DNA of 64,000 nt from Opitutaceae bacterium. GTDB lineage: Bacteria; Verrucomicrobiota; Verrucomicrobiia; Opitutales; Opitutaceae. Within the stretch, counting starts at the first letter, position 1. Every line of letters starts with the position of its first letter. Location of the stretch: positions 1-64,000 of the forward strand of contig JAIXWF010000001.1 of the NCBI GenBank assembly GCA_027482185.1, read 5' to 3'. Made by a program: the position numbers and the translations under genes. The notes under the pieces were generated by a model. The model saw only the letters and a program-made list of their open reading frames with translations. It made no database searches and was not told the DNA's origin. This document shows, one piece after another, positions 1 through 64,000 of the stretch.

Positions 1-147
1 AACTCCGAACTCCGAACTCCGAACTCCGAACTCCGAACTCCGAACTCCGAACTCCGAACTCCGAACTCCGAACTCCGAACTCCGAACTCCGAACCCAGAA
101 CTCCGAACCCAGAACTCCGAACCCAGAACCCAAAACCCAGAACTGCG
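1..147. repeat. Heptanucleotide tandem repeat
   Basis: Twenty-one consecutive 7-bp units begin at the window edge, so the array may continue to the left. The first 13 are exactly AACTCCG. The rest alternate between AACCCAG and AACTCCG, and the last units are degenerate. It stops a few bases short of the stop codon of the leftward sulfhydrylase gene. There are no spacers, so this is not a CRISPR array. Confidence 0.95.
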
Positions 148-154
148 CGCGGAC

Positions 155-2868
<2,714 letters not shown>

Positions 2869-2871
2869 ACG

Positions 2872-2972
2872 GGCGCGGATAGTTGGTTCGGAGTTCGGGG
2901 TTCGGAGCTGAGAGCTGACCGCTGACCACTGACCGCTCTCAACTCTCAGCCCTCAACTCTCAACTTCGCTAG
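2872..2972. repeat. Heptamer-periodic intergenic filler
   Basis: Between the LamG gene and arsJ the sequence runs in a 7-bp period (for example GCTGACC GCTGACC ACTGACC, then variants of ACTCTCA). The motif differs from the array at 1-147 but the period is the same. Traces of the same style occur near 16400-16432, 17040-17066 and 63212-63240. No coding signal was seen. Confidence 0.7.
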
Positions 2973-4191
2973 CCGCCCCCGCCCGTCCCGGGTGCAGCGG
3001 TTGCCGCGGGAGCCCGAGCGAGATCGCAGCCGCGGCCGCCGCGAACGCCACCGCGCCCCACAGGCAGCCCGCCACCCCGGCCAGCTGGAAGAGCACGCCC
3101 GACAGCAGGCAGCCGACCAGCCGGCCGCCGGCGTTGGCCATGTAGTAGAAGCCGACATTGAGCGCGACCTTGTCGCCGTCGGTGTAATCGAGAATCAGAT
3201 ACGAGTGCACCGCGGAGTTGAGCGCGAACACCGCGCCGAAGGCCGCCAGCCCGCCGACCACGGTCGCCGCCGGCGGCCAGCCCGCCGCCAGACCGAGCGG
3301 CACCGCGGCCGCCGCCGCCGCGAGCAGAAACGCGAGTCCCGTCGCCGCCGCGCCCGCCGGCAGGCGTCGCCGGAAGAGCAACGGCGCCGCCGCCTGCACG
3401 ATCCCGTAGCCGATCACCCAGAGCGCCATGAACGCGCCCACGCGGGAAAAGCTCCAGCCCAGCGTGCCGCGCAAAAACACCGGCACGCCGACGACGAACC
3501 AGATGTCGCGCGCCCCGAAGAGGAAGAACCGCGCCGCCGAGAGCACGTTGATCTCCCGGGTCTTCGAAAACAGCTCGCGGAATCCGACCTTGGCCTTCGC
3601 CCGCCCGATCTCCGGCGGCAGGGCCCGCCACGAACCGAACCATACCAGCCCGAGCGCCGCAGCCATGATCCAGAGCGCGCCCTGGTAGCCGGCGACGTGC
3701 AGCAAAAAGCCGCCGAGGAAAAAACCCGCGCCCTTGAGCGCGTTTTTCGAACCCGTCAGCAACGCCACCCAGCGGAACAGCGCGCCCTGCGCGTCGCCGG
3801 GCACGAGCACCTTGATCGCGCTCTTCGAACTCATCTTCGTCAGGTCCTTCGCGATGCCCGACAGCGCCTGCGTCGCCATCACGTACGCCACCGCCAGCCC
3901 CGCCGTCAGCGTCGGCGGCAACAGCGCCAGCAAGGCGAGCGAAAGCACCTGCAGCAACAGGCCGGCGAGCAGCGTGAGCCGCAGCCCCATGCGGCTCGCG
4001 AGCCACCCGCCGAGCAAATTGGTGACGATCCCGAAGAACTCGTAGAACAGGAACAGGAACGCCAGTTTCACCGGCGTGTACCCGAGCTGGAAAAAATGCA
4101 GCAGCACCAACATCCGCAGCGCGCCGTCCGTGAGCGTGAAGCCCCAATAGGCTCCGGTCACGAGGGCGTAGTTGCGGACGCCGGCGTTCAC
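2953..4191 (-). CDS. arsJ: Organoarsenical efflux MFS transporter ArsJ
   Basis: This is a 412-residue, highly hydrophobic MFS-type permease with about 12 membrane segments. The N-terminus ([27 protein letters not shown]) and the segment [11 protein letters not shown] are what I recognise for ArsJ, which exports 1-arseno-3-phosphoglycerate. The start is a GTG at 4191 that overlaps the stop of the GAPDH gene by 4 bases (GTGA), so the two are translationally coupled. ArsJ is known to work with a co-encoded GAPDH that makes its arsenylated substrate. The same reading frame stays open through the GAPDH gene, but that upstream part is out of frame with GAPDH and is not coding. Confidence 0.9.
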
Positions 4192-5198
4192 AGCGTGGCC
4201 GCCACCTTGCGCGCGAGTTCCGCCATGCGGTTCACGTAGCCCCACTCGTTGTCGTACCACGCGTAGATCTTCACGAGCGTGTCGTCTACGACCATGGTCG
4301 AAAGCGCGTCGATGATCACGCTGTGCGGGTCGCCCCGGTAGTCGATCGAGACAAGCGGCCGTTCCTCGTAGGTGAGGATGCCCCGGAGCGGACCGGCGGC
4401 GGCGGCTTTGAGCAACGCGTTCACCTCCGCGGCCGTCGTCTTGCGCTTCACTTTGAAAACGCAGTCCGTGAGCGACGCGTTGAGCAGCGGCACGCGCACG
4501 GCGTGGCCGTTCAGTTTCCCGAGCAACTCGGGGTAGATCATGCCGATCGCCGTGGCCGAGCCCGTCGTCGTCGGGATCAGCGACAACCCCGCCGCCCGCG
4601 CGCGGCGCAGGTCCTTGTCGGGTTTGTCGACGACGCTCTGCGTGTTGGTCGCGTCGTGGATCGTGGTGATCGCGCCGTGCTCGATCCCGAGGCCCTCGTG
4701 GACCACCTTCACCACCGGCGCGAGGCAGTTGGTCGTGCACGAGGCGGCGGTCAGCAGCCGGTGCCGCGCGGGATCGTAGAGGTGGTCGTTGACGCCCATC
4801 ACGACGTTGAGCGCCTCGCCCTTCACGGGTGCGGCCACGATGACTTTCCTCACGCCGCGCTCGAAGTAGACGGCGAGGTCCTCGGGTTTGCGGAACTTGC
4901 CGCTGCACTCGAGCACGAGATCGACGCCGTGGTCCGCCCACGGCACGTCGCCCGGCTTCGCGGCCTCGGTGAACGCGATCCGGCGGTCGCCGACGCGGAA
5001 ACCTCCGGCCTCGGCCTTCGCCTCCTGCGCCCAACGGCCCTGCAACGAATCGAAATTGAGCAGGTGGGCCGCGCACTCCGCGCCGCCCTTCACCTCGTTG
5101 ACGAGGACCCAGTCGAACTCGGGCCAATCCCAGGCCGCGCGGTAAACCAAGCGCCCCATGCGGCCGAAGCCGTTGATGCCGATGCGGATTTTTTTCAT
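4188..5198 (-). CDS. gapdh: ArsJ-associated glyceraldehyde-3-phosphate dehydrogenase
   Basis: The 336-residue product is a complete class I GAPDH. It has a Rossmann start ([13 protein letters not shown]), the catalytic cysteine in [11 protein letters not shown], and the C-terminal [14 protein letters not shown]. Placed directly before arsJ with a 4-base overlap, it most likely serves arsenate detoxification: it uses arsenate in place of phosphate and gives 1-arseno-3-phosphoglycerate for ArsJ to export. A housekeeping glycolytic role is less likely because the gene sits behind arsR with no other glycolytic gene nearby. The assignment to the arsenic pathway rests on context. Confidence 0.92.
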
Positions 5199-5265
5199 GC
5201 GGAAGGCCGGAAAACGGCAGGCCCGGCATATTCCTCTTTGGGAATATGCGTCAAGCGGCGACGGG

Positions 5266-5661
5266 TTACGATTGCGTCATCGCGGGAGCCCGCCGCCGTT
5301 GCCGCGGCCGCGCGGCGCACAGCGGGCTCGATTTCTCGAAATCCGGCCGGCCCGCCCGCAGCCGCGCGGCGTCGCCCCGGAAGACCGGATCCGTCCGCAC
5401 GCTGGCCCGCAGGCAGGCGAGGTTGGCCCGCAGGACCGCGGGCATTTTGGCCGGCAGCCGGTACACCATCCAGCTGCCCTCGCGGGAGGCCTCGACGAGG
5501 CCGCGGCTCCTCAGGTAGGCGAGGTGCTTCGAGATCTTCACCTGCGGCTCGCCGAGCAGCGCCTGGAAATGGCAGACGCACAGCGGCCCCGCGCCGAGCA
5601 GATGCAAAATCCGCAAACGGGTGCGGTCCGAGAAACACTGGTAGATCCGGTCGAGGTCCAC
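5266..5661 (-). CDS. arsR: ArsR-family As(III)-responsive repressor
   Basis: This is a small winged-helix regulator of about 131 residues. It has the ArsR signature [20 protein letters not shown], then the metal-binding pair in [10 protein letters not shown] and the recognition helix [13 protein letters not shown]. Arsenite binding to the CxC cysteines would release it from the operator. A GTG at 5661 is taken as start because conservation begins there; a TTG at 5697 would add 12 residues. It lies between a MarR-family gene (46 bp upstream) and the GAPDH gene (68 bp downstream), all leftward. The tail is Arg/Pro-rich. Confidence 0.88.
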
Positions 5662-5706
5662 GGCGGCGCAGGTTGCCGGCCCGCGGCGCGGGCACAAGGG
5701 CGGAGC

Positions 5707-6180
5707 TCAGCGTTTCCGCCGTTTCGGCCCGCAGTCCGCCACGCACGCCGCCAGCGCGTCCCGCAACAGGCCGAGCGCGCGCTCGACGTTCGCGCGTTCC
5801 GCGGCCGGCACGCAGTCCAGCAGATTCACCGCCTGCGCCTCCGCGCCGGCCGCGAGCTTGCGCTGCCCCGCCCGGCCCTTGGCCGTGAGTTCGATCAGCA
5901 GGCTGCGGCCGTCGGCGGGATTGTCCGCCCGGCGGACCAGGCCCGCCTCCTCGAGGCGCACAAGGAGCCGGCTGGCCCACGTTTTCTCGAGCCCCATCTG
6001 CTCCGCAAACGCCTGCACCGTCAGCCCCTCCTGCCGGCCCAGCAGCAGCAGCGCCTCGCTCTCGCGCGCGGTGGCGTCGCCGCAGCAGGCGGTCGACGCG
6101 CGCCGGGCCTCGGCGTAGAGGCGGACGACGTCGCGCAGCACGGCGTCGGTCCGGCGGGACTGGGGAGCGGAAGCAGGCAT
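5707..6180 (-). CDS. MarR-family transcriptional regulator in the ars operon
   Basis: The 157-residue product has the MarR winged helix (GLTVQAFAEQMGLEKTWASRLLVRLEEAGLVRRADNPADGRSLLIELTAKG). It carries an unusual adjacent cysteine pair near residues 32-33 (STACCGD) and more cysteines near the C-terminus (LDCVPA, AACVADCG). These could in principle bind a thiophilic ligand such as arsenite; that is inference. It sits between a DUF6428-like gene and arsR on the same strand. MarR-type genes are seen beside arsenic genes in some bacteria but are not a standard part of ars operons. Confidence 0.82.
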   Translation of the reverse strand: MPASAPQSRRTDAVLRDVVRLYAEARRASTACCGDATARESEALLLLGRQEGLTVQAFAEQMGLEKTWASRLLVRLEEAGLVRRADNPADGRSLLIELTAKGRAGQRKLAAGAEAQAVNLLDCVPAAERANVERALGLLRDALAACVADCGPKRRKR

Positions 6181-6239
6181 GGCCTCAGGAAAACGGAACC
6201 GCCGCCCGAGTACAGTCCCGGCGCACCCGCGCCGTGCCC

Positions 6240-6755
6240 TCACGCGCAGCAGACCGCCGCCCCGGCCGCCGTCCCCGGGCTGCCGCATCCGCAGCCGGCC
6301 TTCGGTTCCGCGGCGGTCGCGGCGGCGGCCCGGCGCTCGGCGGCCTTGCACCGCGTGCGCTCCGGCCGCAACTCGACCCGCAGGCAACCGTCGGCCGCGG
6401 TCACGGCAACGACGTCGTGCAGCACCGCCGCTCCCCCGCCCAGGTCGGCCAGCACCCTCGCCTCCGCCTTGCCCGCCAAGGGCAGTTCGGCGGCAACGCG
6501 ATCGACGATGCGCAGGAATTTGCCCGCACCCATCGGCGGCCGGGCGGGATCTTCCGCCGCCCCAGCCGGCACCCACAGCTCGAACTGCGTCTCCCGCCAG
6601 CGGTGCGTGGCGGCGCCGCAGTCCATCGTTTCGTAAGCCACCCGCTTCACCTCCGTGAGGTGGTAGCCGGGCGGCAGGGTTTCGGCCCCGGCGCCGAAAA
6701 CGAGCGGCAGGGCGGGATGCTGGCGGAGCAAGGCGATGAACGCGGCGGTGGTCAT
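6240..6755 (-). CDS. DUF6428-like protein, first gene of the ars operon
   Basis: The product is 171 residues of unknown function. The segment LPPGYHLTEVKRVAYETMDCGAATHRWRETQFELW resembles small proteins (DUF6428) found beside arsR in arsenic loci. The C-terminus is cysteine-rich (CGCG at about 155-158 and a final CC), which suggests metal or metalloid binding. It is the promoter-proximal gene of a leftward run of five genes. No enzymatic motif was recognised. The family name is from memory and should be checked by profile search. Confidence 0.7.
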   Translation of the reverse strand: MTTAAFIALLRQHPALPLVFGAGAETLPPGYHLTEVKRVAYETMDCGAATHRWRETQFELWVPAGAAEDPARPPMGAGKFLRIVDRVAAELPLAGKAEARVLADLGGGAAVLHDVVAVTAADGCLRVELRPERTRCKAAERRAAAATAAEPKAGCGCGSPGTAAGAAVCCA

Positions 6756-6784
6756 GGGAGCGACGGTTTGCAGATTTCGTTGCT

Positions 6785-6813
6785 ACTAGCATCTATTTAA
6801 GTTTGGTTGTCAA
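6785..6813 (-). promoter_or_regulatory. Candidate promoter of the ars operon
   Basis: Read on the minus strand, a perfect TTGACA (6813-6808) is followed after 17 bases by GCTAGT (6790-6785), a weak -10 box with 3 of 6 matches. The stretch is AT-rich in a very GC-rich region and lies 30 bases upstream of the first operon gene. An ArsR/MarR operator probably overlaps it, but no clear inverted repeat could be fixed. Confidence 0.4.
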
Positions 6814-6893
6814 TCGCAACTTTCTCGGCTGCGCCCGCGCTTGCCAGCCGCGGCCCCTTTCCGCCAAGGTCCGGGCACCCCGCCCCTTTCGCC

Positions 6894-9656
6894 GTGAAAC
6901 CGACCGTCCTGCGCCTCCTGCCCCTCGCCGTCTGCACGTTCGCCGCCGCGCCGGCCGCCCCGGCCCCCGCGCCCGCCCCGGCCCCCGAACCGGAGAAGTC
7001 CGAGACCGTCGCGATGCTGCCCTTCCTCGTCGCGACCGACAAGGACACGGGCTACACCGCCGCCGACACCATCAGTTCCGGCCGCCTCAGCACCAATCTG
7101 CTGATGACGCCGTCGTCGACCACGGCCCTCACCCGCGATTTCCTCAACGACCTCGGCGCCGCCACCCTGGTCGAGGCTTCGTCCTGGCTCACCAGCGGCA
7201 TCGAGCTGCCGCAGGGCGCCGTCAACGGCTCCTCGATGAACGTCGACCCCAGCGACAGCGGCGTGAACACCCAGCTCCGCGGCCAGGCCACGCAGGCCAG
7301 CACCCGCAACTATTTCCCGAGCTCCACCACGCCCGGCGACTACAACGTCGAGCGCCTCGAGGGCGCGGCCGGCCCCAATGCCATCCTCTACGGCGTCGGC
7401 GGCGCCGGCGGCCAGATCAACTACATCACCAAACGCGCCCGCGGCTTCAATTTCGCGCGCGCCCGTCTCCGCACCGACTCCTTCGGTTCGCTCGAGGGTT
7501 CGATCGACGTCAACCGCCGCCTCGGCGACAAGGCCGACCTCCGCTACAACGGTTTCTGGAACGCCGGCCGCACCCTGCGCGACCGCGTCGAAAACAACGT
7601 CCGCGGCCACGCCCTCAGCGTCGTCTACCGGCCCTGGAAAAAGTCCGAGCTCACCCTCGAGGCCGATCTCGGCCGCAGCCAACGCTCCTGGAACTACGAC
7701 GCCTATGTCGACGGCGCCTCCCTCTGGACCGGCGCCGCCGTCAGCGGCCGCCTCACCGCCGCCCAGGCCGCCGCCGCCGGCCTCAGCATCATGGCCCCCA
7801 ACGCCAACCAGCCCAGCTACTGGGTCTGGATCAACGGCCTCGGCCTCATGAACTGGAAAGGCTACGGCCAAACGACCGGCACCAGCCACAACCTCTACCC
7901 GCGCGACTACGCCGACACCCGCGGCATCCCGCGGATGCCCGTTTCCCCCGGCCGCTCCTTCAACCTCGCCCCCGAACAGGTCAACGTCCGCGCCCGCACC
8001 GCCGATGTGCAGGCGTCCTTCGTCAAGAGCCTCGACTCCGGCCTCACCGTCGAGGCGGCCTACGCGTACGCCCGGATCGGCCAGGACGGCTGGAAGTCGA
8101 GCTTCTCCCCCGCGATCAACTCGCTGAAATACGACCCCAACCTTCTCCTCCCGACCGGCGCCCCGAACCCCAACTACGGCAAGTTGTACGGCCAGCTCGA
8201 ATACGACTACAACCTCGACGGCACTTCCCGCGTCGCCCACGCCGGCCGCGTCGCCGCCAACCAAGCCTTCAAGGTCGGCCGCCTCGGCACCCAGAACCTT
8301 TCCCTCATCCTCCAGCACCAGGAGAACCGCAACCGCACGCGCATCAACCGCGCCTTCAACGCGAATTTCACCGGCCCCCTCTTCGGCACCAACAACGTCA
8401 TCTACGTCTTCCGCTACCTCGACGACCCGACCCCCGCCCTGCCCGATCTCGCGAAGGAGATCCCGCTGGTCCGCATGGTCCGGGACACCGACAACACCGC
8501 GAAGACCGAGAACGCCTCCGCCACCCTCGCCTCCGCCGGCAGCTACTTCGGCAACCGGCTCTCGTTGATCGGCGGCTTCCGCCGCGAACGCTACCGCTCG
8601 ACCTCCGGCGCCATCGCCGGCCGCGACGCCGCCACCGGCGCCGTCACCGGCTACAATTACACCGAGCTCGGCGCCATGAACAATTCCGCCAGCGCCGGCT
8701 TCGTCTATTTCCCGATCCGCCCCGTCGGGCTTTCCGCCAGCTACGCCGAGGGCTTCACCGTCGTCTCGAATCCGAACCCCAGCCTCGACGGCACCTACCG
8801 CCCCACCGCCATCCAGCCCGCGCGCAGTTTCACCGCCGGCCTGCGGTTCAATTTCCTTTCCGGCAAGATCGTCGGCGCCGTCGAGCGCTACGAGACGAAG
8901 CAGACCAGCGTGTTCAACGTCGGCGTCCAGAACTACAACGCCGCCCTCGCCGCCAACGGCCAGCCCCTCATCCCCGCGGGCAACACCCTCACGCAGAACG
9001 TCTCCATCGCCGATTCCCAGATCACCGAGGGCTCCGGCTGGGAGGCGCGCACCACCGCCGCCCTCGCGAAATCGTTCCGCCTCATGGCCAACGTCGCCTT
9101 CCCCGACGTGAAGATCGTCGAACAGGCCCCGACCTTCACCGCTTGGTTTCTCGGGAAACTGCCCACCTTCGAGCAGTGGGCGGCCAACCCCGCCTACCTC
9201 GCCACCGACAACCGCCGCACCAGCGCGCGCACCGCCATCACCTCGGGCCAGTCCCTGCTCAACGGCGGCGGCGTCGGCAAAACCGCCCTCCGCACCTACA
9301 AGGTCCGCGTGAATCTCTTCGGCAACTACACGCTCCAGACCGGCGCCCTCAAGGGCCTCCGCGTCGGCGGCGGCGTGCAGTACTTCGGCAAACGCGTCAT
9401 CGGCACGCCGCTCAACGAGCCGGCCGGTTACGTCTACGCGCCGACGTCGACCACCGCCACGGCCACCGCCGGCTACACGTTCCGCCTCGCGCAGAAACGC
9501 ACCCTCGATTTCCAGCTCAACGTCGCAAACCTCCTCGACAACACCAAGCCCGTCTTCGGCGGCACCGCGGTCTACAACAACACGACCGCCTTCCCGAATT
9601 ACTTCTCGCTCCCGCTGCCGCGCACCTACCGCCTCACGACGACGCTGGCTTTCTGA
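6894..9656 (+). CDS. TonB-dependent outer-membrane receptor
   Basis: The product is about 920 residues. A signal peptide (PTVLRLLPLAVCTFAAAPA) is followed by a Pro/Ala-rich linker (PAPAPAPAPEPE) and a plug domain (roughly residues 50-190, with VERLEGAAGPNAILYGVGGAGGQINYITKRA). The rest is a long 22-strand-type beta-barrel rich in aromatic and Asn/Gly residues, ending in the terminal-strand pattern YRLTTTLAF. GTG at 6894 is chosen because it starts the signal peptide. Receptors of this kind energise uptake of siderophores, cofactors or oligosaccharides through TonB. The substrate cannot be told here and no TonB/ExbBD gene is nearby. It is divergent from the ars operon, and its 3' end overlaps the opposing HxlR gene by 23 bp. 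Confidence 0.9.
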   Translation: MKPTVLRLLPLAVCTFAAAPAAPAPAPAPAPEPEKSETVAMLPFLVATDKDTGYTAADTISSGRLSTNLLMTPSSTTALTRDFLNDLGAATLVEASSWLTSGIELPQGAVNGSSMNVDPSDSGVNTQLRGQATQASTRNYFPSSTTPGDYNVERLEGAAGPNAILYGVGGAGGQINYITKRARGFNFARARLRTDSFGSLEGSIDVNRRLGDKADLRYNGFWNAGRTLRDRVENNVRGHALSVVYRPWKKSELTLEADLGRSQRSWNYDAYVDGASLWTGAAVSGRLTAAQAAAAGLSIMAPNANQPSYWVWINGLGLMNWKGYGQTTGTSHNLYPRDYADTRGIPRMPVSPGRSFNLAPEQVNVRARTADVQASFVKSLDSGLTVEAAYAYARIGQDGWKSSFSPAINSLKYDPNLLLPTGAPNPNYGKLYGQLEYDYNLDGTSRVAHAGRVAANQAFKVGRLGTQNLSLILQHQENRNRTRINRAFNANFTGPLFGTNNVIYVFRYLDDPTPALPDLAKEIPLVRMVRDTDNTAKTENASATLASAGSYFGNRLSLIGGFRRERYRSTSGAIAGRDAATGAVTGYNYTELGAMNNSASAGFVYFPIRPVGLSASYAEGFTVVSNPNPSLDGTYRPTAIQPARSFTAGLRFNFLSGKIVGAVERYETKQTSVFNVGVQNYNAALAANGQPLIPAGNTLTQNVSIADSQITEGSGWEARTTAALAKSFRLMANVAFPDVKIVEQAPTFTAWFLGKLPTFEQWAANPAYLATDNRRTSARTAITSGQSLLNGGGVGKTALRTYKVRVNLFGNYTLQTGALKGLRVGGGVQYFGKRVIGTPLNEPAGYVYAPTSTTATATAGYTFRLAQKRTLDFQLNVANLLDNTKPVFGGTAVYNNTTAFPNYFSLPLPRTYRLTTTLAF

Positions 9657-10008
9657 CCGCCCGCCGCGCCGGCGCCGCGGGCACCGGCGGCGTGTGCTCC
9701 GCCTGCAACGCGTGCAGCTGCTCGATGATCCCGCCCAGCCGCTCGCCCGTCGGCGTCAGCCGGTACTCCACGTGCAGCACCGCGCCGGACCGATCCTCCC
9801 GCCGCACCAGCCCGTAGGCCTCGAGCCGGCGCAGGCGCTCCGTCAGGATCTTCGTCGAGATGCCGGGGATGTAGCGCTCCAGCTTGCCCGGACGGCACAC
9901 GCCGCGGCGCAGGGCCCCGACCACGGCGGCGGACCACTTGCAACCGACGACGTCCTCGAGGCTCCGGTACGCGGCCCGCTCGGCCAACGAGAGGTGGGAA
10001 GCTTTCAT
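9634..10008 (-). CDS. HxlR-family winged-helix regulator
   Basis: The 124-residue product has the HxlR fold: SLEDVVGCKWSAAVVGALRRGVCRPGKLERYIPGISTKILTERLRRLEAYGLVRRED, followed by the wing VEYRLTPTGERL. A cysteine in VVGCKW could sense redox or electrophiles, as in HypR/YodB-type members. ATG at 10008 is taken as start; another ATG lies three codons upstream (10017). It is divergent from a mini-thioredoxin gene at 10174, so the two may share a control region and a redox theme. Its last codons overlap the convergent receptor gene. Confidence 0.88.
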   Translation of the reverse strand: MKASHLSLAERAAYRSLEDVVGCKWSAAVVGALRRGVCRPGKLERYIPGISTKILTERLRRLEAYGLVRREDRSGAVLHVEYRLTPTGERLGGIIEQLHALQAEHTPPVPAAPARRAVRKPASS

Positions 10009-10173
10009 ACCGCCCATCTTTGCCGCGCGCCGCGGCGCCGTCCAGCGGGCACAAAACGGTGCCCGCCTTCCGTTTTGTGCCCCCTGCCCGGCCGCGCCCG
10101 GCTGCGCTAGACTGTGGGCGCCGGACCGATTCCCGGGCCGGCTTCGAAACGAAATCCCAATCCAACCTCGTCC

Positions 10174-10410
10174 ATGAAAACCTCCGCCCGTTTCTATCAC
10201 GCCGGCTGCCCGGTCTGCGTCGCCGCCGAGCAATTCGTCTCCTCCTACCTCGACCGCAGCAAGGTCGAGCTCGAGATCGTCCACCTCGGCCGCGACAAAA
10301 CCCGCCTCGCCGAGGCCGAACAGGCCGGCGTCCGCTCCGTGCCGGCCCTCGTCGTCGGCCGACAGACGCTGCACCTCGACTTCGGCGCCGACCTCGCGGC
10401 GCTCCGCTGA
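10174..10410 (+). CDS. Small thioredoxin/glutaredoxin-fold protein
   Basis: This 78-residue protein has an active-site-like CPVC (C12, C15) after a first beta-strand (ARFYHAGCPVC) and a cis-Pro loop (SVPALVV). That is the minimal glutaredoxin/thioredoxin arrangement. It probably works as a cytoplasmic thiol-disulfide carrier; partners are unknown. The frame is open upstream, but the fold begins at the ATG at 10174. Being divergent from an HxlR gene, it may be that regulator's target. Confidence 0.8.
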   Translation: MKTSARFYHAGCPVCVAAEQFVSSYLDRSKVELEIVHLGRDKTRLAEAEQAGVRSVPALVVGRQTLHLDFGADLAALR

Positions 10411-10502
10411 ACCGCGCGCCGCTTCGCGTTTCTACCCAGCGGGTTTGCGGTCCCCCCGACTAGGAGCCGCTGCGAATTGCTGGCATCGTGGTCCCGTTCC
10501 TC

Positions 10503-10533
10503 CCGGCAGTATCCGGAATCCGGAGACTGCCGG
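10503..10533. repeat. Perfect 8-bp hairpin
   Basis: CCGGCAGT (10503-10510) and ACTGCCGG (10526-10533) are exact reverse complements around a 15-base loop that contains two ATCCGGA copies. It lies downstream of the mini-thioredoxin gene but has no T-run, so it is not a typical intrinsic terminator. It may be a REP-like element. Confidence 0.55.
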
Positions 10534-10561
10534 TCCCACCCGCCACCGTTCCGCCTCCCCC

Positions 10562-10777
10562 ATGTCGTCGTCCCCGTTCCCCGTCTGGCCGCGTTTCAGC
10601 ATCGATCCGCAAGGCCGCGCCTTCGTCCCGCCCCGCCTGCCCGCCTCCGCTCCGGCGGATTGCGTCGAACCGTTCCGCCTCCCGACCGCCCAGTCCCTGG
10701 CCAAGGCCGCGGACGCCGCGCGCATCGCGACCGGCCCGCTGCCCAGTCTCGACTCGCGCCTCCGCGTCGCCAGCTGA
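10562..10777 (+). CDS. Possible small hypothetical protein
   Basis: A 71-codon frame (MSSSPFPVWPRFSIDPQGRAF...) lies in the otherwise empty stretch between the mini-thioredoxin and CTERM genes. The opening reads like a real protein and the frame is uninterrupted, but it is short, Pro/Ala-rich, has no recognised domain and shows no clear ribosome-binding site. In such GC-rich DNA a chance frame of this size is common. The rest of 10411-11070 holds a hairpin and an AT-rich upstream region. Confidence 0.3.
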   Translation: MSSSPFPVWPRFSIDPQGRAFVPPRLPASAPADCVEPFRLPTAQSLAKAADAARIATGPLPSLDSRLRVAS

Positions 10778-11070
10778 GTTCCCGGCCCGGCCGGTCGAGT
10801 CCTCCGGCTTCGCGATCGCCTCGGGTCCGGCCGCAATGTCGGGCCCTCCCGGCGTCGGTCCCGCAAAGCCCCCGCTTGGCTGGTCGGGAGTGTCGGAATT
10901 TCTTACAAATACCGAGATGTGGCAGGGATGGTCATTTTTTTGCGTTCAACTGATATTATTGCTCTTAAAGGATTTACAGATACATCGCTTCCGATACGAC
11001 GTGATTGGTTCATAATTTGCATGTATGTGCGGGACAGGCCTTTTCGCCTGCGACATTTACCCGCACCCAC

Positions 11071-11904
11071 ATGAAGAAACTCCTCTTTGCCACCGCCGTT
11101 GCTCTCACCGGCCTGTCCGCCCAAGCGACGGTCCTCACGTTCAACGATTTCTCCAACACGTCCGGCCTGCAGATCAACGGCCACGCCTCGGCTCCGGTCG
11201 TGACCGGCGACGGCTCCGTCCTCCGCCTCACCAACGCCCAGCAGAGCCAAGGCGGCAGCGCCTTCTCGACGAACCAGATTTCCCTGCTGAACAACGCGTC
11301 GTTCAGCACCTATTTCCAGTTCCGGATCAGCAACTCCGGCGGCATCAGCGATGGTGACGGCGCCGGCGCCGACGGTCTCGCGTTCGTCGTGCAAACGGTC
11401 GCCAACAATGTCGGCGGCGTCGGCGGCGGCATGGGCTACTTCGGCATCAACCGCAGCGTCGCCGTCGAATTCGACACCTACAACAACGGCGAAATCAACG
11501 GCAACCACGTCGGCATCGACCTCAACGGCAGCGTCAACTCGGTCGCCAGCGTCGCAGTCGCGCCGCGCCTGAACAACGGCGCCATCTGGTACTCCTGGAT
11601 CGACTACAATGGCTCGACCAACGCGCTCGAGGTCCGCCTTTCCCAAGTCGATGTCCGCCCGGTCGCCGCCACGCTCTCCTACAACGTCAATCTCGCCGGC
11701 GCCGGCGTGCTCGGCCAGACCTCCGCCTATGTGGGCTTCACCGCCGCCACCGGCGCCGCCTGGGGCAACCACGACATTCTCAAGTGGGAATTCCGCGACA
11801 CCTTCAATCCCGTCGGCGCCCCGGACTCCGCCGCCACCCTCGGTCTGATCGGTCTCGGCCTCGCCGCCCTCGCCGCGGCCCGCCGCCGCCAGCTCCGTCG
11901 CTGA
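11071..11904 (+). CDS. Secreted L-type-lectin-like protein with PEP/VPDSG-CTERM sorting tail
   Basis: The 277-residue product starts with a signal peptide (MKKLLFATAVALTGLSAQA). It then has a beta-sandwich domain resembling legume/L-type lectins (segments ADGLAFVVQT, VAVEFDTYNNGE and VGIDLNG are the usual carbohydrate/metal-loop strands). The tail APDSAATLGLIGLGLAALAAARRR is a PDS box, a transmembrane helix and an Arg cluster. It is a variant of the VPDSG-CTERM sorting signal seen in Verrucomicrobia, recognised by an exosortase. Val of the box is replaced by Ala. It is probably surface-anchored or released with exopolysaccharide. No exosortase gene is in the window. A terminator follows. Confidence 0.88.
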   Translation: MKKLLFATAVALTGLSAQATVLTFNDFSNTSGLQINGHASAPVVTGDGSVLRLTNAQQSQGGSAFSTNQISLLNNASFSTYFQFRISNSGGISDGDGAGADGLAFVVQTVANNVGGVGGGMGYFGINRSVAVEFDTYNNGEINGNHVGIDLNGSVNSVASVAVAPRLNNGAIWYSWIDYNGSTNALEVRLSQVDVRPVAATLSYNVNLAGAGVLGQTSAYVGFTAATGAAWGNHDILKWEFRDTFNPVGAPDSAATLGLIGLGLAALAAARRRQLRR

Positions 11905-11927
11905 GTCGCAACCTTCGTCTGCTCTCC

Positions 11928-11960
11928 GCCGGCCCGGTCGCAAACCGGGCCGGCTTTTTT
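11928..11960 (+). terminator. Intrinsic terminator of the CTERM gene
   Basis: An 11-bp perfect stem (GCCGGCCCGGT / ACCGGGCCGGC) with a 5-base loop is followed directly by six T residues, 24 bp after the stop codon. Confidence 0.93.
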
Positions 11961-12037
11961 GTGCCCGGACGCCGGCCGTGACGCCGTCGCTGTAACCGCC
12001 GGGCCCTCCGCCGGGTATCCCGGCCGTACCCCGCGGC

Positions 12038-12880
12038 ATGATCGCCGACTCTTCCTTCCTCCGCGCCCTCGTCGCGTTCGTCGTCCTCGCGCTCGGGTTC
12101 GTCGTCGTCGAACGCCTCCTCGGCCGCGGCCGCTCCCAGCCGATTCTCCGCCGCGGCTGGTGGACCGACGTCGTCTACTGGTTCGCGACCCTCCTGTTCA
12201 CGAAGCCGTTCGTCCGGCTCATGCTGCTGCTGCCCGTCAGCCTCCTGATCCTCGCCGACATCACCTCCCTCGATCTGCTCAAGCTCGGCGACTACCGCGG
12301 CTACGGTCCGCTCAGCCGCCAACCGCTCTGGCTCCAAGCCGTGCAGATCTATCTGCTCGCCGACTTCATCGGCTATTGGACCCACCGCCTCTTCCACACC
12401 GGCCGCTGGTGGCCGTTCCACGCCGTGCACCACAGCTCCGAAGACCTCGACTGGCTCGGCAGCCTGCGCGTCCACCCGGTCAACGACCTGGTCAACAAGC
12501 TCGCCCAAGCCACGCCGATTCTCCTCCTCGGCTACAACCCCGCCGTCACCCTCAGCACCGCCCCGGTGCTCACGCTCTACGCGATCTTTCTTCACGCGAA
12601 CGTGAACTGGGACTTCGGCCCCCTCCGCGCCGTCATCGCCACCCCTGTCTTCCATCGCTGGCACCACTCGCGCGAACGCGCAGCCTGGGACAAAAACTTC
12701 GCCGGCCTCCTGCCGCTCTGGGACCTCCTCTTCGGCACCTACTACATGCCGCGCGGCCGCTGGCCCGACCACTTCGGCATCCACGAGCCCATGCCCACCG
12801 GCTACCTCGGCCAACTCTGGGCCCCGTTCGCCGCCCTCCGCCGCCGGTCGCCCAAGATTGACCCGCCCGCCGCGCCTTGA
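12038..12880 (+). CDS. Sterol desaturase / fatty acid hydroxylase superfamily protein
   Basis: This 280-residue membrane protein has three N-terminal hydrophobic stretches and the di-iron histidine boxes of the superfamily: HRLFH (116-120), HAVHH (128-132) and HRWHH (206-210), plus a further His (about 146). Members hydroxylate or desaturate lipids (sterols, carotenoids, fatty acids) at the cytoplasmic membrane; the substrate cannot be told from sequence. It is followed 63 bp later by an orphan response regulator. Confidence 0.9.
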   Translation: MIADSSFLRALVAFVVLALGFVVVERLLGRGRSQPILRRGWWTDVVYWFATLLFTKPFVRLMLLLPVSLLILADITSLDLLKLGDYRGYGPLSRQPLWLQAVQIYLLADFIGYWTHRLFHTGRWWPFHAVHHSSEDLDWLGSLRVHPVNDLVNKLAQATPILLLGYNPAVTLSTAPVLTLYAIFLHANVNWDFGPLRAVIATPVFHRWHHSRERAAWDKNFAGLLPLWDLLFGTYYMPRGRWPDHFGIHEPMPTGYLGQLWAPFAALRRRSPKIDPPAAP

Positions 12881-12943
12881 ATCGCCGGCAACGGGACCGG
12901 GCGCACCGTTGACCTTCCCGCCGGCCTCGCCTTCGTTTCCGCC

Positions 12944-13615
12944 GTGGCCGCCGCCTCCGAGTCCGCCGACAAAAAGATCACGCTGTACCTCGCCGAGGAC
13001 CAGCGCGCCCTGCGCGAACTCTTCCGGGCCCACATCGAGATGGGCAACACGTACCGCGTCGTCGGCGAGTCCGACGACGGCGCCAACGTCGTCCGCGAGT
13101 GCAACGCCCTCAAACCCGACTTGCTCATCCTCGATCTCGGTCTCCCGGCCGTCGACGGTCTCGAGATCCTGCGCCAGTTCCAGGAAGCCGGCAGCTCCCT
13201 GCACATTCTCGTTTTCTCCAGCCGCCTCGAACCCGCCGTCGTCCGCCAGGTCACGGAGCGCGGCGCCCTCGGCATGGTCGAGAAAACGGCGTCGATCTCC
13301 ACCCTCCTCGCCGGCGTCGCCTCCGTTGCCGCCGGCCGTCCATTCTTCGGTCCCTACGTCATCGAGGCCCTGCAGAAATCCTTGCTGCGCCACGCCCTGC
13401 CCCAGGGCTCCGCGACCCTCACGGACCGCGAACGCGAGGTGCTCCAATTGGTCGCCGGCGGCCGTTCCAACAAGGACGTCGCCAACCTCCTCGGCATCAG
13501 CGTCCGCACCGCCGAGAACCACCGGCACAACATGATGACCAAGCTCGGCGCGCGCAACGCCGCCGACCTCACGCGCGTCGCCTACGAGCTCGGCCTCGTG
13601 CTCGTCGACCGGTGA
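12944..13615 (+). CDS. NarL/LuxR-type response regulator
   Basis: The 223-residue product has a receiver domain (acidic pocket in LYLAEDQ, phospho-acceptor Asp in DLLILDLGLP, and the usual K in MVEKTAS). A C-terminal LuxR helix-turn-helix follows (LTDREREVLQLVAGGRSNKDVANLLGISVRTAENHRHNMMTKLGARNAADLTRVA). GTG at 12944 fits the family N-terminus. No histidine kinase gene is adjacent. The stop overlaps the GTG of the M28 peptidase by 4 bases (GTGA), so the two are translated together. Confidence 0.92.
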   Translation: MAAASESADKKITLYLAEDQRALRELFRAHIEMGNTYRVVGESDDGANVVRECNALKPDLLILDLGLPAVDGLEILRQFQEAGSSLHILVFSSRLEPAVVRQVTERGALGMVEKTASISTLLAGVASVAAGRPFFGPYVIEALQKSLLRHALPQGSATLTDREREVLQLVAGGRSNKDVANLLGISVRTAENHRHNMMTKLGARNAADLTRVAYELGLVLVDR

Positions 13616-14616
13616 ACCGCCCGTCGCCTTCCGGCACCCCGCTCCGCGGATTTCCCGGCTCTGCCCCGCTTCGCCGATTAATCGCTGCCCTCGCCGCCTT
13701 GGCGGCCGGCGCCGCGATCCTCGCCTCCGCCGCACCGGCCGCGGCGCCCGCCCCCGGCACCCCGCTCGCGGATCTCGCCGCGCTCACCGCCCCCGAGATG
13801 GCCGGCCGCGCCACCGGCACCGACGGCGGCCGCCGCGCCCGGGCCTACCTCGCGCAGCGTTTCGCGGACCTCGGCCTCGCGCCGCTCGGTTCCTCGTTCG
13901 TGCATCCGTTCTCGTTCAAGCTCCGCGACGGCCGCGCCTTCGCCGATGCCGCCAACGTCCTCGGCGCCGTCCGCGGCACCCGCGACCCCGATCGCTGGCT
14001 CGTGATCTCCGCGCACTACGACCACCTGGGCATCGTCGACGGCGCCGTGTATCCGGGCGCCGACGACAACGCCTCCGGCGTCGCCGCCGTTCTCGCCCTC
14101 GCCGCCCACTTCAAGGCCCACCCGCCCGCCCACTCGGTGCTCTTCGCCTGCTTCGACGCCGAGGAACTTTCCCTGCAGGGCGCCCGCGCCTTCCTCGCCC
14201 GCCCGCCCGTGCCCGTGGACCGCATCGCCGCCGTGCTCAACCTCGACATGGTCAGCGCCGGCCACCGCAACGAGATCTACCTCGCCGGCACGCACCACCG
14301 GCCCTGGCTCCGGCCGATCCTCGACCCCGCCGTCCGCCGCGCCGCCGTCAAAGTGCTCTACGGCCACGACGCCCCGCCCAACTCCGGCAACAAACTCGAG
14401 GATTGGACCTACGCCTCCGACCACGGTCCGTTCCACCTCGCCGGCATCCCGTTCGTCTACTTCGGCGTCGAGGACCACCCCGACTATCACCGGCCCACGG
14501 ACACCTTCGCCCGGCTCAACCGCGACTTCTTCGCGCGCGTGCTGCCGCTCTTCGTCGACGTCGCCACCGTGCTCGACCGCGAACTCGCCGCCATCGCCCG
14601 CGCCGCGGAGCGCTGA
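13612..14616 (+). CDS. Secreted M28-family zinc aminopeptidase
   Basis: The 334-residue product has an N-terminal hydrophobic export signal (LRRLIAALAALAAGAAILASAAPAAA). The two-zinc ligand set of M28 peptidases follows: H in ISAHYDHLG, bridging D in GADDNASG, catalytic E and ligand E in FDAEE, D in NLDMV, and H in VEDHPDYHRPTDT. It should release N-terminal amino acids from peptides in the periplasm or outside. Start: a GTG at 13612 overlapping the response-regulator stop. Coupling a regulator to a secreted peptidase suggests co-expression but not a defined pathway. Confidence 0.9.
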   Translation: MNRPSPSGTPLRGFPGSAPLRRLIAALAALAAGAAILASAAPAAAPAPGTPLADLAALTAPEMAGRATGTDGGRRARAYLAQRFADLGLAPLGSSFVHPFSFKLRDGRAFADAANVLGAVRGTRDPDRWLVISAHYDHLGIVDGAVYPGADDNASGVAAVLALAAHFKAHPPAHSVLFACFDAEELSLQGARAFLARPPVPVDRIAAVLNLDMVSAGHRNEIYLAGTHHRPWLRPILDPAVRRAAVKVLYGHDAPPNSGNKLEDWTYASDHGPFHLAGIPFVYFGVEDHPDYHRPTDTFARLNRDFFARVLPLFVDVATVLDRELAAIARAAER

Positions 14617-14783
14617 GTTCCCTGCGGCCGGGCAAGCGCGCCCGCGCCGCCGATTCCCGCCGCCCAAGCAAACCCCGAACCGGCGTCCGGTTGTATCGCC
14701 CCGGGATCGAGTCGCGCGGCGCGAAACCGGTTGCCCGTGGCTGCGGCGTTGACGCCGCACGCCGCCCCGGCTGCCGTCGCCGA

Positions 14784-15773
14784 ATGTCGTCCCGCTCGAT
14801 GCGCGTCTGGACCTGTCCGCACTACGGCGGACCCGAGGTGCTCGCGCTGGAGAATCGTCCCGTCCCGGTACCGCGGGCCGGCGAAGTCTTGGTCCGCATC
14901 GTCGCGACCACGGTTTCCTCCGCGGACGCGCGCCTGCGCTCGTGCACGCTGCCGCGCGGCTTCGGTCTCATTGGCCGCGCGATGTTCGGCTTCACCGGCC
15001 CGCGCCAACCCGTCCTCGGCACGGAACTGTCCGGCGTCGTCGCCGCCGTCGGCCCGGGCGTCGCCGCCTGGCAGCCCGGTGCGGCCGTGATCGGTTTCAC
15101 CGGCGGCCGCCTCGGTTGCCACGCCGAATACCGGATCCTGCCGGCGAACGGCGCGCTCGTCGCCAAGCCGCCCAACCTCGACTTTGCGGAAGCCGCCGGC
15201 CTCGCCTTCGGCGGTATGGCCGCCCTCGATTTCCTGCGGCGCGCCGACCTCCGCACTGGCGAACGCGTCCTCGTGCTCGGCGCGGCCGGCGCCGTCGGAA
15301 CCGCGCTGCTCCAGCTCGCCCGCTTCCGCGGCGCCCACGTCACGGCCATGGTCAGCGCCGCGAACCTCGATTTCGTCCGCGCCCTCGGCGCCGATCGCGT
15401 GCTCGACCGGGCGAGCACCGACTTCACCGCGGCCGCCGAAACCTACGACGTGATCGCCGACACCGTCGGCGCGACGACCTTCGCCCGCGCGCACCCGCAT
15501 TTGCACGAGCACGGCCGCTACCTCGCCCTCGCCGCCGACCTGCCCGGGATGTTCGCGCGCCCCGTCGGCACGAAACGCTCCCTCGCCGGCGCCGCCTCCG
15601 AGCGACCCGAGGACCTGCGCGAGCTCGCCCGCCTCGCCGCCGCCGGCGACCTGCGCGTCGCCGTGGGCCGCACCTTCGCGTTTGCCGAGTTGCCCGAGGC
15701 CCACGCCTACGTCTCCACCGGCCGCAAACGCGGCTGCGCCGTCGTGCACGTCTCAGACCCGCCGGCGGGCTGA
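14784..15773 (+). CDS. Zinc-independent MDR oxidoreductase (quinone reductase-like)
   Basis: This 329-residue medium-chain dehydrogenase/reductase has a GroES-like N-terminal part (MRVWTCPHYGGPEVLALENRPVPVPRAGEVLVRIVATTVSSADARLR) and a Rossmann domain (VLVLGAAGAVGTALLQLARFRGAHVTAMVS). The structural-zinc cysteine cluster is absent, which points to the NAD(P)H:quinone oxidoreductase/enoyl reductase branch. The substrate is unknown. ATG at 14784 is used; another ATG five codons later (14799) begins exactly at the conserved MRVW and is equally possible. Confidence 0.85.
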   Translation: MSSRSMRVWTCPHYGGPEVLALENRPVPVPRAGEVLVRIVATTVSSADARLRSCTLPRGFGLIGRAMFGFTGPRQPVLGTELSGVVAAVGPGVAAWQPGAAVIGFTGGRLGCHAEYRILPANGALVAKPPNLDFAEAAGLAFGGMAALDFLRRADLRTGERVLVLGAAGAVGTALLQLARFRGAHVTAMVSAANLDFVRALGADRVLDRASTDFTAAAETYDVIADTVGATTFARAHPHLHEHGRYLALAADLPGMFARPVGTKRSLAGAASERPEDLRELARLAAAGDLRVAVGRTFAFAELPEAHAYVSTGRKRGCAVVHVSDPPAG

Positions 15774-15888
15774 TCGCGCCCGGCCCCGTTGCCGCGAGCG
15801 CCAGCGAGTGGCCGACTGTTCCACCCCCAGAACCGCGCCGGAAATCCCCCCTCCTTCCCGCGCGCCGCCACGTCTGCCGCACCCTTCC

Positions 15889-15984
15889 CGCCAAAGTAAC
15901 CTATTGGGTTACTTTGACCGCAGGTTCCTCAACGCCCGAGGCGGCGAGGGTGGAGAGCAAGTAACCCAGTAGGTTACTTTGGCG
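15889..15984. repeat. Pair of inverted palindromes sharing AAGTAACC
   Basis: Two near-identical palindromes lie in opposite orientation about 70 bp apart. The left one (about 15893-15916) reads AAAGTAACC-tattg-GGTTACTTT, a 9-bp perfect stem. The right one (about 15959-15981) is CAAGTAACCC-agta-GGTTACTTTG. Together they form a roughly 95-bp inverted-repeat unit (outer bases CGCC...GGCG) with a GC-rich middle. It could be a small MITE/REP element or a regulator or recombinase site. Confidence 0.75.
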
Positions 15985-16438
15985 CGGGCCCGCGGGCCGC
16001 CACGACGCCCGATCCGGCGCGATCGCTCAAGGAGCGTTTGAAAGCTCCGGCGGCTATCCGGCCGCGGGCAACGCCCCTGCAACCTCGATCCCCTTCTTCG
16101 GATGGCCGCTAAAAAGCGCAAAATGCGCAGGAATCCCACGGGCGAAGATCGCTTCGTTTTCAATCCGGCTGCGCCTCGGCGCGACCGCGCGGAAGCCAAA
16201 ACACCCGGCCCGGAACCGCCTGCTTGCGCCTCTTGCGCTTTTTTGCGGCCTGCTTCTTTCGGCCCCCGGGGCAAGAGGTCTCTCCACTCCACACCGGACC
16301 CATGCCGTTGAGATTTGAGCGTTGCGGGCCGAGCGATCGGCCCATTGCGATCCGCAAAACTCTCCGTCAGGACGCGCGTAAGCTCTCGAACGATTCTCCT
16401 CTCCACTCTCAGCGCTCAACCCTCAACTCCATCCCCCC
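15985..16438. other. Gene-free stretch
   Basis: Between the inverted palindromes and the SOUL gene no reading frame has credible protein composition; open frames on both strands are Arg/Ser/Pro-rich shadows. Near 16389-16437 the DNA becomes the CTCTCA/CTCAACC heptamer-like filler also seen elsewhere. Nothing else was recognised. Confidence 0.6.
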
Positions 16439-16978
16439 TCACGCCCGGCGCGCGCGCACCGGAATGTGCACCTCGAAGCGTTTCATGAAGAACGGCACGT
16501 AGGGCGCATTCCAATACACCGCGTACGGCTCGCCGGCCGCCTCGAGCGCGGGCTGCGCGTCGAGCCACGCCCGCAGCGCGTCGCGCGCGGCCTCGAAGTT
16601 CGCGCGCGAATACCCGCCGCGTTCGCCGCGGCTCGCGACGCGCCGTTCCGGGATCTCGATCACCTCGACGCCGGCTTCGTTGCCCGCGACCTTGGCGCGC
16701 TCGGACGGCGCCACCCAGAAGTACATCGCCGCGTTGTCCACCTGCGCCTCCACCGGCGTGGTCATCGCGATGTTGTGCTTGGAAATATAGCGGAAGAGCG
16801 GGCCGAAAAGATTGTCGGCGCCTTCGAAATAATTGCCGCGCCCCGCCGACTTCAGCAGCACGCCCGCGGGCAGCGTCTTGAGTTCGCTGGTGCCGGGCGC
16901 GGTGGGCGGGAAAGCTTCTTGGGCGGCCATAAGGGGAAGGGACACTAGCAACGCAAAGAGGAACGTGAACCGGCGCAT
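16439..16978 (-). CDS. SOUL-family heme-binding protein, exported
   Basis: The 179-residue product has a signal peptide (RRFTFLFALLVSLPLMAA) and a SOUL/HBP domain. The typical segment is FRYISKHNIAMTTPVEAQ, followed by the C-terminal hydrophobic pattern YAVYWNAPYVPFFMKRFEVHIPV. SOUL proteins bind heme or tetrapyrroles; in bacteria the physiological role is not settled. ATG at 16978 begins the signal peptide. It lies just downstream of the GGT-pectinesterase pair on the same strand, but about 80 bp of heptamer-like filler and a gap separate them. Confidence 0.85.
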   Translation of the reverse strand: MRRFTFLFALLVSLPLMAAQEAFPPTAPGTSELKTLPAGVLLKSAGRGNYFEGADNLFGPLFRYISKHNIAMTTPVEAQVDNAAMYFWVAPSERAKVAGNEAGVEVIEIPERRVASRGERGGYSRANFEAARDALRAWLDAQPALEAAGEPYAVYWNAPYVPFFMKRFEVHIPVRARRA

Positions 16979-17055
16979 GCGGGAAGGGACGCCGTCCCAC
17001 CCCGAACGCAACTCGCCGCCCGCAAACGCCTCCCCGATCTTTCACCTTTCAACTT

Positions 17056-18393
17056 TCACCTCTCAACCGCCGCTGCCGCCCCCGGCGGCACCGGCGCACC
17101 ATCGGCCACCATCCGCAGCCGCGCGCCCGCCTGCGAGGCGACGATCGCGCCGCCGGCGAGTTCCAGCGCCACCGGCGCCGCCGGCCCCGCCGCCGCAAAT
17201 TCCAGCTCCGCCGTGCCCGACCCGGACCGGTACACCGCGAAACTCCCGTCGGCCAAACGCAACCGCGGGCCGCCCTTCACCGTCACCGCTTCCGCAAAGA
17301 CCAAGCGCACCGCGCCGTCGCCGCGCGCCGCGCGCACCAGCTCCGGCCCCGTCGTCCGCTCCGGATCCCAGGCCCCGCCGAAGGTCCACGCCGCATCGAT
17401 CGCAGCCGCCGACCGCGCCTCCGACCGCTCCAGGTTATCCCGCAGCCACGGATACGCCGGCCCTTTCGCCCCCGAGAAATACACGCGGTCCGTCCCCCAC
17501 TTGAACATGCGCTCCGCCGGCTGCGGCCGCGCCGGGTTCGACTGCGCGACGAAGATCTTCCCCTCCGGCCGCAGCGTCTCCGGAAACTCGCACGCGATGA
17601 AGTACCACGCCGCGTCCCGGAAATGCGACCCGAGCCCGAAGGGCACCCGCGACACCAGCCGGCAGCGCTGCAGCACAAACTTCTGCCGCTCGTCCTCCAT
17701 CCCTTCGTTGAAGAGCGCGTTGCTCACCGGCCCCAACACTTCGAGCACGGAATCCGCCAGGTAACACGTCCCGCGCGGCCCCACGAAGTGGTACGTCCCC
17801 GTCACATACAGGTCGCGGTGGTAATACAGCCCGCGCGTCCACAGCGACAGCGTGTCCCCGCCGCGGCCAAGGATGTCGGCGCGCTGGATCACGACGCGCG
17901 TCCCGCTGCCGCGGCTGAAAACGGCGAAGGGTTTGCCGCCCCGCGTCGACGGATTCTCGATCGTCAGGTCCTCGATCACGACGTCGCTCGCATCCACCAG
18001 ATTGAGCGTCGCGAGCCCGCGCCGCGCGGCCGCGCCGTCCGGATCGTACCGCGGGTCGTGCACCTCGAACTCCAGCCGCGTCCGCGCCCGGTCCTCCCCC
18101 TGCAACGTCACAAACGACCGCTCCAGCCGCAGGTGCTCGCGGTACACGCCGTTCCGGATCCGGATCACCGTGCGCTCGCGGTTGTCCTTCGGCACCGCAT
18201 CCAGCGCCGCCTGCACCGTCGTGAAATCGCCCGTGCCGTCCGCCGCGACGACGTAGTCCGCCTTCGGCCACGCGCCCACCGGCGCCGCCTGCGCCCCCGC
18301 GCTCCCGCCGGCCCACGCGACCACCGCCGCCCCGATCCGCACGGTTAACGCGAGCGCCCGCCGGAGCAGCCGCCCCCCATCCGCCCGGCTCAT
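17056..18393 (-). CDS. Pectinesterase-like right-handed beta-helix protein
   Basis: The 445-residue product has an export signal (ALALTVRIGAAVVAWAGGSAGAQA). The pectin methylesterase core opens with VVAADGTGDFTTVQAALDAVP and IRIRNGVYREHL. The acid-pair region reads GGDTLSLWTRGLYYHRDLYVTGTYHFVGPRG. The first Asp (DTL) is present, but where plant and Erwinia enzymes have the nucleophile in VDFIFG this protein has YHFVG, so the classical catalytic Asp is not visible. It may be a divergent esterase of the periplasmic bacterial type. The start codon overlaps the stop of the gamma-glutamyltransferase gene by 4 bases (ATGA). Confidence 0.8.
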   Translation of the reverse strand: MSRADGGRLLRRALALTVRIGAAVVAWAGGSAGAQAAPVGAWPKADYVVAADGTGDFTTVQAALDAVPKDNRERTVIRIRNGVYREHLRLERSFVTLQGEDRARTRLEFEVHDPRYDPDGAAARRGLATLNLVDASDVVIEDLTIENPSTRGGKPFAVFSRGSGTRVVIQRADILGRGGDTLSLWTRGLYYHRDLYVTGTYHFVGPRGTCYLADSVLEVLGPVSNALFNEGMEDERQKFVLQRCRLVSRVPFGLGSHFRDAAWYFIACEFPETLRPEGKIFVAQSNPARPQPAERMFKWGTDRVYFSGAKGPAYPWLRDNLERSEARSAAAIDAAWTFGGAWDPERTTGPELVRAARGDGAVRLVFAEAVTVKGGPRLRLADGSFAVYRSGSGTAELEFAAAGPAAPVALELAGGAIVASQAGARLRMVADGAPVPPGAAAAVER

Positions 18394-20090
18394 TTGCCGC
18401 TGGCACCGCCGTCGGGCGCGCGCCGGTCGAGGCCGCCCTCGAGCAGGTTCGTCTTCGGATCGAGCACGATCACTTCGGCGACGCCCTGGCTGCCGGTTTC
18501 GTTGACCGTGTGGCCGCGGGCCCGCAGCGCCGCGAGCGTGTCGGCGGAGAAACCGTAGCGCTCCACGTTGATCCGGTCCGGCAGCCACTGGTGGTGGATG
18601 CGGCCGCCGTCGACCGCCTCCTGCGCGTTCATGCCGAAGTCGACGACGTTGAGAATCGTCATCAGCACCGTGTTGATGATCGTGCGGCCGCCGGGCGAAC
18701 CCGTGACCATGAAGAGCCGCCCGTCCTTCGCCAAAATCGTCGGCGTCATGCTCGACAGCATGCGCTTGCCGGGCGCCGCGAGGTTCGGCGCCGTACCGAT
18801 CAGGCCCTCCGCATCCGTCAGGCCGGGCCCGGCGTTGAAGTCGCCCATCTCGTTGTTGAGCAGAAAACCCGTGCCCGGCGCGACGATCCTGGAACCGTAG
18901 CCGGCCTCGAGCGTGGTCGTGAGCGCGACGGCGTTGCGCCGCGCGTCGACGACGGAGAGGTGCGTTGTTTCCTGCGACTCCGCCGGCCACGCAAACGACG
19001 TCGGCTCCGACCGCGACGCCCGCTGCGGATGGATCGTCCGGCGCAGCTCCGCCGCGTAGTCCTTCGCGACCAAGCGCGCCGCCGGCAAGTCGGCCGCGAA
19101 ATCCGGATCGCCGAGGTGCCGCGCGCGGTCGGCGAAGGCGCGCCGCATCGTCTCCGCGATCAAATGGAGGTTCTGCGCCGAGCCGTAGCCGTTGGCCGCG
19201 AGGTCGAAACCTTCGAGCACGTTCAGCATCTGCACGAGCGCGATGCCGCCGGAGCTCGGCGGCGGCATGCTGATGACGTCGTAACCGCGGTACGTGCCGC
19301 GGACGACGGCGCGCTTTTTCGCGACATAGGCCTTCAGATCGGCGCGCGTGATCAACCCGCCGTGCGCGGCCATTTCCTTTTCCAACAACAGCGCCGTCTC
19401 GCCCTCGTAGAAACCCGCCGGGCCCTGCTCCGCGATGCGCTCCAGCGAACGCGCCAGATCCGGCTGGCGCAGAATGTCGCCCGCGCGGTACGGGTCGCCG
19501 GCCCGCGTGAACTGCGCGAGCGAGGCCGGGTATTTCCGGAAATGGGGAATCTGCGCCGCGAGCGAGCGCGCCAAGCCATGCGTCACCTCGAACCCGTCGC
19601 GCGCGAGGCGGATCGCCGGCGCGACGAGGTCGGCCCACGGTTTCGAACCGTGCTCGCGCCAGGCGAGGTGCAGGCCGGCGACGGAGCCGGGGACGCCGAC
19701 GGCGCGGTGGCTGTTGTGGTGGAGTTCCTTGTCGTAGACGCCGTCCTTCAGCCACATCTCCGGATGCGAACCGGCCGGGGCGGTCTCGCGGAAATCGTAG
19801 GCGACGGGCTCGCCGTGCTCCGGCCGGTAGACGAGGAAACCGCCGCCGCCGATGTTGCCGGCCGTGGGGTGCGTGACCGCGAGCGCGAAGGCCGTGGCGA
19901 CCGCGGCGTCGATGGCGTTGCCGCCGTCCTTGATGACCGCGAAGCCGACGTCGGAGGCGAGATCGCTCTGGGAAACGACGAGCCCGAGCGACGCGCGCAC
20001 CGGCACGGACCCGGCGTGCACTGGCGCCAAAGCCAACACGCACAACCAAGGCACCACCGCCGCGACACCGGCGAAACGAAGACAACGCAT
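18390..20090 (-). CDS. ggt: Gamma-glutamyltransferase (glutathione hydrolase)
   Basis: The 566-residue product is the full GGT precursor length. It has a signal peptide (LRFAGVAAVVPWLCVLALAPVHA), the large-subunit motifs KDGGNAIDAAVATAFALAVTHPTAGNIGGGGFL, and the autocleavage/nucleophile Thr at the start of TTHLSVVDARRNAVALTTTLE. The later GTGFLLNNEMGDF and SSMTPTI substrate loops are also present. It should cleave glutathione or gamma-glutamyl peptides in the periplasm. The gene runs with the pectinesterase-like gene through a 4-base overlap, an unusual pairing with no obvious shared pathway. Confidence 0.93.
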   Translation of the reverse strand: MRCLRFAGVAAVVPWLCVLALAPVHAGSVPVRASLGLVVSQSDLASDVGFAVIKDGGNAIDAAVATAFALAVTHPTAGNIGGGGFLVYRPEHGEPVAYDFRETAPAGSHPEMWLKDGVYDKELHHNSHRAVGVPGSVAGLHLAWREHGSKPWADLVAPAIRLARDGFEVTHGLARSLAAQIPHFRKYPASLAQFTRAGDPYRAGDILRQPDLARSLERIAEQGPAGFYEGETALLLEKEMAAHGGLITRADLKAYVAKKRAVVRGTYRGYDVISMPPPSSGGIALVQMLNVLEGFDLAANGYGSAQNLHLIAETMRRAFADRARHLGDPDFAADLPAARLVAKDYAAELRRTIHPQRASRSEPTSFAWPAESQETTHLSVVDARRNAVALTTTLEAGYGSRIVAPGTGFLLNNEMGDFNAGPGLTDAEGLIGTAPNLAAPGKRMLSSMTPTILAKDGRLFMVTGSPGGRTIINTVLMTILNVVDFGMNAQEAVDGGRIHHQWLPDRINVERYGFSADTLAALRARGHTVNETGSQGVAEVIVLDPKTNLLEGGLDRRAPDGGASGK

Positions 20091-20294
20091 GGGGGAGAAG
20101 AAAGTCCGGCGCGGACCACCCGTCCGCCGGCGGCCCTCACCCTGCCCGCCGCCCCCGCCGGATTCCAGCCCGCGTTTCACTCCCCGGCGTCCCGCCGTTG
20201 CCGATTCCCGCGCCCCATAGCGAAACGCGCCGGGACAAACCGCCTTCTCCGTCGTCCGCCTCGACTTCGCCGTCGCCGCGACAACCGTAACGGC

Positions 20295-21050
20295 ATGACC
20301 CCGCGCCCCCGCCGCCCGCATCCGCCGCTTGTGCTGACCTTGCTGAAGCTTGTCTGGACGAGCCTGCTCCTGGGCTGCTGCGGTCTCTGGGCGGCCGAGC
20401 CCGGCGAGGCTCCTGCTGCCCGGCCCCAACCGCCGCAGGACGATCCGCGGTTGCCGCGCGTCATGCTCATCGGCGACTCGATCAGCGTCGGCTACACCGA
20501 CGCCGTGCGCGCGGAACTGGAGGGCCTGGCGAACGTGCACCGCGTCGAGGGCAACGCCGGCCCGAGCAGCAGCGGCGTCCTGAAGGTCGACGAGTGGATC
20601 GCCCCGGGCAAAGGCCGCTGGGACGTCGTGCACTTCAATTTCGGGCTGCACGACCTCAAGCTCGGCACGGGCGGCAAAACGAACCAACCGTACCCGACCT
20701 CCGACGGCCATCAGGTGCCGCTCGCCGAGTACGAAAAGAACCTGCGCACGATCGTGGGCAAATTGAAGACCACCGGCGCCACGCTCATCTGGTGCGCGAC
20801 GACGCCGGTGCCCGCCGGCAAACTTGATCCGCCGCGCCGGCCCGGCGACGAGGTCGCGTACAACGCGGTCGCCCTGAAAGTCATGCAGGAAAACGGCGTC
20901 GGCGTGAACGACCTCCACGCCTTCGCGCTGAGCCAGCCGCCCGGCCTGCAACAGCCAGCCAACGTCCATTTCACGAAGGAAGGCTCGACCCTCCTCGCCC
21001 GCCAAGTCGCCGCCCGGATCCGGGACGCCCTGGCGCAACGCAAGCGCTGA
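20295..21050 (+). CDS. SGNH/GDSL hydrolase, exported
   Basis: The 251-residue product has an N-terminal hydrophobic signal, then block I with the nucleophile (VMLIGDSISVGYT), a Gly in EGNAGPSSSG, and an oxyanion-type block (FNFGLHDLK). The last block reads PANVHFTKEG: the His is present, but the Asp normally three residues before it is Ala. Family members are esterases acting on acetylated polysaccharides or lipids; whether this one is active needs testing. It is divergent from the ggt gene. Confidence 0.82.
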   Translation: MTPRPRRPHPPLVLTLLKLVWTSLLLGCCGLWAAEPGEAPAARPQPPQDDPRLPRVMLIGDSISVGYTDAVRAELEGLANVHRVEGNAGPSSSGVLKVDEWIAPGKGRWDVVHFNFGLHDLKLGTGGKTNQPYPTSDGHQVPLAEYEKNLRTIVGKLKTTGATLIWCATTPVPAGKLDPPRRPGDEVAYNAVALKVMQENGVGVNDLHAFALSQPPGLQQPANVHFTKEGSTLLARQVAARIRDALAQRKR

Positions 21051-21259
21051 GTCGCCGCCGTCGCGCGTCGCTCCGCCCAGCACCTCCCCGCCCACAGACC
21101 ACAGGTGCCGCCCTCTCTGGTAGGCCACCTGAGCGCACTTCGGGTCCTCGTCTCGCGACCCAATCAGCATTCAGCGGATTCGCCCTTTGCGCCCGTACAA
21201 TTGCAATCGGAACGAAACCTTGGACCCAAGCAGAGACGAATGCCCTCTGACGTTTTTCA

Positions 21260-22324
21260 TCATTTGCAGCCAGGTAGACTCGGATGGAATGAAAAGCCAT
21301 GTGGCGTCCGCCATCCTAGAACTACCGGCAACTTCCGAATGGTACGCAGCGTATCGATGAAGTCCAAATCCGCACCCTCCGGCTGTTCGTCGAGCACAAT
21401 CACCCAATCCTGCGCCGGTTGCCGGGCTGCGTAGTAATTGTATTCGAGAAGTTGACCCAAACTCTCGCGAATCGCTTTTCGCGGGGTCGTACCGTGGCAA
21501 ATCTTGAGCTCAGAAAGCACGTCGCGACCATGTATTTCGCAGCGAACATCGATACAATCGCGCTCTTGTATACCGATCGCGTGAAACTCTGACTTCAGCC
21601 AGTGACAATAAGCGTTCGAAAGTCGCCGGTGCCGCGGGATGACAATCTTCAATACCGCGGAAGAGATCCGTTGGTAGGCTTCTTCGGAAAGGTCGCCTTT
21701 GCGGGGCGTGACCCATCGCCGCGCCGGCCTAACCACACGCCTATGTGAACCGCCAAAGTAGGCCTCGTCTTTCAGATACGTGAAGCTCTTGAATCGATGC
21801 CCCACGGACTGCATGCCGCTGATTCGATTCAGCGGAAAGCGCGCTTGTGGAATTTCAATATCTGTCTCGCGGCAGCGGACCATCAGCACGGGGTCGCTTA
21901 CCGCATTGCGCACAAATCCCAATGCCTCTCGCTGCGAGTAACGCTTGCCGGTCGCGCGCTTCAGCTCCGCGGCGCGACGTCGGAAAATTCCCCGCCTTTC
22001 GAAAGCAGCCGCAATATCTTCCCGATCGTCGTCGGCGATGAACTCCGCCGCATGATATATACCAACGACGATCCGTTCCTTTGTGCTTGGATCGATCGCG
22101 AAGAATACAATGCGGAAAATTGGGTCCGCTCTTTTCAGTGTCGTCTTGTAAACATAGCCGTAGACCCAGCCGTCGATGGCGTCATCCCGACAAAAATTCC
22201 ACTCCTCGTGGCCGAATCCGTGATCGGCGGGATAACCGGCTTCCTTGAAGCCGCCGCTTGGCTTCTGCCAGCCGCAATCGTTCCAGCAAACCCGCCAAAG
22301 AATCGTCTTGGTGTCGGGTTTCAT
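21260..22324 (-). CDS. Putative PD-(D/E)XK nuclease-like protein (second gene of pair)
   Basis: The 354-residue product was not recognised as a named family. The C-terminal part has a restriction-endonuclease-like core: D259 in CIDVRCE, then E273-L-K275 in DVLSELK, then a helix with Gln in ESLGQLLEYNYYAA. The N-terminal half has a distinct module (WNDCGWQKPSGGF...GFGHEEWNF...DGWVYGYV) whose pattern resembles DNA-reading modules of modification-dependent restriction proteins; that is a weak memory-based inference. The start overlaps the upstream gene by 4 bases (ATGA), so the two are coupled. It is probably part of a restriction-type defence unit. Confidence 0.6.
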   Translation of the reverse strand: MKPDTKTILWRVCWNDCGWQKPSGGFKEAGYPADHGFGHEEWNFCRDDAIDGWVYGYVYKTTLKRADPIFRIVFFAIDPSTKERIVVGIYHAAEFIADDDREDIAAAFERRGIFRRRAAELKRATGKRYSQREALGFVRNAVSDPVLMVRCRETDIEIPQARFPLNRISGMQSVGHRFKSFTYLKDEAYFGGSHRRVVRPARRWVTPRKGDLSEEAYQRISSAVLKIVIPRHRRLSNAYCHWLKSEFHAIGIQERDCIDVRCEIHGRDVLSELKICHGTTPRKAIRESLGQLLEYNYYAARQPAQDWVIVLDEQPEGADLDFIDTLRTIRKLPVVLGWRTPHGFSFHPSLPGCK

Positions 22325-23301
22325 TCCCACGTCTTACGCCGGAGCAGGTCGGCCAAGCCCGCGAGGGTTTTCGCTTCGCCGAGGAACATAGACACGTCAT
22401 GAACGCGGGCCCCCTGGATCCCGTAAGGCGAGACTTTCCGGTAATCAGTTTCGACAAACTCCCCGCAACAGAAGAAGCGATGCCCACAAGAGATGTCCCA
22501 GCCCACGTCTCTTTGGGTATCGCGGATAATCGCGATGATCTTGTCGTCGAACTCGTTGGTGCTCGCGCCATTCACCGGCGTCTTGCTGAGAACTCCGTTA
22601 TAAGTGCAGTCGAAGACCGCCTTCACTTCGCCGAGCAATCGAACCGACTTGTCTCGATAGACACCGATGAACTGTTGCTTCGTGTATCCGCGGCTAGTCG
22701 GGTGATAGTAAATGCCATAGGCGCGATTCTGAGCAAAACTCTGGCTGCACGGCACCACCCGCATAAGTGCCCGCCGATCAGGGAGGAGATCCATGTCGTC
22801 GCAATAGGCGATAAAATCGTCGACGATAGGCTTCAGGCTCAGTTCGAAGTCGCGTACACTTTTGCCAAGGTGGATGCACAGTTCCTCGAACGTGCAACTC
22901 ACGAACTTCACGTGCGCCTGCTGCGCCGCCGTGGCAACTCGCTCCATGTCGATTCTGCTCGGCTCATGCTTGGAAATCAGGAGGAGATAGTGTTCGCCGC
23001 CCTCGCCGAGCGATTTGAGATGACGCTCCAATTGCGAGCTGCTTACCGCCGCATCGACCTTCGTCTCGATTGCAATCCTGACCTGCGCTTGAGCAATGAA
23101 GCCGTCGGGCACCGACTCGCCGGACCGGGTCTGCTGGCGGATTTCCACGCCGAGCGGCATGTCGGCATCAAAAACTTCGTTGAGTAGGTCCTTCAGCCGC
23201 TTGGTAGAGTGTTCATAAATTCTGGAAAACAAATGCAGCGTGGCATTGGTCACCGCATTTTCCCGACTCGTGTAGCGCTGGAAATAGTGGATGTCGCTCA
23301 T
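22321..23301 (-). CDS. Putative PD-(D/E)XK nuclease (first gene of pair)
   Basis: The 326-residue product has a canonical PD-(D/E)XK core near the N-terminus: E53 in VEIRQQ, D66 in SVPDGFI, E79-T-K81 in IAIETKVDA, and Gln in SSQLERHL. A Rossmann-like strand HYLLLISKH follows. The rest has no recognised domain. The gene is divergent from the small ORF/ATPase pair that begins about 400 bp away, and a MITE-like element lies between. ATG at 23301 is used; the frame continues to 23340 but the added residues look unlike protein. Confidence 0.68.
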   Translation of the reverse strand: MSDIHYFQRYTSRENAVTNATLHLFSRIYEHSTKRLKDLLNEVFDADMPLGVEIRQQTRSGESVPDGFIAQAQVRIAIETKVDAAVSSSQLERHLKSLGEGGEHYLLLISKHEPSRIDMERVATAAQQAHVKFVSCTFEELCIHLGKSVRDFELSLKPIVDDFIAYCDDMDLLPDRRALMRVVPCSQSFAQNRAYGIYYHPTSRGYTKQQFIGVYRDKSVRLLGEVKAVFDCTYNGVLSKTPVNGASTNEFDDKIIAIIRDTQRDVGWDISCGHRFFCCGEFVETDYRKVSPYGIQGARVHDVSMFLGEAKTLAGLADLLRRKTWE

Positions 23302-23478
23302 TGGAATCCGGAGCCTCACCGTTCGCCCCGGCCACGACACGTCAAGCTTCCGTTCCTAGCAGGTTTCCTTGCGACTCTTCGCTTCATCGGAGCAATTGGG
23401 CGGGGAAGTCGCGCGGAGCGACGACACCTCAACCGCAAGATCATCGGAACGTCATAGTCGATCGACTCCGCGCTGCGA

Positions 23479-23618
23479 CCAAGGGGTCACGCCCGGAATC
23501 CAGAATCCCAAAGGGGGAGGCTTGCGGAGCGGCGGCAGATGGGTGCGCCCGCTAGCGTCGCTTCGCTGATCAGTCGCTTTCTTGCGCGAAATTCCGGATT
23601 CCGGACGTGACCCCTTGG
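23479..23618. mobile_element. MITE-like inverted-repeat element, copy 1
   Basis: The 140-bp element is bounded by near-perfect terminal inverted repeats of at least 23 bp (CCAAGGGGTCAC at the left, GTGACCCCTTGG at the right, one mismatch over 23). The match extends with a further mismatch to about 30 bp. It shares its ends and two interior blocks with the copy at 26352-26499. It has no coding capacity; any mobility would need a transposase supplied in trans. Confidence 0.85.
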
Positions 23619-23702
23619 CCCTGCCCCACGACAATCGCGGTTAGTTATTCCGCGTTGCAGTCCGATTAAGCTGGCGGATGCTAAAACACCACCCCGCCAC
23701 CC

Positions 23703-23897
23703 ATGGCATCCCAACCGGACATCATCGCTGACTGGCTCGCCGACGAGGCCAAGAGCAACCCCGGATGCCCGGTGCTGGCCGCGATCACGGCGGCCACACG
23801 CCCAGCCGGCCTCGATGAAGCGTCGCTGCTGGCGAAACTCCGCCTCCAGTGCGAACCGGTGAAACAAAGGGAGGGGTTGGCCGATGCCGCCGGTTGA
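23703..23897 (+). CDS. Small protein upstream of the Rad50-like ATPase
   Basis: The 64-residue product (MASQPDIIADWLADEAKSNPGCPVLAAITAATRPAGLDEASLLAKLRLQ...) has helix-like composition and no recognised domain. It overlaps the start of the ATPase gene by 14 bp, so the two are almost surely co-translated. The ATPase ribosome-binding site lies inside its last codons. It could be a regulatory or structural partner of the ATPase. Confidence 0.6.
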   Translation: MASQPDIIADWLADEAKSNPGCPVLAAITAATRPAGLDEASLLAKLRLQCEPVKQREGLADAAG

Positions 23898-26301
23898 ACG
23901 GATCACCATCGCAGGCTTTCGCGGCATCCCGGTTCCCCTGGAGATTTCCTTTCTTGAAGGCCGGAATCCGAAGTCGCTCATCCTTTACGGCCGCAACGGA
24001 ACCGGCAAGAGCTCAGTCACAGACGGTTGGGAGTGGCTTACCTCCGGCAAGATCGCGCACCTCGCCCGCGAGGGCGCGGAGGAAAGTTCCTACCCGAACA
24101 TGCACGCCAAGCCGGGCGACACCTACGTGGAGGTCCGGTTCGCCGATGCCACTCTCGGCACCGTCCGGCTCACTTTCAATCCGAAGGGCATGCGCTCGCC
24201 GAAGGTCTCCGGCAACCTCGCGGGAGTGCGCACGCTCATTGCGCACCCATGCCACATCCGTCATGGGGACCTAACCCGGTTCGTCCTGCTGACGAAGGCT
24301 GAGCGATTCGATGCGCTCGCCTCACTTATGGGCTTCGTCCCGCAAATGACCTACCTCAAGGGCCTGCGTCGGATCGCCGAGAAGCTCAACGTCGACCTTG
24401 AGAGCCAGCGAACGCTCTACAGGGATGTCGAGGGCCGCCATAATAGGCACTTCACGAATTTACCGGGGGAAAAATTTACGCCGATGCAACTCCTCGGCCG
24501 GCGGTTTACCGAGCATGAGATCGCTTTCAATGAGACTCCGGAGACACTGCCGGCCGCGGCGGCGGAATTGAAGAAATTGGTCGTCTCCGATCGCAACACC
24601 AAGCGACTTGGCGTCCAGCGCGATGCAAAGACGCAACTGGCAGGCTTCCGGCCGACCACCGGCATAGCGCCAAAGATTGCCGCGCTTAAAGCCGCCGTCG
24701 CCGAGCTGAAGGCGAGCCAGGCGGCCGATCGCGAAAAGCTCCTTCGTATTCCCCTCCTCCGATCCGCGAAAGACGTTCTTGAGAAGCTGCCTCCCACCGG
24801 CCAGTGCCCGCTATGCCGCTTAACTTTCTCGGGCGACCTCAAGGAACATGTCGGTACCGAGCTGGACGCCCTCGAACGTCTGGAGACGCTGGTTGCCCGT
24901 GTGCGCTCGGCGAAGGAGGCGGTGCGGGTCGCGCTGGTTGACCACACGCTCGAAAATCCTGTCACGCTCCCTGAAAAATATACTCCTTCGAAGGAGGAAA
25001 CCAACGCCCTCGACCTGCTTCGCAAAGCAGTGAAACGCTGGAAGGATGCGCTCGTATCCGCACGCGACCTCCTCGCCTTCGATACAACGGCGCTTGATGT
25101 CAAGCTGGTGCCTTCGATGGAAAGCTGCGTCCTCGAGGTGGAGCAAAGCCAGAAGGCGATGACGGATGCCAAGCAGGTGGCCATCGAGCTCTATGACGGT
25201 TTGGTCACGGCCCTGGAGCAGGATCCGAAGCGCAAGAAGCTTGTAGACGACAACGAGTATGTCGTCACGGGTATCACGCTCGTCAACGAATACGCCGCCG
25301 CCAAGGAAAAGGGCCTAGCGGTCAGAAAGACCAGCGAGCGCTTCACCGACCTGACTGACCACTTTGTCGCTCGCGCTCTCGCCGACGTCCATGCCCGTTT
25401 CGGCCAGATTTCCGACAAGGTGACGGAGATCTTTGAAATCCTCGAACACGGAACGCCTGGCATTGGTAAGCCCAAGCTCGTTCTCGACATGGCGTCCGAC
25501 CGTTCCGTTATCCTCCAAGTGGAGTTTCAGGGCCAGAATATTAGCCCTGCCTACCGCTACCTCAGCGAATCTCAACTCAACAGCTTCGGCCTTGCCGTCT
25601 CGCTCGCGTCCACCACCCACTTCAATAAGCAGTTCCCCTTTCTCATCCTCGACGACGTGGTGAACAGTTGCGACGCCTACAAGCGCCCCCAACTGATCGA
25701 GGTCCTGACCTCCAAGCTCGCTGATGTGCAGGTCCTCATGATGACGCACGACACTTTCTGGCGGGACCTGCTGCACCGCCGGCTCAACACTTGGCGCAGG
25801 CTTAACTTCGTCCGCTACGCTGCCGGCACCGGTCCTATCATGGAATCCGCGAAGGACGCCTACGAACGCATCGAGGACGACCTCAAGCGCGACGAGGTGA
25901 ATGCCGCTTCCGGCAAACTCGCGCTCTTGCTTGAAGATGCCGCCCAGGAGATCGGCGAAGCCCTCGAAATCGACGTGAAGTTCAACCGCCGCGGCGAGTA
26001 TACTCTCGATCCGCTGCTCACCGCAATTCGCACCCGCCTCGAAAAAAAACTTGGCGCGGCCCATCCGTTGGTCACCGCCATGGGTCGCATCACCCAGGAT
26101 AACGCCTACCGCAACTGGGGGATCCACTGCAAGAACCCCGTCTCACCAATCACGGAGCCGGAGATTCGCGCCGTCGTTGCCAACTGGAAAACTTTCGAGA
26201 GCCAGCTTCATTGCCCGGGCTGCACGAAGCTGGTTACAGCGCAAGGCAGCGCTTATCGATGCAGCTGCGGCAATCTGGTCCTCCAGCGGGCGACGCCTTG
26301 A
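23884..26301 (+). CDS. Rad50/SMC-like AAA ATPase with CxxC hook and C-terminal zinc ribbon
   Basis: The 805-residue protein has, in order: Walker A GRNGTGKS (36-43); helical arms; a Rad50-hook-like CPLC (308-311) between the arms; an ABC signature-like YLSESQLNSFGLA (559-571); Walker B FLILDD (586-591); and an H-loop MMTHD (619-623). It closes with a helical region and a terminal zinc ribbon (CPGC...CSCG, about 777-796). This is the architecture of RecF/RecN/Rad50-type DNA-processing or defence ATPases. It is not RloC as I know it, since no PrrC-like nuclease is seen. A good ribosome-binding site (AGGGAGG) lies 9 bases before the ATG at 23884. Confidence 0.82.
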   Translation: MPPVERITIAGFRGIPVPLEISFLEGRNPKSLILYGRNGTGKSSVTDGWEWLTSGKIAHLAREGAEESSYPNMHAKPGDTYVEVRFADATLGTVRLTFNPKGMRSPKVSGNLAGVRTLIAHPCHIRHGDLTRFVLLTKAERFDALASLMGFVPQMTYLKGLRRIAEKLNVDLESQRTLYRDVEGRHNRHFTNLPGEKFTPMQLLGRRFTEHEIAFNETPETLPAAAAELKKLVVSDRNTKRLGVQRDAKTQLAGFRPTTGIAPKIAALKAAVAELKASQAADREKLLRIPLLRSAKDVLEKLPPTGQCPLCRLTFSGDLKEHVGTELDALERLETLVARVRSAKEAVRVALVDHTLENPVTLPEKYTPSKEETNALDLLRKAVKRWKDALVSARDLLAFDTTALDVKLVPSMESCVLEVEQSQKAMTDAKQVAIELYDGLVTALEQDPKRKKLVDDNEYVVTGITLVNEYAAAKEKGLAVRKTSERFTDLTDHFVARALADVHARFGQISDKVTEIFEILEHGTPGIGKPKLVLDMASDRSVILQVEFQGQNISPAYRYLSESQLNSFGLAVSLASTTHFNKQFPFLILDDVVNSCDAYKRPQLIEVLTSKLADVQVLMMTHDTFWRDLLHRRLNTWRRLNFVRYAAGTGPIMESAKDAYERIEDDLKRDEVNAASGKLALLLEDAAQEIGEALEIDVKFNRRGEYTLDPLLTAIRTRLEKKLGAAHPLVTAMGRITQDNAYRNWGIHCKNPVSPITEPEIRAVVANWKTFESQLHCPGCTKLVTAQGSAYRCSCGNLVLQRATP

Positions 26302-26351
26302 TTCACGCCAAGAGCGGTCAAAAAGCCAGTCCCGTCTGGTTCGTAGGCGCG

Positions 26352-26499
26352 CCAAAGGGTCACGTCCGGAATCCGGAATCCAGAATCCCAAAGGGGGAGG
26401 CTTGCGGATCGGTAGCAGATGAGTTCGACCAATGGCGTCCGCTTTGCCGATCACTCGCTTTCGTGCGCGAAATTCCGGATTCCGGACGTAACCCCTTGG
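26352..26499. mobile_element. MITE-like inverted-repeat element, copy 2
   Basis: The 148-bp element is related to the one at 23479-23618: same terminal inverted repeats (CCAAAGGGTCACGTCC at the left, ACGTAACCCCTTGG at the right), a shared identical block around 26380-26408, and the shared right block GCGCGAAATTCCGG. Here the inverted repeat extends outward (AGGCGCG...CGCGCCT). Together the two copies bracket the small ORF/ATPase pair. Confidence 0.85.
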
Positions 26500-26587
26500 C
26501 CGCGCCTGCTGTTTTTTGTCGCAACTCTTCCAGCCCGCTACTTCCTTCGCAGAATGATTTTGCGGTGCAACACCTTAAATTAAAACA

Positions 26588-27415
26588 ATGGCGAGAAATA
26601 AATTGCTCTCCATGCCCGACGGAACGCAAATTGACGCGCCGTATAGTGGCGCGGCTAACCACCGCGCTACCTTGATTGTTTACCCTGGCATTGGTGGAAC
26701 TTCCCGAATGTATGGAATTCCCTATATTGAGCTTAATGAACTTGGTGTTTCAGTGCTAGAATTTCATCCTCCAGCGCACGGACGATCCTCAGGGCAGATG
26801 ACAATGGCTAGAGCCTTAAGATGTTTCGAGTGGTTGTTAGCTCATTTTCATGTCCGCGGCCCCGTGTTTGTTTTGGGCCATAGCGCAGGTGCAAATGCCG
26901 TAATGCAATATGCGAACCGTTTTGGGGATTTGAAGCCGAGGGCCGCATTTTTTGTTCAGCCTGTTTTTGAATTTAGGCACTCTGCTCAATACATGTATCG
27001 CAACGGCTTTCAAACCGAGCTAATTGCGGCGATATCAAAATGGGTAACAGACGTTAGGCTGCTCACAGACCTTCTATCTACTGAGCAATGGCTTGATCGA
27101 GAGCACTGGGATTCGAACGAACTCCGACACCGCATCGATAAAATTTCCCAGGGAATCCTGCTTGGCGAGTTTTTGGAAGATTTCTATCTTCATACCCACG
27201 ATGTCAGTGGATCTCTTGCTAGCTTCGGAGGTGCCAGTCTGTTTGTCTCCATGCGCGATCACTGGTATGACCCAAAACTTATAGTCGACATAGCGGATTA
27301 CAGTCATGTGCCATACACACTATGTGGAGACGCTGAGGATCACTATTTTCGCTCTGCGTGGCCATCGGTTTGGTCAAAAGTGATTCCCTCAATTCATGGT
27401 GCCTTAACGTCATGA
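26588..27415 (+). CDS. Alpha/beta hydrolase, first gene of AT-richer operon
   Basis: The 275-residue product has an alpha/beta-hydrolase fold: LIVYPGIGGTSR (oxyanion strand), a nucleophile elbow GHSAG with S99, and later acidic/His candidates (MRDHWYD, GDAEDHYF). The D and H of the last segment may complete the triad. Substrate is unknown. Base composition is clearly AT-richer than the flanking genes, which suggests transfer. The stop overlaps the start of the transporter gene by 4 bases (ATGA), so it is translationally coupled. Confidence 0.82.
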   Translation: MARNKLLSMPDGTQIDAPYSGAANHRATLIVYPGIGGTSRMYGIPYIELNELGVSVLEFHPPAHGRSSGQMTMARALRCFEWLLAHFHVRGPVFVLGHSAGANAVMQYANRFGDLKPRAAFFVQPVFEFRHSAQYMYRNGFQTELIAAISKWVTDVRLLTDLLSTEQWLDREHWDSNELRHRIDKISQGILLGEFLEDFYLHTHDVSGSLASFGGASLFVSMRDHWYDPKLIVDIADYSHVPYTLCGDAEDHYFRSAWPSVWSKVIPSIHGALTS

Positions 27416-28809
27416 GTGTAGGCATATTTTTCGTTTTTCTTTTGGTGATGTTGTTCAGCTTCGCTATTGCTGTCGCTGCTCGCAAAGCATCCCTTGCAGA
27501 TGACCCGCCAACCTTTTTGTTTGGGGGCAACTCATCGCCGCTGGCAATGTCGAGCAACATCGGCTCACTGCTGTCTCTCTCGGTGGTCTTCTCGCTCTTT
27601 GCAGTCGGCATGACTGGATACGGGTTTGCCACTTTTTTTTCGACCTTAGTGGGCATTCTTGCGGCCTATCTGACATTCTTCCTTTCGCGGCGGAAATTGC
27701 GAAGAAACTCTGACGCGCGCGGTCCTGACTTATTGCTGACAAGTCATCTTGAAGAGAAAGATCAGGCACCGCTCAATAAGTTGATAATTTGTGAATACAT
27801 TCTGGCACTCGTCTGTGAGTTTGCCGTTTTCCAGAGCTTTCTTGTCGGGATGGAGACTGATTTTCCGTCCTTCGCTTTGATTGCCGGTCTAATGGTAGGG
27901 TGCCTCTGCGCTGGCTACGTTGCGGTTGGTGGATACTCTGGCGTTCTTAAAACAGATATTTTTCAGGTTCTAATTTTCGTAGGAGCTTGTTGTCTTTTTA
28001 TTCCGGTAATCTTCTCTGCCGAAAGCCCCATTGTTGTTGCAATGAAGGACAGTCGAGCGTGGCAATGGCCACCGTTAGTTGGTCCGATCACATGGGCGAC
28101 TTTCACCTTTGCAGCCTTCCTTTCATTTCCCGACGTGTGGATTAGGAATTTCGGAACCTTGTCCACCGAGAGGTTCTCTTCGCGTTGGTTTTTCCCGCTG
28201 AGCTTCATTCTGCTGTTAGTTGCCCTAGTCCCGATTCTAGCACTGACCTGCTATGGCGCAGAGATGGAGGCTGCATTTGATCGCAGCTATAATGTGCAGC
28301 GGTCATTAGACCGATTTCAGAATCTTTTCTTTACAGCTTCGATCCCTCCGCTATCGAAGTGGCTAATTGCCGCCGCATTTTTATGTGTGTTTATAACAAC
28401 TATAGACACGTGGCTAATCGGACTTCTTCAGTACGTGAAAGACAACCGTCGATTCCAGGATGCCAAGAGTTCAATGGCATTGCTGTTTGGTGCGAGCATT
28501 GGCGCGGTCGGAGTAAGTAGTTTGATGTCGGGCAAGGTTGTATACATTTCGGGTCTTTTTCTTTTTCCGTTTTTGTATTTTAATGCATTTCTTTTTTTCG
28601 GAAAACTACGAGAATCATGGCGCATCCCTGGCGCTGGTCGCCGGTATCAATTCGGTTGGGCGAGTGGTATGTTAGCTACCGCAATTTCAATTGCGCTTAA
28701 TTGGCATCAGAGCGAAGCGCTCGCACCTCACATAATCTTGGTGGGCCTCGTTGCCCAGTGTATTGCCTTTGCGATTTACCCTCTTGTGGTTCGAAAGCTG
28801 GCAACATGA
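27412..28809 (+). CDS. Solute:sodium symporter (SSF)-like membrane transporter
   Basis: The 465-residue protein is strongly hydrophobic with about 12-13 predicted membrane helices. The segment YVAVGGYSGVLKTDIFQVLIFVGA matches the SSF-family pattern in which a GG.xAV.xTD..Q stretch lines the substrate/sodium site, and the N-terminal GMTGYGFA region is also SSF-like. Several usual SSF positions differ, so it may be a divergent sensor- or channel-like member. ATG at 27412 overlaps the hydrolase stop, and its own stop overlaps the next start (ATGA). Confidence 0.75.
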   Translation: MSVGIFFVFLLVMLFSFAIAVAARKASLADDPPTFLFGGNSSPLAMSSNIGSLLSLSVVFSLFAVGMTGYGFATFFSTLVGILAAYLTFFLSRRKLRRNSDARGPDLLLTSHLEEKDQAPLNKLIICEYILALVCEFAVFQSFLVGMETDFPSFALIAGLMVGCLCAGYVAVGGYSGVLKTDIFQVLIFVGACCLFIPVIFSAESPIVVAMKDSRAWQWPPLVGPITWATFTFAAFLSFPDVWIRNFGTLSTERFSSRWFFPLSFILLLVALVPILALTCYGAEMEAAFDRSYNVQRSLDRFQNLFFTASIPPLSKWLIAAAFLCVFITTIDTWLIGLLQYVKDNRRFQDAKSSMALLFGASIGAVGVSSLMSGKVVYISGLFLFPFLYFNAFLFFGKLRESWRIPGAGRRYQFGWASGMLATAISIALNWHQSEALAPHIILVGLVAQCIAFAIYPLVVRKLAT

Positions 28810-29426
28810 AAAAGTTTATCCAGTTTGTTTTTGGAACCACGTATCGTGCATTAATTTTTTTCGCGTTAGCCTTGGTCGCCGGAAAGTTATTGTTGGCGCT
28901 GAAAGGAGTCGGGGCTTTAACTGTCCCGATTGACCGCTCCCAGGAATTGCATGCTGGCACTCGCTCAGCGGTTGCCGGTGACGATGTAGGGGTGGTCTTT
29001 TTGGTAAAAGACGGATTTGGCATTTCTGATAGTGTAACCTTGGAGGTAAATGAAGTTGGGGCACCTAAAATTCTCACTGGCGTCGGCAGCTTGGAGCCGA
29101 TTCAGGAGGATTTTCGACCAATTGTTCAAAGTCGCTATGTGAGAATCGAAGGAGTAAAGCTTCAGAAATTCTCGAGGTCTGACTATGTTGTAATGGGCAA
29201 GGGCGCGGGGGGTAAAGTTTCTGGTTCCGTGAAGATTGGGTCTGAAGACACAGGAACTGGTGTGTTTCTAACGAGAACAGAGTTCTATTTTATTTGCGGC
29301 ATGTTCCTTGTTTTGGGAATCGTCATTGGTTGGTTCATTTATTATTTGTCGGTTGGGAAGAAGAAGGCTGCGAAGAAATTTATAACTGAAGTGGGTTCTT
29401 CGGCCCTGTCCGATCCATTGCTGTAG
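28806..29426 (+). CDS. Bitopic membrane protein, third gene of the AT-richer operon
   Basis: The 206-residue product is not recognised as a known family. It has a membrane helix near residues 11-33 (TYRALIFFALALVAGKLLLAL), a soluble beta-rich middle of about 120 residues likely outside the cytoplasm, a second helix near 160-182 (FYFICGMFLVLGIVIGWFIYYL), and a short Lys-rich cytoplasmic tail. It is translationally coupled to the SSF-like gene through ATGA, so it is probably a subunit or accessory of that transporter. Confidence 0.7.
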   Translation: MKKFIQFVFGTTYRALIFFALALVAGKLLLALKGVGALTVPIDRSQELHAGTRSAVAGDDVGVVFLVKDGFGISDSVTLEVNEVGAPKILTGVGSLEPIQEDFRPIVQSRYVRIEGVKLQKFSRSDYVVMGKGAGGKVSGSVKIGSEDTGTGVFLTRTEFYFICGMFLVLGIVIGWFIYYLSVGKKKAAKKFITEVGSSALSDPLL

Positions 29427-29546
29427 TTACCTCGGAATATCTCAGGACGGAAATTCATTCGAGGGACGCACGCTACGCATGATCTCTTTTGGATCTACCT
29501 AGCCGAGGACGGGCGTAAGGGGTCAGTCCGCTGAACGCTGATTTTG
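29427..29546. other. Short gene-free stretch
   Basis: This is sequence between the AT-richer operon and the tandem tRNA-Glu-derived array. No reading frame, terminator or RNA gene was recognised. Confidence 0.5.
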
Positions 29547-29662
29547 TCGGACGGGCAAAATGGCCGTGCCTTCCCAATCTTCCGCTTCGCTCCGCCGAAC
29601 CCGCGGGCAGGTGCTCTGCACCTGTCGCCGCTGGACCCGCGATTCTCGTCCCCGTGGGACAC

Positions 29663-29685
29663 AAAAAAGCCGCCTTGCGGCGGCG
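29663..29685 (-). terminator. Intrinsic terminator, array unit 1
   Basis: On the minus strand a 6-bp stem (GCCGCC/GGCGGC, loop GCAA) is followed by six T. In the ancestral arrangement it would end the tRNA-Glu transcript. Confidence 0.8.
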
Positions 29686-29841
29686 TTAGCTGGCGTCCCC
29701 ACGGGGATTGGCGGCCTGCGGCCGGTGCTGCGCACTCACGGCTGCGCCGTGCCCCTTCTCCGCTGCGCTCCGTCGAACCCAGGGGCAGGTGCCCTGCACC
29801 TGTCGCCGCCGGGGGCGGCGATTCTCATCCCCGTGGGACAC

Positions 29842-29865
29842 AAAAAAAGCCGCCTTGCGGCGGCG
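29842..29865 (-). terminator. Intrinsic terminator, array unit 2
   Basis: Same stem and loop as the terminator at 29663-29685, with seven T on the minus strand. Confidence 0.8.
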
Positions 29866-30024
29866 TTTAGCTGGCGTCCCCACGGGGATTGGCGGCCAGC
29901 GGCCGGTGCTGCGCACTCACGGCTGCGCCGTGCCCCTTCTCCGCTGCGCTCCGTCGAACCCGAGGGCAGGTGCTTCGCACCTGTCGCCACCGGGCGGCGG
30001 CGATTCTCATCCCCGTGGGGACAC

Positions 30025-30047
30025 AAAAAAGCCGCCTTGCGGCGGCG
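30025..30047 (-). terminator. Intrinsic terminator, array unit 3, next to the left attachment site
   Basis: Same stem and loop with six T on the minus strand. It abuts the left attachment repeat, so it is likely the original terminator of the tRNA-Glu gene before the element separated the two. Confidence 0.82.
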
Positions 30048-30078
30048 TTTAGCTGGCGTCCCCACGGGGATTCGAACC
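30047..30078. repeat. Left attachment site (attL) of the 32-kb integrated element
   Basis: These 32 bases are identical, in the same orientation, to 62071-62102, which is the 3' end of the intact tRNA-Glu plus seven bases beyond it. The flanks differ immediately at both sides. Direct repeats of a tRNA 3' end at both borders, with an integrase gene beside one of them, are the classic mark of site-specific integration. Confidence 0.93.
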
Positions 30079-30368
30079 GTGAAAACGTCGATAACACAAC
30101 TGGTTCGTTAACCGAGTATTTGTGTTGTTATGAGTGAGTTAGAACAGGGAAAAAGATGCAATGAGACACAACGAAATCAAACCAGAAATAAGGTTTCGTC
30201 CCAATCTTGTCCGAATTTTTTCCGCTGGCACCCCACGGGGACTGGAGACCCCGGAGACAATTTTGCCGTCGTCGTCGCCTTGGTTTTTTCAACGTTGAGA
30301 AATTACCTACGGGAAGGCACAAATCCCGACTGGTAGCACGCACACGTTCGCCCATCCCGTCTCCCTAC
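30079..30368. other. Gene-free left end of the element
   Basis: There is no credible reading frame. A degenerate match to the tRNA-Glu end (GCTGGCACCCCACGGGG at 30224-30240) lies about 150 bp inside the attachment site and could be an integrase arm site or an older scar. Confidence 0.45.
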
Positions 30369-31298
30369 ATGCGCATACTTTCTACGACCGCCGAGATTCA
30401 GAGCGCGGTCGTTCGGCTTATGCAGCCTGGAGTCCGGCGCGTGGCAATTACCGCGTTCGTCGGAGCAGGCGCCTCTGCTTATATTCCCAAGCCGGAAGGC
30501 GTCACAGTCGTTTGCTGGCCAAAGGCAGGTGGGACCAATCCTGCCGCCGTGCGGGATCTACTCGCACGCGGGGCCAACGTGCTTTTCGCCGACCGGCTTC
30601 ACATGAAGCTCTATTGGGCCGAAGGCCGGGGGGCGATTATCGGTTCAGCAAACTTGAGCACGAACGCGCTAGGATCGGGCGGCCTGAAAGAGCTGGCCGC
30701 TCTCCTCCCGGCAAGGAGCGTCGACATCGATCAAGTGCTGCGATCCGTATCTTCACGAAAAGTATCGAACAAGGAGCTGGACCGACTCGAATTGGAGCAC
30801 CGAAAACTCGGGCGAAAAATTACCGGCTCAGGAATCAGCATCTCGTTCCGGGACTGGTTTGAGATGCAAGCCCGCAGTCGCTGGAAACTCGGGTGGTGGG
30901 ACAGCGCGGTAAACTACTCGCCCCAAGCGCGAACCACCGCCAAAGCGGACTTTGGCAGAAGTCCCGTGAATTCTATCTGGGGGCGAGCTAGGGAGCACGT
31001 GACTGGGGACTGGGTGCTTTCGTTTTGCGTGACGAAAAAGCGCGTGTATCCGGCCAAATGGTTATTTGTTAATTTCGTGGTTCGGGCCGGTCGTAAGAAT
31101 GAGACCTTTCCGTTTGAAGCCGTCCAAGTCTGGACCGGTCGTGAGTGCACGCCGCCACCGTTCGCTATCAACAAAGCGTTCAATCGCGCTCTTTCGAAAG
31201 CGTGCCATGAATTCGGCATCGAGCAACTGAAGGACTTGAAGACGGTAAAGCCCCCCGAAAAGTTGCTACGCGGAATTTACGGCGCAATGCCCGCCTAG
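30369..31298 (+). CDS. Phospholipase D-family nuclease-like protein
   Basis: The 309-residue product has one HKD-type motif: H78-x-K80 in LHMKLYW, then GAIIGSANLSTNAL (GSAN at 92-95), which is the PLD active-site strand and loop. A single motif suggests a dimer, as in Nuc/BfiI-type nucleases. The C-terminal 200 residues are unrecognised and may recognise a target. It is the first cargo gene inside the left attachment site and stands alone on the plus strand. ATG at 30369 is used since upstream codons look non-coding. Confidence 0.75.
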   Translation: MRILSTTAEIQSAVVRLMQPGVRRVAITAFVGAGASAYIPKPEGVTVVCWPKAGGTNPAAVRDLLARGANVLFADRLHMKLYWAEGRGAIIGSANLSTNALGSGGLKELAALLPARSVDIDQVLRSVSSRKVSNKELDRLELEHRKLGRKITGSGISISFRDWFEMQARSRWKLGWWDSAVNYSPQARTTAKADFGRSPVNSIWGRAREHVTGDWVLSFCVTKKRVYPAKWLFVNFVVRAGRKNETFPFEAVQVWTGRECTPPPFAINKAFNRALSKACHEFGIEQLKDLKTVKPPEKLLRGIYGAMPA

Positions 31299-31426
31299 CT
31301 AGAGCGGGCTATGCCACTAGGACGGCCAGTATCCTGGCGCATTCCTTCGACGAGTTGCGGGCGATCTTGCGCGAGGCTGAGGCTGAGCTGAATCAATCTT
31401 GAGCACCCGGCACTGAATTGTCCGCC

Positions 31427-32698
31427 TTAGCACTGGGACCAGTGGCGTTTCCAATAGCCAGAACGCGGCTGCTCCACCGCAGGAGCAGCGATCAATGGCG
31501 GCGGTGCATAGTAGGTGCTGAACGGGTCGCGCCGCGGTTTCGATATGCCGTTCAGGACCTTTCTCACTGCAGGCGTGCGCGTAAGTTCCTGTAGTTGCAC
31601 CGGGGTTACCGCGTCGTATTGGTGTAGGAGATCGAGGAGCCGGACGACGATTTTACTTTCCCCGTCGGCCAAATCGCGACGGAGCCCTTTCAATTGGCGT
31701 TCGTCGAGCGCCCATTTTGCACCCGCCTTCAGCATCAATTCCAGTGCTTCAATCCCACGCTCGCCTTCCTCGGTCGTAGGTCGCGAATGCCGCCAGAGTA
31801 ACGACGTGATAAATCCGTGCAGCACCGGGTAGCCCTCCTCGCCCATCGCATTGGGGTTGGCTCCCTCACTTAACAAACGGCGGATGAGGTCAGGGCGAGC
31901 GCGATAGGAAACCCGGAAAAGCAACGGTTCAATCCGCTCCTTCGGTATGGGCCGCTTCAGAAACTGCGTAAGAATTTCCGGTTTGCGTGCCCACAGCGAG
32001 CTTTCGAATGCCGTATCCTCGACCGTGTTTCTCCGGTCGTCCTCCTCCGCAGTCGCGGGCACCTCGGCATGAGGATTGCCGCCGAGCCAAAGCATTAGCG
32101 CGATGCGCCGCGGATTTTCCGCCTCGGTGGCGACCCGAAGCGCGATGTCGACTTGTCGTTGAAACCCGGGAAAGCGATCACGGTATTGCCTCACGAAGCC
32201 GAGTATTGGCCGGCCTCTGTAACCCAACGCCCGAGCTACGGCGTTTCCTCGGCAAGGATCGATGCCAGCTTCGATGAAACGATCCATCAGCGCCCGGTCG
32301 CAAGTTTCCAGCACGGTGCAAAAGTCCAAGCATTGCGGGTCTGCACCAAATCTGAAGAGGAGATCAACCATCTCGCGGTCCTTCGCCCGAACCGCAGGCG
32401 TCAAACATTCGTAGTAGTCACCGTTGGGATCGTAGCCGTTCGCGAGAAGTAGCGCAGCTAGGCTGTAAAAGCGTCGCTCAACTGCGATCTGCAGAGCCGT
32501 TGAGCGGCGCTGCAGTTTGCGATCACCGGGCGGAGGAAACTGCAGGGGACGACCGTCGGCAATCCAACGTTCAACTTCGTAGAGCTTACCGCTCAGGCAC
32601 AGCGCCAGCAGGGGCTCGACGGCGGCAAACTCTCCCAATGGCCGATGGACAATCGGAAAATCGGCCGCGGTTAGATCAAATGGACGTCGTAGCATCAC
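31427..32698 (-). CDS. Ankyrin-repeat protein
   Basis: The 423-residue protein has several ankyrin-type helical repeats (STALQIAVERRFYSLAALLLANGYDPN, LTPAVRAKDREMVDLLFRFGADPQ, RPDLIRRLLSEGANPNAMGEEGYPVLHGFI). The C-terminal end (PRRDPFSTYYAPPPLIAAPAVEQPRSGYWKRHW) is low complexity. There is no signal peptide. It presumably works as a protein-binding scaffold; the partner is unknown. It is the last gene of a leftward run of three (start 17 bp after the stop of the upstream gene). Confidence 0.8.
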   Translation of the reverse strand: MMLRRPFDLTAADFPIVHRPLGEFAAVEPLLALCLSGKLYEVERWIADGRPLQFPPPGDRKLQRRSTALQIAVERRFYSLAALLLANGYDPNGDYYECLTPAVRAKDREMVDLLFRFGADPQCLDFCTVLETCDRALMDRFIEAGIDPCRGNAVARALGYRGRPILGFVRQYRDRFPGFQRQVDIALRVATEAENPRRIALMLWLGGNPHAEVPATAEEDDRRNTVEDTAFESSLWARKPEILTQFLKRPIPKERIEPLLFRVSYRARPDLIRRLLSEGANPNAMGEEGYPVLHGFITSLLWRHSRPTTEEGERGIEALELMLKAGAKWALDERQLKGLRRDLADGESKIVVRLLDLLHQYDAVTPVQLQELTRTPAVRKVLNGISKPRRDPFSTYYAPPPLIAAPAVEQPRSGYWKRHWSQC

Positions 32699-32715
32699 CG
32701 CGAATAGCCAGCGTT

Positions 32716-33015
32716 CTACGGCTGGCTTAGAGCAAATTTGGCACGGCCCTCGCGCACGATATCAAGATCGCCACTACCGGGGTTACGGGCGTGCAGCCCA
32801 ATTGTCTTATCCTTCAGTTCGTATTTGTAGCAGGATGCACCGACAAGCACAGGCGGCAGAAATAACAGCTTCTGATTAGGTTCGGATGCTTTTTTGCCGC
32901 ACACCACTTGCCAGACGCTGCCACCGCCTACCAATCCGTAGCTCACGGGGACGAGCGGGTGCTCCTTGATTCCGATTGCAATGTTCAGGTATCCGATTGG
33001 CGGAGCTTTACACAC
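32716..33015 (-). CDS. Hypothetical protein of the ankyrin operon
   Basis: The 99-residue product (start GTG at 33015) has protein-like composition with a Gly/Val-rich beta pattern (PVSYGLVGGGSVWQVVCG, KYELKDKTIGLHARNPG). No known domain was recognised. It lies between two genes of the same strand with gaps of about 16 bp on either side, which supports it being real. Confidence 0.6.
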   Translation of the reverse strand: MCKAPPIGYLNIAIGIKEHPLVPVSYGLVGGGSVWQVVCGKKASEPNQKLLFLPPVLVGASCYKYELKDKTIGLHARNPGSGDLDIVREGRAKFALSQP

Positions 33016-33031
33016 GGCTCATTGAACTCGC

Positions 33032-33223
33032 TTACACCCTGTTATCATCACGCTTCCCATCAATAACGCGGAACGTTGGAGGGAGGTCATCAAAGTCGAT
33101 TCCGTGCTGTCTCGTGACGGCCTTGAGCTCGTCGCTCGCTCGCTGCAGGTCCGCCATTGCTCCACCGAGGCGGAATGATTCGCGACGTGCGTCAGCACGG
33201 GCTTTCTCCAATTTCTCGTTCAC
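33032..33223 (-). CDS. Small charged helical protein
   Basis: The 63-residue product starts MNEKLEKARADARRESFRLGGAMADLQRASDELKAVTRQHG, a likely coiled coil, and ends with a short basic tail. Function is unknown. It opens the leftward run of three genes that ends with the ankyrin gene; no domain was recognised. Confidence 0.55.
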   Translation of the reverse strand: MNEKLEKARADARRESFRLGGAMADLQRASDELKAVTRQHGIDFDDLPPTFRVIDGKRDDNRV

Positions 33224-33352
33224 GGTGAAATCAGTCGCTGGTTAAGATCGGGAGGAGTTTGAAGGACTACCCCACGAAGGCAGCAAAAAACATGGCGCGC
33301 CAACAAGAGGGGCCGGCGTGTTCGTAGTCGTCGGCACAGACGGACAAATCTC

Positions 33353-33388
33353 CAACAAAAAGCGGCGGGTGCCGAAGCACCCGCCGCT
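33353..33388 (-). terminator. Intrinsic terminator with TTCG loop
   Basis: On the minus strand a 12-bp perfect stem (AGCGGCGGGTGC / GCACCCGCCGCT) closes on a TTCG tetraloop and runs into four or more T. It lies 14 bp after the stop of the 122-residue gene upstream, so it separates that unit from the ankyrin operon. Confidence 0.92.
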
Positions 33389-33402
33389 TGTAGTCCACGC
33401 AG

Positions 33403-33771
33403 TCAGACGCGGACGCCGTGAGGCCGCACCGTCTGATTCATGGCCTCCGTTTTCGCCGCGTTGATAAACGCCCGTTCGCGGTTGGCCTCGGGAACGTTCC
33501 GGAGGCGTTCCTCGATTTTCGATTTGATCTCGGGGTGCTCCGCGACCCATGCCCGGAGTTCTTCGTTTCGGCCGTTCGAGTATTCGGCCTTCTGCATTTT
33601 TCCGAGCATCAGCTTCCGGATCAGATCATCCTTGCTGAGGCCGTTGTAATACTCGGCGAGCTTCGGATTCTCCCCGATGAACTTATCCAACTTGGCGTCG
33701 ATCTCCGGATTTCTCCGGAGCGTGTTTTCCTGGGCCTTTTTCTCGGCGACGGCTTGTTTTAGCGATGGCAT
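33403..33771 (-). CDS. Hypothetical charged helical protein
   Basis: The 122-residue product (MPSLKQAVAEKKAQENTLRRNPEIDAKLDKFIGENPKLAEYYNGLSKDDLIRKLMLGKMQ...) is almost wholly alpha-helical and rich in Lys/Glu. No domain name is known to me. Its place downstream of the coupling protein and relaxase on the same strand suggests a backbone function of the element, such as a mobilization accessory. It is followed by a strong terminator. Confidence 0.65.
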   Translation of the reverse strand: MPSLKQAVAEKKAQENTLRRNPEIDAKLDKFIGENPKLAEYYNGLSKDDLIRKLMLGKMQKAEYSNGRNEELRAWVAEHPEIKSKIEERLRNVPEANRERAFINAAKTEAMNQTVRPHGVRV

Positions 33772-33861
33772 GATGCCTCCTGTTTTTCCCCAGCCATTTT
33801 TTGAACAAGGCGGCTGGTCGCCAGCGGCATTTGACCTTGTTTAGGCGAGAATCGCCCAAAA

Positions 33862-34161
33862 TTAGAGGCAGTCTTCATCGAATTCTCCGCTCGCCGGCGG
33901 ATTGAGGGTTTTGCGTCGGATATCCAGGACGGCCCGTTCGAATTCGCGCTGGATCTCACGCGAGGTGCCACACGCCACCCAAAGCCGAACCAACCCGGCC
34001 ACGCCTGGACTGCTGCCGTAAGACTCCAGGAGCTGACGGTCGGCTTTCTCAAAATTCGCCGTCAGGTGCGCCGGCAACACGAGCGGCAAGCCGTCGACCG
34101 GCGGAGCCTCCATCGTCGTCGCTGCGTTGGAAATTTCGGTGCTCATTTTCGATGGCACCAT
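33862..34161 (-). CDS. Hypothetical protein
   Basis: The 99-residue product has a low-complexity start and a helical body (LVLPAHLTANFEKADRQLLESYGSSPGVAGLVRLWVACGTSREIQREFERAVLDIRRK). No recognised domain. ATG at 34161 or the ATG five codons later (34146) may be the start. It is in the leftward block with the relaxase and coupling protein. Confidence 0.6.
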   Translation of the reverse strand: MVPSKMSTEISNAATTMEAPPVDGLPLVLPAHLTANFEKADRQLLESYGSSPGVAGLVRLWVACGTSREIQREFERAVLDIRRKTLNPPASGEFDEDCL

Positions 34162-34276
34162 TCTACACTTCGGAGACCGCCAATGCCATAGACGGAACCG
34201 TCCATTATTGGGATGAATCCGACGCCACCGGCCACACGCCCTGTGGTTTCACGCCAGCGGGCGAAGGCGAAGTTGT

Positions 34277-35191
34277 CTAGTTGTCGCCGGGCGCCACTAA
34301 GGCGGCTTTGAGCACGGTCATGGGCGAGCAGCCAAAGACATTCCGAAAGCAACGATTCAAATGGCTCGGGTCGTGAAAGCCGACTTCCTGGCCCGCCTGG
34401 GTCACGTTGTAGTTCCCGGTGCTGAGCAGCTCACGCACCTTTTCCATCCGGCGCCGGAGGACGAACTGCTTCGGGCTCATCTTGGTGGTAATTTTAAAGC
34501 GACGCGCAAAATGATCCGGACTCAATCCGGCTTTCCGCGCGAGATCGGTTGTCGGGATCGCGTCATGCGGGTTTTCGTCGATGTATTTAGCGATCTCGTC
34601 GACCGTATCGAGCGGCAGCCCCGAACGCGCCTCCCGGCTGGATACACCACGAGAGCGAGCGTGCGCGAGCGTCCGGGACGCTAGGGCGATGCCAATTCCT
34701 TCGACAAATTCGGGTTCGGGCTGGTCCCCTTGCCGACAGAGGGCAAAGAACATCTCGATGAGGCGGGCGAAGTGGGGGTCGCGCCGCACGAGCGGCAGAT
34801 AGTCCCCGACGATCGGATCGGACAGAGAATTTTCACCCCCCCAGAATGAATCTGACTCGTCGTAAAGCACGACCAGCTCTGCCCGGTCCCGCCACACGAG
34901 GGTCGTTTCCAACTGCGGGGGTATGATGCAGAACTGATGCGGATCCAAAATTGCCGCTGGCATCCTCCACCTGTCACCCCGGGTGGCTTCGATTAGACCC
35001 CACCCATCGTTGAAGGTAAAAGCAAACCGCACCACACCGAAGGTATGTTCATACCAATTGCTCGGTCCCAGCCGACCACAACTGACACTCACCTTTTCGC
35101 CACGGAAAAAAGGCAGGCCATACGGCTGTTCCCACGGGTCGCCGGGAAGCGAATCCCAGCCGGTGGGTTCAGGGTGATGGCGCGATGACAT
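34277..35191 (-). CDS. AraC-family transcriptional regulator
   Basis: The 304-residue product has an N-terminal ligand-sensing half of cupin-like composition and a C-terminal double helix-turn-helix (AIPTTDLARKAGLSPDHFARRFKITTKMSPKQFVLRRRMEKVRELLSTGNYNVTQAGQEVGFHDPSHLNRCFRNVFGCSPMTVLK). That ending is typical of AraC/XylS proteins. It starts 31 bp after the coupling-protein stop and may be co-transcribed with it. Target genes are unknown; it might control transfer genes or cargo. ATG at 35191 is used. Confidence 0.85.
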   Translation of the reverse strand: MSSRHHPEPTGWDSLPGDPWEQPYGLPFFRGEKVSVSCGRLGPSNWYEHTFGVVRFAFTFNDGWGLIEATRGDRWRMPAAILDPHQFCIIPPQLETTLVWRDRAELVVLYDESDSFWGGENSLSDPIVGDYLPLVRRDPHFARLIEMFFALCRQGDQPEPEFVEGIGIALASRTLAHARSRGVSSREARSGLPLDTVDEIAKYIDENPHDAIPTTDLARKAGLSPDHFARRFKITTKMSPKQFVLRRRMEKVRELLSTGNYNVTQAGQEVGFHDPSHLNRCFRNVFGCSPMTVLKAALVAPGDN

Positions 35192-35222
35192 ATCTACAAG
35201 ATAGGCTGAAATGAGGAGATTT

Positions 35223-36698
35223 TCAATACCACGCCGGCGCTCGCCCGTCCGACCCAACAGGTGACAGCTTCAATTTCTTGAAACTCCCCTCACAGTGCTG
35301 AACGACCGCTGTGAACTTGGTCAATTTCCTGAACTCGTGCGGTTCGACAAAATACTTGTCCTCCGCGGTCCACGAAGAGGTGCGCCGCCCACCGGAGTAG
35401 CCAACCGTGCGTCTTTTCCCTTCGTATTTGCCGAGCGTATCGGCGGCGATCTTTGCCGAGTCTTCGTCAGCCGCGCAAAAGGTGATCCGATTCGCGAGGT
35501 TCGCGATCAGCACTTTGGTCTTTTGCTCGTCGCCCATTGGGGGGATGAGGGAAGTGTAAGATTGGGTCGCCGCCACAACGGTTGCGCGAGCCTCGCGAAT
35601 CACGTCCACCACGTTGTGGTCACTCATTCCTTCACTACTGGCGGTGACAATTCGCTGCGCTTCATCGGCCCAAAAAATAATCAGATTATCGCCAGCGCGC
35701 TGTCGTTCGGATTTGTCGAAACGTCGCTGGGCGTGGGAATAAAACGAGAGCTTCAGGAGCGTGTTAATGTAGCGACGTTCGACCTGATAGCGCTGCGGAA
35801 TTGAGACGCAAATGACCTTGCCGCGGTCGATGTCGCTGAACGCAAAGCTCGATTTCTCGGGGCAGAAGACGGCAGCGATGTCGGGGTCGGTGAAATACTT
35901 CAGGTAGTTCGCAATGGTCGTCTTCACCCCGCCTAATTGCTCGGCCGGCTGGGCGAGCAAATTGCTTTTGAAGTGATCCATCAGCGACTGCGCCTCACGC
36001 GTGGCCTTCTTTGCCACGAGCTCCATGACCTCACTCAGCAGTGTTTCGGACGACAGAAATTCATACGTGTTCGCGAGCGTAACCGGAAACTCCGCGCACC
36101 GGAGCGCCTTGAAGGCGAATTCGATCTGAATCTGCGCCTGCGTTTTGAAGAAGCTCTGTTCCGAGCGCTGGCCGAGCGACGACGCCACATCACAGACAAG
36201 CGTCGCTTTTGCGGAATCGGGCAGGCAGGAATCTTCGAGAAAATTAAAGGTGTGGGCCGGCTTCCAGCCCGCTCCCGCGCCCTCGGGCCGGACCTGCAGC
36301 AAAATCAAATCCTTCTCCCTCCCGAGATGGCGAAACATCGACGACAGCGTTTCCCAGTAGAGGCCTTTGTCGTCAGCACACACGCCACCCCACGTCGGGC
36401 AGTTCCTGGAAACCTGCCAAAGCATCCGGTTGATGGCCGCGGTCGTTTTCCCTGTCCCAGGCCGGCCCGTGATCAGCCAGCCGCGGCAGAAGTCGTCCAT
36501 GCTCCACTTGAGTCCACCAATTTCGAGGATGATCGGTGGGCCGCGCCATTGGCCGGGCAGCATGCGAAACAACGGCCACAAGCACAGTAGGCCGAGCCCC
36601 CAGAGCGGGGTATACCCGGCGTCGGGATCGAACAGCCAGAGTACCGATAAGGCACCCGCACAAGCTGCGATCACACAAACATGCTTCACCAATTCCAT
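35223..36698 (-). CDS. Type IV coupling protein (VirD4/TraD-like ATPase)
   Basis: The 491-residue protein has two N-terminal membrane helices (about 5-24 and 31-48), Walker A ITGRPGTGKTT (76-86) and a Walker B-type NLIIFWADEAQRI. A C-terminal region resembles TraG/TraD (VAATQSYTSLIP... ). It should link the relaxase-DNA complex to a type IV secretion channel at the membrane. The element encodes no channel, so it would have to use one from another element. It is smaller than TraD of F and lacks an obvious long all-alpha insertion. Confidence 0.82.
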   Translation of the reverse strand: MELVKHVCVIAACAGALSVLWLFDPDAGYTPLWGLGLLCLWPLFRMLPGQWRGPPIILEIGGLKWSMDDFCRGWLITGRPGTGKTTAAINRMLWQVSRNCPTWGGVCADDKGLYWETLSSMFRHLGREKDLILLQVRPEGAGAGWKPAHTFNFLEDSCLPDSAKATLVCDVASSLGQRSEQSFFKTQAQIQIEFAFKALRCAEFPVTLANTYEFLSSETLLSEVMELVAKKATREAQSLMDHFKSNLLAQPAEQLGGVKTTIANYLKYFTDPDIAAVFCPEKSSFAFSDIDRGKVICVSIPQRYQVERRYINTLLKLSFYSHAQRRFDKSERQRAGDNLIIFWADEAQRIVTASSEGMSDHNVVDVIREARATVVAATQSYTSLIPPMGDEQKTKVLIANLANRITFCAADEDSAKIAADTLGKYEGKRRTVGYSGGRRTSSWTAEDKYFVEPHEFRKLTKFTAVVQHCEGSFKKLKLSPVGSDGRAPAWY

Positions 36699-36754
36699 TG
36701 ATTGAAATCATACCCGATTCGACGGCGCCCGTCGTTGGACGAAACCGGCTTTTT

Positions 36755-37153
36755 TCAGCCCGAAGGCGCGATCCCAGTGGAAGGCGGCGGCGCCATTGAC
36801 CTGACCGATAGGTTCACGATGAAGGGCTCGGCCGCATTGCTCTGAAGTTCATATTTTGCCGGAAGGCTGCGGAGCGAGTTGAGATGGAACTGCGCAATCG
36901 CCGGCATGAGCGTCGTGAGGAGCTTACCCCGTATTTCCACTTCGTGGTTGGCGAAGGAGAGCACCAGCCGGTCGTTTTCCCCATCACCCAAGTGGCGAGC
37001 ACACACGAAATGTGACCACGGCAACACCCACTGTTCGCCATCCGCGGCGAAGACCAACAAGGCCGGAACGGAGGCCTCCGCTGAATGGCACCCACTCTCT
37101 GCCCGCAGTTCTCCGGCGCGACGGTGATCGAGCGTTTCTTGCAGCGTGCTCAT
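36755..37153 (-). CDS. Hypothetical protein coupled to the relaxase
   Basis: The 132-residue product (MSTLQETLDHRRAGELRAESGCHSAEASVPALLVFAADGEQWVLPWSHFVCARHL...) has no named domain. A strand-rich middle (VLSFANHEVEIRGKLLTTLMPAI) suggests a small folded protein. Its start overlaps the relaxase stop by 4 bases (ATGA), so it is translationally coupled and probably a mobilization accessory. Confidence 0.65.
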   Translation of the reverse strand: MSTLQETLDHRRAGELRAESGCHSAEASVPALLVFAADGEQWVLPWSHFVCARHLGDGENDRLVLSFANHEVEIRGKLLTTLMPAIAQFHLNSLRSLPAKYELQSNAAEPFIVNLSVRSMAPPPSTGIAPSG

Positions 37154-39930
37154 CGGGTGATCTTTTGCCGGATCAGATTGGCACCGCTGGGTCTCACGAC
37201 AGATTCGTGCAGCTTCACGCGTTCCGCCACAGCAAGCGCACGGCGCGTCCAATCCGAGAGGCGTTCACGCAACACCGGTCGGCCGCATCGCTCCCCTGTG
37301 CTCAGCTTCATTTCCAAAGCGAGGCCACGGTCGCCGCTCTGCCCTATGCTCGCACGAAGCCCGGCTTTGTCGTCGGTGAAAACGATGACCCGTTTCCGCC
37401 CGCGCGAGATAGCGACATACCACTGATTCCGATTCGTCGCGGCGCGGCAGCCCGCGTCCGCCACCAGCACGGTGTCAACGGTCTTGCCCTGAGAAGCATA
37501 GGACGTGACGGCATAGCCACGATTAAACAGCCGTTGTTGCGGCGAAAGCGTCTTCAACGCGTGGCGGTCGTCTTCAATCGTGATGGAGCCATCGGCGGCG
37601 ACGCGGCGCACGGTGACGAGTTCGCCGTTGGCGATGGGAAGTCCCTCCTTGGACTTTCCGTTGAATTTCAATTGCAGCCGGTCGCCGGGGCCGACGTTGG
37701 TCTCCCGCTCGACTACGACGGCCAGCCGATGAGTATGGCGGTAACTCATGGTTGAACGCCGGCCATCCTTGATGAGCACCAGGCCGCGTTCGTTCGTCCC
37801 AGCGATGGGGCAGAGATCGCCTTTCGCAAATCGGCCATAGCGCTTGATGACGTAGGCAAATTGGCCGGGTTGATAGAACCGGGCATCCCGTTTCTCAGCT
37901 TCGTTGAAATCTACGGCCTGGTAGGTCTTCAACGCGACCCCGCTGGCGATCCGTCCGCTTGCTTGAAGTTCTGCCCGGATGGCTTCGTTCATGCCGTTCA
38001 CCTCCTCCCACGTTTGGCCCACAACGAGGGTGCGTTCGTGGCGATCAGTGCTGGCGAGATACTCGCGAGCGACTGTAGCGCGGCGAGCATCGGCCGCGAT
38101 TTCGCGAATACATCCCAGCCGATCCAGGCCATCGAACGATTCGGCGATGTGCCCGGACGCCGCCGCTTTGACCGACCGGCGGTAGGCCGCGACGAACGTG
38201 CGTTCTGCCGTCGATTTGGCGCGCGCCGGGTCTTGCCGGCGAATCTCCCGCAACACCGCCGCCTTCAAACCGCTGAACTCCTCGATCGCGCGCAACGCAT
38301 CCGATGCCTGCACGGCGCCATGCTGGCGAGTGTCGCCCGAGAGGATCAATCGGCCACCCTGAGTTTTCACCAAAGCCACCAAATCGCCCAGTTGCTTCCC
38401 GCCAATCTGGCCGGACTCATCCACCAGCACCACCGCACGCGGCGGCAAAGATTTGAGTTCGAGGCGGCGCGAAAGCGTTTCGGCCGGGAGGCCGTCTGCG
38501 CAAAGATCGGCGACTTGCTGACGTTGCGGAGCCAGCACGACCACGGGATGGCCGGCGGCACGAAGTCCCTGCATCACTTCGCGGAGGGTGAAACTTTTGC
38601 CCGTGCCCGCGCTGCCGCGAAACAGCGTGATGAAATCTCGGCTGGCCAGAATCTGCTTCACGGCCGCCGCCTGCTCCGTGGACAAATCAGCAGCCAGCGG
38701 GAAACTGGGGTTCAGGGGAAGGTGTCGCCCACGACCGTCGCGCGCGGCCATCACGATCCCGATTTCACAGCGCAGGACCTCGCGTGACGTGATCTTCGAC
38801 GTTCCGACTTCGCGCACGTAGCCGCGTTGCTCAATCGCATGGCGTAACGTCGCCAAATCGAAATCCTCGCCACGCCCGCGGGCCAGCGCTGCCGACATCA
38901 ACTCGTAGTCGTTCACCACGGAGCGCCGCTCGAACAGGTGCTCATCCGCCCACGCGGCGATGCCCGCCACGTTGGCCGGTTTCGCCTGTTTCGGTTGGAT
39001 AGATCGCAATACGCCGAGCGCTTTTGATTCGTCGACGGTCAACTGTTTTTCCCACGCCGGTCTCAACCGTTCCACCGTCGCGTCCTTGAGTTTTCTCCGC
39101 CGGTTTCCATGCGCGATGCGCTTCCGCAGCTCCCCGACATTCGAGACGGGTGATCCCATTTCCAAACGCTGCCGAGTCTCTTCGTTGATCTGCCGGTTTC
39201 GTTTCGAGAATCGCGCGATGACGGATGCGGGGACGCCTTTGATTTCAAAGCCACGGGCGGTGTTCTCGATCTCGTAGCCGAGCGCACGGAGGCCCTTGCA
39301 GAGCTCGTGTCGGTAGACATTCGTGGCGAATTCCTTCGCGCGATACATGCCCGCCGGATGCAGCGCTTTCCATCGGTTTTCGACCGCATCGAAGGTCGCG
39401 TTGAACACGACGCAATGCGTGTGAAGGTGCGGATCGAGTTCCCGGCTGGTATCGTGACGGAAACACGCGGTCACGAGATTGCTGGTGACCCGCTCGTTGT
39501 TCGCCTTGGATTTTCGCACGCGAGTTTCCGCGAACTTTTCCAGCTCATCCATCGCTCGCTGGACCGCCTGATTGTGCAGCCCCACAATACGATCATCCTG
39601 ATGAAGGGCGACGACCGACACGCTCTTCGGCGGCGCGACCACGAAATCAAAAAAGATGCGGCGGTTAGCGACTGTATCCCTCTTCCCGTCATCGCGGACC
39701 GTGTTCATTCGCAGGCCTAGTTTTTCTCCGGTCGCTGGGTTCTTGCCCTCACACAACGCGAGGAATTCCGCCTCGTTCACTCTGCCGCTCAGGCCCAGTT
39801 TTTTCGCCCCCTCGCCGAGCCACTCACCCGCCACTTTCATCCCCTGTGAGTAGTAGTCACCCACGCTCAAATGCTCGCGGAAATACTGCCTCGCATTCGC
39901 GAGACTGAACTGGATGCGTGGTTGAATCAT
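37150..39930 (-). CDS. MobF-family relaxase/helicase (TrwC/TraI-like)
   Basis: The 926-residue protein has an N-terminal relaxase domain with catalytic-type tyrosines in VGDYYSQG (Y26/Y27) and the three-His metal site H168-x-H170-x-H172 in DPHLHTHCVVFN. A RecD-like helicase follows, with Walker A GSAGTGKSFT and VVLVDESGQI. The C-terminal helicase motif YAVTSYASQGKTVDTVLV and a basic tail complete it. It should nick the element's origin of transfer and unwind the strand for export. The start is ATG at 39930; the candidate origin lies just upstream. Confidence 0.92.
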   Translation of the reverse strand: MIQPRIQFSLANARQYFREHLSVGDYYSQGMKVAGEWLGEGAKKLGLSGRVNEAEFLALCEGKNPATGEKLGLRMNTVRDDGKRDTVANRRIFFDFVVAPPKSVSVVALHQDDRIVGLHNQAVQRAMDELEKFAETRVRKSKANNERVTSNLVTACFRHDTSRELDPHLHTHCVVFNATFDAVENRWKALHPAGMYRAKEFATNVYRHELCKGLRALGYEIENTARGFEIKGVPASVIARFSKRNRQINEETRQRLEMGSPVSNVGELRKRIAHGNRRRKLKDATVERLRPAWEKQLTVDESKALGVLRSIQPKQAKPANVAGIAAWADEHLFERRSVVNDYELMSAALARGRGEDFDLATLRHAIEQRGYVREVGTSKITSREVLRCEIGIVMAARDGRGRHLPLNPSFPLAADLSTEQAAAVKQILASRDFITLFRGSAGTGKSFTLREVMQGLRAAGHPVVVLAPQRQQVADLCADGLPAETLSRRLELKSLPPRAVVLVDESGQIGGKQLGDLVALVKTQGGRLILSGDTRQHGAVQASDALRAIEEFSGLKAAVLREIRRQDPARAKSTAERTFVAAYRRSVKAAASGHIAESFDGLDRLGCIREIAADARRATVAREYLASTDRHERTLVVGQTWEEVNGMNEAIRAELQASGRIASGVALKTYQAVDFNEAEKRDARFYQPGQFAYVIKRYGRFAKGDLCPIAGTNERGLVLIKDGRRSTMSYRHTHRLAVVVERETNVGPGDRLQLKFNGKSKEGLPIANGELVTVRRVAADGSITIEDDRHALKTLSPQQRLFNRGYAVTSYASQGKTVDTVLVADAGCRAATNRNQWYVAISRGRKRVIVFTDDKAGLRASIGQSGDRGLALEMKLSTGERCGRPVLRERLSDWTRRALAVAERVKLHESVVRPSGANLIRQKITR

Positions 39931-39959
39931 CGTGGTGAATTCCGACTTGGCGGTTGTGA

Positions 39960-40062
39960 TTTATGTAACGTAGCCACGTTACTTTTTGCCTGAGACACAG
40001 GACCCCTTAACGCTGCGCGTAAGGTTTCGATTTCCGTAAGCGCGACACGGCTCGTGTCGCAC
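39960..40062. other. Candidate origin of transfer (oriT) region
   Basis: Just upstream of the relaxase start lie two perfect hairpins. GTAACGT-AGCC-ACGTTAC (39965-39982) is followed by TTTTT. GCGACACG-GCT-CGTGTCGC (40042-40060) has an 8-bp stem. Between them is a stretch with CTTAACGCTGCGCGTAAG. Inverted repeats beside the relaxase gene are what MobF origins of transfer look like; the nick site is not identifiable by eye. Confidence 0.45.
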
Positions 40063-40107
40063 CATGCGCAGCGTCAACCGGCGCGACCTGCGCCGGAGTA
40101 GAATGGC

Positions 40108-40729
40108 GGCAGTCGCCGGTCTGCCAGACTCGCCGTCTTCCGACGACCACGAAGACCCGCCGCGCTACGCTGTTTCGGCGTGCCCTCGTCGAGATCTCGG
40201 AGCGAGCGGCACGCGCGCGGAGACATGGGGCCGCTCCTCGCTTCGCCAGCCGTCCGCCTCCGCTGGCCGCCACCTGGCGAGCACGCTGCGGCGGGCGGCT
40301 CGGCTTCGCTCGTCGCGTCCCCAAGACTCCGCGCCGGCCGACGATCGTGGCGCACCTGCGCCAAGCGAGGAAATGGGAACACCCAACGGGCATTCGCTCC
40401 CCAAACGATTGTGGTGGTTACCTTCGGAGGAGCATCAACCCCGACGCCGACGTGGGCGACATACGACGCGGGCCACGAAGTAAATACGGGCAGTCGCCGC
40501 CTTGGCAGCTGCGCCGATTTCCGACCGCCACGAAAACGCGCCGCGCTACGCTGTTTCGGCGCGCCCTCGTGGAGGTCCGGGCCATCCGGCACGCGCGCGG
40601 CGACTTGGGCCCGCTCTTCGCTTCGCCGACCGTCCGCCTTCGCTTGCCGCCATTGGGCGAGCATGCTGCTGCTCCTGGCTCGGCTGCGCTCCTCGCGTCC
40701 CCAAGACGCCGCGCCGGCCGACTTTGTCG
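40108..40729. repeat. Imperfect direct duplication of about 240 bp
   Basis: Two diverged copies, about 40108-40347 and 40489-40729, share blocks such as CCGCGCTACGCTGTTTCGGCG and the closing CGCGTCCCCAAGAC(T/G)CCGCGCC. The spacer holds about 140 bp of unrelated DNA. Long open frames run across both copies on both strands but have Arg/Ser/Pro-rich shadow composition, so it is treated as non-coding. Confidence 0.75.
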
Positions 40730-41126
40730 ATACCTCCGCCCCCTTGCGAAGATCCGAACACGAGGCCACCCCGATGCCCAATCTGCGGTGCGCACCTTCC
40801 GTGATTGCAGCGCTCGTAGTGTCCAAGTCTGACGGCGGAACCGGTCGCTGAACCGATTTCAGACCGGCATCCGCGAACACCGTCGCGAGGGTAAAGAATT
40901 CTCCGCCTCCGCTCGCTGCCCTATTCTGTCACACCCGCCATGGAGTTCTCGCTTCGCTGCGCTCCTCCATCCCGTCCTTCGGCCTTCCCCCTCGCGAGGA
41001 GCACCAGGGCTCCTCGCTCGGCGGCCTCGGCCGTGGCTGGGTGTGCCTTCAAGGGCCAGCGCGCGGAGTGCGCCTTGATATCCGGGCAAGCCAGCCCGAA
41101 CAGGGTGCGCACGGGCGCATGGCAAC
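40730..41126. other. Gene-free stretch before the radC gene
   Basis: Only low-quality frames were seen. The part 40937-41085 is rich in CTCGCT/CTTCG blocks and resembles the duplicated DNA in style without being a clear third copy. No RNA gene was recognised. Confidence 0.5.
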
Positions 41127-41858
41127 ATGCAGCAATCCACGTTAGACCTCTACGATCAGCACCGCCCGACGCCCCTCATCGCCTGCGGCGAGCAACCGCA
41201 GCAACGGCTGGACGCTTTCGGGGTCGGCGCACTCAGCGACACGGAATTGATCGCCCTCATGCTAAATGCCGGAACACGAGGACAGTCGGTTCTCGGAATC
41301 GCCTCACAATTGATTACCCAAGCCGGGTCCATCGCCGGACTCGCCAGTTGGCAGCCCGAAGATTTTCGCCGGCTGAAAGGCATCGGTCCGACCAAGGCAC
41401 GCCAATTGGCCGCACTCATTGAAATCGGCCGACGGATGATCAAACAGCCGGTCGGACAAGCGCCCATGCTCAATCGCCCGGACTTGATCGCGGCCTACAT
41501 GGCTCCGTATGCACGAGGCTTGGAGGTCGAAAAGTTTTGGGTAGTCTGCCTAAATCGGAAAAACCGGCTGAAGAAATTGGTGGAAGTTACTTCGGGCACC
41601 GCCACCGCCGCACTGGCGCATCCGCGCGAGGTCTTTCGCACTGCGGTCCAGCATGGGGCGAGCGCCATCGCCTGTATCCACAATCACCCGTCAGGCGATC
41701 CCGCGCCATCGAGCGCAGACGTGCAGGTCACCCGCCAACTCCGGGAGGCGGCCCGAGCCCTGGACATCGCGTTGCTGGATCACGTGGTGATTGGAGCCGC
41801 CGCATCCGACCCTGCTGGCGTGGGCTACTACAGCTTCCGCAGTGCGGGACTTCTCTAG
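41127..41858 (+). CDS. radC: RadC/JAB-domain protein
   Basis: The 243-residue product has the UPF0758/RadC layout. An N-terminal helix-hairpin-helix region (LIALMLNAGTRGQSV, LKGIGPTKARQLAALIEIGRR) precedes a JAB/MPN metalloprotease-like domain with E in LEVEKFWVV, H185-x-H187 in CIHNHPSGD, S189 and D191. RadC-like proteins are common passengers of mobile elements, where an anti-restriction or integration role has been proposed but not established. It stands alone on the plus strand. Confidence 0.9.
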   Translation: MQQSTLDLYDQHRPTPLIACGEQPQQRLDAFGVGALSDTELIALMLNAGTRGQSVLGIASQLITQAGSIAGLASWQPEDFRRLKGIGPTKARQLAALIEIGRRMIKQPVGQAPMLNRPDLIAAYMAPYARGLEVEKFWVVCLNRKNRLKKLVEVTSGTATAALAHPREVFRTAVQHGASAIACIHNHPSGDPAPSSADVQVTRQLREAARALDIALLDHVVIGAAASDPAGVGYYSFRSAGLL

Positions 41859-41987
41859 CCAGCGGGTCACGCAAGAAACTGAAACGTCCGAGCGCCGGTG
41901 GCCAGCGGGTGCGCATGGAGTCGCCGCGTTGAGAAACCGAAGCTAAGACGGAGAGCCCATGACCGAGAATACCCACTCAGTTGGGCG

Positions 41988-42959
41988 CTATCTCTTCACA
42001 CCCGAGATGGTGAGCCCAATTTCTAGCTTCAAGGCATTCGCCGCGTCGGCTCCACCGCTTAATTTTTCGAGCACGCGCCTACATACGACCAACGCAACAT
42101 CATCCTCTCCCTTGCTACGTGTAACCTGCCAGACAGTAGCCCGCGAAGGTTCGATGTTTCGTGCCACGATGCTTGGCACCATGGCCCATCCACGCCCGTT
42201 CATGACACTACCCGCGGCTTGAGGATGTGTTTCGCAGATGACACTTGGTTCGAGGTTAACCAAGGCCTTGTCGGCCATTGCGTCGGCCAATATTTCACGG
42301 AAGGCGGCCCAGCTTGAACCCTGCTGAATGAGTGGATGCCCGGTTTTAGTGGCCCACGAAATTGCTTCTCGCAGCGAGCCAACCGCGGGACACCCCGACA
42401 TCACCACACATTGCCCGACACCGGGAAATATCCGCACCTGATCGAGGCCAACTTCGTCTGCAAGGTCTGCTACACGCAGTAGTCCGAAGTGAACACGGCC
42501 TTCCCGAATAGCATCGCAGAGAGCGTGCGTTCGCAGGTTCGCAACCTGCCATCGCGCCGCCGCTCCTGCTTTCGGCCATCTGGCGAGGGTGGGAATGACA
42601 ACGCTTTGGAGCCACGTATCTCCCGCTCCGAAGACCCATGTCGTTTCCTGACTCGTGGCATTGCTCTTACGGCTGAGCTCCAGCAGCAACAGCCGAACCT
42701 CCCCCGCAATTCGGCGACCGAGTTCACTGGGTTGCGTTGCGTTACCCACACGCCTCGTGAGCCGACCGATTCCGAGGGCTTTTTCCAGGCGATCCAACTT
42801 TTGGCGATAGTTCACCGCATGGCTCGTTGATCCGGCGGATAGTGCTGCAACACTCTCGCTTCCAGTCAGTTCCAGTAGGGTTATGAGCTGACCGACGGAG
42901 ACGCCTTCTCGCGATCCTTTCCGCGCCCATTTGATCAGCTCCGAATCATTGGTGAGCAT
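41988..42959 (-). CDS. LysR-type transcriptional regulator
   Basis: The 323-residue product has a LysR-like N-terminal helix-turn-helix (LITLLELTGSESVAALSAGSTSHAVNYRQKLDRLEKALGIGRLTRR) and an effector-binding half (HFGLLRVADLADEVGLDQVRIFP...GHPLIQQGSSWAAFREI). It is divergent from the dynamin gene, whose restriction-modification operon it may control; the intergenic distance is about 110 bp. The frame stays open upstream to 43097, but the domain begins at ATG 42959. Its N-terminal module is somewhat unlike classic LysR, so the family label is moderately sure. Confidence 0.75.
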   Translation of the reverse strand: MLTNDSELIKWARKGSREGVSVGQLITLLELTGSESVAALSAGSTSHAVNYRQKLDRLEKALGIGRLTRRVGNATQPSELGRRIAGEVRLLLLELSRKSNATSQETTWVFGAGDTWLQSVVIPTLARWPKAGAAARWQVANLRTHALCDAIREGRVHFGLLRVADLADEVGLDQVRIFPGVGQCVVMSGCPAVGSLREAISWATKTGHPLIQQGSSWAAFREILADAMADKALVNLEPSVICETHPQAAGSVMNGRGWAMVPSIVARNIEPSRATVWQVTRSKGEDDVALVVCRRVLEKLSGGADAANALKLEIGLTISGVKR

Positions 42960-43067
42960 AACGCCGACATTATGTATGGAGCATGGACAAAACTTCAATA
43001 CCACAGAATTTCCGTTATGGTTCGTTTCCTCAGCTTTCCAAATGATTTTCAGAGCAACCCTTACTCC

Positions 43068-45803
43068 ATGAGCGTCCTCCTCGTCCACGAACTTCACGAA
43101 GCGCGCGACCGCCTTCTTCTCCTCCGCGACAAGCTACTTGCCGCCCGTCAGCAGGAAATTCCCTCCTACCGCGACTATCTCGACGAGCAGGTCGCCGTCC
43201 TAAACAAGGCACTCGACGACGCCCGCATCCCACCTTCCTACCGCGTGGCTGTTGTTGGTCGCTTCAAGGTCGGCAAGTCTTCGTTCATCAACAAACTGAC
43301 CGAAGAGAAGAATTTGGCCGCCGTTGACGCCAACCCCGAGACCGCGGCTATCTCGATTTTTCGGTTCAGCGAAGAAACACGCGCGGAAATCGAATTCGTC
43401 ACGGCAGAGGAGTGGCAGAATTTGACGGCGACTCACGCGGAGAACCCCAAGGATCCCGAGGCCAAGCGTTTTGCCGGTTTTATGGGATTTAACGCCCGCC
43501 CCGCCGCCAAGGACAAGGACGGCAAGGAAATCCCGCGCACCACGGTCGATCTCCACGGCCTTGCCGCACAGTGGATCAAGCCCGGCGGCCTCACCCACAC
43601 CATTCGCGCCCAGAACTGGAAATCCAGAGACGGCAAACAAGCTTTCCGTAGAGAGCTTCGCCAGTTCACCTCCAGCCAGGAGCCGCTTCATTACCTCGTC
43701 AAAAAGTTGACGATTCACGCCCCCATTCCACTGCTCCGGGATCACATCGAACTCATCGATACGCCCGGCCTCGACGATACCGAGCGCTTCCGCGTGCAGT
43801 TGACCGAGGAGCTGGTCCGCGAAGTGGATGCCATTCTCTATCTCACCACCAGCGGTGCTGCCTACGGTCAGACCGACAAAGAATTTATCATCCGCCAGCT
43901 ACGCCAGCAGCAGCTTCGCCACCTTCAGCTCATCGTCACCAAGGCCGACCACACCTACGCCGACACGCTGCGCGACGCCGAGGAAAAGGACGAGTCACCG
44001 CCCACCTTTGCGGAGTTTCGTGCCGCGCAAGTTTCTCGCGTGCGCGGCGAGGTGCGCCAGACGCTCGACGAACTCCTCACCTCGAATGAAACCAAGGAAG
44101 ATGAGGGCTATTATTTCATCGAACAGTTGGACAGCATTGGCGTTCACCTCATTTCAACCAAGCTCCACGACGAGGGGAAAATCGAGGAGGGCGGTATCGA
44201 TGCCGTTCGCGAGGGGCTTTACCGCGTGCTTTCGACGAGCCGCCGCTTTGCCGATTCGCGGCGGATTCTGGTCGAGCGTCTAGATCTGGCACTGAACTCC
44301 ATCCGCGCCCGGTTCTCCGACCGTATCTCAGCCATCGAGAAGGACTACGACCCGCAGCGAGTGAAAGCGGAGATTGAGTCCATCAAAACTGCCCTCTCCA
44401 AGCGACTGGAGGTTTTCGAGGATGAAGCCGGCACTCTGGTTCAACAGCTTGAGCAGCAGCAAGCCGCCTTCCATAAAACCCTCCCACTCAAGCTGGACGC
44501 CATTTGCTACGCCGCCCGCGAGGTCATCGGCTCCAACGAGCTGGACGACGTGGGCACGCATTGGAAATCACGACGGCACGGCAACTGGGGATACCTCAAG
44601 GATCTTCAGGGCCGTGTCGCCGACCGTGTCTTTCCCCGGGTTGCATCCAACCTGAAGGAACTTCGCGACCAATTCTCCACGTTCGTCGGCCTCTTCAGCA
44701 CCCGCGTGGATTCACTCCAGACAAAAATTCGCGAGCTGGAAACCGAACACCACATCTCGGGCCTGGAGACCCTTTCCCTCGCGGACAAGCAGCGGCCTCT
44801 GTTCGAGAAACTGGAAAAGGAGTTCGACAGCATGTCCGAAGCGGCGCGCGACAGCGTGCTTGAGCACCTCGACGATTTCGTCACCGAGCAGGTTCTCACT
44901 CGCCTCGACGTGGCCAAGACCAGCGTCGCCACTGTATGGGGTAAGGGCACGACGACACGCCAGACCGGCGAGGTGCGGAAGTTCTATGACCAAGTGAAGA
45001 CCCTCCTCGCCGACGCCTTGCGTGAGCATCTGACTGAGCGCACCGAGGAGTTTGCCGCCGCCATCGTGACGCACGCCCAATCTTTGGCGCCCCGTCTCCG
45101 CGCCGAGAGTCTCGGCGTCATTGAGCAGCGTATTGCCGCGATCGAATCGAGTCTCACCCTGCAGAGCGCCGAGGAGAAACAGCGCGTGCTCGCCTACCTC
45201 CAAGGGATGCACGGCCTCGTTTCCAACTTCGCCGCCCGGCCCGAATCCATCACCGCCCACACGTCCGCCGCCGATACCGTGCTCGATGCAGGCGATGCCC
45301 TCGGCGTCCCTGATTCCCGGCCCGTCATGCTTCAACCCACCCGTTACGAGATCGTCGAAGGCTCCACCGGCTACACTTACGAACGCATCTTCCGCCCCTA
45401 CATTGACACCGCCGAAGAGATAATTGTCGAAGATCCGTACATCCGAAAAATCTACCAGTTCGATAACTTCGCGCGCTTCTGTGCCCTCGCCCTCCGTTCC
45501 GGCGTGGTGCGCAAGATCGCTCTCCGTAGCTATTGCGATTTCGGCGAGGACATCGACGAGGTGCGCTCGCGTCTCGAAACGCTCAGTCGCGATCTCAAGT
45601 CGCGCGGTGTCGAGCTCACCTACAACTACGAGTTCCGCGGCCACGACCGCGAAGTCCGTTTCAGCAACGGTTGGCGCGTCAACATCGGTCGCGGCCTCGA
45701 CATTTACTATCCGCCCGAATCCTGGGCCTCCATCGAAGCTTCCGATTTCAGTCTTCGCCGGTGCAAAGGCACCAAGGTTGAAGCTGCCCGCATCGCGCCC
45801 TAA
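43068..45803 (+). CDS. Dynamin-like GTPase with MIT_C/PLD-like C-terminal domain
   Basis: The 911-residue protein has an N-terminal helical bundle and a dynamin-type GTPase: G1 GRFKVGKS (64-71), G3 DTPG (231-234) and G4 TKAD (291-294). A long helical stalk-like region (about 430-760) follows. The C-terminal 140-150 residues (TGYTYERIFRPYIDTAEEIIVEDPYIRKIYQFDNFARFCALAL...GRGLDIYYPPESW) resemble the MIT_C domain of eukaryotic MITD1, a PLD-fold membrane-binding module. It opens an operon with hsdM (20 bp gap). It probably binds membrane or nucleic acid during phage response. ATG at 43068 is used; 43017 is an alternative. Confidence 0.83.
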   Translation: MSVLLVHELHEARDRLLLLRDKLLAARQQEIPSYRDYLDEQVAVLNKALDDARIPPSYRVAVVGRFKVGKSSFINKLTEEKNLAAVDANPETAAISIFRFSEETRAEIEFVTAEEWQNLTATHAENPKDPEAKRFAGFMGFNARPAAKDKDGKEIPRTTVDLHGLAAQWIKPGGLTHTIRAQNWKSRDGKQAFRRELRQFTSSQEPLHYLVKKLTIHAPIPLLRDHIELIDTPGLDDTERFRVQLTEELVREVDAILYLTTSGAAYGQTDKEFIIRQLRQQQLRHLQLIVTKADHTYADTLRDAEEKDESPPTFAEFRAAQVSRVRGEVRQTLDELLTSNETKEDEGYYFIEQLDSIGVHLISTKLHDEGKIEEGGIDAVREGLYRVLSTSRRFADSRRILVERLDLALNSIRARFSDRISAIEKDYDPQRVKAEIESIKTALSKRLEVFEDEAGTLVQQLEQQQAAFHKTLPLKLDAICYAAREVIGSNELDDVGTHWKSRRHGNWGYLKDLQGRVADRVFPRVASNLKELRDQFSTFVGLFSTRVDSLQTKIRELETEHHISGLETLSLADKQRPLFEKLEKEFDSMSEAARDSVLEHLDDFVTEQVLTRLDVAKTSVATVWGKGTTTRQTGEVRKFYDQVKTLLADALREHLTERTEEFAAAIVTHAQSLAPRLRAESLGVIEQRIAAIESSLTLQSAEEKQRVLAYLQGMHGLVSNFAARPESITAHTSAADTVLDAGDALGVPDSRPVMLQPTRYEIVEGSTGYTYERIFRPYIDTAEEIIVEDPYIRKIYQFDNFARFCALALRSGVVRKIALRSYCDFGEDIDEVRSRLETLSRDLKSRGVELTYNYEFRGHDREVRFSNGWRVNIGRGLDIYYPPESWASIEASDFSLRRCKGTKVEAARIAP

Positions 45804-45823
45804 ACCCTACTTCTCGCTCTTCC

Positions 45824-48475
45824 ATGCCCAAGCTCTCCCTCGCGAAGCTCGAACGCCACCTCTATAAAGCCGCAGACCGGCTTCGTCAGGAGGGCCTTGA
45901 TGCCGCCACCTACAAGGACTACATCTTCGGTATCCTTTTCCTGAAACGTTGCTCCGACGTCTTTGACGCCGAGCGCGAGAAGCTCGTCACGCGCAAAATC
46001 GAGAGTGGCATGTTGAAGGATGAGGCCGAAGAGGAATACGGCGAAGACCCTGATTTCTACGACGGCTTTTTTGTTCCCGAACGCGCGCGCTGGAGCTACC
46101 TGCAAGGAAAACTTCAAGACGCGACCGTGCAGTTCGGCCACGTGCTCGACACCGCCCTGCAAGCCCTCGCCGAAGCCAACACCGAAGCGCTCGAACACGT
46201 CCTCGACCACGTTCAGTTCATCCGCACTCAGAGCGGTAAACGCGTCATCTCCGACGAGGCTTGCAAGGCCCTTGTCCGCCACTTCTCCGCCTACCGCCTG
46301 CGCAACGAAGATTTCCAGTTCTCCGACCTCCTTGGCGCGGCCTACGAGTTTTTGATCAACATGTTTGCCGAGTCGGCCGGCAAGAAGGGCGGCGATTTCT
46401 ACACCCCGCGCGATGTGGTGCGCCTCATCGTGCGCATCCTAAATCCCCGCCCCGGCATGAGCATCTACGATCCCACCGTGGGCTCCGGCGGTATGCTCAT
46501 CATAAGCCGCGAATACGTGGAGCAGTGCGGGGGCGACCCCACCGACCTCCGCCTCTGCGGCCAGGTCAACGACGCCTCCGCTTGGTCGATCTGTCGGCTC
46601 AACATGCTGCTCCACGGCGTCACCGGGGCCGACATCCAACTCGCCGACACCCTCCTGCACCCTCGGCACAAGGACGGCGGCGACCTGGAACGCTTCCACC
46701 GCGTCATCGCCAATCCTCCCTTCTCCATGAACTACTCCACCGAGGAGATGGAGCATAAGGAGCGCTTCCGCTGGGGCTGGTGCCCCACCACCGGCAAGAA
46801 GGGCGACCTCATGTTTGCCCAGCACATGCTCTCCGTCTGTCGCGAGGATGGCATGGTCGCCACTGTCATGCCCCACGGCGTGCTCTTCCGTGGCGGCGAG
46901 GAGCGCAAGATTCGCCGCAAATGGCTGGAGGAGGATCTTATCGAGGCCGTCATCGGCTTGCCGCAAAATCTCTTCTACGGGGCCAGCATCCCGGCCTGCG
47001 TCATCGTCATGCGGCCCAACCGTTCCGGCCACGCCGCCAACCCCAACAAGCCCGAGGCCCGTCGCCAGCGCGTGCTCTTCATAAACGCTGACGCCGAGTT
47101 CTTCGCCGGTCGCGCGCAAAACTACCTCCGCCCCGAGCACGTCGAAAAGATCGTCACCACCTACGAGCGCTTCGCTGCCGTGGAGGCCTACGCCCAGGTC
47201 GTGCCCGTGGCCGAATTGCTCTCCGAGGCCAACGACGCCAATCTCAACATCCGCCGCTACGTAGACAACTCGCCCGCGCCCGAGCCGCACGATGTGCGCG
47301 CCCACCTGCTCGGCGGTGTGCCTGTGCGCGAGATCGAGTCCCGGCGGGCGCTCTTCTCCGCCCTCGGCTTCGACCCCGCCCGCGCCTTCACGCCCCGCGC
47401 CGGCGACGACCGCTACCGCGACTTCGCCCCCGCGCTCACCGACCGCGCCGCCATTCGCGCCTTGATCGAGACCGATCACGGCGTGCTCGCCCGTGCGGCC
47501 GTCCTGCGCGAGGCGCTCGCCGCGTGGTGGCGCGAGCACTCCGCCCGATTGGTCGAGCTGCCTGCCCGCCGCCAGCTTAACGCCGTGCGCACCGATCTGC
47601 TCCGCAGTTTTAACACCGCCCTCGCCCCGGTCGGCGTGCTCGACCACTACAAACTCGCGGGCGTCATCGCCACCTGGTGGACGGAGACGCTGCCCGACCT
47701 CAAGACGCTCATGGAAAACGGCTTTGCCGGCGTGATCGACGGCTGGGTGGATGCCATCGCCGACGCGCTGGAGGATGAAGACGCCGCCGGGGCCACCCTC
47801 GATCCCTTCACCCACAAGCTCACCCGTCGCGTCATGGCCGACTACCTCGACCAGATCGCCACCGCCAAGACCGACATCGCCCGTCTCAAGGGCGAGAAAG
47901 AGTCCTTTGAGCAAAGCAACCTTCCCGACGACCTCGACGAAGAGGAAGCCACCGAGTGGAACTACGCCAAGCACCTTGACGCCCGCGCCAAGGAGCTAAA
48001 ACGCGAGCACCGCGACGCGTTTAAGGACTCGGCCAAAGCCGAAAAAGCCGCCGCTAAGAAAGGCGCGTCTGAGGAAGCCATCGAACTGGCCGACTCGCTG
48101 CGCGCCGCCCTCGATCCGATCCGCCAAGAGATCGAGTCGCTGGATGCCAGCCTAGCGCCCTACGAACGAACAAAAACCCAGCTCGCCGAAGCCCGCGCCC
48201 GGTTCCGCTCACTGATCGAGCAATTCGTTTGGGAGCTAAAGACACGGTGCGGCGCGATGCCGGATGATGAAAAACGAACCGTGGTCTTGGGGCTTTTCGC
48301 CGACGATCTTTTTTCCGGTCTGACTGTTTCGCTGACCGAAAAACGCAAGTTACTCGAAAACTCCTTTGAGGTAATTTGGGACAAGTATTCGTGCACGTTG
48401 CTGAGCTTGCGCTCCGCGCGGGAACACCACGAAACGGAACTCGCGACTGCCCTCAATCGCCTCACCTACCTATGA
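45824..48475 (+). CDS. hsdM: Type I restriction-modification methyltransferase subunit HsdM
   Basis: The 883-residue product has the N-terminal HsdM bundle (LERHLYKAADRLRQEGLDAATYKDYIFGILFLKRCSDVF) and the N6-adenine methyltransferase core with DPTVGSGG (216-223, S-adenosylmethionine site) and NPPF (297-300, catalytic). It is much longer than classic HsdM (about 500 residues). The extra C-terminal 350 residues are acidic/helical, with a likely coiled coil (KTDIARLKGEKESFEQSNLPDDLDEEEATEWNYAKHL...), and may fuse an accessory scaffold. Its stop overlaps the hsdS start by 4 bases. Confidence 0.93.
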   Translation: MPKLSLAKLERHLYKAADRLRQEGLDAATYKDYIFGILFLKRCSDVFDAEREKLVTRKIESGMLKDEAEEEYGEDPDFYDGFFVPERARWSYLQGKLQDATVQFGHVLDTALQALAEANTEALEHVLDHVQFIRTQSGKRVISDEACKALVRHFSAYRLRNEDFQFSDLLGAAYEFLINMFAESAGKKGGDFYTPRDVVRLIVRILNPRPGMSIYDPTVGSGGMLIISREYVEQCGGDPTDLRLCGQVNDASAWSICRLNMLLHGVTGADIQLADTLLHPRHKDGGDLERFHRVIANPPFSMNYSTEEMEHKERFRWGWCPTTGKKGDLMFAQHMLSVCREDGMVATVMPHGVLFRGGEERKIRRKWLEEDLIEAVIGLPQNLFYGASIPACVIVMRPNRSGHAANPNKPEARRQRVLFINADAEFFAGRAQNYLRPEHVEKIVTTYERFAAVEAYAQVVPVAELLSEANDANLNIRRYVDNSPAPEPHDVRAHLLGGVPVREIESRRALFSALGFDPARAFTPRAGDDRYRDFAPALTDRAAIRALIETDHGVLARAAVLREALAAWWREHSARLVELPARRQLNAVRTDLLRSFNTALAPVGVLDHYKLAGVIATWWTETLPDLKTLMENGFAGVIDGWVDAIADALEDEDAAGATLDPFTHKLTRRVMADYLDQIATAKTDIARLKGEKESFEQSNLPDDLDEEEATEWNYAKHLDARAKELKREHRDAFKDSAKAEKAAAKKGASEEAIELADSLRAALDPIRQEIESLDASLAPYERTKTQLAEARARFRSLIEQFVWELKTRCGAMPDDEKRTVVLGLFADDLFSGLTVSLTEKRKLLENSFEVIWDKYSCTLLSLRSAREHHETELATALNRLTYL

Positions 48476-49734
48476 GCAACGTCGGCACCACTGCTTTTTC
48501 AGAACTCGCCGAGGTGAATCCGCGCCTGAGCCTTCAGACATACGGCGACGACATGCTCGTTTCATTCATCCCCATGTCCGACGTTTCCGAGGGCGGAAAA
48601 TGGACAGTTCACCAAGAACGGCGTCTTGGTGATGTGCGATTTGGCTACACGGCGTTCCTAGAATCCGACCTCCTCTTCGCAAAGATCACGCCGTGCATGG
48701 AAAACGGTAAGGGCGCGCACGCCGTCGGTCTGAAAAACGGAATTGGGTGCGGCTCGACCGAGTTCCATGTTTTACGCGCCAAGGGCGAAACCAGCGCCCG
48801 CTACCTGCATCACTGGCTACAAGCCCGGACGACGCGCGCAAAAGCGATTTCCTACATGGGCGGATCGGCCGGCCAACAACGCGTGCAGCCTCAGTTTTTC
48901 GACCGCTACCGCGTGCCGAAACTAAATCCAGCTGAGCAACGCCAAGCAGCCGCCGTGCTCGACCAAGCCGACGAGGCCATCGCCAAAACCGAGGCCGTGA
49001 TCGCGAAGCTGCGTCAGGTCCGCACCGGCCTGATCCACGACTTGCTAACCTGCGGCCTCGACGAAAACGGCCATCTCCGCGACCCCTTCGCCCATCCCGA
49101 GCAATTTCAGGAAACGGTCATGGGACTACGCCCTCGCGATTGGGAGATCGCGCCGATTGGCACCAAATGCGAAACCTACGCCGGAGGAACTCCGCCCCGT
49201 GGCAGCCCGGAATTTTTTGGCGGCAATGTCCCGTGGATCAAATCCGGCGAGGTAAATCAGGACGCTATCTCGACAACGGAAGAGACACTCTCGGAACGAG
49301 GCTTGGCCGTCAGCAGCGCCAAATGGATTGCCCCCGAAAATCCGCTGATGGCCATGTACGGTGCCACCGCTGGGCAAGTAAGTTGGTTGACCACTCGCGC
49401 CACGGCAAATCAGGCCGTATTGGCAATTATTCCGCGTAGCGATGACACGGTCGCCCGGTTCCTTTTCTGGATGCTCCGATTCGTTGCGCCTCAAATCATC
49501 ACCCTCGCGACCGGCTCAGGGCAGCCAAATTTGAGCAAGGGATTGATAGATAGAGCCCTCGTCGTGATTCCCCGGTCGCCAGACGAACAGCGGTCTATTG
49601 CCGCAAGAATTGACACCGCTGTCGCCATCGAAAAACCCGAAGCCGCGAATCTCGAAAAACTGATCCAACTAAAATCCGGCCTGATGGACGACCTCCTCAC
49701 CGGCCGCGTCCGCGTGCCCGCCACCACCATATGA
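48472..49734 (+). CDS. hsdS: Type I restriction-modification specificity subunit HsdS
   Basis: The 420-residue product contains two target-recognition domains, each followed by a conserved helix. The first half ends with NPAEQRQAAAVLDQADEAIAKTEAVIAKLRQVRTGLIHDLL, the second with SPDEQRSIAARIDTAVAIEKPEAANLEKLIQLKSGLMDDLLTG. The recognised DNA sequence would be bipartite. ATG at 48472 overlaps the hsdM stop, and its own stop overlaps the HEPN-gene start (ATGA). Confidence 0.93.
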   Translation: MSNVGTTAFSELAEVNPRLSLQTYGDDMLVSFIPMSDVSEGGKWTVHQERRLGDVRFGYTAFLESDLLFAKITPCMENGKGAHAVGLKNGIGCGSTEFHVLRAKGETSARYLHHWLQARTTRAKAISYMGGSAGQQRVQPQFFDRYRVPKLNPAEQRQAAAVLDQADEAIAKTEAVIAKLRQVRTGLIHDLLTCGLDENGHLRDPFAHPEQFQETVMGLRPRDWEIAPIGTKCETYAGGTPPRGSPEFFGGNVPWIKSGEVNQDAISTTEETLSERGLAVSSAKWIAPENPLMAMYGATAGQVSWLTTRATANQAVLAIIPRSDDTVARFLFWMLRFVAPQIITLATGSGQPNLSKGLIDRALVVIPRSPDEQRSIAARIDTAVAIEKPEAANLEKLIQLKSGLMDDLLTGRVRVPATTI

Positions 49735-51089
49735 CCACCACCGGCCTTTCCGATCTCGACCAGCTTGTTTTCTCCGTTCGCGACCGGGAGTCGTCGCGCC
49801 TCATCCAAGAGGCTGTCGCTGCATATCGGGGCGGTGCATTACGCTCCGCTATCATGTCGGTCTGGATCGCGGTCGCTTACGACATTATCGCGAAAGCGCG
49901 AGAACTCGCCGTTCAAGGGGAGGCGGTGCCAAAGGCATTTATCGCCAAGCTCGACGGAGCTATGACCGCCAAGGATATCAAAACGTTGATGGCAATTGAG
50001 GTCGATTTGTTGGTTACGGCGCGAGACGACTTTCAGTTCTTCGCCCCTCACGAATTTACCGATCTTGATCGGTTGAAAGATGACCGAAATCTCTGCGCGC
50101 ACCCCGCCTTTGTATCCGAGGACAACCTGTTTCAACCCGCCCCGGAACTTGTTCGTGCGCACATCGTGCATGCGATCAACCACCTCCTGCGACACGCGCC
50201 TCTCCAGGGGAAGAACGCCATCAACAGGATCGAAGCGGATCTTCTGAGTGCGTCATTCCCAACGGACCCAACAGAAATCGAAACTTTCCTGCGTCAGCGG
50301 TATCTCGACCGGGCAAAAGAGTCCTTGGTCGTTGTGCTGCTCAAGAGTTTGCTTGTCCGGCCCATCGGCGCAGATCACGCCAAGTATGTCGGCAAGGAAC
50401 GCCAAATTGCGGCGGCACTGGCGGCCGTGGGTCGCGCCAAGCCTGTCATTTATGATCGAGAGTTGCCTGCATTCGCTTTAATTAAAGCCAACAGCGTAGG
50501 CGAGGACCGGATTCTCGCATTCGTCCGCATGATAGCCGCCGAGCCGCGCCTCTGGGAGTGGATAGGAAGCGCAGCGCAGATTCGCATCACCAAGCTGGTA
50601 ACGGAAGCAAAGCCCGAACACATCAAAGCCTTTGATCTGTTCGATGGCTTAGACGTGGCCCCTTTGAAGAATATAATCTGGGGAAAATTCCAAAGTCAGT
50701 CTCCTGACTGGCAGCAAAGCGTCATCGCGGATCACCCGCGTCCGGAGTTTGCGCCATTCGCCGCAGCTCTTTACGCCCGCGCTGCTAGCTTCCGGCATGC
50801 TGAATCATTGGGCGCGGCGGTTGTGCTGCCTCTGACGAAATATTTCACTGCTGCCCAAGTGGGCGAAATACTTTCGGCCGTTGAAACAAATAGCCAAATC
50901 AAGACAGCTTCGGGTTCACCAGCGATCATTGAACAACTCTACGACGATACCCAGCATCTACTTGCCCAGACGGGTGAGCGTTGGCGTCAGTTTATCGCGG
51001 AAGTGGTCAAGGGCAACGAGCGCGACTATATGTATGCATACCCCGGAATACGCGAGCGCCTCATCAAGGCTGGAATCATGAAACGCTGA
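49731..51089 (+). CDS. HEPN-domain protein inside the R-M operon
   Basis: The 452-residue product begins with a helical domain holding the R-x4-H motif of HEPN ribonucleases (R119-NLCA-H124 in LKDDRNLCAHPAF), preceded by a helix with MSVWIAVAYDIIAKAREL. The remaining 300 residues are helical and unrecognised. HEPN proteins often cleave RNA as effectors or toxins of defence systems. It is coupled to hsdS by a 4-base overlap and sits 8 bp before the next gene, so it is an integral operon member. RNase activity is inference from the motif. Confidence 0.8.
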   Translation: MTTTGLSDLDQLVFSVRDRESSRLIQEAVAAYRGGALRSAIMSVWIAVAYDIIAKARELAVQGEAVPKAFIAKLDGAMTAKDIKTLMAIEVDLLVTARDDFQFFAPHEFTDLDRLKDDRNLCAHPAFVSEDNLFQPAPELVRAHIVHAINHLLRHAPLQGKNAINRIEADLLSASFPTDPTEIETFLRQRYLDRAKESLVVVLLKSLLVRPIGADHAKYVGKERQIAAALAAVGRAKPVIYDRELPAFALIKANSVGEDRILAFVRMIAAEPRLWEWIGSAAQIRITKLVTEAKPEHIKAFDLFDGLDVAPLKNIIWGKFQSQSPDWQQSVIADHPRPEFAPFAAALYARAASFRHAESLGAAVVLPLTKYFTAAQVGEILSAVETNSQIKTASGSPAIIEQLYDDTQHLLAQTGERWRQFIAEVVKGNERDYMYAYPGIRERLIKAGIMKR

Positions 51090-51097
51090 CACAACCC

Positions 51098-52795
51098 GTG
51101 ACGACCGCCCCCGAACAGTTTCAGACTTGGATCAATGTCCCAGAGGGCACGCGGCTGGAATTCAAGACTGCCAGCAACAACTACCACTTCGAGGAGCTGG
51201 TGGATTATTGCGTGGCCCTCGCCAACGAGGGTGGCGGGGTGATCATCCTCGGTGTCACCGACCGGCGACCGCGTCAGGTCGTCGGCACCGCCGCCTTTGC
51301 CGAGCCGGGCCGCACTGAAGCCGGGCTCCATCAGCGCCTCGGCCATCGCATCCCGGTCGAGGAGTTTTTCCACGAGGGCAAACGCCTGCTCATCGTCCAT
51401 GTGCCCGCACGCCTGCCAGGCACGGCGTGGCACCACAAGGGCCGCTTCCTCAAGCGGGCGGGCGACGAACTCACCGTGTTGAGCGGGGACGAGCTGCGGA
51501 CGATTTTCGCCGAGACCGGGCCGGATTTCTCCGCTGAAATTTGTCCTGCCGCCAAGCTGGCCGATCTCGATCCGGCAGCGGTGGCCGAATTCCGCACCCG
51601 CTGGGCGCGCAAAGCCGCCAATCCGCGCATCGCCGCGTGGGACGACCGCCAGACACTCGCCGATGCCGAGCTGTTGATCGAGGAACGGCTCACCTACGCG
51701 GCCTTGATCCTTTTTGGCGCCCGCGCCGCGCTCGGACGGCACCTCGCCCAGGCCGAAATCGTCTTCGAATATCGCTCCAGCGAGGCCTCGGGGCCGGCTG
51801 CCGACCGCACCGAGTTCCGTGAAGGATTTTTCCTCTGCCACGATGCGCTTTGGCAAAAGATTAACCTGCGCAACGACCGGCAGAGTTATCAGGACGGGCT
51901 GTTCCGCTACGACATCCCTACCTTCGACGAGACTGCCGTCCGCGAGGCGCTGCTCAATGCCGTCGCCCATCGCGACTATCGCTTAGGCGGGTCGGTGTTT
52001 GTGCGGCAATACACCCGCCGTCTGGAGTTGGTCAGCCCCGGCGGCTTCCCACCCGGTATCACGGCAGAAAACATCGTGGACCAGCAAAACCCGCGCAACC
52101 GCCGCCTGGCCGAGGCGCTGGCGAAGTGCGGCCTGATTGAGCGTTCCGGGCAGGGCATGAATTTGATGGTCGAGCGGGCCATCCGGCAGAGCAAGGCGTT
52201 GCCCAGCTTCGTCGGCACCGCCGCACACGAGGTGCGGCTTACGCTGGAGGGCACGGTGCGCGATCCGGCTTTCATTCGTTACTTGGAACGTTTGGGGGAG
52301 GAGCGGCTGGCTACGTTTTCTACTCACGATTTTCTCGCCTTGGCTGCGATTGCCGCCGACACGCCGCTCACCGACGCGCTGCGCGAAAGCCTTCCCCGTC
52401 TGGTCGAGGTGGGGGCTATCGAGTCGCAGGGACGAGGACGCGGCGTGCGTTACCTGCTCTCCCGCGCCCTGCACGCCACTCTGGGCAAAAAAGGCACCTA
52501 CACCCGCAAGCGCGGCCTCGATCACGAGACGAACAAGGCGCTTTTGATGAAGCACCTTTCGGACAATCAGGAAGAGGGCGCGCCGATGGCCGAGCTAGTC
52601 CAGGTGCTCCCGGCACTTTCTCGGGCGCATATCAAACGGCTACTCCAAGAGCTATCGGCGGCGGGTTTGGTAAATTTGCAGGGCATCACCCGGTCGGCGC
52701 GCTGGTTCGCCCAGACAGGGAAGCCGCCCATTGGCTCACTAGCCACCAATGAGCCAATCAATGAACCAAAACCAAATGAGTCTCAGTCTACGTAA
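51098..52795 (+). CDS. AlbA_2/Schlafen-like ATP-binding protein
   Basis: The 565-residue product has an N-terminal Schlafen AlbA_2 domain (EFKTASNNYHFEELVDYCVALANEGGGVIILGVTD). A helicase-like/HATPase_c_4 ATP-binding region follows (REALLNAVAHRDYRLGGSVFV...NRRLAEALAKCGLIERSGQGMNLM), and winged-helix repeats form the C-terminus. Such proteins are frequent neighbours of type I restriction genes and may be regulators or effectors. GTG at 51098 is the start; it follows the HEPN gene by 8 bp. Confidence 0.87.
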   Translation: MTTAPEQFQTWINVPEGTRLEFKTASNNYHFEELVDYCVALANEGGGVIILGVTDRRPRQVVGTAAFAEPGRTEAGLHQRLGHRIPVEEFFHEGKRLLIVHVPARLPGTAWHHKGRFLKRAGDELTVLSGDELRTIFAETGPDFSAEICPAAKLADLDPAAVAEFRTRWARKAANPRIAAWDDRQTLADAELLIEERLTYAALILFGARAALGRHLAQAEIVFEYRSSEASGPAADRTEFREGFFLCHDALWQKINLRNDRQSYQDGLFRYDIPTFDETAVREALLNAVAHRDYRLGGSVFVRQYTRRLELVSPGGFPPGITAENIVDQQNPRNRRLAEALAKCGLIERSGQGMNLMVERAIRQSKALPSFVGTAAHEVRLTLEGTVRDPAFIRYLERLGEERLATFSTHDFLALAAIAADTPLTDALRESLPRLVEVGAIESQGRGRGVRYLLSRALHATLGKKGTYTRKRGLDHETNKALLMKHLSDNQEEGAPMAELVQVLPALSRAHIKRLLQELSAAGLVNLQGITRSARWFAQTGKPPIGSLATNEPINEPKPNESQST

Positions 52796-52954
52796 GATTC
52801 TATCTTACTAGATCTTAGCGATCGACGTTAATTGGCTCAATGGACCAAACCCAATTGGCCCATAACCCAGCAATCCCCTGATAACGAAAGACCTATTTCC
52901 GTCACCCGTCCGTATGCCAATGCGCCAAAGTCCGACCACCCTCTTTAAGACCAA

Positions 52955-55900
52955 ATGAGCAAAACCAAATGGGAATACGACGTGGTGGAGCGCCCCTTTT
53001 GCGAGCAGCTCAAGGCGATGGGGTGGCAGTGGATCGAGGGCGACGTCGATGTCCCTGAGCTGACCGAGCGCGCGAACTTCCGGGAGGTCATGCTCCGGGG
53101 CCGTCTCGCTTCCTCCCTCCGCAAGCTCAACTTGCGCAATGGTCAGCCGTGGCTCGACGACGACCGCATCCACCGAATCATCCAGGAACTCGTCCAGGCT
53201 CCGGGTCACGCGGTCATGGAGATCAACGAGGCCACGACCAAACTCCTCCTCACCGGCACTGTCACCGATGGCGTGGCGGGCTGGGACTCCGGTCGCCAGC
53301 AACCGATCCGGTTTATTGATTTCGAGCATCCCGAGAACAACGACTTCCTCGTCATCAATCAGTTCAAGGTTTCCCTGAGCAGCGACCGGGGCCATGTTAT
53401 CCCCGACGCCGTGCTTTTCGTGAACGGCATCCCTCTCGTCGTCGCCGAATTCAAGAGCCCGTCGATTCAGAACCCCATCGAAGAGGCCATCAACCAGCTT
53501 CTTCGCTACTCCAACCAACGCCGCGAACTCTACCCGGAGAACTATCAGGAAAACGAAGGCGTTGAGCGTCTGTTCCACACGAATCAGCTCCTCATCGCCA
53601 GCGACCTTTTCGAGGCGCGCGCGGCTACCGTCGGCGCTCCGCCCGAGGCTTACCTTGAATGGGCAGATACCAGCCCCGTGCCCTTGTCCACCGTCGCGCA
53701 AGAAGTCGGTCTCATCCCCGCCACGCCCGAGGTGGTGGAGGCCGCCAAAGAGTTGACCGAGTCCGGACCGGAGGAGTCGGGCCGCATGGGCACGCCGTTG
53801 TTTTTCCGCAAGCCCGAGCAACGTCCTACGACCTTGCAAAGTCAGCAGGTCATGGTCGCCGGCATGTTGCGCCCGGCGCACCTGCTCGACCTCGTCCGCA
53901 ACTTCACTGTGTTTCAGCAGGTGGATGGCAAGACCCGCAAAGTCGTCGCCCGCTACCAACAATTCCGCGCCATCCACAAGGCAACGAAGCGGCTCGCCGA
54001 GGGCCGCACCCGCCCGCAAGGCGCGTCCAAGGACGAACGCGGCGGCATCATCTGGCACACCCAAGGATCGGGCAAGAGCCTGAGCATGATCTTCCTCGTC
54101 CGCAAAATGCGGATGCTGGAGGGGCTCAAGCAATTCAAGGTCGTCGTCGTCACGGACCGCACCGACCTGGAAGGGCAGCTTCGCGACACCGCCCGTCTGA
54201 GTGGAGAAACCCTGCGTCCCAACGATGACGACAAGCGCGCCCGTGAATCCTCGAGCAAGCGCACGCAGCGCATTCTCTCCGAGCCCACACCGGACATCGT
54301 TTTCGCGATGCTCCAAAAATACCAAGACGCATCCAAGCGCGACAACACCGAGAGAGTGTCGATGACCGTAGTTCGAAAAGAACGGAAGCCGGGCAAAGAT
54401 CAGCGCATCGAGGAGAAGGAAATCACGCTGGAGGAAACGATCCAGTTCGAGGACTTCGCCGAATTGAACGGCTCTGAAAAAATCCTCGTGCTCGTTGACG
54501 AGGCGCATCGCGGACACACCCGTTCGCTGCATCGCAATCTGCGCAAGGCCCTGCCCAACGCCGCGATCATCGGCTTCACCGGCACGCCTATCCTCAGCAA
54601 GGAGAAAGGTGAGACTCGCGACATCTTCGGCGACTTCATCGACAAATACATCCTGCAAGACGCGGAACTCGACGGTGCCACCGTGCCCATCCTCTACGAA
54701 GGCCGCACCGCCGACGGCATGGTCAAGGATGCCGATGACCTCGACGAGCTGTTCGAGGACATGTTTAAGGACTACTCGCCGGAAGAACTGGCCGTCATCA
54801 AGGCCAAGTATGCCACCGAGAGCGACGTGCTCGCCGCACCGCTTCTGATCGAGAAGAAGGCTCGCGACATGATCCGCCACTTCGCGTCCGTGGTGCTCCC
54901 TTCCGGCTACAAAGCCCAGGTCGTGGCCACGAGTCGCGAGGCCGCAATCACCTATCAGGAAAAGCTCAGCCAAGCCCGCGACGCGTTGGTAACTGAGATC
55001 GAAGCGCTGCCGGCAACCTACGACAATCTGACCGACGAGCAGATCGACGCCCTGCCAGCTGCGACGAAGTTACTGGTTCGTGTCCGGCCAATCTTGCCGC
55101 GAATCAAAGCGCTGGAAATCGGCGCGGTCTTCTCCGGTGACCACAACGATCCGGAGTCATGGCGTGAATGGTCTGACCGCGACAAACAGGAAGACCGCAT
55201 TCGCCGCTTCAAAAAGAAATTCGGCCTCACCCGCACGGAAAAAGCCGACCCGATCAGCATCCTAGTCGTGAAAAACATGCTCCTCACCGGCTTCGATGCC
55301 CCGGTGGAGCAAGTGCTTTATCTCGACCGTAAGATCGTCGCGCACGATCTGTTGCAGGCTATCGCCCGCGTGAACCGCACCAGTGGCAAAAAACGTTGCG
55401 GCTACGTGGTGGATTATGTCGGCGTCGCGCGCCATCTTCACGAAGCACTCTCCGACTACGATGAAGAGGACACACGCGGTGCGCTCATCGACATCTCGAT
55501 CGAGCTTCCCAAGCTGCTTGACCGCCGGGCCAGGGCGGTCGCGGTCTTTACCGACCTAGGCATCACCGATTTGAAGGCCCAAGTCCCGGCCTGCGTAGAT
55601 CTCTTGGCCGACCTCAAAATCCGCGCCGACTTCATCAACAAGGTGCGGGCTTTCTACGACCAGCTCAACATGCTGGAGCACCGTCCTGAAGTCCCCGGCG
55701 ATGTTTTTCGCGACGCCAAACTTCTCGGATTCATCAACAAGGTGGCCGCCAATCTCTACCGCGACCCTGCGCTCAACCTTGTAGGCGTAGGCGAGAAGGT
55801 GAAGGCGCTCATCAACGCGCACATCTCCGCGCGAGGCGTCGATCCCAAGATACCGCCGACCACGATCACGGACGCCGAATTCGAGAAGGTGTTGCAGGCG

Positions 55901-56422
55901 CAGACCAGCAGCCGTGCCCGTGCCGCGCAGATGCAGCACGCGGCCCGTTTCCACATCATCGGTTTCATCAACCAAAACCCGTCGTTTGCGCGAAAGATGA
56001 GCGAGAAGCTGGAGGAAATCCTCCAACGCTTCAAAGACGACGCCGATGCCTTGGAAAAGGCCTTGCGGGCGTTTGTCGCCGACCTGCGCAAAGGCGACAG
56101 CAACGACTTCCCCGATCTCGACCCCAAGGCTCAGGTGCCCTTTGTGCGACTGCTCCTCGATGAATGCGGCAAGAGCCGGACACTGGACGACGCCCAAACC
56201 AAGAAACTCATCGGCCTCGCAATTGAAATAGTTGAGCGAGTCCAACAGGAAATCCGCAAAATCGGATTCTGGAAAAACGACACCATGCGCGAGCAACTCA
56301 CCAAGACACTCGTTCGCGATCTCGATAAGTCAGGCCTCTGCCCGCCCAAGAAAGAGCGCGAGATCGCCCAGCGCCTAGTCGCTCTCGCCAAAGAGAATCA
56401 CGAATACCTCAGCAAATCGTGA
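52955..56422 (+). CDS. hsdR: Type I restriction endonuclease subunit HsdR
   Basis: The 1155-residue product has an N-terminal nuclease domain with PD-(D/E)XK residues D151 (IPDAVLF) and E165-F-K167 (VVAEFKSP). Two RecA-like translocase domains follow, with Walker A HTQGSGKS, DEAH in LVDEAHRG, and motif VI-like HDLLQAIARVNRT. A long C-terminal helical part would contact the methylase. It should translocate and cut unmodified DNA. A 159-bp gap with no terminator precedes it; its stop overlaps the next start (GTGA). Confidence 0.94.
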   Translation: MSKTKWEYDVVERPFCEQLKAMGWQWIEGDVDVPELTERANFREVMLRGRLASSLRKLNLRNGQPWLDDDRIHRIIQELVQAPGHAVMEINEATTKLLLTGTVTDGVAGWDSGRQQPIRFIDFEHPENNDFLVINQFKVSLSSDRGHVIPDAVLFVNGIPLVVAEFKSPSIQNPIEEAINQLLRYSNQRRELYPENYQENEGVERLFHTNQLLIASDLFEARAATVGAPPEAYLEWADTSPVPLSTVAQEVGLIPATPEVVEAAKELTESGPEESGRMGTPLFFRKPEQRPTTLQSQQVMVAGMLRPAHLLDLVRNFTVFQQVDGKTRKVVARYQQFRAIHKATKRLAEGRTRPQGASKDERGGIIWHTQGSGKSLSMIFLVRKMRMLEGLKQFKVVVVTDRTDLEGQLRDTARLSGETLRPNDDDKRARESSSKRTQRILSEPTPDIVFAMLQKYQDASKRDNTERVSMTVVRKERKPGKDQRIEEKEITLEETIQFEDFAELNGSEKILVLVDEAHRGHTRSLHRNLRKALPNAAIIGFTGTPILSKEKGETRDIFGDFIDKYILQDAELDGATVPILYEGRTADGMVKDADDLDELFEDMFKDYSPEELAVIKAKYATESDVLAAPLLIEKKARDMIRHFASVVLPSGYKAQVVATSREAAITYQEKLSQARDALVTEIEALPATYDNLTDEQIDALPAATKLLVRVRPILPRIKALEIGAVFSGDHNDPESWREWSDRDKQEDRIRRFKKKFGLTRTEKADPISILVVKNMLLTGFDAPVEQVLYLDRKIVAHDLLQAIARVNRTSGKKRCGYVVDYVGVARHLHEALSDYDEEDTRGALIDISIELPKLLDRRARAVAVFTDLGITDLKAQVPACVDLLADLKIRADFINKVRAFYDQLNMLEHRPEVPGDVFRDAKLLGFINKVAANLYRDPALNLVGVGEKVKALINAHISARGVDPKIPPTTITDAEFEKVLQAQTSSRARAAQMQHAARFHIIGFINQNPSFARKMSEKLEEILQRFKDDADALEKALRAFVADLRKGDSNDFPDLDPKAQVPFVRLLLDECGKSRTLDDAQTKKLIGLAIEIVERVQQEIRKIGFWKNDTMREQLTKTLVRDLDKSGLCPPKKEREIAQRLVALAKENHEYLSKS

Positions 56423-57138
56423 ACGACACGCTCACAGTCGAAGGATTGGACTTCGAGATTCGTCGCAGCAGTCGGCGCAAGACGCTCGGACTCACCGTGG
56501 GCCGGGCGAGTGAGTTGATCGTTCATGCGCCGGAGGTCACCGCTACCGGTGAACTGGAGCGTTGGGTGCGACGCAAGTTGCTCTGGGTGCATCGTAAGCT
56601 CGCGCTCAAGAGGGAGTCTGCGCCCCGCGAGACGCCGCCCGAGTTTGTGTCGGGCCAGGTCATTCACTTCCTCGGCCGCAGTTATCGGCTAAAGGTGAAG
56701 ACTGCTCAGAACGAACCGCTGGTTTACGCCGGAGACGAATTCCACCTTTCCCGCAGCCATGAAGCCGACGCGGAAAGCCTGTTCCAAGCGTGGTTCACGC
56801 ACGAGGGCACGGACTGGCTCGCTCGACGCGTGGCGTATTGGGCACCGCGAGTGGGTGCGACGCCCAAGAGAATCGTGGTCGGCAATCTTGGCTTTCGTTG
56901 GGGCTCATGCAGCAAAGGAGGCCGGCTAAACTTCAACTGGCGAGTGCTTCAGCTCCCGGTCGGACTCGCGGATTACGTGCTCGTTCACGAAATGATCCAT
57001 CTCCGCGAACGCCACCATGGGCCTGCGTTCTGGGAAATGTTCGGCCGGGCGATGCCCGACTACAAACAGCGGCAAGAACGCTTACGTTTAAGGGCGGGTG
57101 ACTTTCTTGTGTTCGACATGGTGAAGCCCGCCGCATGA
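56419..57138 (+). CDS. YgjP/SprT-type zinc metallopeptidase (DUF45) of the R-M operon
   Basis: The 239-residue protein has the YgjP-like layout with NLGFRWGSCSKGGRLNFNWRVLQLPVGLADYVLVHEMIHLRERHHGPAFW. This holds the HExxH zinc motif (H190-E-M-I-H194) and a third His about 6 residues on. Such genes commonly follow hsdR in type I operons; a role in processing or turnover of HsdR has been suggested, but no role is proven. GTG at 56419 overlaps the hsdR stop by 4 bases. Confidence 0.9.
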   Translation: MNDTLTVEGLDFEIRRSSRRKTLGLTVGRASELIVHAPEVTATGELERWVRRKLLWVHRKLALKRESAPRETPPEFVSGQVIHFLGRSYRLKVKTAQNEPLVYAGDEFHLSRSHEADAESLFQAWFTHEGTDWLARRVAYWAPRVGATPKRIVVGNLGFRWGSCSKGGRLNFNWRVLQLPVGLADYVLVHEMIHLRERHHGPAFWEMFGRAMPDYKQRQERLRLRAGDFLVFDMVKPAA

Positions 57139-57487
57139 ACGGTCAGCTTGTCACCACGACCCACCCATCGAACTCTAGTTTGGCGAGCGACGAAGGTCCA
57201 CATGTGAGGCTACACCGAAATGCTTCCCAATGCGCAATTCGTCGGTCATCAGCTCCGGAATTGCTGTTGAAGGGGCTCTTTCGCGAAGTGGGCCTGGCTT
57301 TGCGGGTGTCGCCGGAGCTTCGCGCATCGTTCCCTGCGATGCTTTGCCACGGCGCGCGCGGCTCCGAATGCTGCCAGCGCCTATCTGGGTCGAGTCCGGC
57401 CCCAGCCCCCGTTTATCTCGCAACGCACTCCTTACACAGCATCGGCATTTGCGTATATTCTCCGAGGTTTTGTAAGGCCGACGGAAC
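57139..57487. other. Gene-free stretch
   Basis: This lies between the convergent metallopeptidase and three-gene operon. No credible frame, no clear terminator and no RNA gene was recognised. Confidence 0.5.
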
Positions 57488-58240
57488 TCATGCGAGTTTC
57501 GGCGGACGGCCCGCGCGTTCGTCACGGCGGATGCTGTGGCGTTTGCAGAAACGGCGGAAGTCGAGAGAGCTGATTCGCAGGCCCAGCGTTTCGAGATGCG
57601 CCCGCACTTCGCGTGTGCGATAGGCTTCGCGGGGATGCCGCAGCATGTAGACAAGCGCGTGCAGTTTCCACCAGTCCGCGTAACCGAACGCCGTGCGCAG
57701 GCGGCGGGGATCGAGGCCGGCAAGTAACTCGACGGCATGGCCGAGATCGGCGAGTGCACGAGTTTCGCCGGATCGGATCGCCGTATCCAACAAATCCGAC
57801 CCGGCTTGGAGCAGCCGAGGCGACGCCTTGGCGGCCTCGCCGGCCTTGCGCCAGTCGCGGGCGAGGAGAAAGGCATTCAGGCTGATCGTGCGCGCCTCAT
57901 AGCGACGCACCAACGCTTCCATTTCGTCCCGAGTAAGCCCGCCAAACGGGTGCGCCGCTCGCTCAGGCAACTGTGCTTTCATCCGGCGTTTCTCCTCACG
58001 CCACCCGTCGAGTTCGCCCGCCAGTTCAGCGAAGCCGTTGGACTCCGGTTCACCGGCAAGATCTCCACGCTCAACAAGAGCGAGGAAACTGGCCCGGGTT
58101 TTGGCATCTTGGCCGAAATCCTCCAGTAGCCAGGTCCGCAGGTCGGGAAACTGCCGGCACATGTTGGCCAATAACCGCAGAAATGCGCGGCTACGGCGCT
58201 CCGAAGCGCGACCCGATGAAGCTGAGGCGGCGGCAGTCAT
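57488..58240 (-). CDS. Hypothetical protein, third gene of a backbone operon
   Basis: The 250-residue product has helical composition (SRAFLRLLANMCRQFPDLRTWLLEDFG..., PHPFGGLTRDEMEALVRRYEARTISLNAFLLARDWRKAG) and a basic tail (FRRFCKRHSIRRDERAGRPPK) suggesting DNA binding. No named domain. ATG at 58240 overlaps the stop of the DUF3102-like gene (ATGA). Position near the integrase suggests element maintenance. Confidence 0.68.
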   Translation of the reverse strand: MTAAASASSGRASERRSRAFLRLLANMCRQFPDLRTWLLEDFGQDAKTRASFLALVERGDLAGEPESNGFAELAGELDGWREEKRRMKAQLPERAAHPFGGLTRDEMEALVRRYEARTISLNAFLLARDWRKAGEAAKASPRLLQAGSDLLDTAIRSGETRALADLGHAVELLAGLDPRRLRTAFGYADWWKLHALVYMLRHPREAYRTREVRAHLETLGLRISSLDFRRFCKRHSIRRDERAGRPPKLA

Positions 58241-58797
58241 ACCCGGTGAGAAAGTTGAGGTGCGAAATTGTTCGTTGGCGACGACAATGCGGCTGGCGAT
58301 TCGAACCAAGGGCGGAGCTTTTCGTAGAGAGTCCGAAGGTCGCGCCGATATGCTTCACCGTGCTCCTCGTCGGACTGACCGGGTCGGCGTTTCAGTGTGC
58401 GGACGAGCCGGTTGGCGAGGACGATGTGCGCCGGCAGCGTATGCCGCAGCCGACGTTTGCCGGGTGTTTTCGGCTCCGTGGCAATCCCGAGCCGGGCATA
58501 GGCCTGACGCAGGCTCATGCCCCGCAAGACCGATATGTCGGAAACGCTGTGGGCAAGGCGCATATAACGTTGGGCCGTTCGGGCCGTGCCGCGGAAGTTG
58601 GCTTCCAGCCAGAGCAGCCAGGCACCCGGCCCCATCGTGTGAAATACCCGTTTTCTTTCCTCAACGAGCAACTGTCCGGCACGCCAGGCGGCGCCCAGCG
58701 CCTCGTGCAAAGATTGGCGAGAGGCGCAGGCACACCGCTTGGCCTCTTCGTGCAGACGGTTGATTTCCGCCGCGGTGGTGACGGCCGCGGCGTTCAT
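58237..58797 (-). CDS. DUF3102-like protein
   Basis: The 186-residue product has the pattern of DUF3102 proteins of plasmids and phages (INRLHEEAKRCACASRQSLHEALGAAWRAGQLLVEERKRV...GAWLLWLEANFRGTARTAQRYMRLAHSV), where a helix-turn-helix-like segment follows. Function is unknown; a replication or partition accessory role is often assumed. It is translationally coupled on both sides (ATGA with both neighbours). Confidence 0.72.
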   Translation of the reverse strand: MNAAAVTTAAEINRLHEEAKRCACASRQSLHEALGAAWRAGQLLVEERKRVFHTMGPGAWLLWLEANFRGTARTAQRYMRLAHSVSDISVLRGMSLRQAYARLGIATEPKTPGKRRLRHTLPAHIVLANRLVRTLKRRPGQSDEEHGEAYRRDLRTLYEKLRPWFESPAALSSPTNNFAPQLSHRV

Positions 58798-59075
58798 GAC
58801 GCGAGTCCCGTCGTTTCACGGAAGCTATTCGCCATGTGATGCACCGCCTGTTTGGAGCGGCCGGCCACGTGGCCAATTTCCTCGAGGGTGGCTTCAGTGA
58901 TGAGATCGGGCCGCACGCAGTAGAGCGCGACTGTCGCGCGCACGCCGCGCTCTTCGAGCGACGCGGCTTCGGACATCCAGATCAAAAGCCGGCAAACCAC
59001 TTCCGAGGCGAGAAGGCGCGCCTCCTGCGTGGGATCGACCGGCTCCGAGAAAAACGAATCAAGATTGGTTTTCAT
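58794..59075 (-). CDS. Small helix-turn-helix-type protein, first gene of backbone operon
   Basis: The 93-residue product (MKTNLDSFFSEPVDPTQEARLLASEVVCRLLIWMSEA...TEATLEEIGHVAGRSKQAVHHMANSFRE) ends in a likely DNA-binding helix-turn-helix (LEEIGHVAGRSKQAVHHMAN). ATG at 59075 is used; the frame is open upstream but of poor quality. Its stop overlaps the DUF3102-like start. Confidence 0.7.
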   Translation of the reverse strand: MKTNLDSFFSEPVDPTQEARLLASEVVCRLLIWMSEAASLEERGVRATVALYCVRPDLITEATLEEIGHVAGRSKQAVHHMANSFRETTGLAS

Positions 59076-59206
59076 AGGGAGATTTAGGTTCGCCCAACCA
59101 TACCGTCCAAAACCAAATCCTAATAGGCACAGCGTGCGCGGTGCCGGCTGATCCGATTTTCGCACTGCTTCCAAAGGCGTGCGACAGGGTGCGTGTCGCT
59201 TTGTCT

Positions 59207-59245
59207 GAAAACGAAAACACCGCGCGAGAAACAACCCGCGCGGTG
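59207..59245 (-). terminator. Intrinsic terminator after the excisionase-like gene
   Basis: On the minus strand a perfect 9-bp stem (CACCGCGCG / CGCGCGGTG, 10-base loop) is followed by TTTTCGTTTT. It lies 25 bp after the stop of the 75-residue HTH gene and insulates it from the three-gene operon. Confidence 0.82.
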
Positions 59246-59269
59246 CGAGATTCGCTCCGGTCCAAGAAC

Positions 59270-59497
59270 TCAGCCACGCGCCGGCACCTTGAGCCGAGTC
59301 CGGATGTGCGCCGCGACTTCGGAGGCGTCGTAGTAGACGAAATGGCCGACGCGATGATGCGGGATTCGCCGCAGCTTGGTCCAATTGCGCAGGGTGGCTA
59401 TGGACGGCTCTTTGTCTTTGGGAAAAATCCCGCTGCTGCGCAGGCCGACGATGTCCGTGAGTTGGTTTTCCGTGGAGGGAGGGAGTTGGGTTTCCAT
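59270..59497 (-). CDS. Excisionase-like helix-turn-helix protein
   Basis: The 75-residue product (GIFPKDKEPSIATLRNWTKLRRIPHHRVGHFVYYDASEVAAHIRTRLKV) has the MerR-like winged pattern of small excisionases: helix-turn-helix, then strand with HHRVGHFVYYD. Located near the integrase of an integrated element, it is a likely recombination directionality factor; repressor is the alternative. It has its own terminator. Confidence 0.75.
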   Translation of the reverse strand: METQLPPSTENQLTDIVGLRSSGIFPKDKEPSIATLRNWTKLRRIPHHRVGHFVYYDASEVAAHIRTRLKVPARG

Positions 59498-59565
59498 ATC
59501 CTTTCCTACGCGTCAATGCGCACGACTCATTGCTTTCGGCCCCGAGCGCCCTATAGCTGAATTCC

Positions 59566-60753
59566 GTGGAACTGAGTTTTCCTACGGACTCCGACGGCTT
59601 CTTCTCGCGCGAGTGCCCTTCGTGTAATCGCTACTTCAAGGTGATTGTTGGCGAAGGCAGCGACCAGCCGATCTCTGCCTGTCCTCATTGCGGGCATCGC
59701 GGGCACGACTGCTGGCATACGCCCGAACAAATCGAGTATGCCAAAGCTGTGGCCCTTAGCACAGTCGTCGCGCCGGAATTGGATCGCCTCAACCGACAGC
59801 TCACCAGTTCGGCCGGCGGCTTACTCAAAGTGAGTGTCAAGAATACCATTTCCCGACCGCCTCCGCCTCCCATTGAAGTTGATGAGCCCTACGACATCGT
59901 GAGGTTTCGATGCTGCAACGAGACGGTCAAATTGCATCGTTTAGCGACCAATTTCTGCATCATCTGCGGCACTTCATACGAAATGAAACACAGCGATTCA
60001 AAACGGGTATTTCTGAGCCATAAGGGCGTCGATAAGGCTCAGGTCATTAATTTCAAACTAACGCTCGAAGGACTAGGATTCTCCCCGTGGCTCGACGAGG
60101 ACGCGATGCCGGCGGGTGCGCCACTGGAGCGCAGCATCCTAAAGGGCATGGAAGATTCCTGCGCGGTCATTTTCTTTATCACGCCATCCTTCAAGGACGC
60201 GGGTTTTTTGGAATCGGAGATCAACTACGCCATTCAGCAGAAACGCGACAAAGGCGACCGGTTTGCGATCGTCACCCTGCAGTTCGCCGATGCCGCGGGA
60301 AACGCCGGTGAAATTCCCGGCCTACTCAAGCCCTATGTGTGGAAGTGCCCCAAGTCCGAACTCGAGGCGCTGCGTGAAATCGTCCGCGCCTTGCCTCTTA
60401 CTGTCGGCACGGCCGATTGGAGGGAAGGCATCGGTGACGTCGTGGCGACACCCAAAATCAAGTCTACGGTATCCGAGCTGTCGAACGAGGCGAAAGCCAT
60501 CCTCACAGTCGCGGCCAAAGGCGACGGACTTATCATGCACCTGAAGCATCTGGGGGGAGAACTAATTCAGACGAGCGGAAAGTCCCTGATACCCGACGCT
60601 GACGCCCGCACGATTGCACGCTGGGTGGGTGGCCTTGAGGATTTGCGGCGGCGACGTTATATCACGGACGTGGGTCACAAGAGCGAAATTTTCAAGGTAA
60701 CGCGCGAGGGGTTCGAGGCCGCCGATGAATTGGGCATGGATGGCGGCTCGTGA
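59566..60753 (+). CDS. TIR-domain protein with N-terminal zinc ribbons
   Basis: The 395-residue protein begins with zinc-ribbon-like cysteines (CPSC 17-20, CPHC 39-42, then CC 116-117 and CIIC 131-134). A TIR domain follows at about 146-280 (RVFLSHKGVDKAQV; FFITPSFKDAGFLESEINYAI), with E218 at the place of the NADase catalytic glutamate. A C-terminal winged-helix-like part closes it (GLEDLRRRRYITDVGHKSEIFKVTREGFEAADEL). TIR proteins of this kind act as NAD-consuming effectors in phage defence; activity here is inferred. GTG at 59566 is the start. It lies between the excisionase-like gene and the integrase, convergent with the latter. Confidence 0.85.
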   Translation: MELSFPTDSDGFFSRECPSCNRYFKVIVGEGSDQPISACPHCGHRGHDCWHTPEQIEYAKAVALSTVVAPELDRLNRQLTSSAGGLLKVSVKNTISRPPPPPIEVDEPYDIVRFRCCNETVKLHRLATNFCIICGTSYEMKHSDSKRVFLSHKGVDKAQVINFKLTLEGLGFSPWLDEDAMPAGAPLERSILKGMEDSCAVIFFITPSFKDAGFLESEINYAIQQKRDKGDRFAIVTLQFADAAGNAGEIPGLLKPYVWKCPKSELEALREIVRALPLTVGTADWREGIGDVVATPKIKSTVSELSNEAKAILTVAAKGDGLIMHLKHLGGELIQTSGKSLIPDADARTIARWVGGLEDLRRRRYITDVGHKSEIFKVTREGFEAADELGMDGGS

Positions 60754-60770
60754 TTTCGCCCGGCGAGATG

Positions 60771-62006
60771 CTAAGCGGCAAGCGAAGGTATGGTATCGGT
60801 CACTGAATTCTTTACGACGGACGTTTGCAGCATTTCCTTAACAGACTTCGGAATGTGCTTTGGCCGAATGGCAAAGAACGCCTCGGCCTCCTTCGTGGTT
60901 TTCAGATCGAGGTAATGCTTGCGGATGATGCTCTCCGAATTGCCCGCCTGAATCGCCGCCTCACCGATGGAGCGGAATTTCGCGACGAACATCGAAATGA
61001 ACGTGTGCCGGAGCACATCATGCGTGAGGTTGAATTTCTTGGCGAAGCGGTCGCGCCGCTTCTTGAAATTCCCGAGGATGATCGGAAATTTCTCCAACGG
61101 GTAAGCGCGCAGCCACGCAGCGAGATTCGGCTGAATCGTCACCTTGCGCGGCTCCCGCACCTTCGAGACCTCGGCGGAGACATGAATCACGCCATCGTCG
61201 AGATTCACCGCGTCCGGCTTGAGCTTCGTGATTTCACCATACGGCACGCCGGGACGGATGCCGGCAAAGAGGCACAGCGCGAAATAGGGCACCCAACGGC
61301 CGCCATCGTAAGTTTCCATGTGCTCCATGAGCGCCGCGGCCTGCTCGGCGGTGAACGTCTGAGCCACGCCACGCTTCCGACGGATGCGGTAGTGCGGCAC
61401 TTTCAAAATCGGATTCTCCGCGATCCAACCGCGTTGGAATGAGTATTTGAAGAACGTGGAGAGAATGCCGCGCCGGTTGTTGTGCGTCTTCATCCCGGGC
61501 CGGTCTTTCTCAAGAAACTCCGTCAGCGCCGTCGCGGTAAGCTCAGCGACCGATTTGCGAGGAAACCGCGTGACCAACCGTTTTAGGTCTTCCCGAATCC
61601 GATTCATCTGCGGCGGCGAGAGCTGGTCTTGCGCGAATTCGTGCTCCTTGGCGGTGACGTATTCGGCCACTGCATCTGCCAATGGCTTTTGCTTTTCCGG
61701 CTCGCGGTAATTTGTGAGCGCGAAATCCAGATAGAAAGACAGCGGGCGCGGCAGGTTCGCGATCCGGCGGAAGGCGGCTTCAGCTTCGTGGAGCTGATCC
61801 TCGTTGAGCCGAGTGACGGCCGCACGCGTGCCCGTGTCGCGCTGGAGCCAACTTACTTCTTGAACCTGACGCTCTGCTTCTGCCTCCGCGCGGGTCTGGA
61901 AATTCTTGCGGAAACGTTGACCGTCGATGCGCGCGTAGAGCTGAAAAACGATTTTCCCGGAGGGATTCGTGAACTCAGAAATGACGAAGGGAGTGACCTG
62001 TTTCAT
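60771..62006 (-). CDS. int: Tyrosine-type site-specific integrase
   Basis: The 411-residue protein has an N-terminal arm/core-binding region and the catalytic domain with R251 (FAGIRPG), H329-x3-R333 (LTHDVLRHTF) and nucleophile Y365 (IIRKHYLDL). The second conserved His/Trp (usually in GHS) is Asn here (AGNSES). It starts 65 bp from the right attachment repeat and should catalyse insertion of the element in tRNA-Glu. ATG at 62006 is used. Confidence 0.94.
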   Translation of the reverse strand: MKQVTPFVISEFTNPSGKIVFQLYARIDGQRFRKNFQTRAEAEAERQVQEVSWLQRDTGTRAAVTRLNEDQLHEAEAAFRRIANLPRPLSFYLDFALTNYREPEKQKPLADAVAEYVTAKEHEFAQDQLSPPQMNRIREDLKRLVTRFPRKSVAELTATALTEFLEKDRPGMKTHNNRRGILSTFFKYSFQRGWIAENPILKVPHYRIRRKRGVAQTFTAEQAAALMEHMETYDGGRWVPYFALCLFAGIRPGVPYGEITKLKPDAVNLDDGVIHVSAEVSKVREPRKVTIQPNLAAWLRAYPLEKFPIILGNFKKRRDRFAKKFNLTHDVLRHTFISMFVAKFRSIGEAAIQAGNSESIIRKHYLDLKTTKEAEAFFAIRPKHIPKSVKEMLQTSVVKNSVTDTIPSLAA

Positions 62007-62070
62007 GACCGATTTGGCCGGTCAACGTCCCAATCTGTTATCGAAAAACGTAACTCCTTATTGCTAAGAA

Positions 62071-62102
62071 GTTTAGCTGGCGTCCCCACGGGGATTCGAA
62101 CC
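62071..62102. repeat. Right attachment site (attR) of the 32-kb integrated element
   Basis: The 32 bases repeat the left site at 30047-30078 exactly. They comprise the tRNA-Glu T-arm/acceptor 3' part, the encoded CCA and seven bases after it. Because the tRNA continues correctly to the right, the tRNA gene is kept whole. Confidence 0.93.
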
Positions 62103-62155
62103 CCGGTTCTTACCGTGAAAGGGTAGTGTCCTGGACCAGGCTAGACGATGGGGAC
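62078..62155 (-). tRNA. tRNA-Glu(TTC)
   Basis: The minus strand folds as a full tRNA: acceptor GTCCCCA/TGGGGAC, D-arm with AGCCTGGTCC, anticodon loop CTTTCAC with anticodon TTC, T-arm CGGGGTTCGAATCCCCG, discriminator G and an encoded CCA (62078-62080). Only the top anticodon-stem pair looks mismatched (C-A). It is the integration target of the element on its left. Confidence 0.96.
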
Positions 62156-62286
62156 CAGCGTGGAGTCGGGCACGCTAGGTTCCGACCCACCCGGCGCAAG
62201 GGCAAATTTCGGTTCCGCCGGCCGCCCGCATGCTGACGAACTTTGTTCGCGACCTCCGGCCCCGCTCCGGCAAAAAACACCCGCGC

Positions 62287-63207
62287 ATGACGTTTTCCGC
62301 TATCGCCGCCGCCCTGCCCCGCTCCGCCGTCGTTTCCAGCGACCACCTCCGTCTCCCCTTCCCCAAGATCGCCTCCGGCAAGGTCCGCGATATCTTCGAC
62401 CTCGGCGATGCCCTCCTCCTCGTCGCCAGCGACCGGCTCTCCGCCTTCGACGTCGTCCTCCCCGACGGCATCCCCGGCAAGGGCTCCATCCTCACCCAGA
62501 TGAGCCACTGGTGGTTCGCCCAGACCGCCGGTCTCATCCGCAACCACCTCCTCCCCGACCAAGCCGGCGAATTCGCGCGCCGCGGTCTCGCCGATCCCGA
62601 CCTGCAGCTGCGCAGCATGATCGTGCGCAAACTCAAGACCGTCCCCATCGAGTGCGTCGTCCGCGGCTACCTCGTCGGCAGCGGCTGGGCCGCGTATCGG
62701 AAAACCGGATCCGTCTGCGGCCACGTCCTGCCCCCCGGCCTCCGCCAAGCCGACCGACTCCCCGCCCCGCTCTTCACCCCGACCACCAAGGCCCCCAAGG
62801 GCCAGCACGACGAACCCATCGACGACGCCCAGGGCATCGCCCTCGTCGGCGCCGCCCGCTACGCGGAAATCAAGGCCGCCAGCCTCGCGCTGTATCAATT
62901 CGGCCACGACCGCGCCCGCCGCGCCGGCATGATCCTCGCCGACACGAAGTTCGAGTTCGGCACCGACGCCGCCGGCGGCCTCTGGCTGATCGACGAAGTC
63001 CTCACGCCCGACTCCTCCCGCTACTGGCCCGCCGACCAATACGCCCCCGACCAATCCCCGCCGAGCTACGACAAACAGTTCGTCCGCGACCACCTCCTCG
63101 CGATCAATTGGAACCAGCAGCCCCCCGGCCCCCGCCTCCCCGCCGAGGTCATCGCCCGCACGCAGGAAAAGTACCTCGCCGCGCTGCGGAATCTGTTGGG
63201 GGAGTAG
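62287..63207 (+). CDS. purC: Phosphoribosylaminoimidazole-succinocarboxamide synthase
   Basis: The 306-residue product is the SAICAR synthetase of purine biosynthesis: it joins CAIR and aspartate with ATP. Typical segments are GKVRDIFDLGDALLLVASDRLSAFDVVLPDGIPGKGSILTQMSHWWF, ECVVRGYLVGSGWAAYRKTG, TPTTKAPKGQHDEPI and DTKFEFG, with LIDEVLTPDSSRYW. The length fits the longer, yeast-type/bacterial PurC form. ATG at 62287 is used; the frame extends slightly upstream. It is a core chromosome gene beyond the tRNA. Confidence 0.95.
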   Translation: MTFSAIAAALPRSAVVSSDHLRLPFPKIASGKVRDIFDLGDALLLVASDRLSAFDVVLPDGIPGKGSILTQMSHWWFAQTAGLIRNHLLPDQAGEFARRGLADPDLQLRSMIVRKLKTVPIECVVRGYLVGSGWAAYRKTGSVCGHVLPPGLRQADRLPAPLFTPTTKAPKGQHDEPIDDAQGIALVGAARYAEIKAASLALYQFGHDRARRAGMILADTKFEFGTDAAGGLWLIDEVLTPDSSRYWPADQYAPDQSPPSYDKQFVRDHLLAINWNQQPPGPRLPAEVIARTQEKYLAALRNLLGE

Positions 63208-63428
63208 GAGCTTTGAGCGGTCAGCGGTCAGCTTTCAGCGATCGGAAGAATGAGCGGCTCCAGGCTTCCGCTTTCTTCCTTCTTCTTTCCCCTCGTTTCT
63301 TCTTTTCCGCCTTTCGCCTTTCGCCGCCTTCCTGTCCTGTTTTTCCGCCCCTTCCGTCCGGTCGATCCTGTCCCCGCCTTTTTCCGCTTTTCCGGTCTCC
63401 GGTCTCCGCATTCCGGTTTTCCGCCGCG
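63208..63428. other. Pyrimidine-rich gene-free stretch
   Basis: After purC, a heptamer-like piece (GGTCAGC GGTCAGC TTTCAGC, about 63217-63239) passes into a C/T-rich run (TTTCCGCC-type repeats) to about 63420. No gene or clear terminator was recognised. Confidence 0.6.
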
Positions 63429-63710
63429 TCAGCTTCTGACGCGGCCGCCGTCCGCTCCGGATTCGGGTGGCTGGAACGAGGCGGCGAAAAATTCCTGCGC
63501 GGCGCCGATGTACTTCGAATACTTCGTGTAGTCGCCCGCCCAGGAGTTGGGCACGGCGAGGCGTTTGATCACGCCCCGGCCGATCTTGTCCGGCGCGGCG
63601 CCGTCGGGCGTCAGCTCGAGCGAGAACTTGGGATCGTGGGTGTGCACCACATAGTGGCGGGAACCGTCGCGGCCTTCGCGCTCGACGCGCAGAAATGAGG
63701 AGGTGTTCAT
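63429..63710 (-). CDS. Small hypothetical protein
   Basis: The 93-residue product (MNTSSFLRVEREGRDGSRHYVVHTHDPKFSLELTPDGAAPDKIGRGVIKRLAVPNSWAGDYTKYSKYIGAAQEFFAASF...) has a beta-alpha composition and a protein-like start. I do not recognise the family; it looks like a conserved small protein rather than a shadow. ATG at 63710. Confidence 0.65.
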   Translation of the reverse strand: MNTSSFLRVEREGRDGSRHYVVHTHDPKFSLELTPDGAAPDKIGRGVIKRLAVPNSWAGDYTKYSKYIGAAQEFFAASFQPPESGADGGRVRS

Positions 63711-63909
63711 CGCGCGCCCGCACCGTGGTCCCGCGGCGGGCGCGGCTCAATCCCCGATTTCCCGCGGCGCCGTTTTCCCCTTGAGCCGCGCCGCGGCGGA
63801 GCGCACAAGCTTTCCGCCGCCGGCGCGACCGTCCCCGCCCCGGCCCGTCCCGCGGAATCCGTCCCTGCCCGCCGGCCCGCGCCGACGTTTCGCTCCCGCC
63901 GTCTCCTCA

Positions 63910-64000
63910 ATGAATTCCTCCGCCTCGTCCCCGAAACCCTCGCTGTGGATCTTCGTCGCGACCGACCTCGCGCTGCTCGCCGCCGCAGCCTTCATCGCCG
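63910..64000 (+). CDS. N-terminal fragment of a membrane protein, cut by the window end
   Basis: The first 30 codons (MNSSASSPKPSLWIFVATDLALLAAAAFIA) show a polar start and a membrane helix. The gene continues outside the window, so no function can be assigned. Confidence 0.55.
   Translation, partial: MNSSASSPKPSLWIFVATDLALLAAAAFIA

Follow-up and report, generated by a model that had tools for sequence, protein, structure and literature searches.

Here, we describe a family of bacterial dynamin-like proteins (DLPs) that carry a C-terminal MIT_C domain and whose genes, as comparison with control stretches and other dynamin loci supports, are linked non-randomly with DNA-methylation defence. 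One member is encoded by the first gene of a type I restriction-modification (R-M) operon in the window, i.e., the whole stretch of 64,000 nucleotides analysed here, and several relatives stand beside quite different methyltransferases. What surprises most in this picture is that a dynamin occurs inside BREX operons.

The dynamin-MIT_C protein and its operon

The gene runs from an ATG at 43068 to a stop codon ending at 45803 and is followed after 20 bp by the ATG of hsdM at 45824 (Table 1). The start at 43068 was chosen over an upstream ATG at 42972 because it agrees with the N-termini of the relatives, which begin MSMLLVHELHEARDR... in the sequence comparison. Pfam matched Dynamin_N at residues 60-292 (4e-21) and MIT_C at residues 768-906 (2.8e-41), the latter over profile positions 1-140 of 142 and with 141.2 bits against the full-length profile (PF16565, curated cut-off 25). 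All four motifs that we take to be G1-G4 of a bacterial dynamin-like GTPase are present. The AF2 model, computed from 7 sequences (mean pLDDT 69.3, pTM 0.40), consists of the GTPase, a PLD-like end and, between them, helices at 377-426, 429-497, 510-560, 571-624 and 629-723, and thus contains, at moderate confidence, the long helical neck/trunk expected after the GTPase. Its top Foldseek matches were CjDLP1/2, SynDLP and BDLP, and the MITD1 chains 4a5z_A, 4a5z_B and 2ymb_A were matched with a TM score by target of 0.84-0.86 (2.7 A, 152 columns), while 2ymb_C and 2ymb_D, aligned across ~240 columns, reached 0.57-0.58. The C-terminus alone also found MITD1 in the PDB by sequence (4a5z, 1.7e-30; 2ymb, 3.7e-30), and the stretch HDRExRFxNGWxxxIGRGLD is common to the window protein and human MITD1. 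The preliminary description of this gene, which had read it as a dynamin GTPase with all motifs, a long stalk and an MITD1-like MIT_C domain within residues 760-911, standing first in the operon directly before hsdM, was therefore correct on each of these points. In a fold search among viral proteins, generic dynamins only were matched at E <1e-3, plus one weak uncharacterised phage protein. No transmembrane segment or long hydrophobic stretch was found by hydropathy (best 19-residue mean 1.1); the protein may be soluble, with GTP-dependent membrane binding or remodelling as a candidate function only.

Table 1 Features of the dynamin-MIT_C gene and of the operon that it opens, in window positions.
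Feature	Position	Strand	Basis and remarks
Dynamin-like GTPase with C-terminal MIT_C, 911 aa	43068..45803	+	ORF reading, Pfam, PDB sequence matches, Foldseek
Dynamin_N GTPase domain	43245..43943	+	Pfam; G1 GRFKVGKS, G2 PETAA, G3 DTPG, G4 TKAD
Conserved stalk-hairpin loop HWKSRRHGNWGY, residues 498-509	44559..44594	+	AF2 model and 10-member alignment
MIT_C (PLD-fold) domain, residues 768-906	45369..45785	+	Pfam, PDB match, alignment; H859-x-R861-x4-S866 replaces HxKx4D
hsdM, type I DNA methyltransferase, 20 bp after the dynamin gene	45824..48475	+	Pfam, PADLOC
hsdS, specificity subunit	48472..49734	+	Methylase_S; start picked by reading (mechanical ORF start 48376)
PD-T7-3-like protein	49731..51089	+	PADLOC 2.3e-32
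Schlafen AlbA_2 and RecG-C-like (HATPase_c_4) protein	50981..52795	+	Pfam; start uncertain
hsdR, type I restriction subunit	52955..56422	+	HSDR_N, SWI2_SNF2, TIGR00348
YgjP-like metallopeptidase, closing the operon	56419..57138	+	Pfam; same place in 4/4 plasmid relatives inspected

The operon has the order DLP-hsdM-hsdS-PD-T7-3-like-AlbA_2/HATPase-hsdR-YgjP and, with hsdM, hsdS and hsdR together, is a type I R-M operon. The assignment of hsdM is based on N6_Mtase and HsdM_N, both over their Pfam cut-offs, and on PADLOC MTase_I (8.6e-258), its score against NCBIfam TIGR00497 (195 bits) lying under the cut-off of 242.75; hsdR scored 427 bits against TIGR00348, over the cut-off. Massilia BrxA/B/C, PglX, PglZ and BrxL had no match in the window at E 1e-6. 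Between hsdS and hsdR stand the PD-T7-3-like and AlbA_2/HATPase_c_4 proteins, and a PD-T7-3-like stretch flanks a related Hoyosella hsd operon on the opposite strand (L137 5158-5730). At E 1e-100, 27 plasmid records were matched, and the four plasmid relatives inspected among them share the order hsdM-hsdS-(others)-hsdR-SprT/YgjP, with hsdM split into two annotated genes in 2/4 and an HNH endonuclease gene 12 bp 5' of hsdM in 1/4.

On the other side, the dynamin gene is preceded by a divergent gene (41988-42956, minus strand, start picked by reading) for a protein with a LysR substrate-binding domain, in which Pfam detected no HTH_1; it is a possible regulator of the operon. The RptR type was dropped as a model for this gene, RptR being described in the accessible text of PMC12255303 as a small repressor with a single domain. 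Farther upstream, the region around 35223-41858 encodes a TrwB-type coupling ATPase, a TrwC relaxase (2.2e-81) and RadC, which suggests a mobile element, and two direct-repeat pairs of 89 and 136 nt (82-85% identical, spacing ~380 bp) lie at 40108-40722. Downstream of the operon, the protein encoded at 59566-60753 (plus strand) shows a weak resemblance, with scores far under cut-off, to ThcB4 of Thoeris III and to a TIR reverse transcriptase.

A rare family with conserved GTPase and stalk

We recognised at least ten family loci: the window, L012 (a Thiodictyon plasmid; a match in genome G939 with the same coordinates was counted once), L016-L021 (among the matches listed in a pattern-based scan), L128 (genome G840) and L143 (genome G1505). 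The family is rare: with the centre genome included each time, some genomes recurring between sets and few candidates scored per genome in most sets, matches covering both GTPase and stalk occurred in 1/387 genomes of the window's phylum and in 1/399, 3/210, 1/395, 1/132, 1/250 and 2/94 genomes of further sets. Any match at all was obtained in 9/387 genomes of the phylum, seven of the others being to MIT_C only and one to the GTPase only, and in 17/210 of the 210-genome set. No relatives were found in viral contigs with two peptide patterns, in phage records by tblastn with the L021 protein, or in E. coli genomes by DNA-level blastn, which reaches close relatives only.

The members fall into two clades at ~30% identity (window, L016, L017, L143 and L128 versus L012, L018, L019, L020 and L021). 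G1 (GxFKxGKS), G2 (PETAA) and G3 (DTPG) are kept in all ten, and four members have TKxD as G4, the other six TQxD. Across the ten members 112 positions are invariant; they lie in the GTPase and the stalk, an indication that both parts are under selection. Among the conserved sites is a basic-aromatic loop, H498-W499-x-x-R502-R503-x-G505-x-W507-G508, which is invariant in 10/10 members and which the AF2 model places where one long predicted helix turns back into the next. In dynamins, the membrane-contact tip sits at the turn between two long stalk helices. MIT_C is intact in 8/10 loci; L020 lacks it, and an insertion (9286-10530) with a Mutator-family transposase (Pfam, 3.1e-91) breaks it up in L017.

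Neighbourhoods of the family loci

At six of the ten loci (window, L143/L145, L019, L021, L128 and L016), the dynamin gene reads in the same direction as a defence locus that includes a methyltransferase; five kinds of defence locus are represented when the type I sets, which belong to two subfamilies, are taken separately. In Massilia (L021), brxA-brxB-brxC-DLP-pglX lie on one strand with spacings of ~40-46 bp before the dynamin gene (two GTG starts are possible) and 127 bp after it; beyond pglX follow a GmrSD-type gene, others, pglZ and a BrxL gene ending in a Lon domain, and all six of brxA, brxB, brxC, pglX, pglZ and brxL are present in L021/L096. The stretch from pglX to pglZ (L096 8215-14177) encodes the GmrSD-type protein (also matched as PADLOC Orf5/HEC-06); an HSP70-like protein is encoded there too, along with two more for which no firm match was obtained. 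The Thauera locus (L019) has the same order brxA-brxB-brxC-DLP-pglX as far as the contig end, inside pglX, so that the placement between brxC and pglX occurs in two genera. The idea that the dynamin replaces BrxL fails in Massilia, since the locus there also encodes a BrxL, one with a Lon_C domain.

Elsewhere, a DUF1156 methyltransferase gene (cut by the end of the 8.8-kb contig) and a PLD_Helicase gene lie upstream on the same strand in L128, the helicase ~0.6 kb before the dynamin. L016 contains an HKD-Snf2 helicase, a fusion of a type IIG-like methyltransferase with AbiEi, then AbiEii, the DLP and PDC-S68, and L143/L145 encode on one strand HsdR (EcoEI_R_C, HSDR_N), HsdM, HsdS, others (one NA37-like), AbiEi, AbiEii, the DLP and PDC-S68, with hsdS ~6 kb upstream of the dynamin. 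The order AbiEii, dynamin-MIT_C, PDC-S68 (RecD-like, ~1210 aa) is thus kept in L016 (7942-15524) and L143 (5027-12631) beside different methyltransferases and with RepB/ParB-like genes nearby, which suggests a portable cassette. L017 has a helicase only, on the opposite strand and ~5-6 kb off. For L012, L018 and L020, no R-M-like gene was seen among the neighbours annotated or scanned (part of the ORFs). A TIR protein is encoded ~11 kb from the dynamin gene in L012, and a HigB toxin gene directly precedes it in L018.

The preliminary description had joined the dynamin to DNA restriction through its place before hsdM. A survey of this linkage gave hsdM adjacency in 0/9 other family loci and a dynamin at 0/7 relatives of the window's hsdM, within the 13-19 kb taken around each, and dynamin-hsdM as a conserved pair was rejected; what stood of the claim is the broader link with methylation defence. 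For the latter, we used Hsd, BREX, IIG and PLD-helicase proteins, drawn largely from the family loci, as a query set. In leave-one-out comparison, 6/10 family loci were matched (window, L016, L017, L019, L128 and L143), three of them (L016, L017 and L128) through a helicase alone, and L021 was matched through L019, the two belonging to one BREX lineage and so not being independent in the counts. Three of the queries are relatives of the window's own hsd genes, and the window was matched also by the HsdM of L145. L012, L018 and L020 were unmatched within 10 kb. As a control, six of the same genomes supplied 56 stretches, which were taken at even spacing in G1505 and at contig starts in the other five and are hence not truly random; 3/56 were matched, two of these by a helicase only at E near 1e-7 (Fisher p 1.6e-4 for 6/10 and 1.6e-5 for 7/10). 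Other dynamin loci, mostly from Campylobacterota and 3-22.6 kb long (51/74 at least 15 kb), gave 0/74. Part of the signal may reflect the clustering of defence islands, because the comparison was with arbitrary stretches and not with other defence genes.

These counts bear on the strongest alternative, that the gene is a self-standing dynamin defence or housekeeping gene, which shares islands only, does no work with its neighbours and stands before hsdM by chance. The three loci without an R-M-like neighbour, the lack of hsdM adjacency and the seven hsdM relatives without a dynamin agree with it; the close brxC-DLP-pglX placement in two genera and the excess of 6/10 over 3/56 do not, and we consider it unlikely, although it keeps some weight.

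MIT_C as membrane binder or DNase

MIT_C also forms the end of one BrxL type, its best-known bacterial setting in the profile libraries used, and is therefore a defence module. PADLOC matched the end of the window protein to positions 531-694 of 698 of its BrxL model, and 21 plasmid records were matched by MIT_C alone, with brxL annotated under the match in 16/21. MIT_C also ends a Paenarthrobacter plasmid protein of 349 aa (L015 9635-10684), by annotation neither BrxL nor dynamin. In a tree of MIT_C domains, with long branches and support of 46/62, no firm single clade of the dynamin copies emerged.

Our alignment of the domain comprised 36 bacterial rows (35 different), seven from dynamins and 29 mostly from BrxL-sized frames with partly scanned N-termini. 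H859, R861, G868, R875, G876 and D878 are invariant in 36/36 rows. The phospholipase D-type nuclease motif HxKx4D is not present in the window protein, which has HxRx4S; at the position of the Asp, 29 rows keep D, 5 (the window among them) have S and 2 have N, and MITD1 has N. The loss of this Asp to Ser speaks against catalysis by the window copy. By bits, one BrxL copy matched MITD1 best (138.8), followed by L016 (129.5), the window (109.4) and L021 (49.9).

Two readings of the domain are available. Hadders 2012 is said to be the primary paper on PI(4,5)P2 binding by MITD1, and MITD1 is listed as a PI(4,5)P2 binder in the accessible text of PMC9776629. According to the accessible text of Rakesh and Krishnan 2026 (PMC12839542), whose main text as seen there contains neither 'GTPase' nor 'dynamin', BrxL ends in an HKD-endoDNase, with a K-to-R exchange (HRD), in 1030/2913 Type-1 BREX taxa with BrxL. 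From position and motif, we infer that this endoDNase is the same domain as MIT_C. Because MIT_C is taken for a membrane binder in MITD1 and, apparently, for a DNase in BrxL, it cannot by itself decide between membrane and DNA as the target.

A further alternative is accordingly that MIT_C is a DNA-acting HKD/HRD nuclease, which the dynamin part would assemble on phage DNA as a GTP-driven nuclease effector; apart from the target, it overlaps the effector explanation given below. The match to the C-terminal part of the BrxL model, the agreement of the HRD form with H-x-R-x4-D and the four invariant residues H859, R861, R875 and D878 are in its favour, tempered by a triad that is not kept and by a measured nuclease activity of the domain not being found in the accessible text of PMC12839542. 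We regard this alternative as improbable, slightly more so than the stand-alone gene.

Proposed role

A third alternative, in which the dynamin belongs to the type I enzyme as a genuine subunit or regulates it, e.g., by setting restriction according to membrane state, would fit the gene's first place 20 bp before hsdM and a scan without a promoter-like plus-strand match near the junction, and is very improbable given seven related hsd loci without a dynamin and relatives that sit with quite different machinery.

We propose instead that the dynamin-MIT_C family supplies methylation-based, R-M-like loci with an accessory (backup) effector that is swapped between systems and has a membrane-directed mechanism, and give this reading as a whole an even chance. 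The step of an accessory defence effector is by itself probable. By a small margin, we favour the membrane over DNA as the target of MIT_C; taken singly, the membrane falls a little short of an even chance, and DNA is a somewhat less likely target. Upon infection, GTP-driven self-assembly would concentrate the protein, and MIT_C would bind a phosphate-rich surface, most likely anionic membrane by analogy with MITD1. The membrane could thereby be stabilised or lysis delayed, as with B. subtilis DynA, while the neighbouring system would attack unmethylated DNA. Intact motifs, the long stalk with its invariant loop, MIT_C and the repeated finding of family genes at BREX, type I and other methyltransferase loci are consistent with the effector reading. 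Against it stand L012, L018 and L020, where no R-M-like neighbour was seen, the missing MIT_C of L020 and the interrupted one of L017. Lipid binding, DNA binding and phage protection by the window dynamin are predicted roles that it may have.

A more far-reaching idea, which we consider doubtful, is that MIT_C serves as an exchangeable recruitment module of methylation-based immunity, carried by the BrxL motor or by a dynamin, that the dynamin form, as a GTPase arm, couples the sensing of unmethylated DNA to the membrane, and that MITD1, the ESCRT cofactor of eukaryotes, acquired its PLD domain out of the bacterial defence pool.

If true, the effector reading adds a dynamin to BREX and restriction loci, systems that are thought of as DNA-acting, and suggests an additional, so far undescribed layer of methylation-based anti-virus defences. 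It would also offer a handle on the role of BrxL's MIT_C end, for which two incompatible readings (membrane binder and DNase) now exist. Among the publication matches listed, with most subscription papers and all preprints outside the scope, none describes a dynamin-MIT_C protein, a dynamin in BREX or a link between MITD1 and BrxL.

Comparison with known systems

The window protein shares the GTPase motifs and long helical stalk of BDLP, CjDLP1/2 and SynDLP, its best Foldseek matches, and differs from bacterial DLPs in being encoded by a single gene, in having no long hydrophobic segment, and in its added MIT_C and methyltransferase-defence context. It resembles the anti-phage dynamins Eleos (LeoA/LeoBC) and DynA, the latter presumably a member of the same bacterial dynamin-like family, in placing a dynamin in defence. 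Eleos, which we take to consist of two paired Leo dynamins, is different in that only parts of the window GTPase region match the LeoA/LeoBC models (NCBIfam LeoA, 14.7 bits, cut-off 325) and that no second dynamin over the cut-off, and thus no LeoA + LeoBC pair, was found in the window's genome. DynA of B. subtilis, the nearest precedent for the role proposed here, protects against phage by delaying lysis, according to the accessible text of PMC8844932.

With BrxL that ends in MIT_C, the window protein shares this domain at 38-47% identity to the nearer and 25-31% to the farther BrxL-sized relatives, a dynamin GTPase and stalk taking the place of the AAA+ core; in the Massilia BREX operon, a dynamin-MIT_C gene coexists with brxL, whose product has a Lon_C domain. 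The likeness to human MITD1, a cell-division protein and ESCRT-III cofactor, lies in the MIT_C (PLD) fold and the common stretch given above, and the two proteins differ in what accompanies that domain, an MIT domain in MITD1 and a dynamin in the protein described here.
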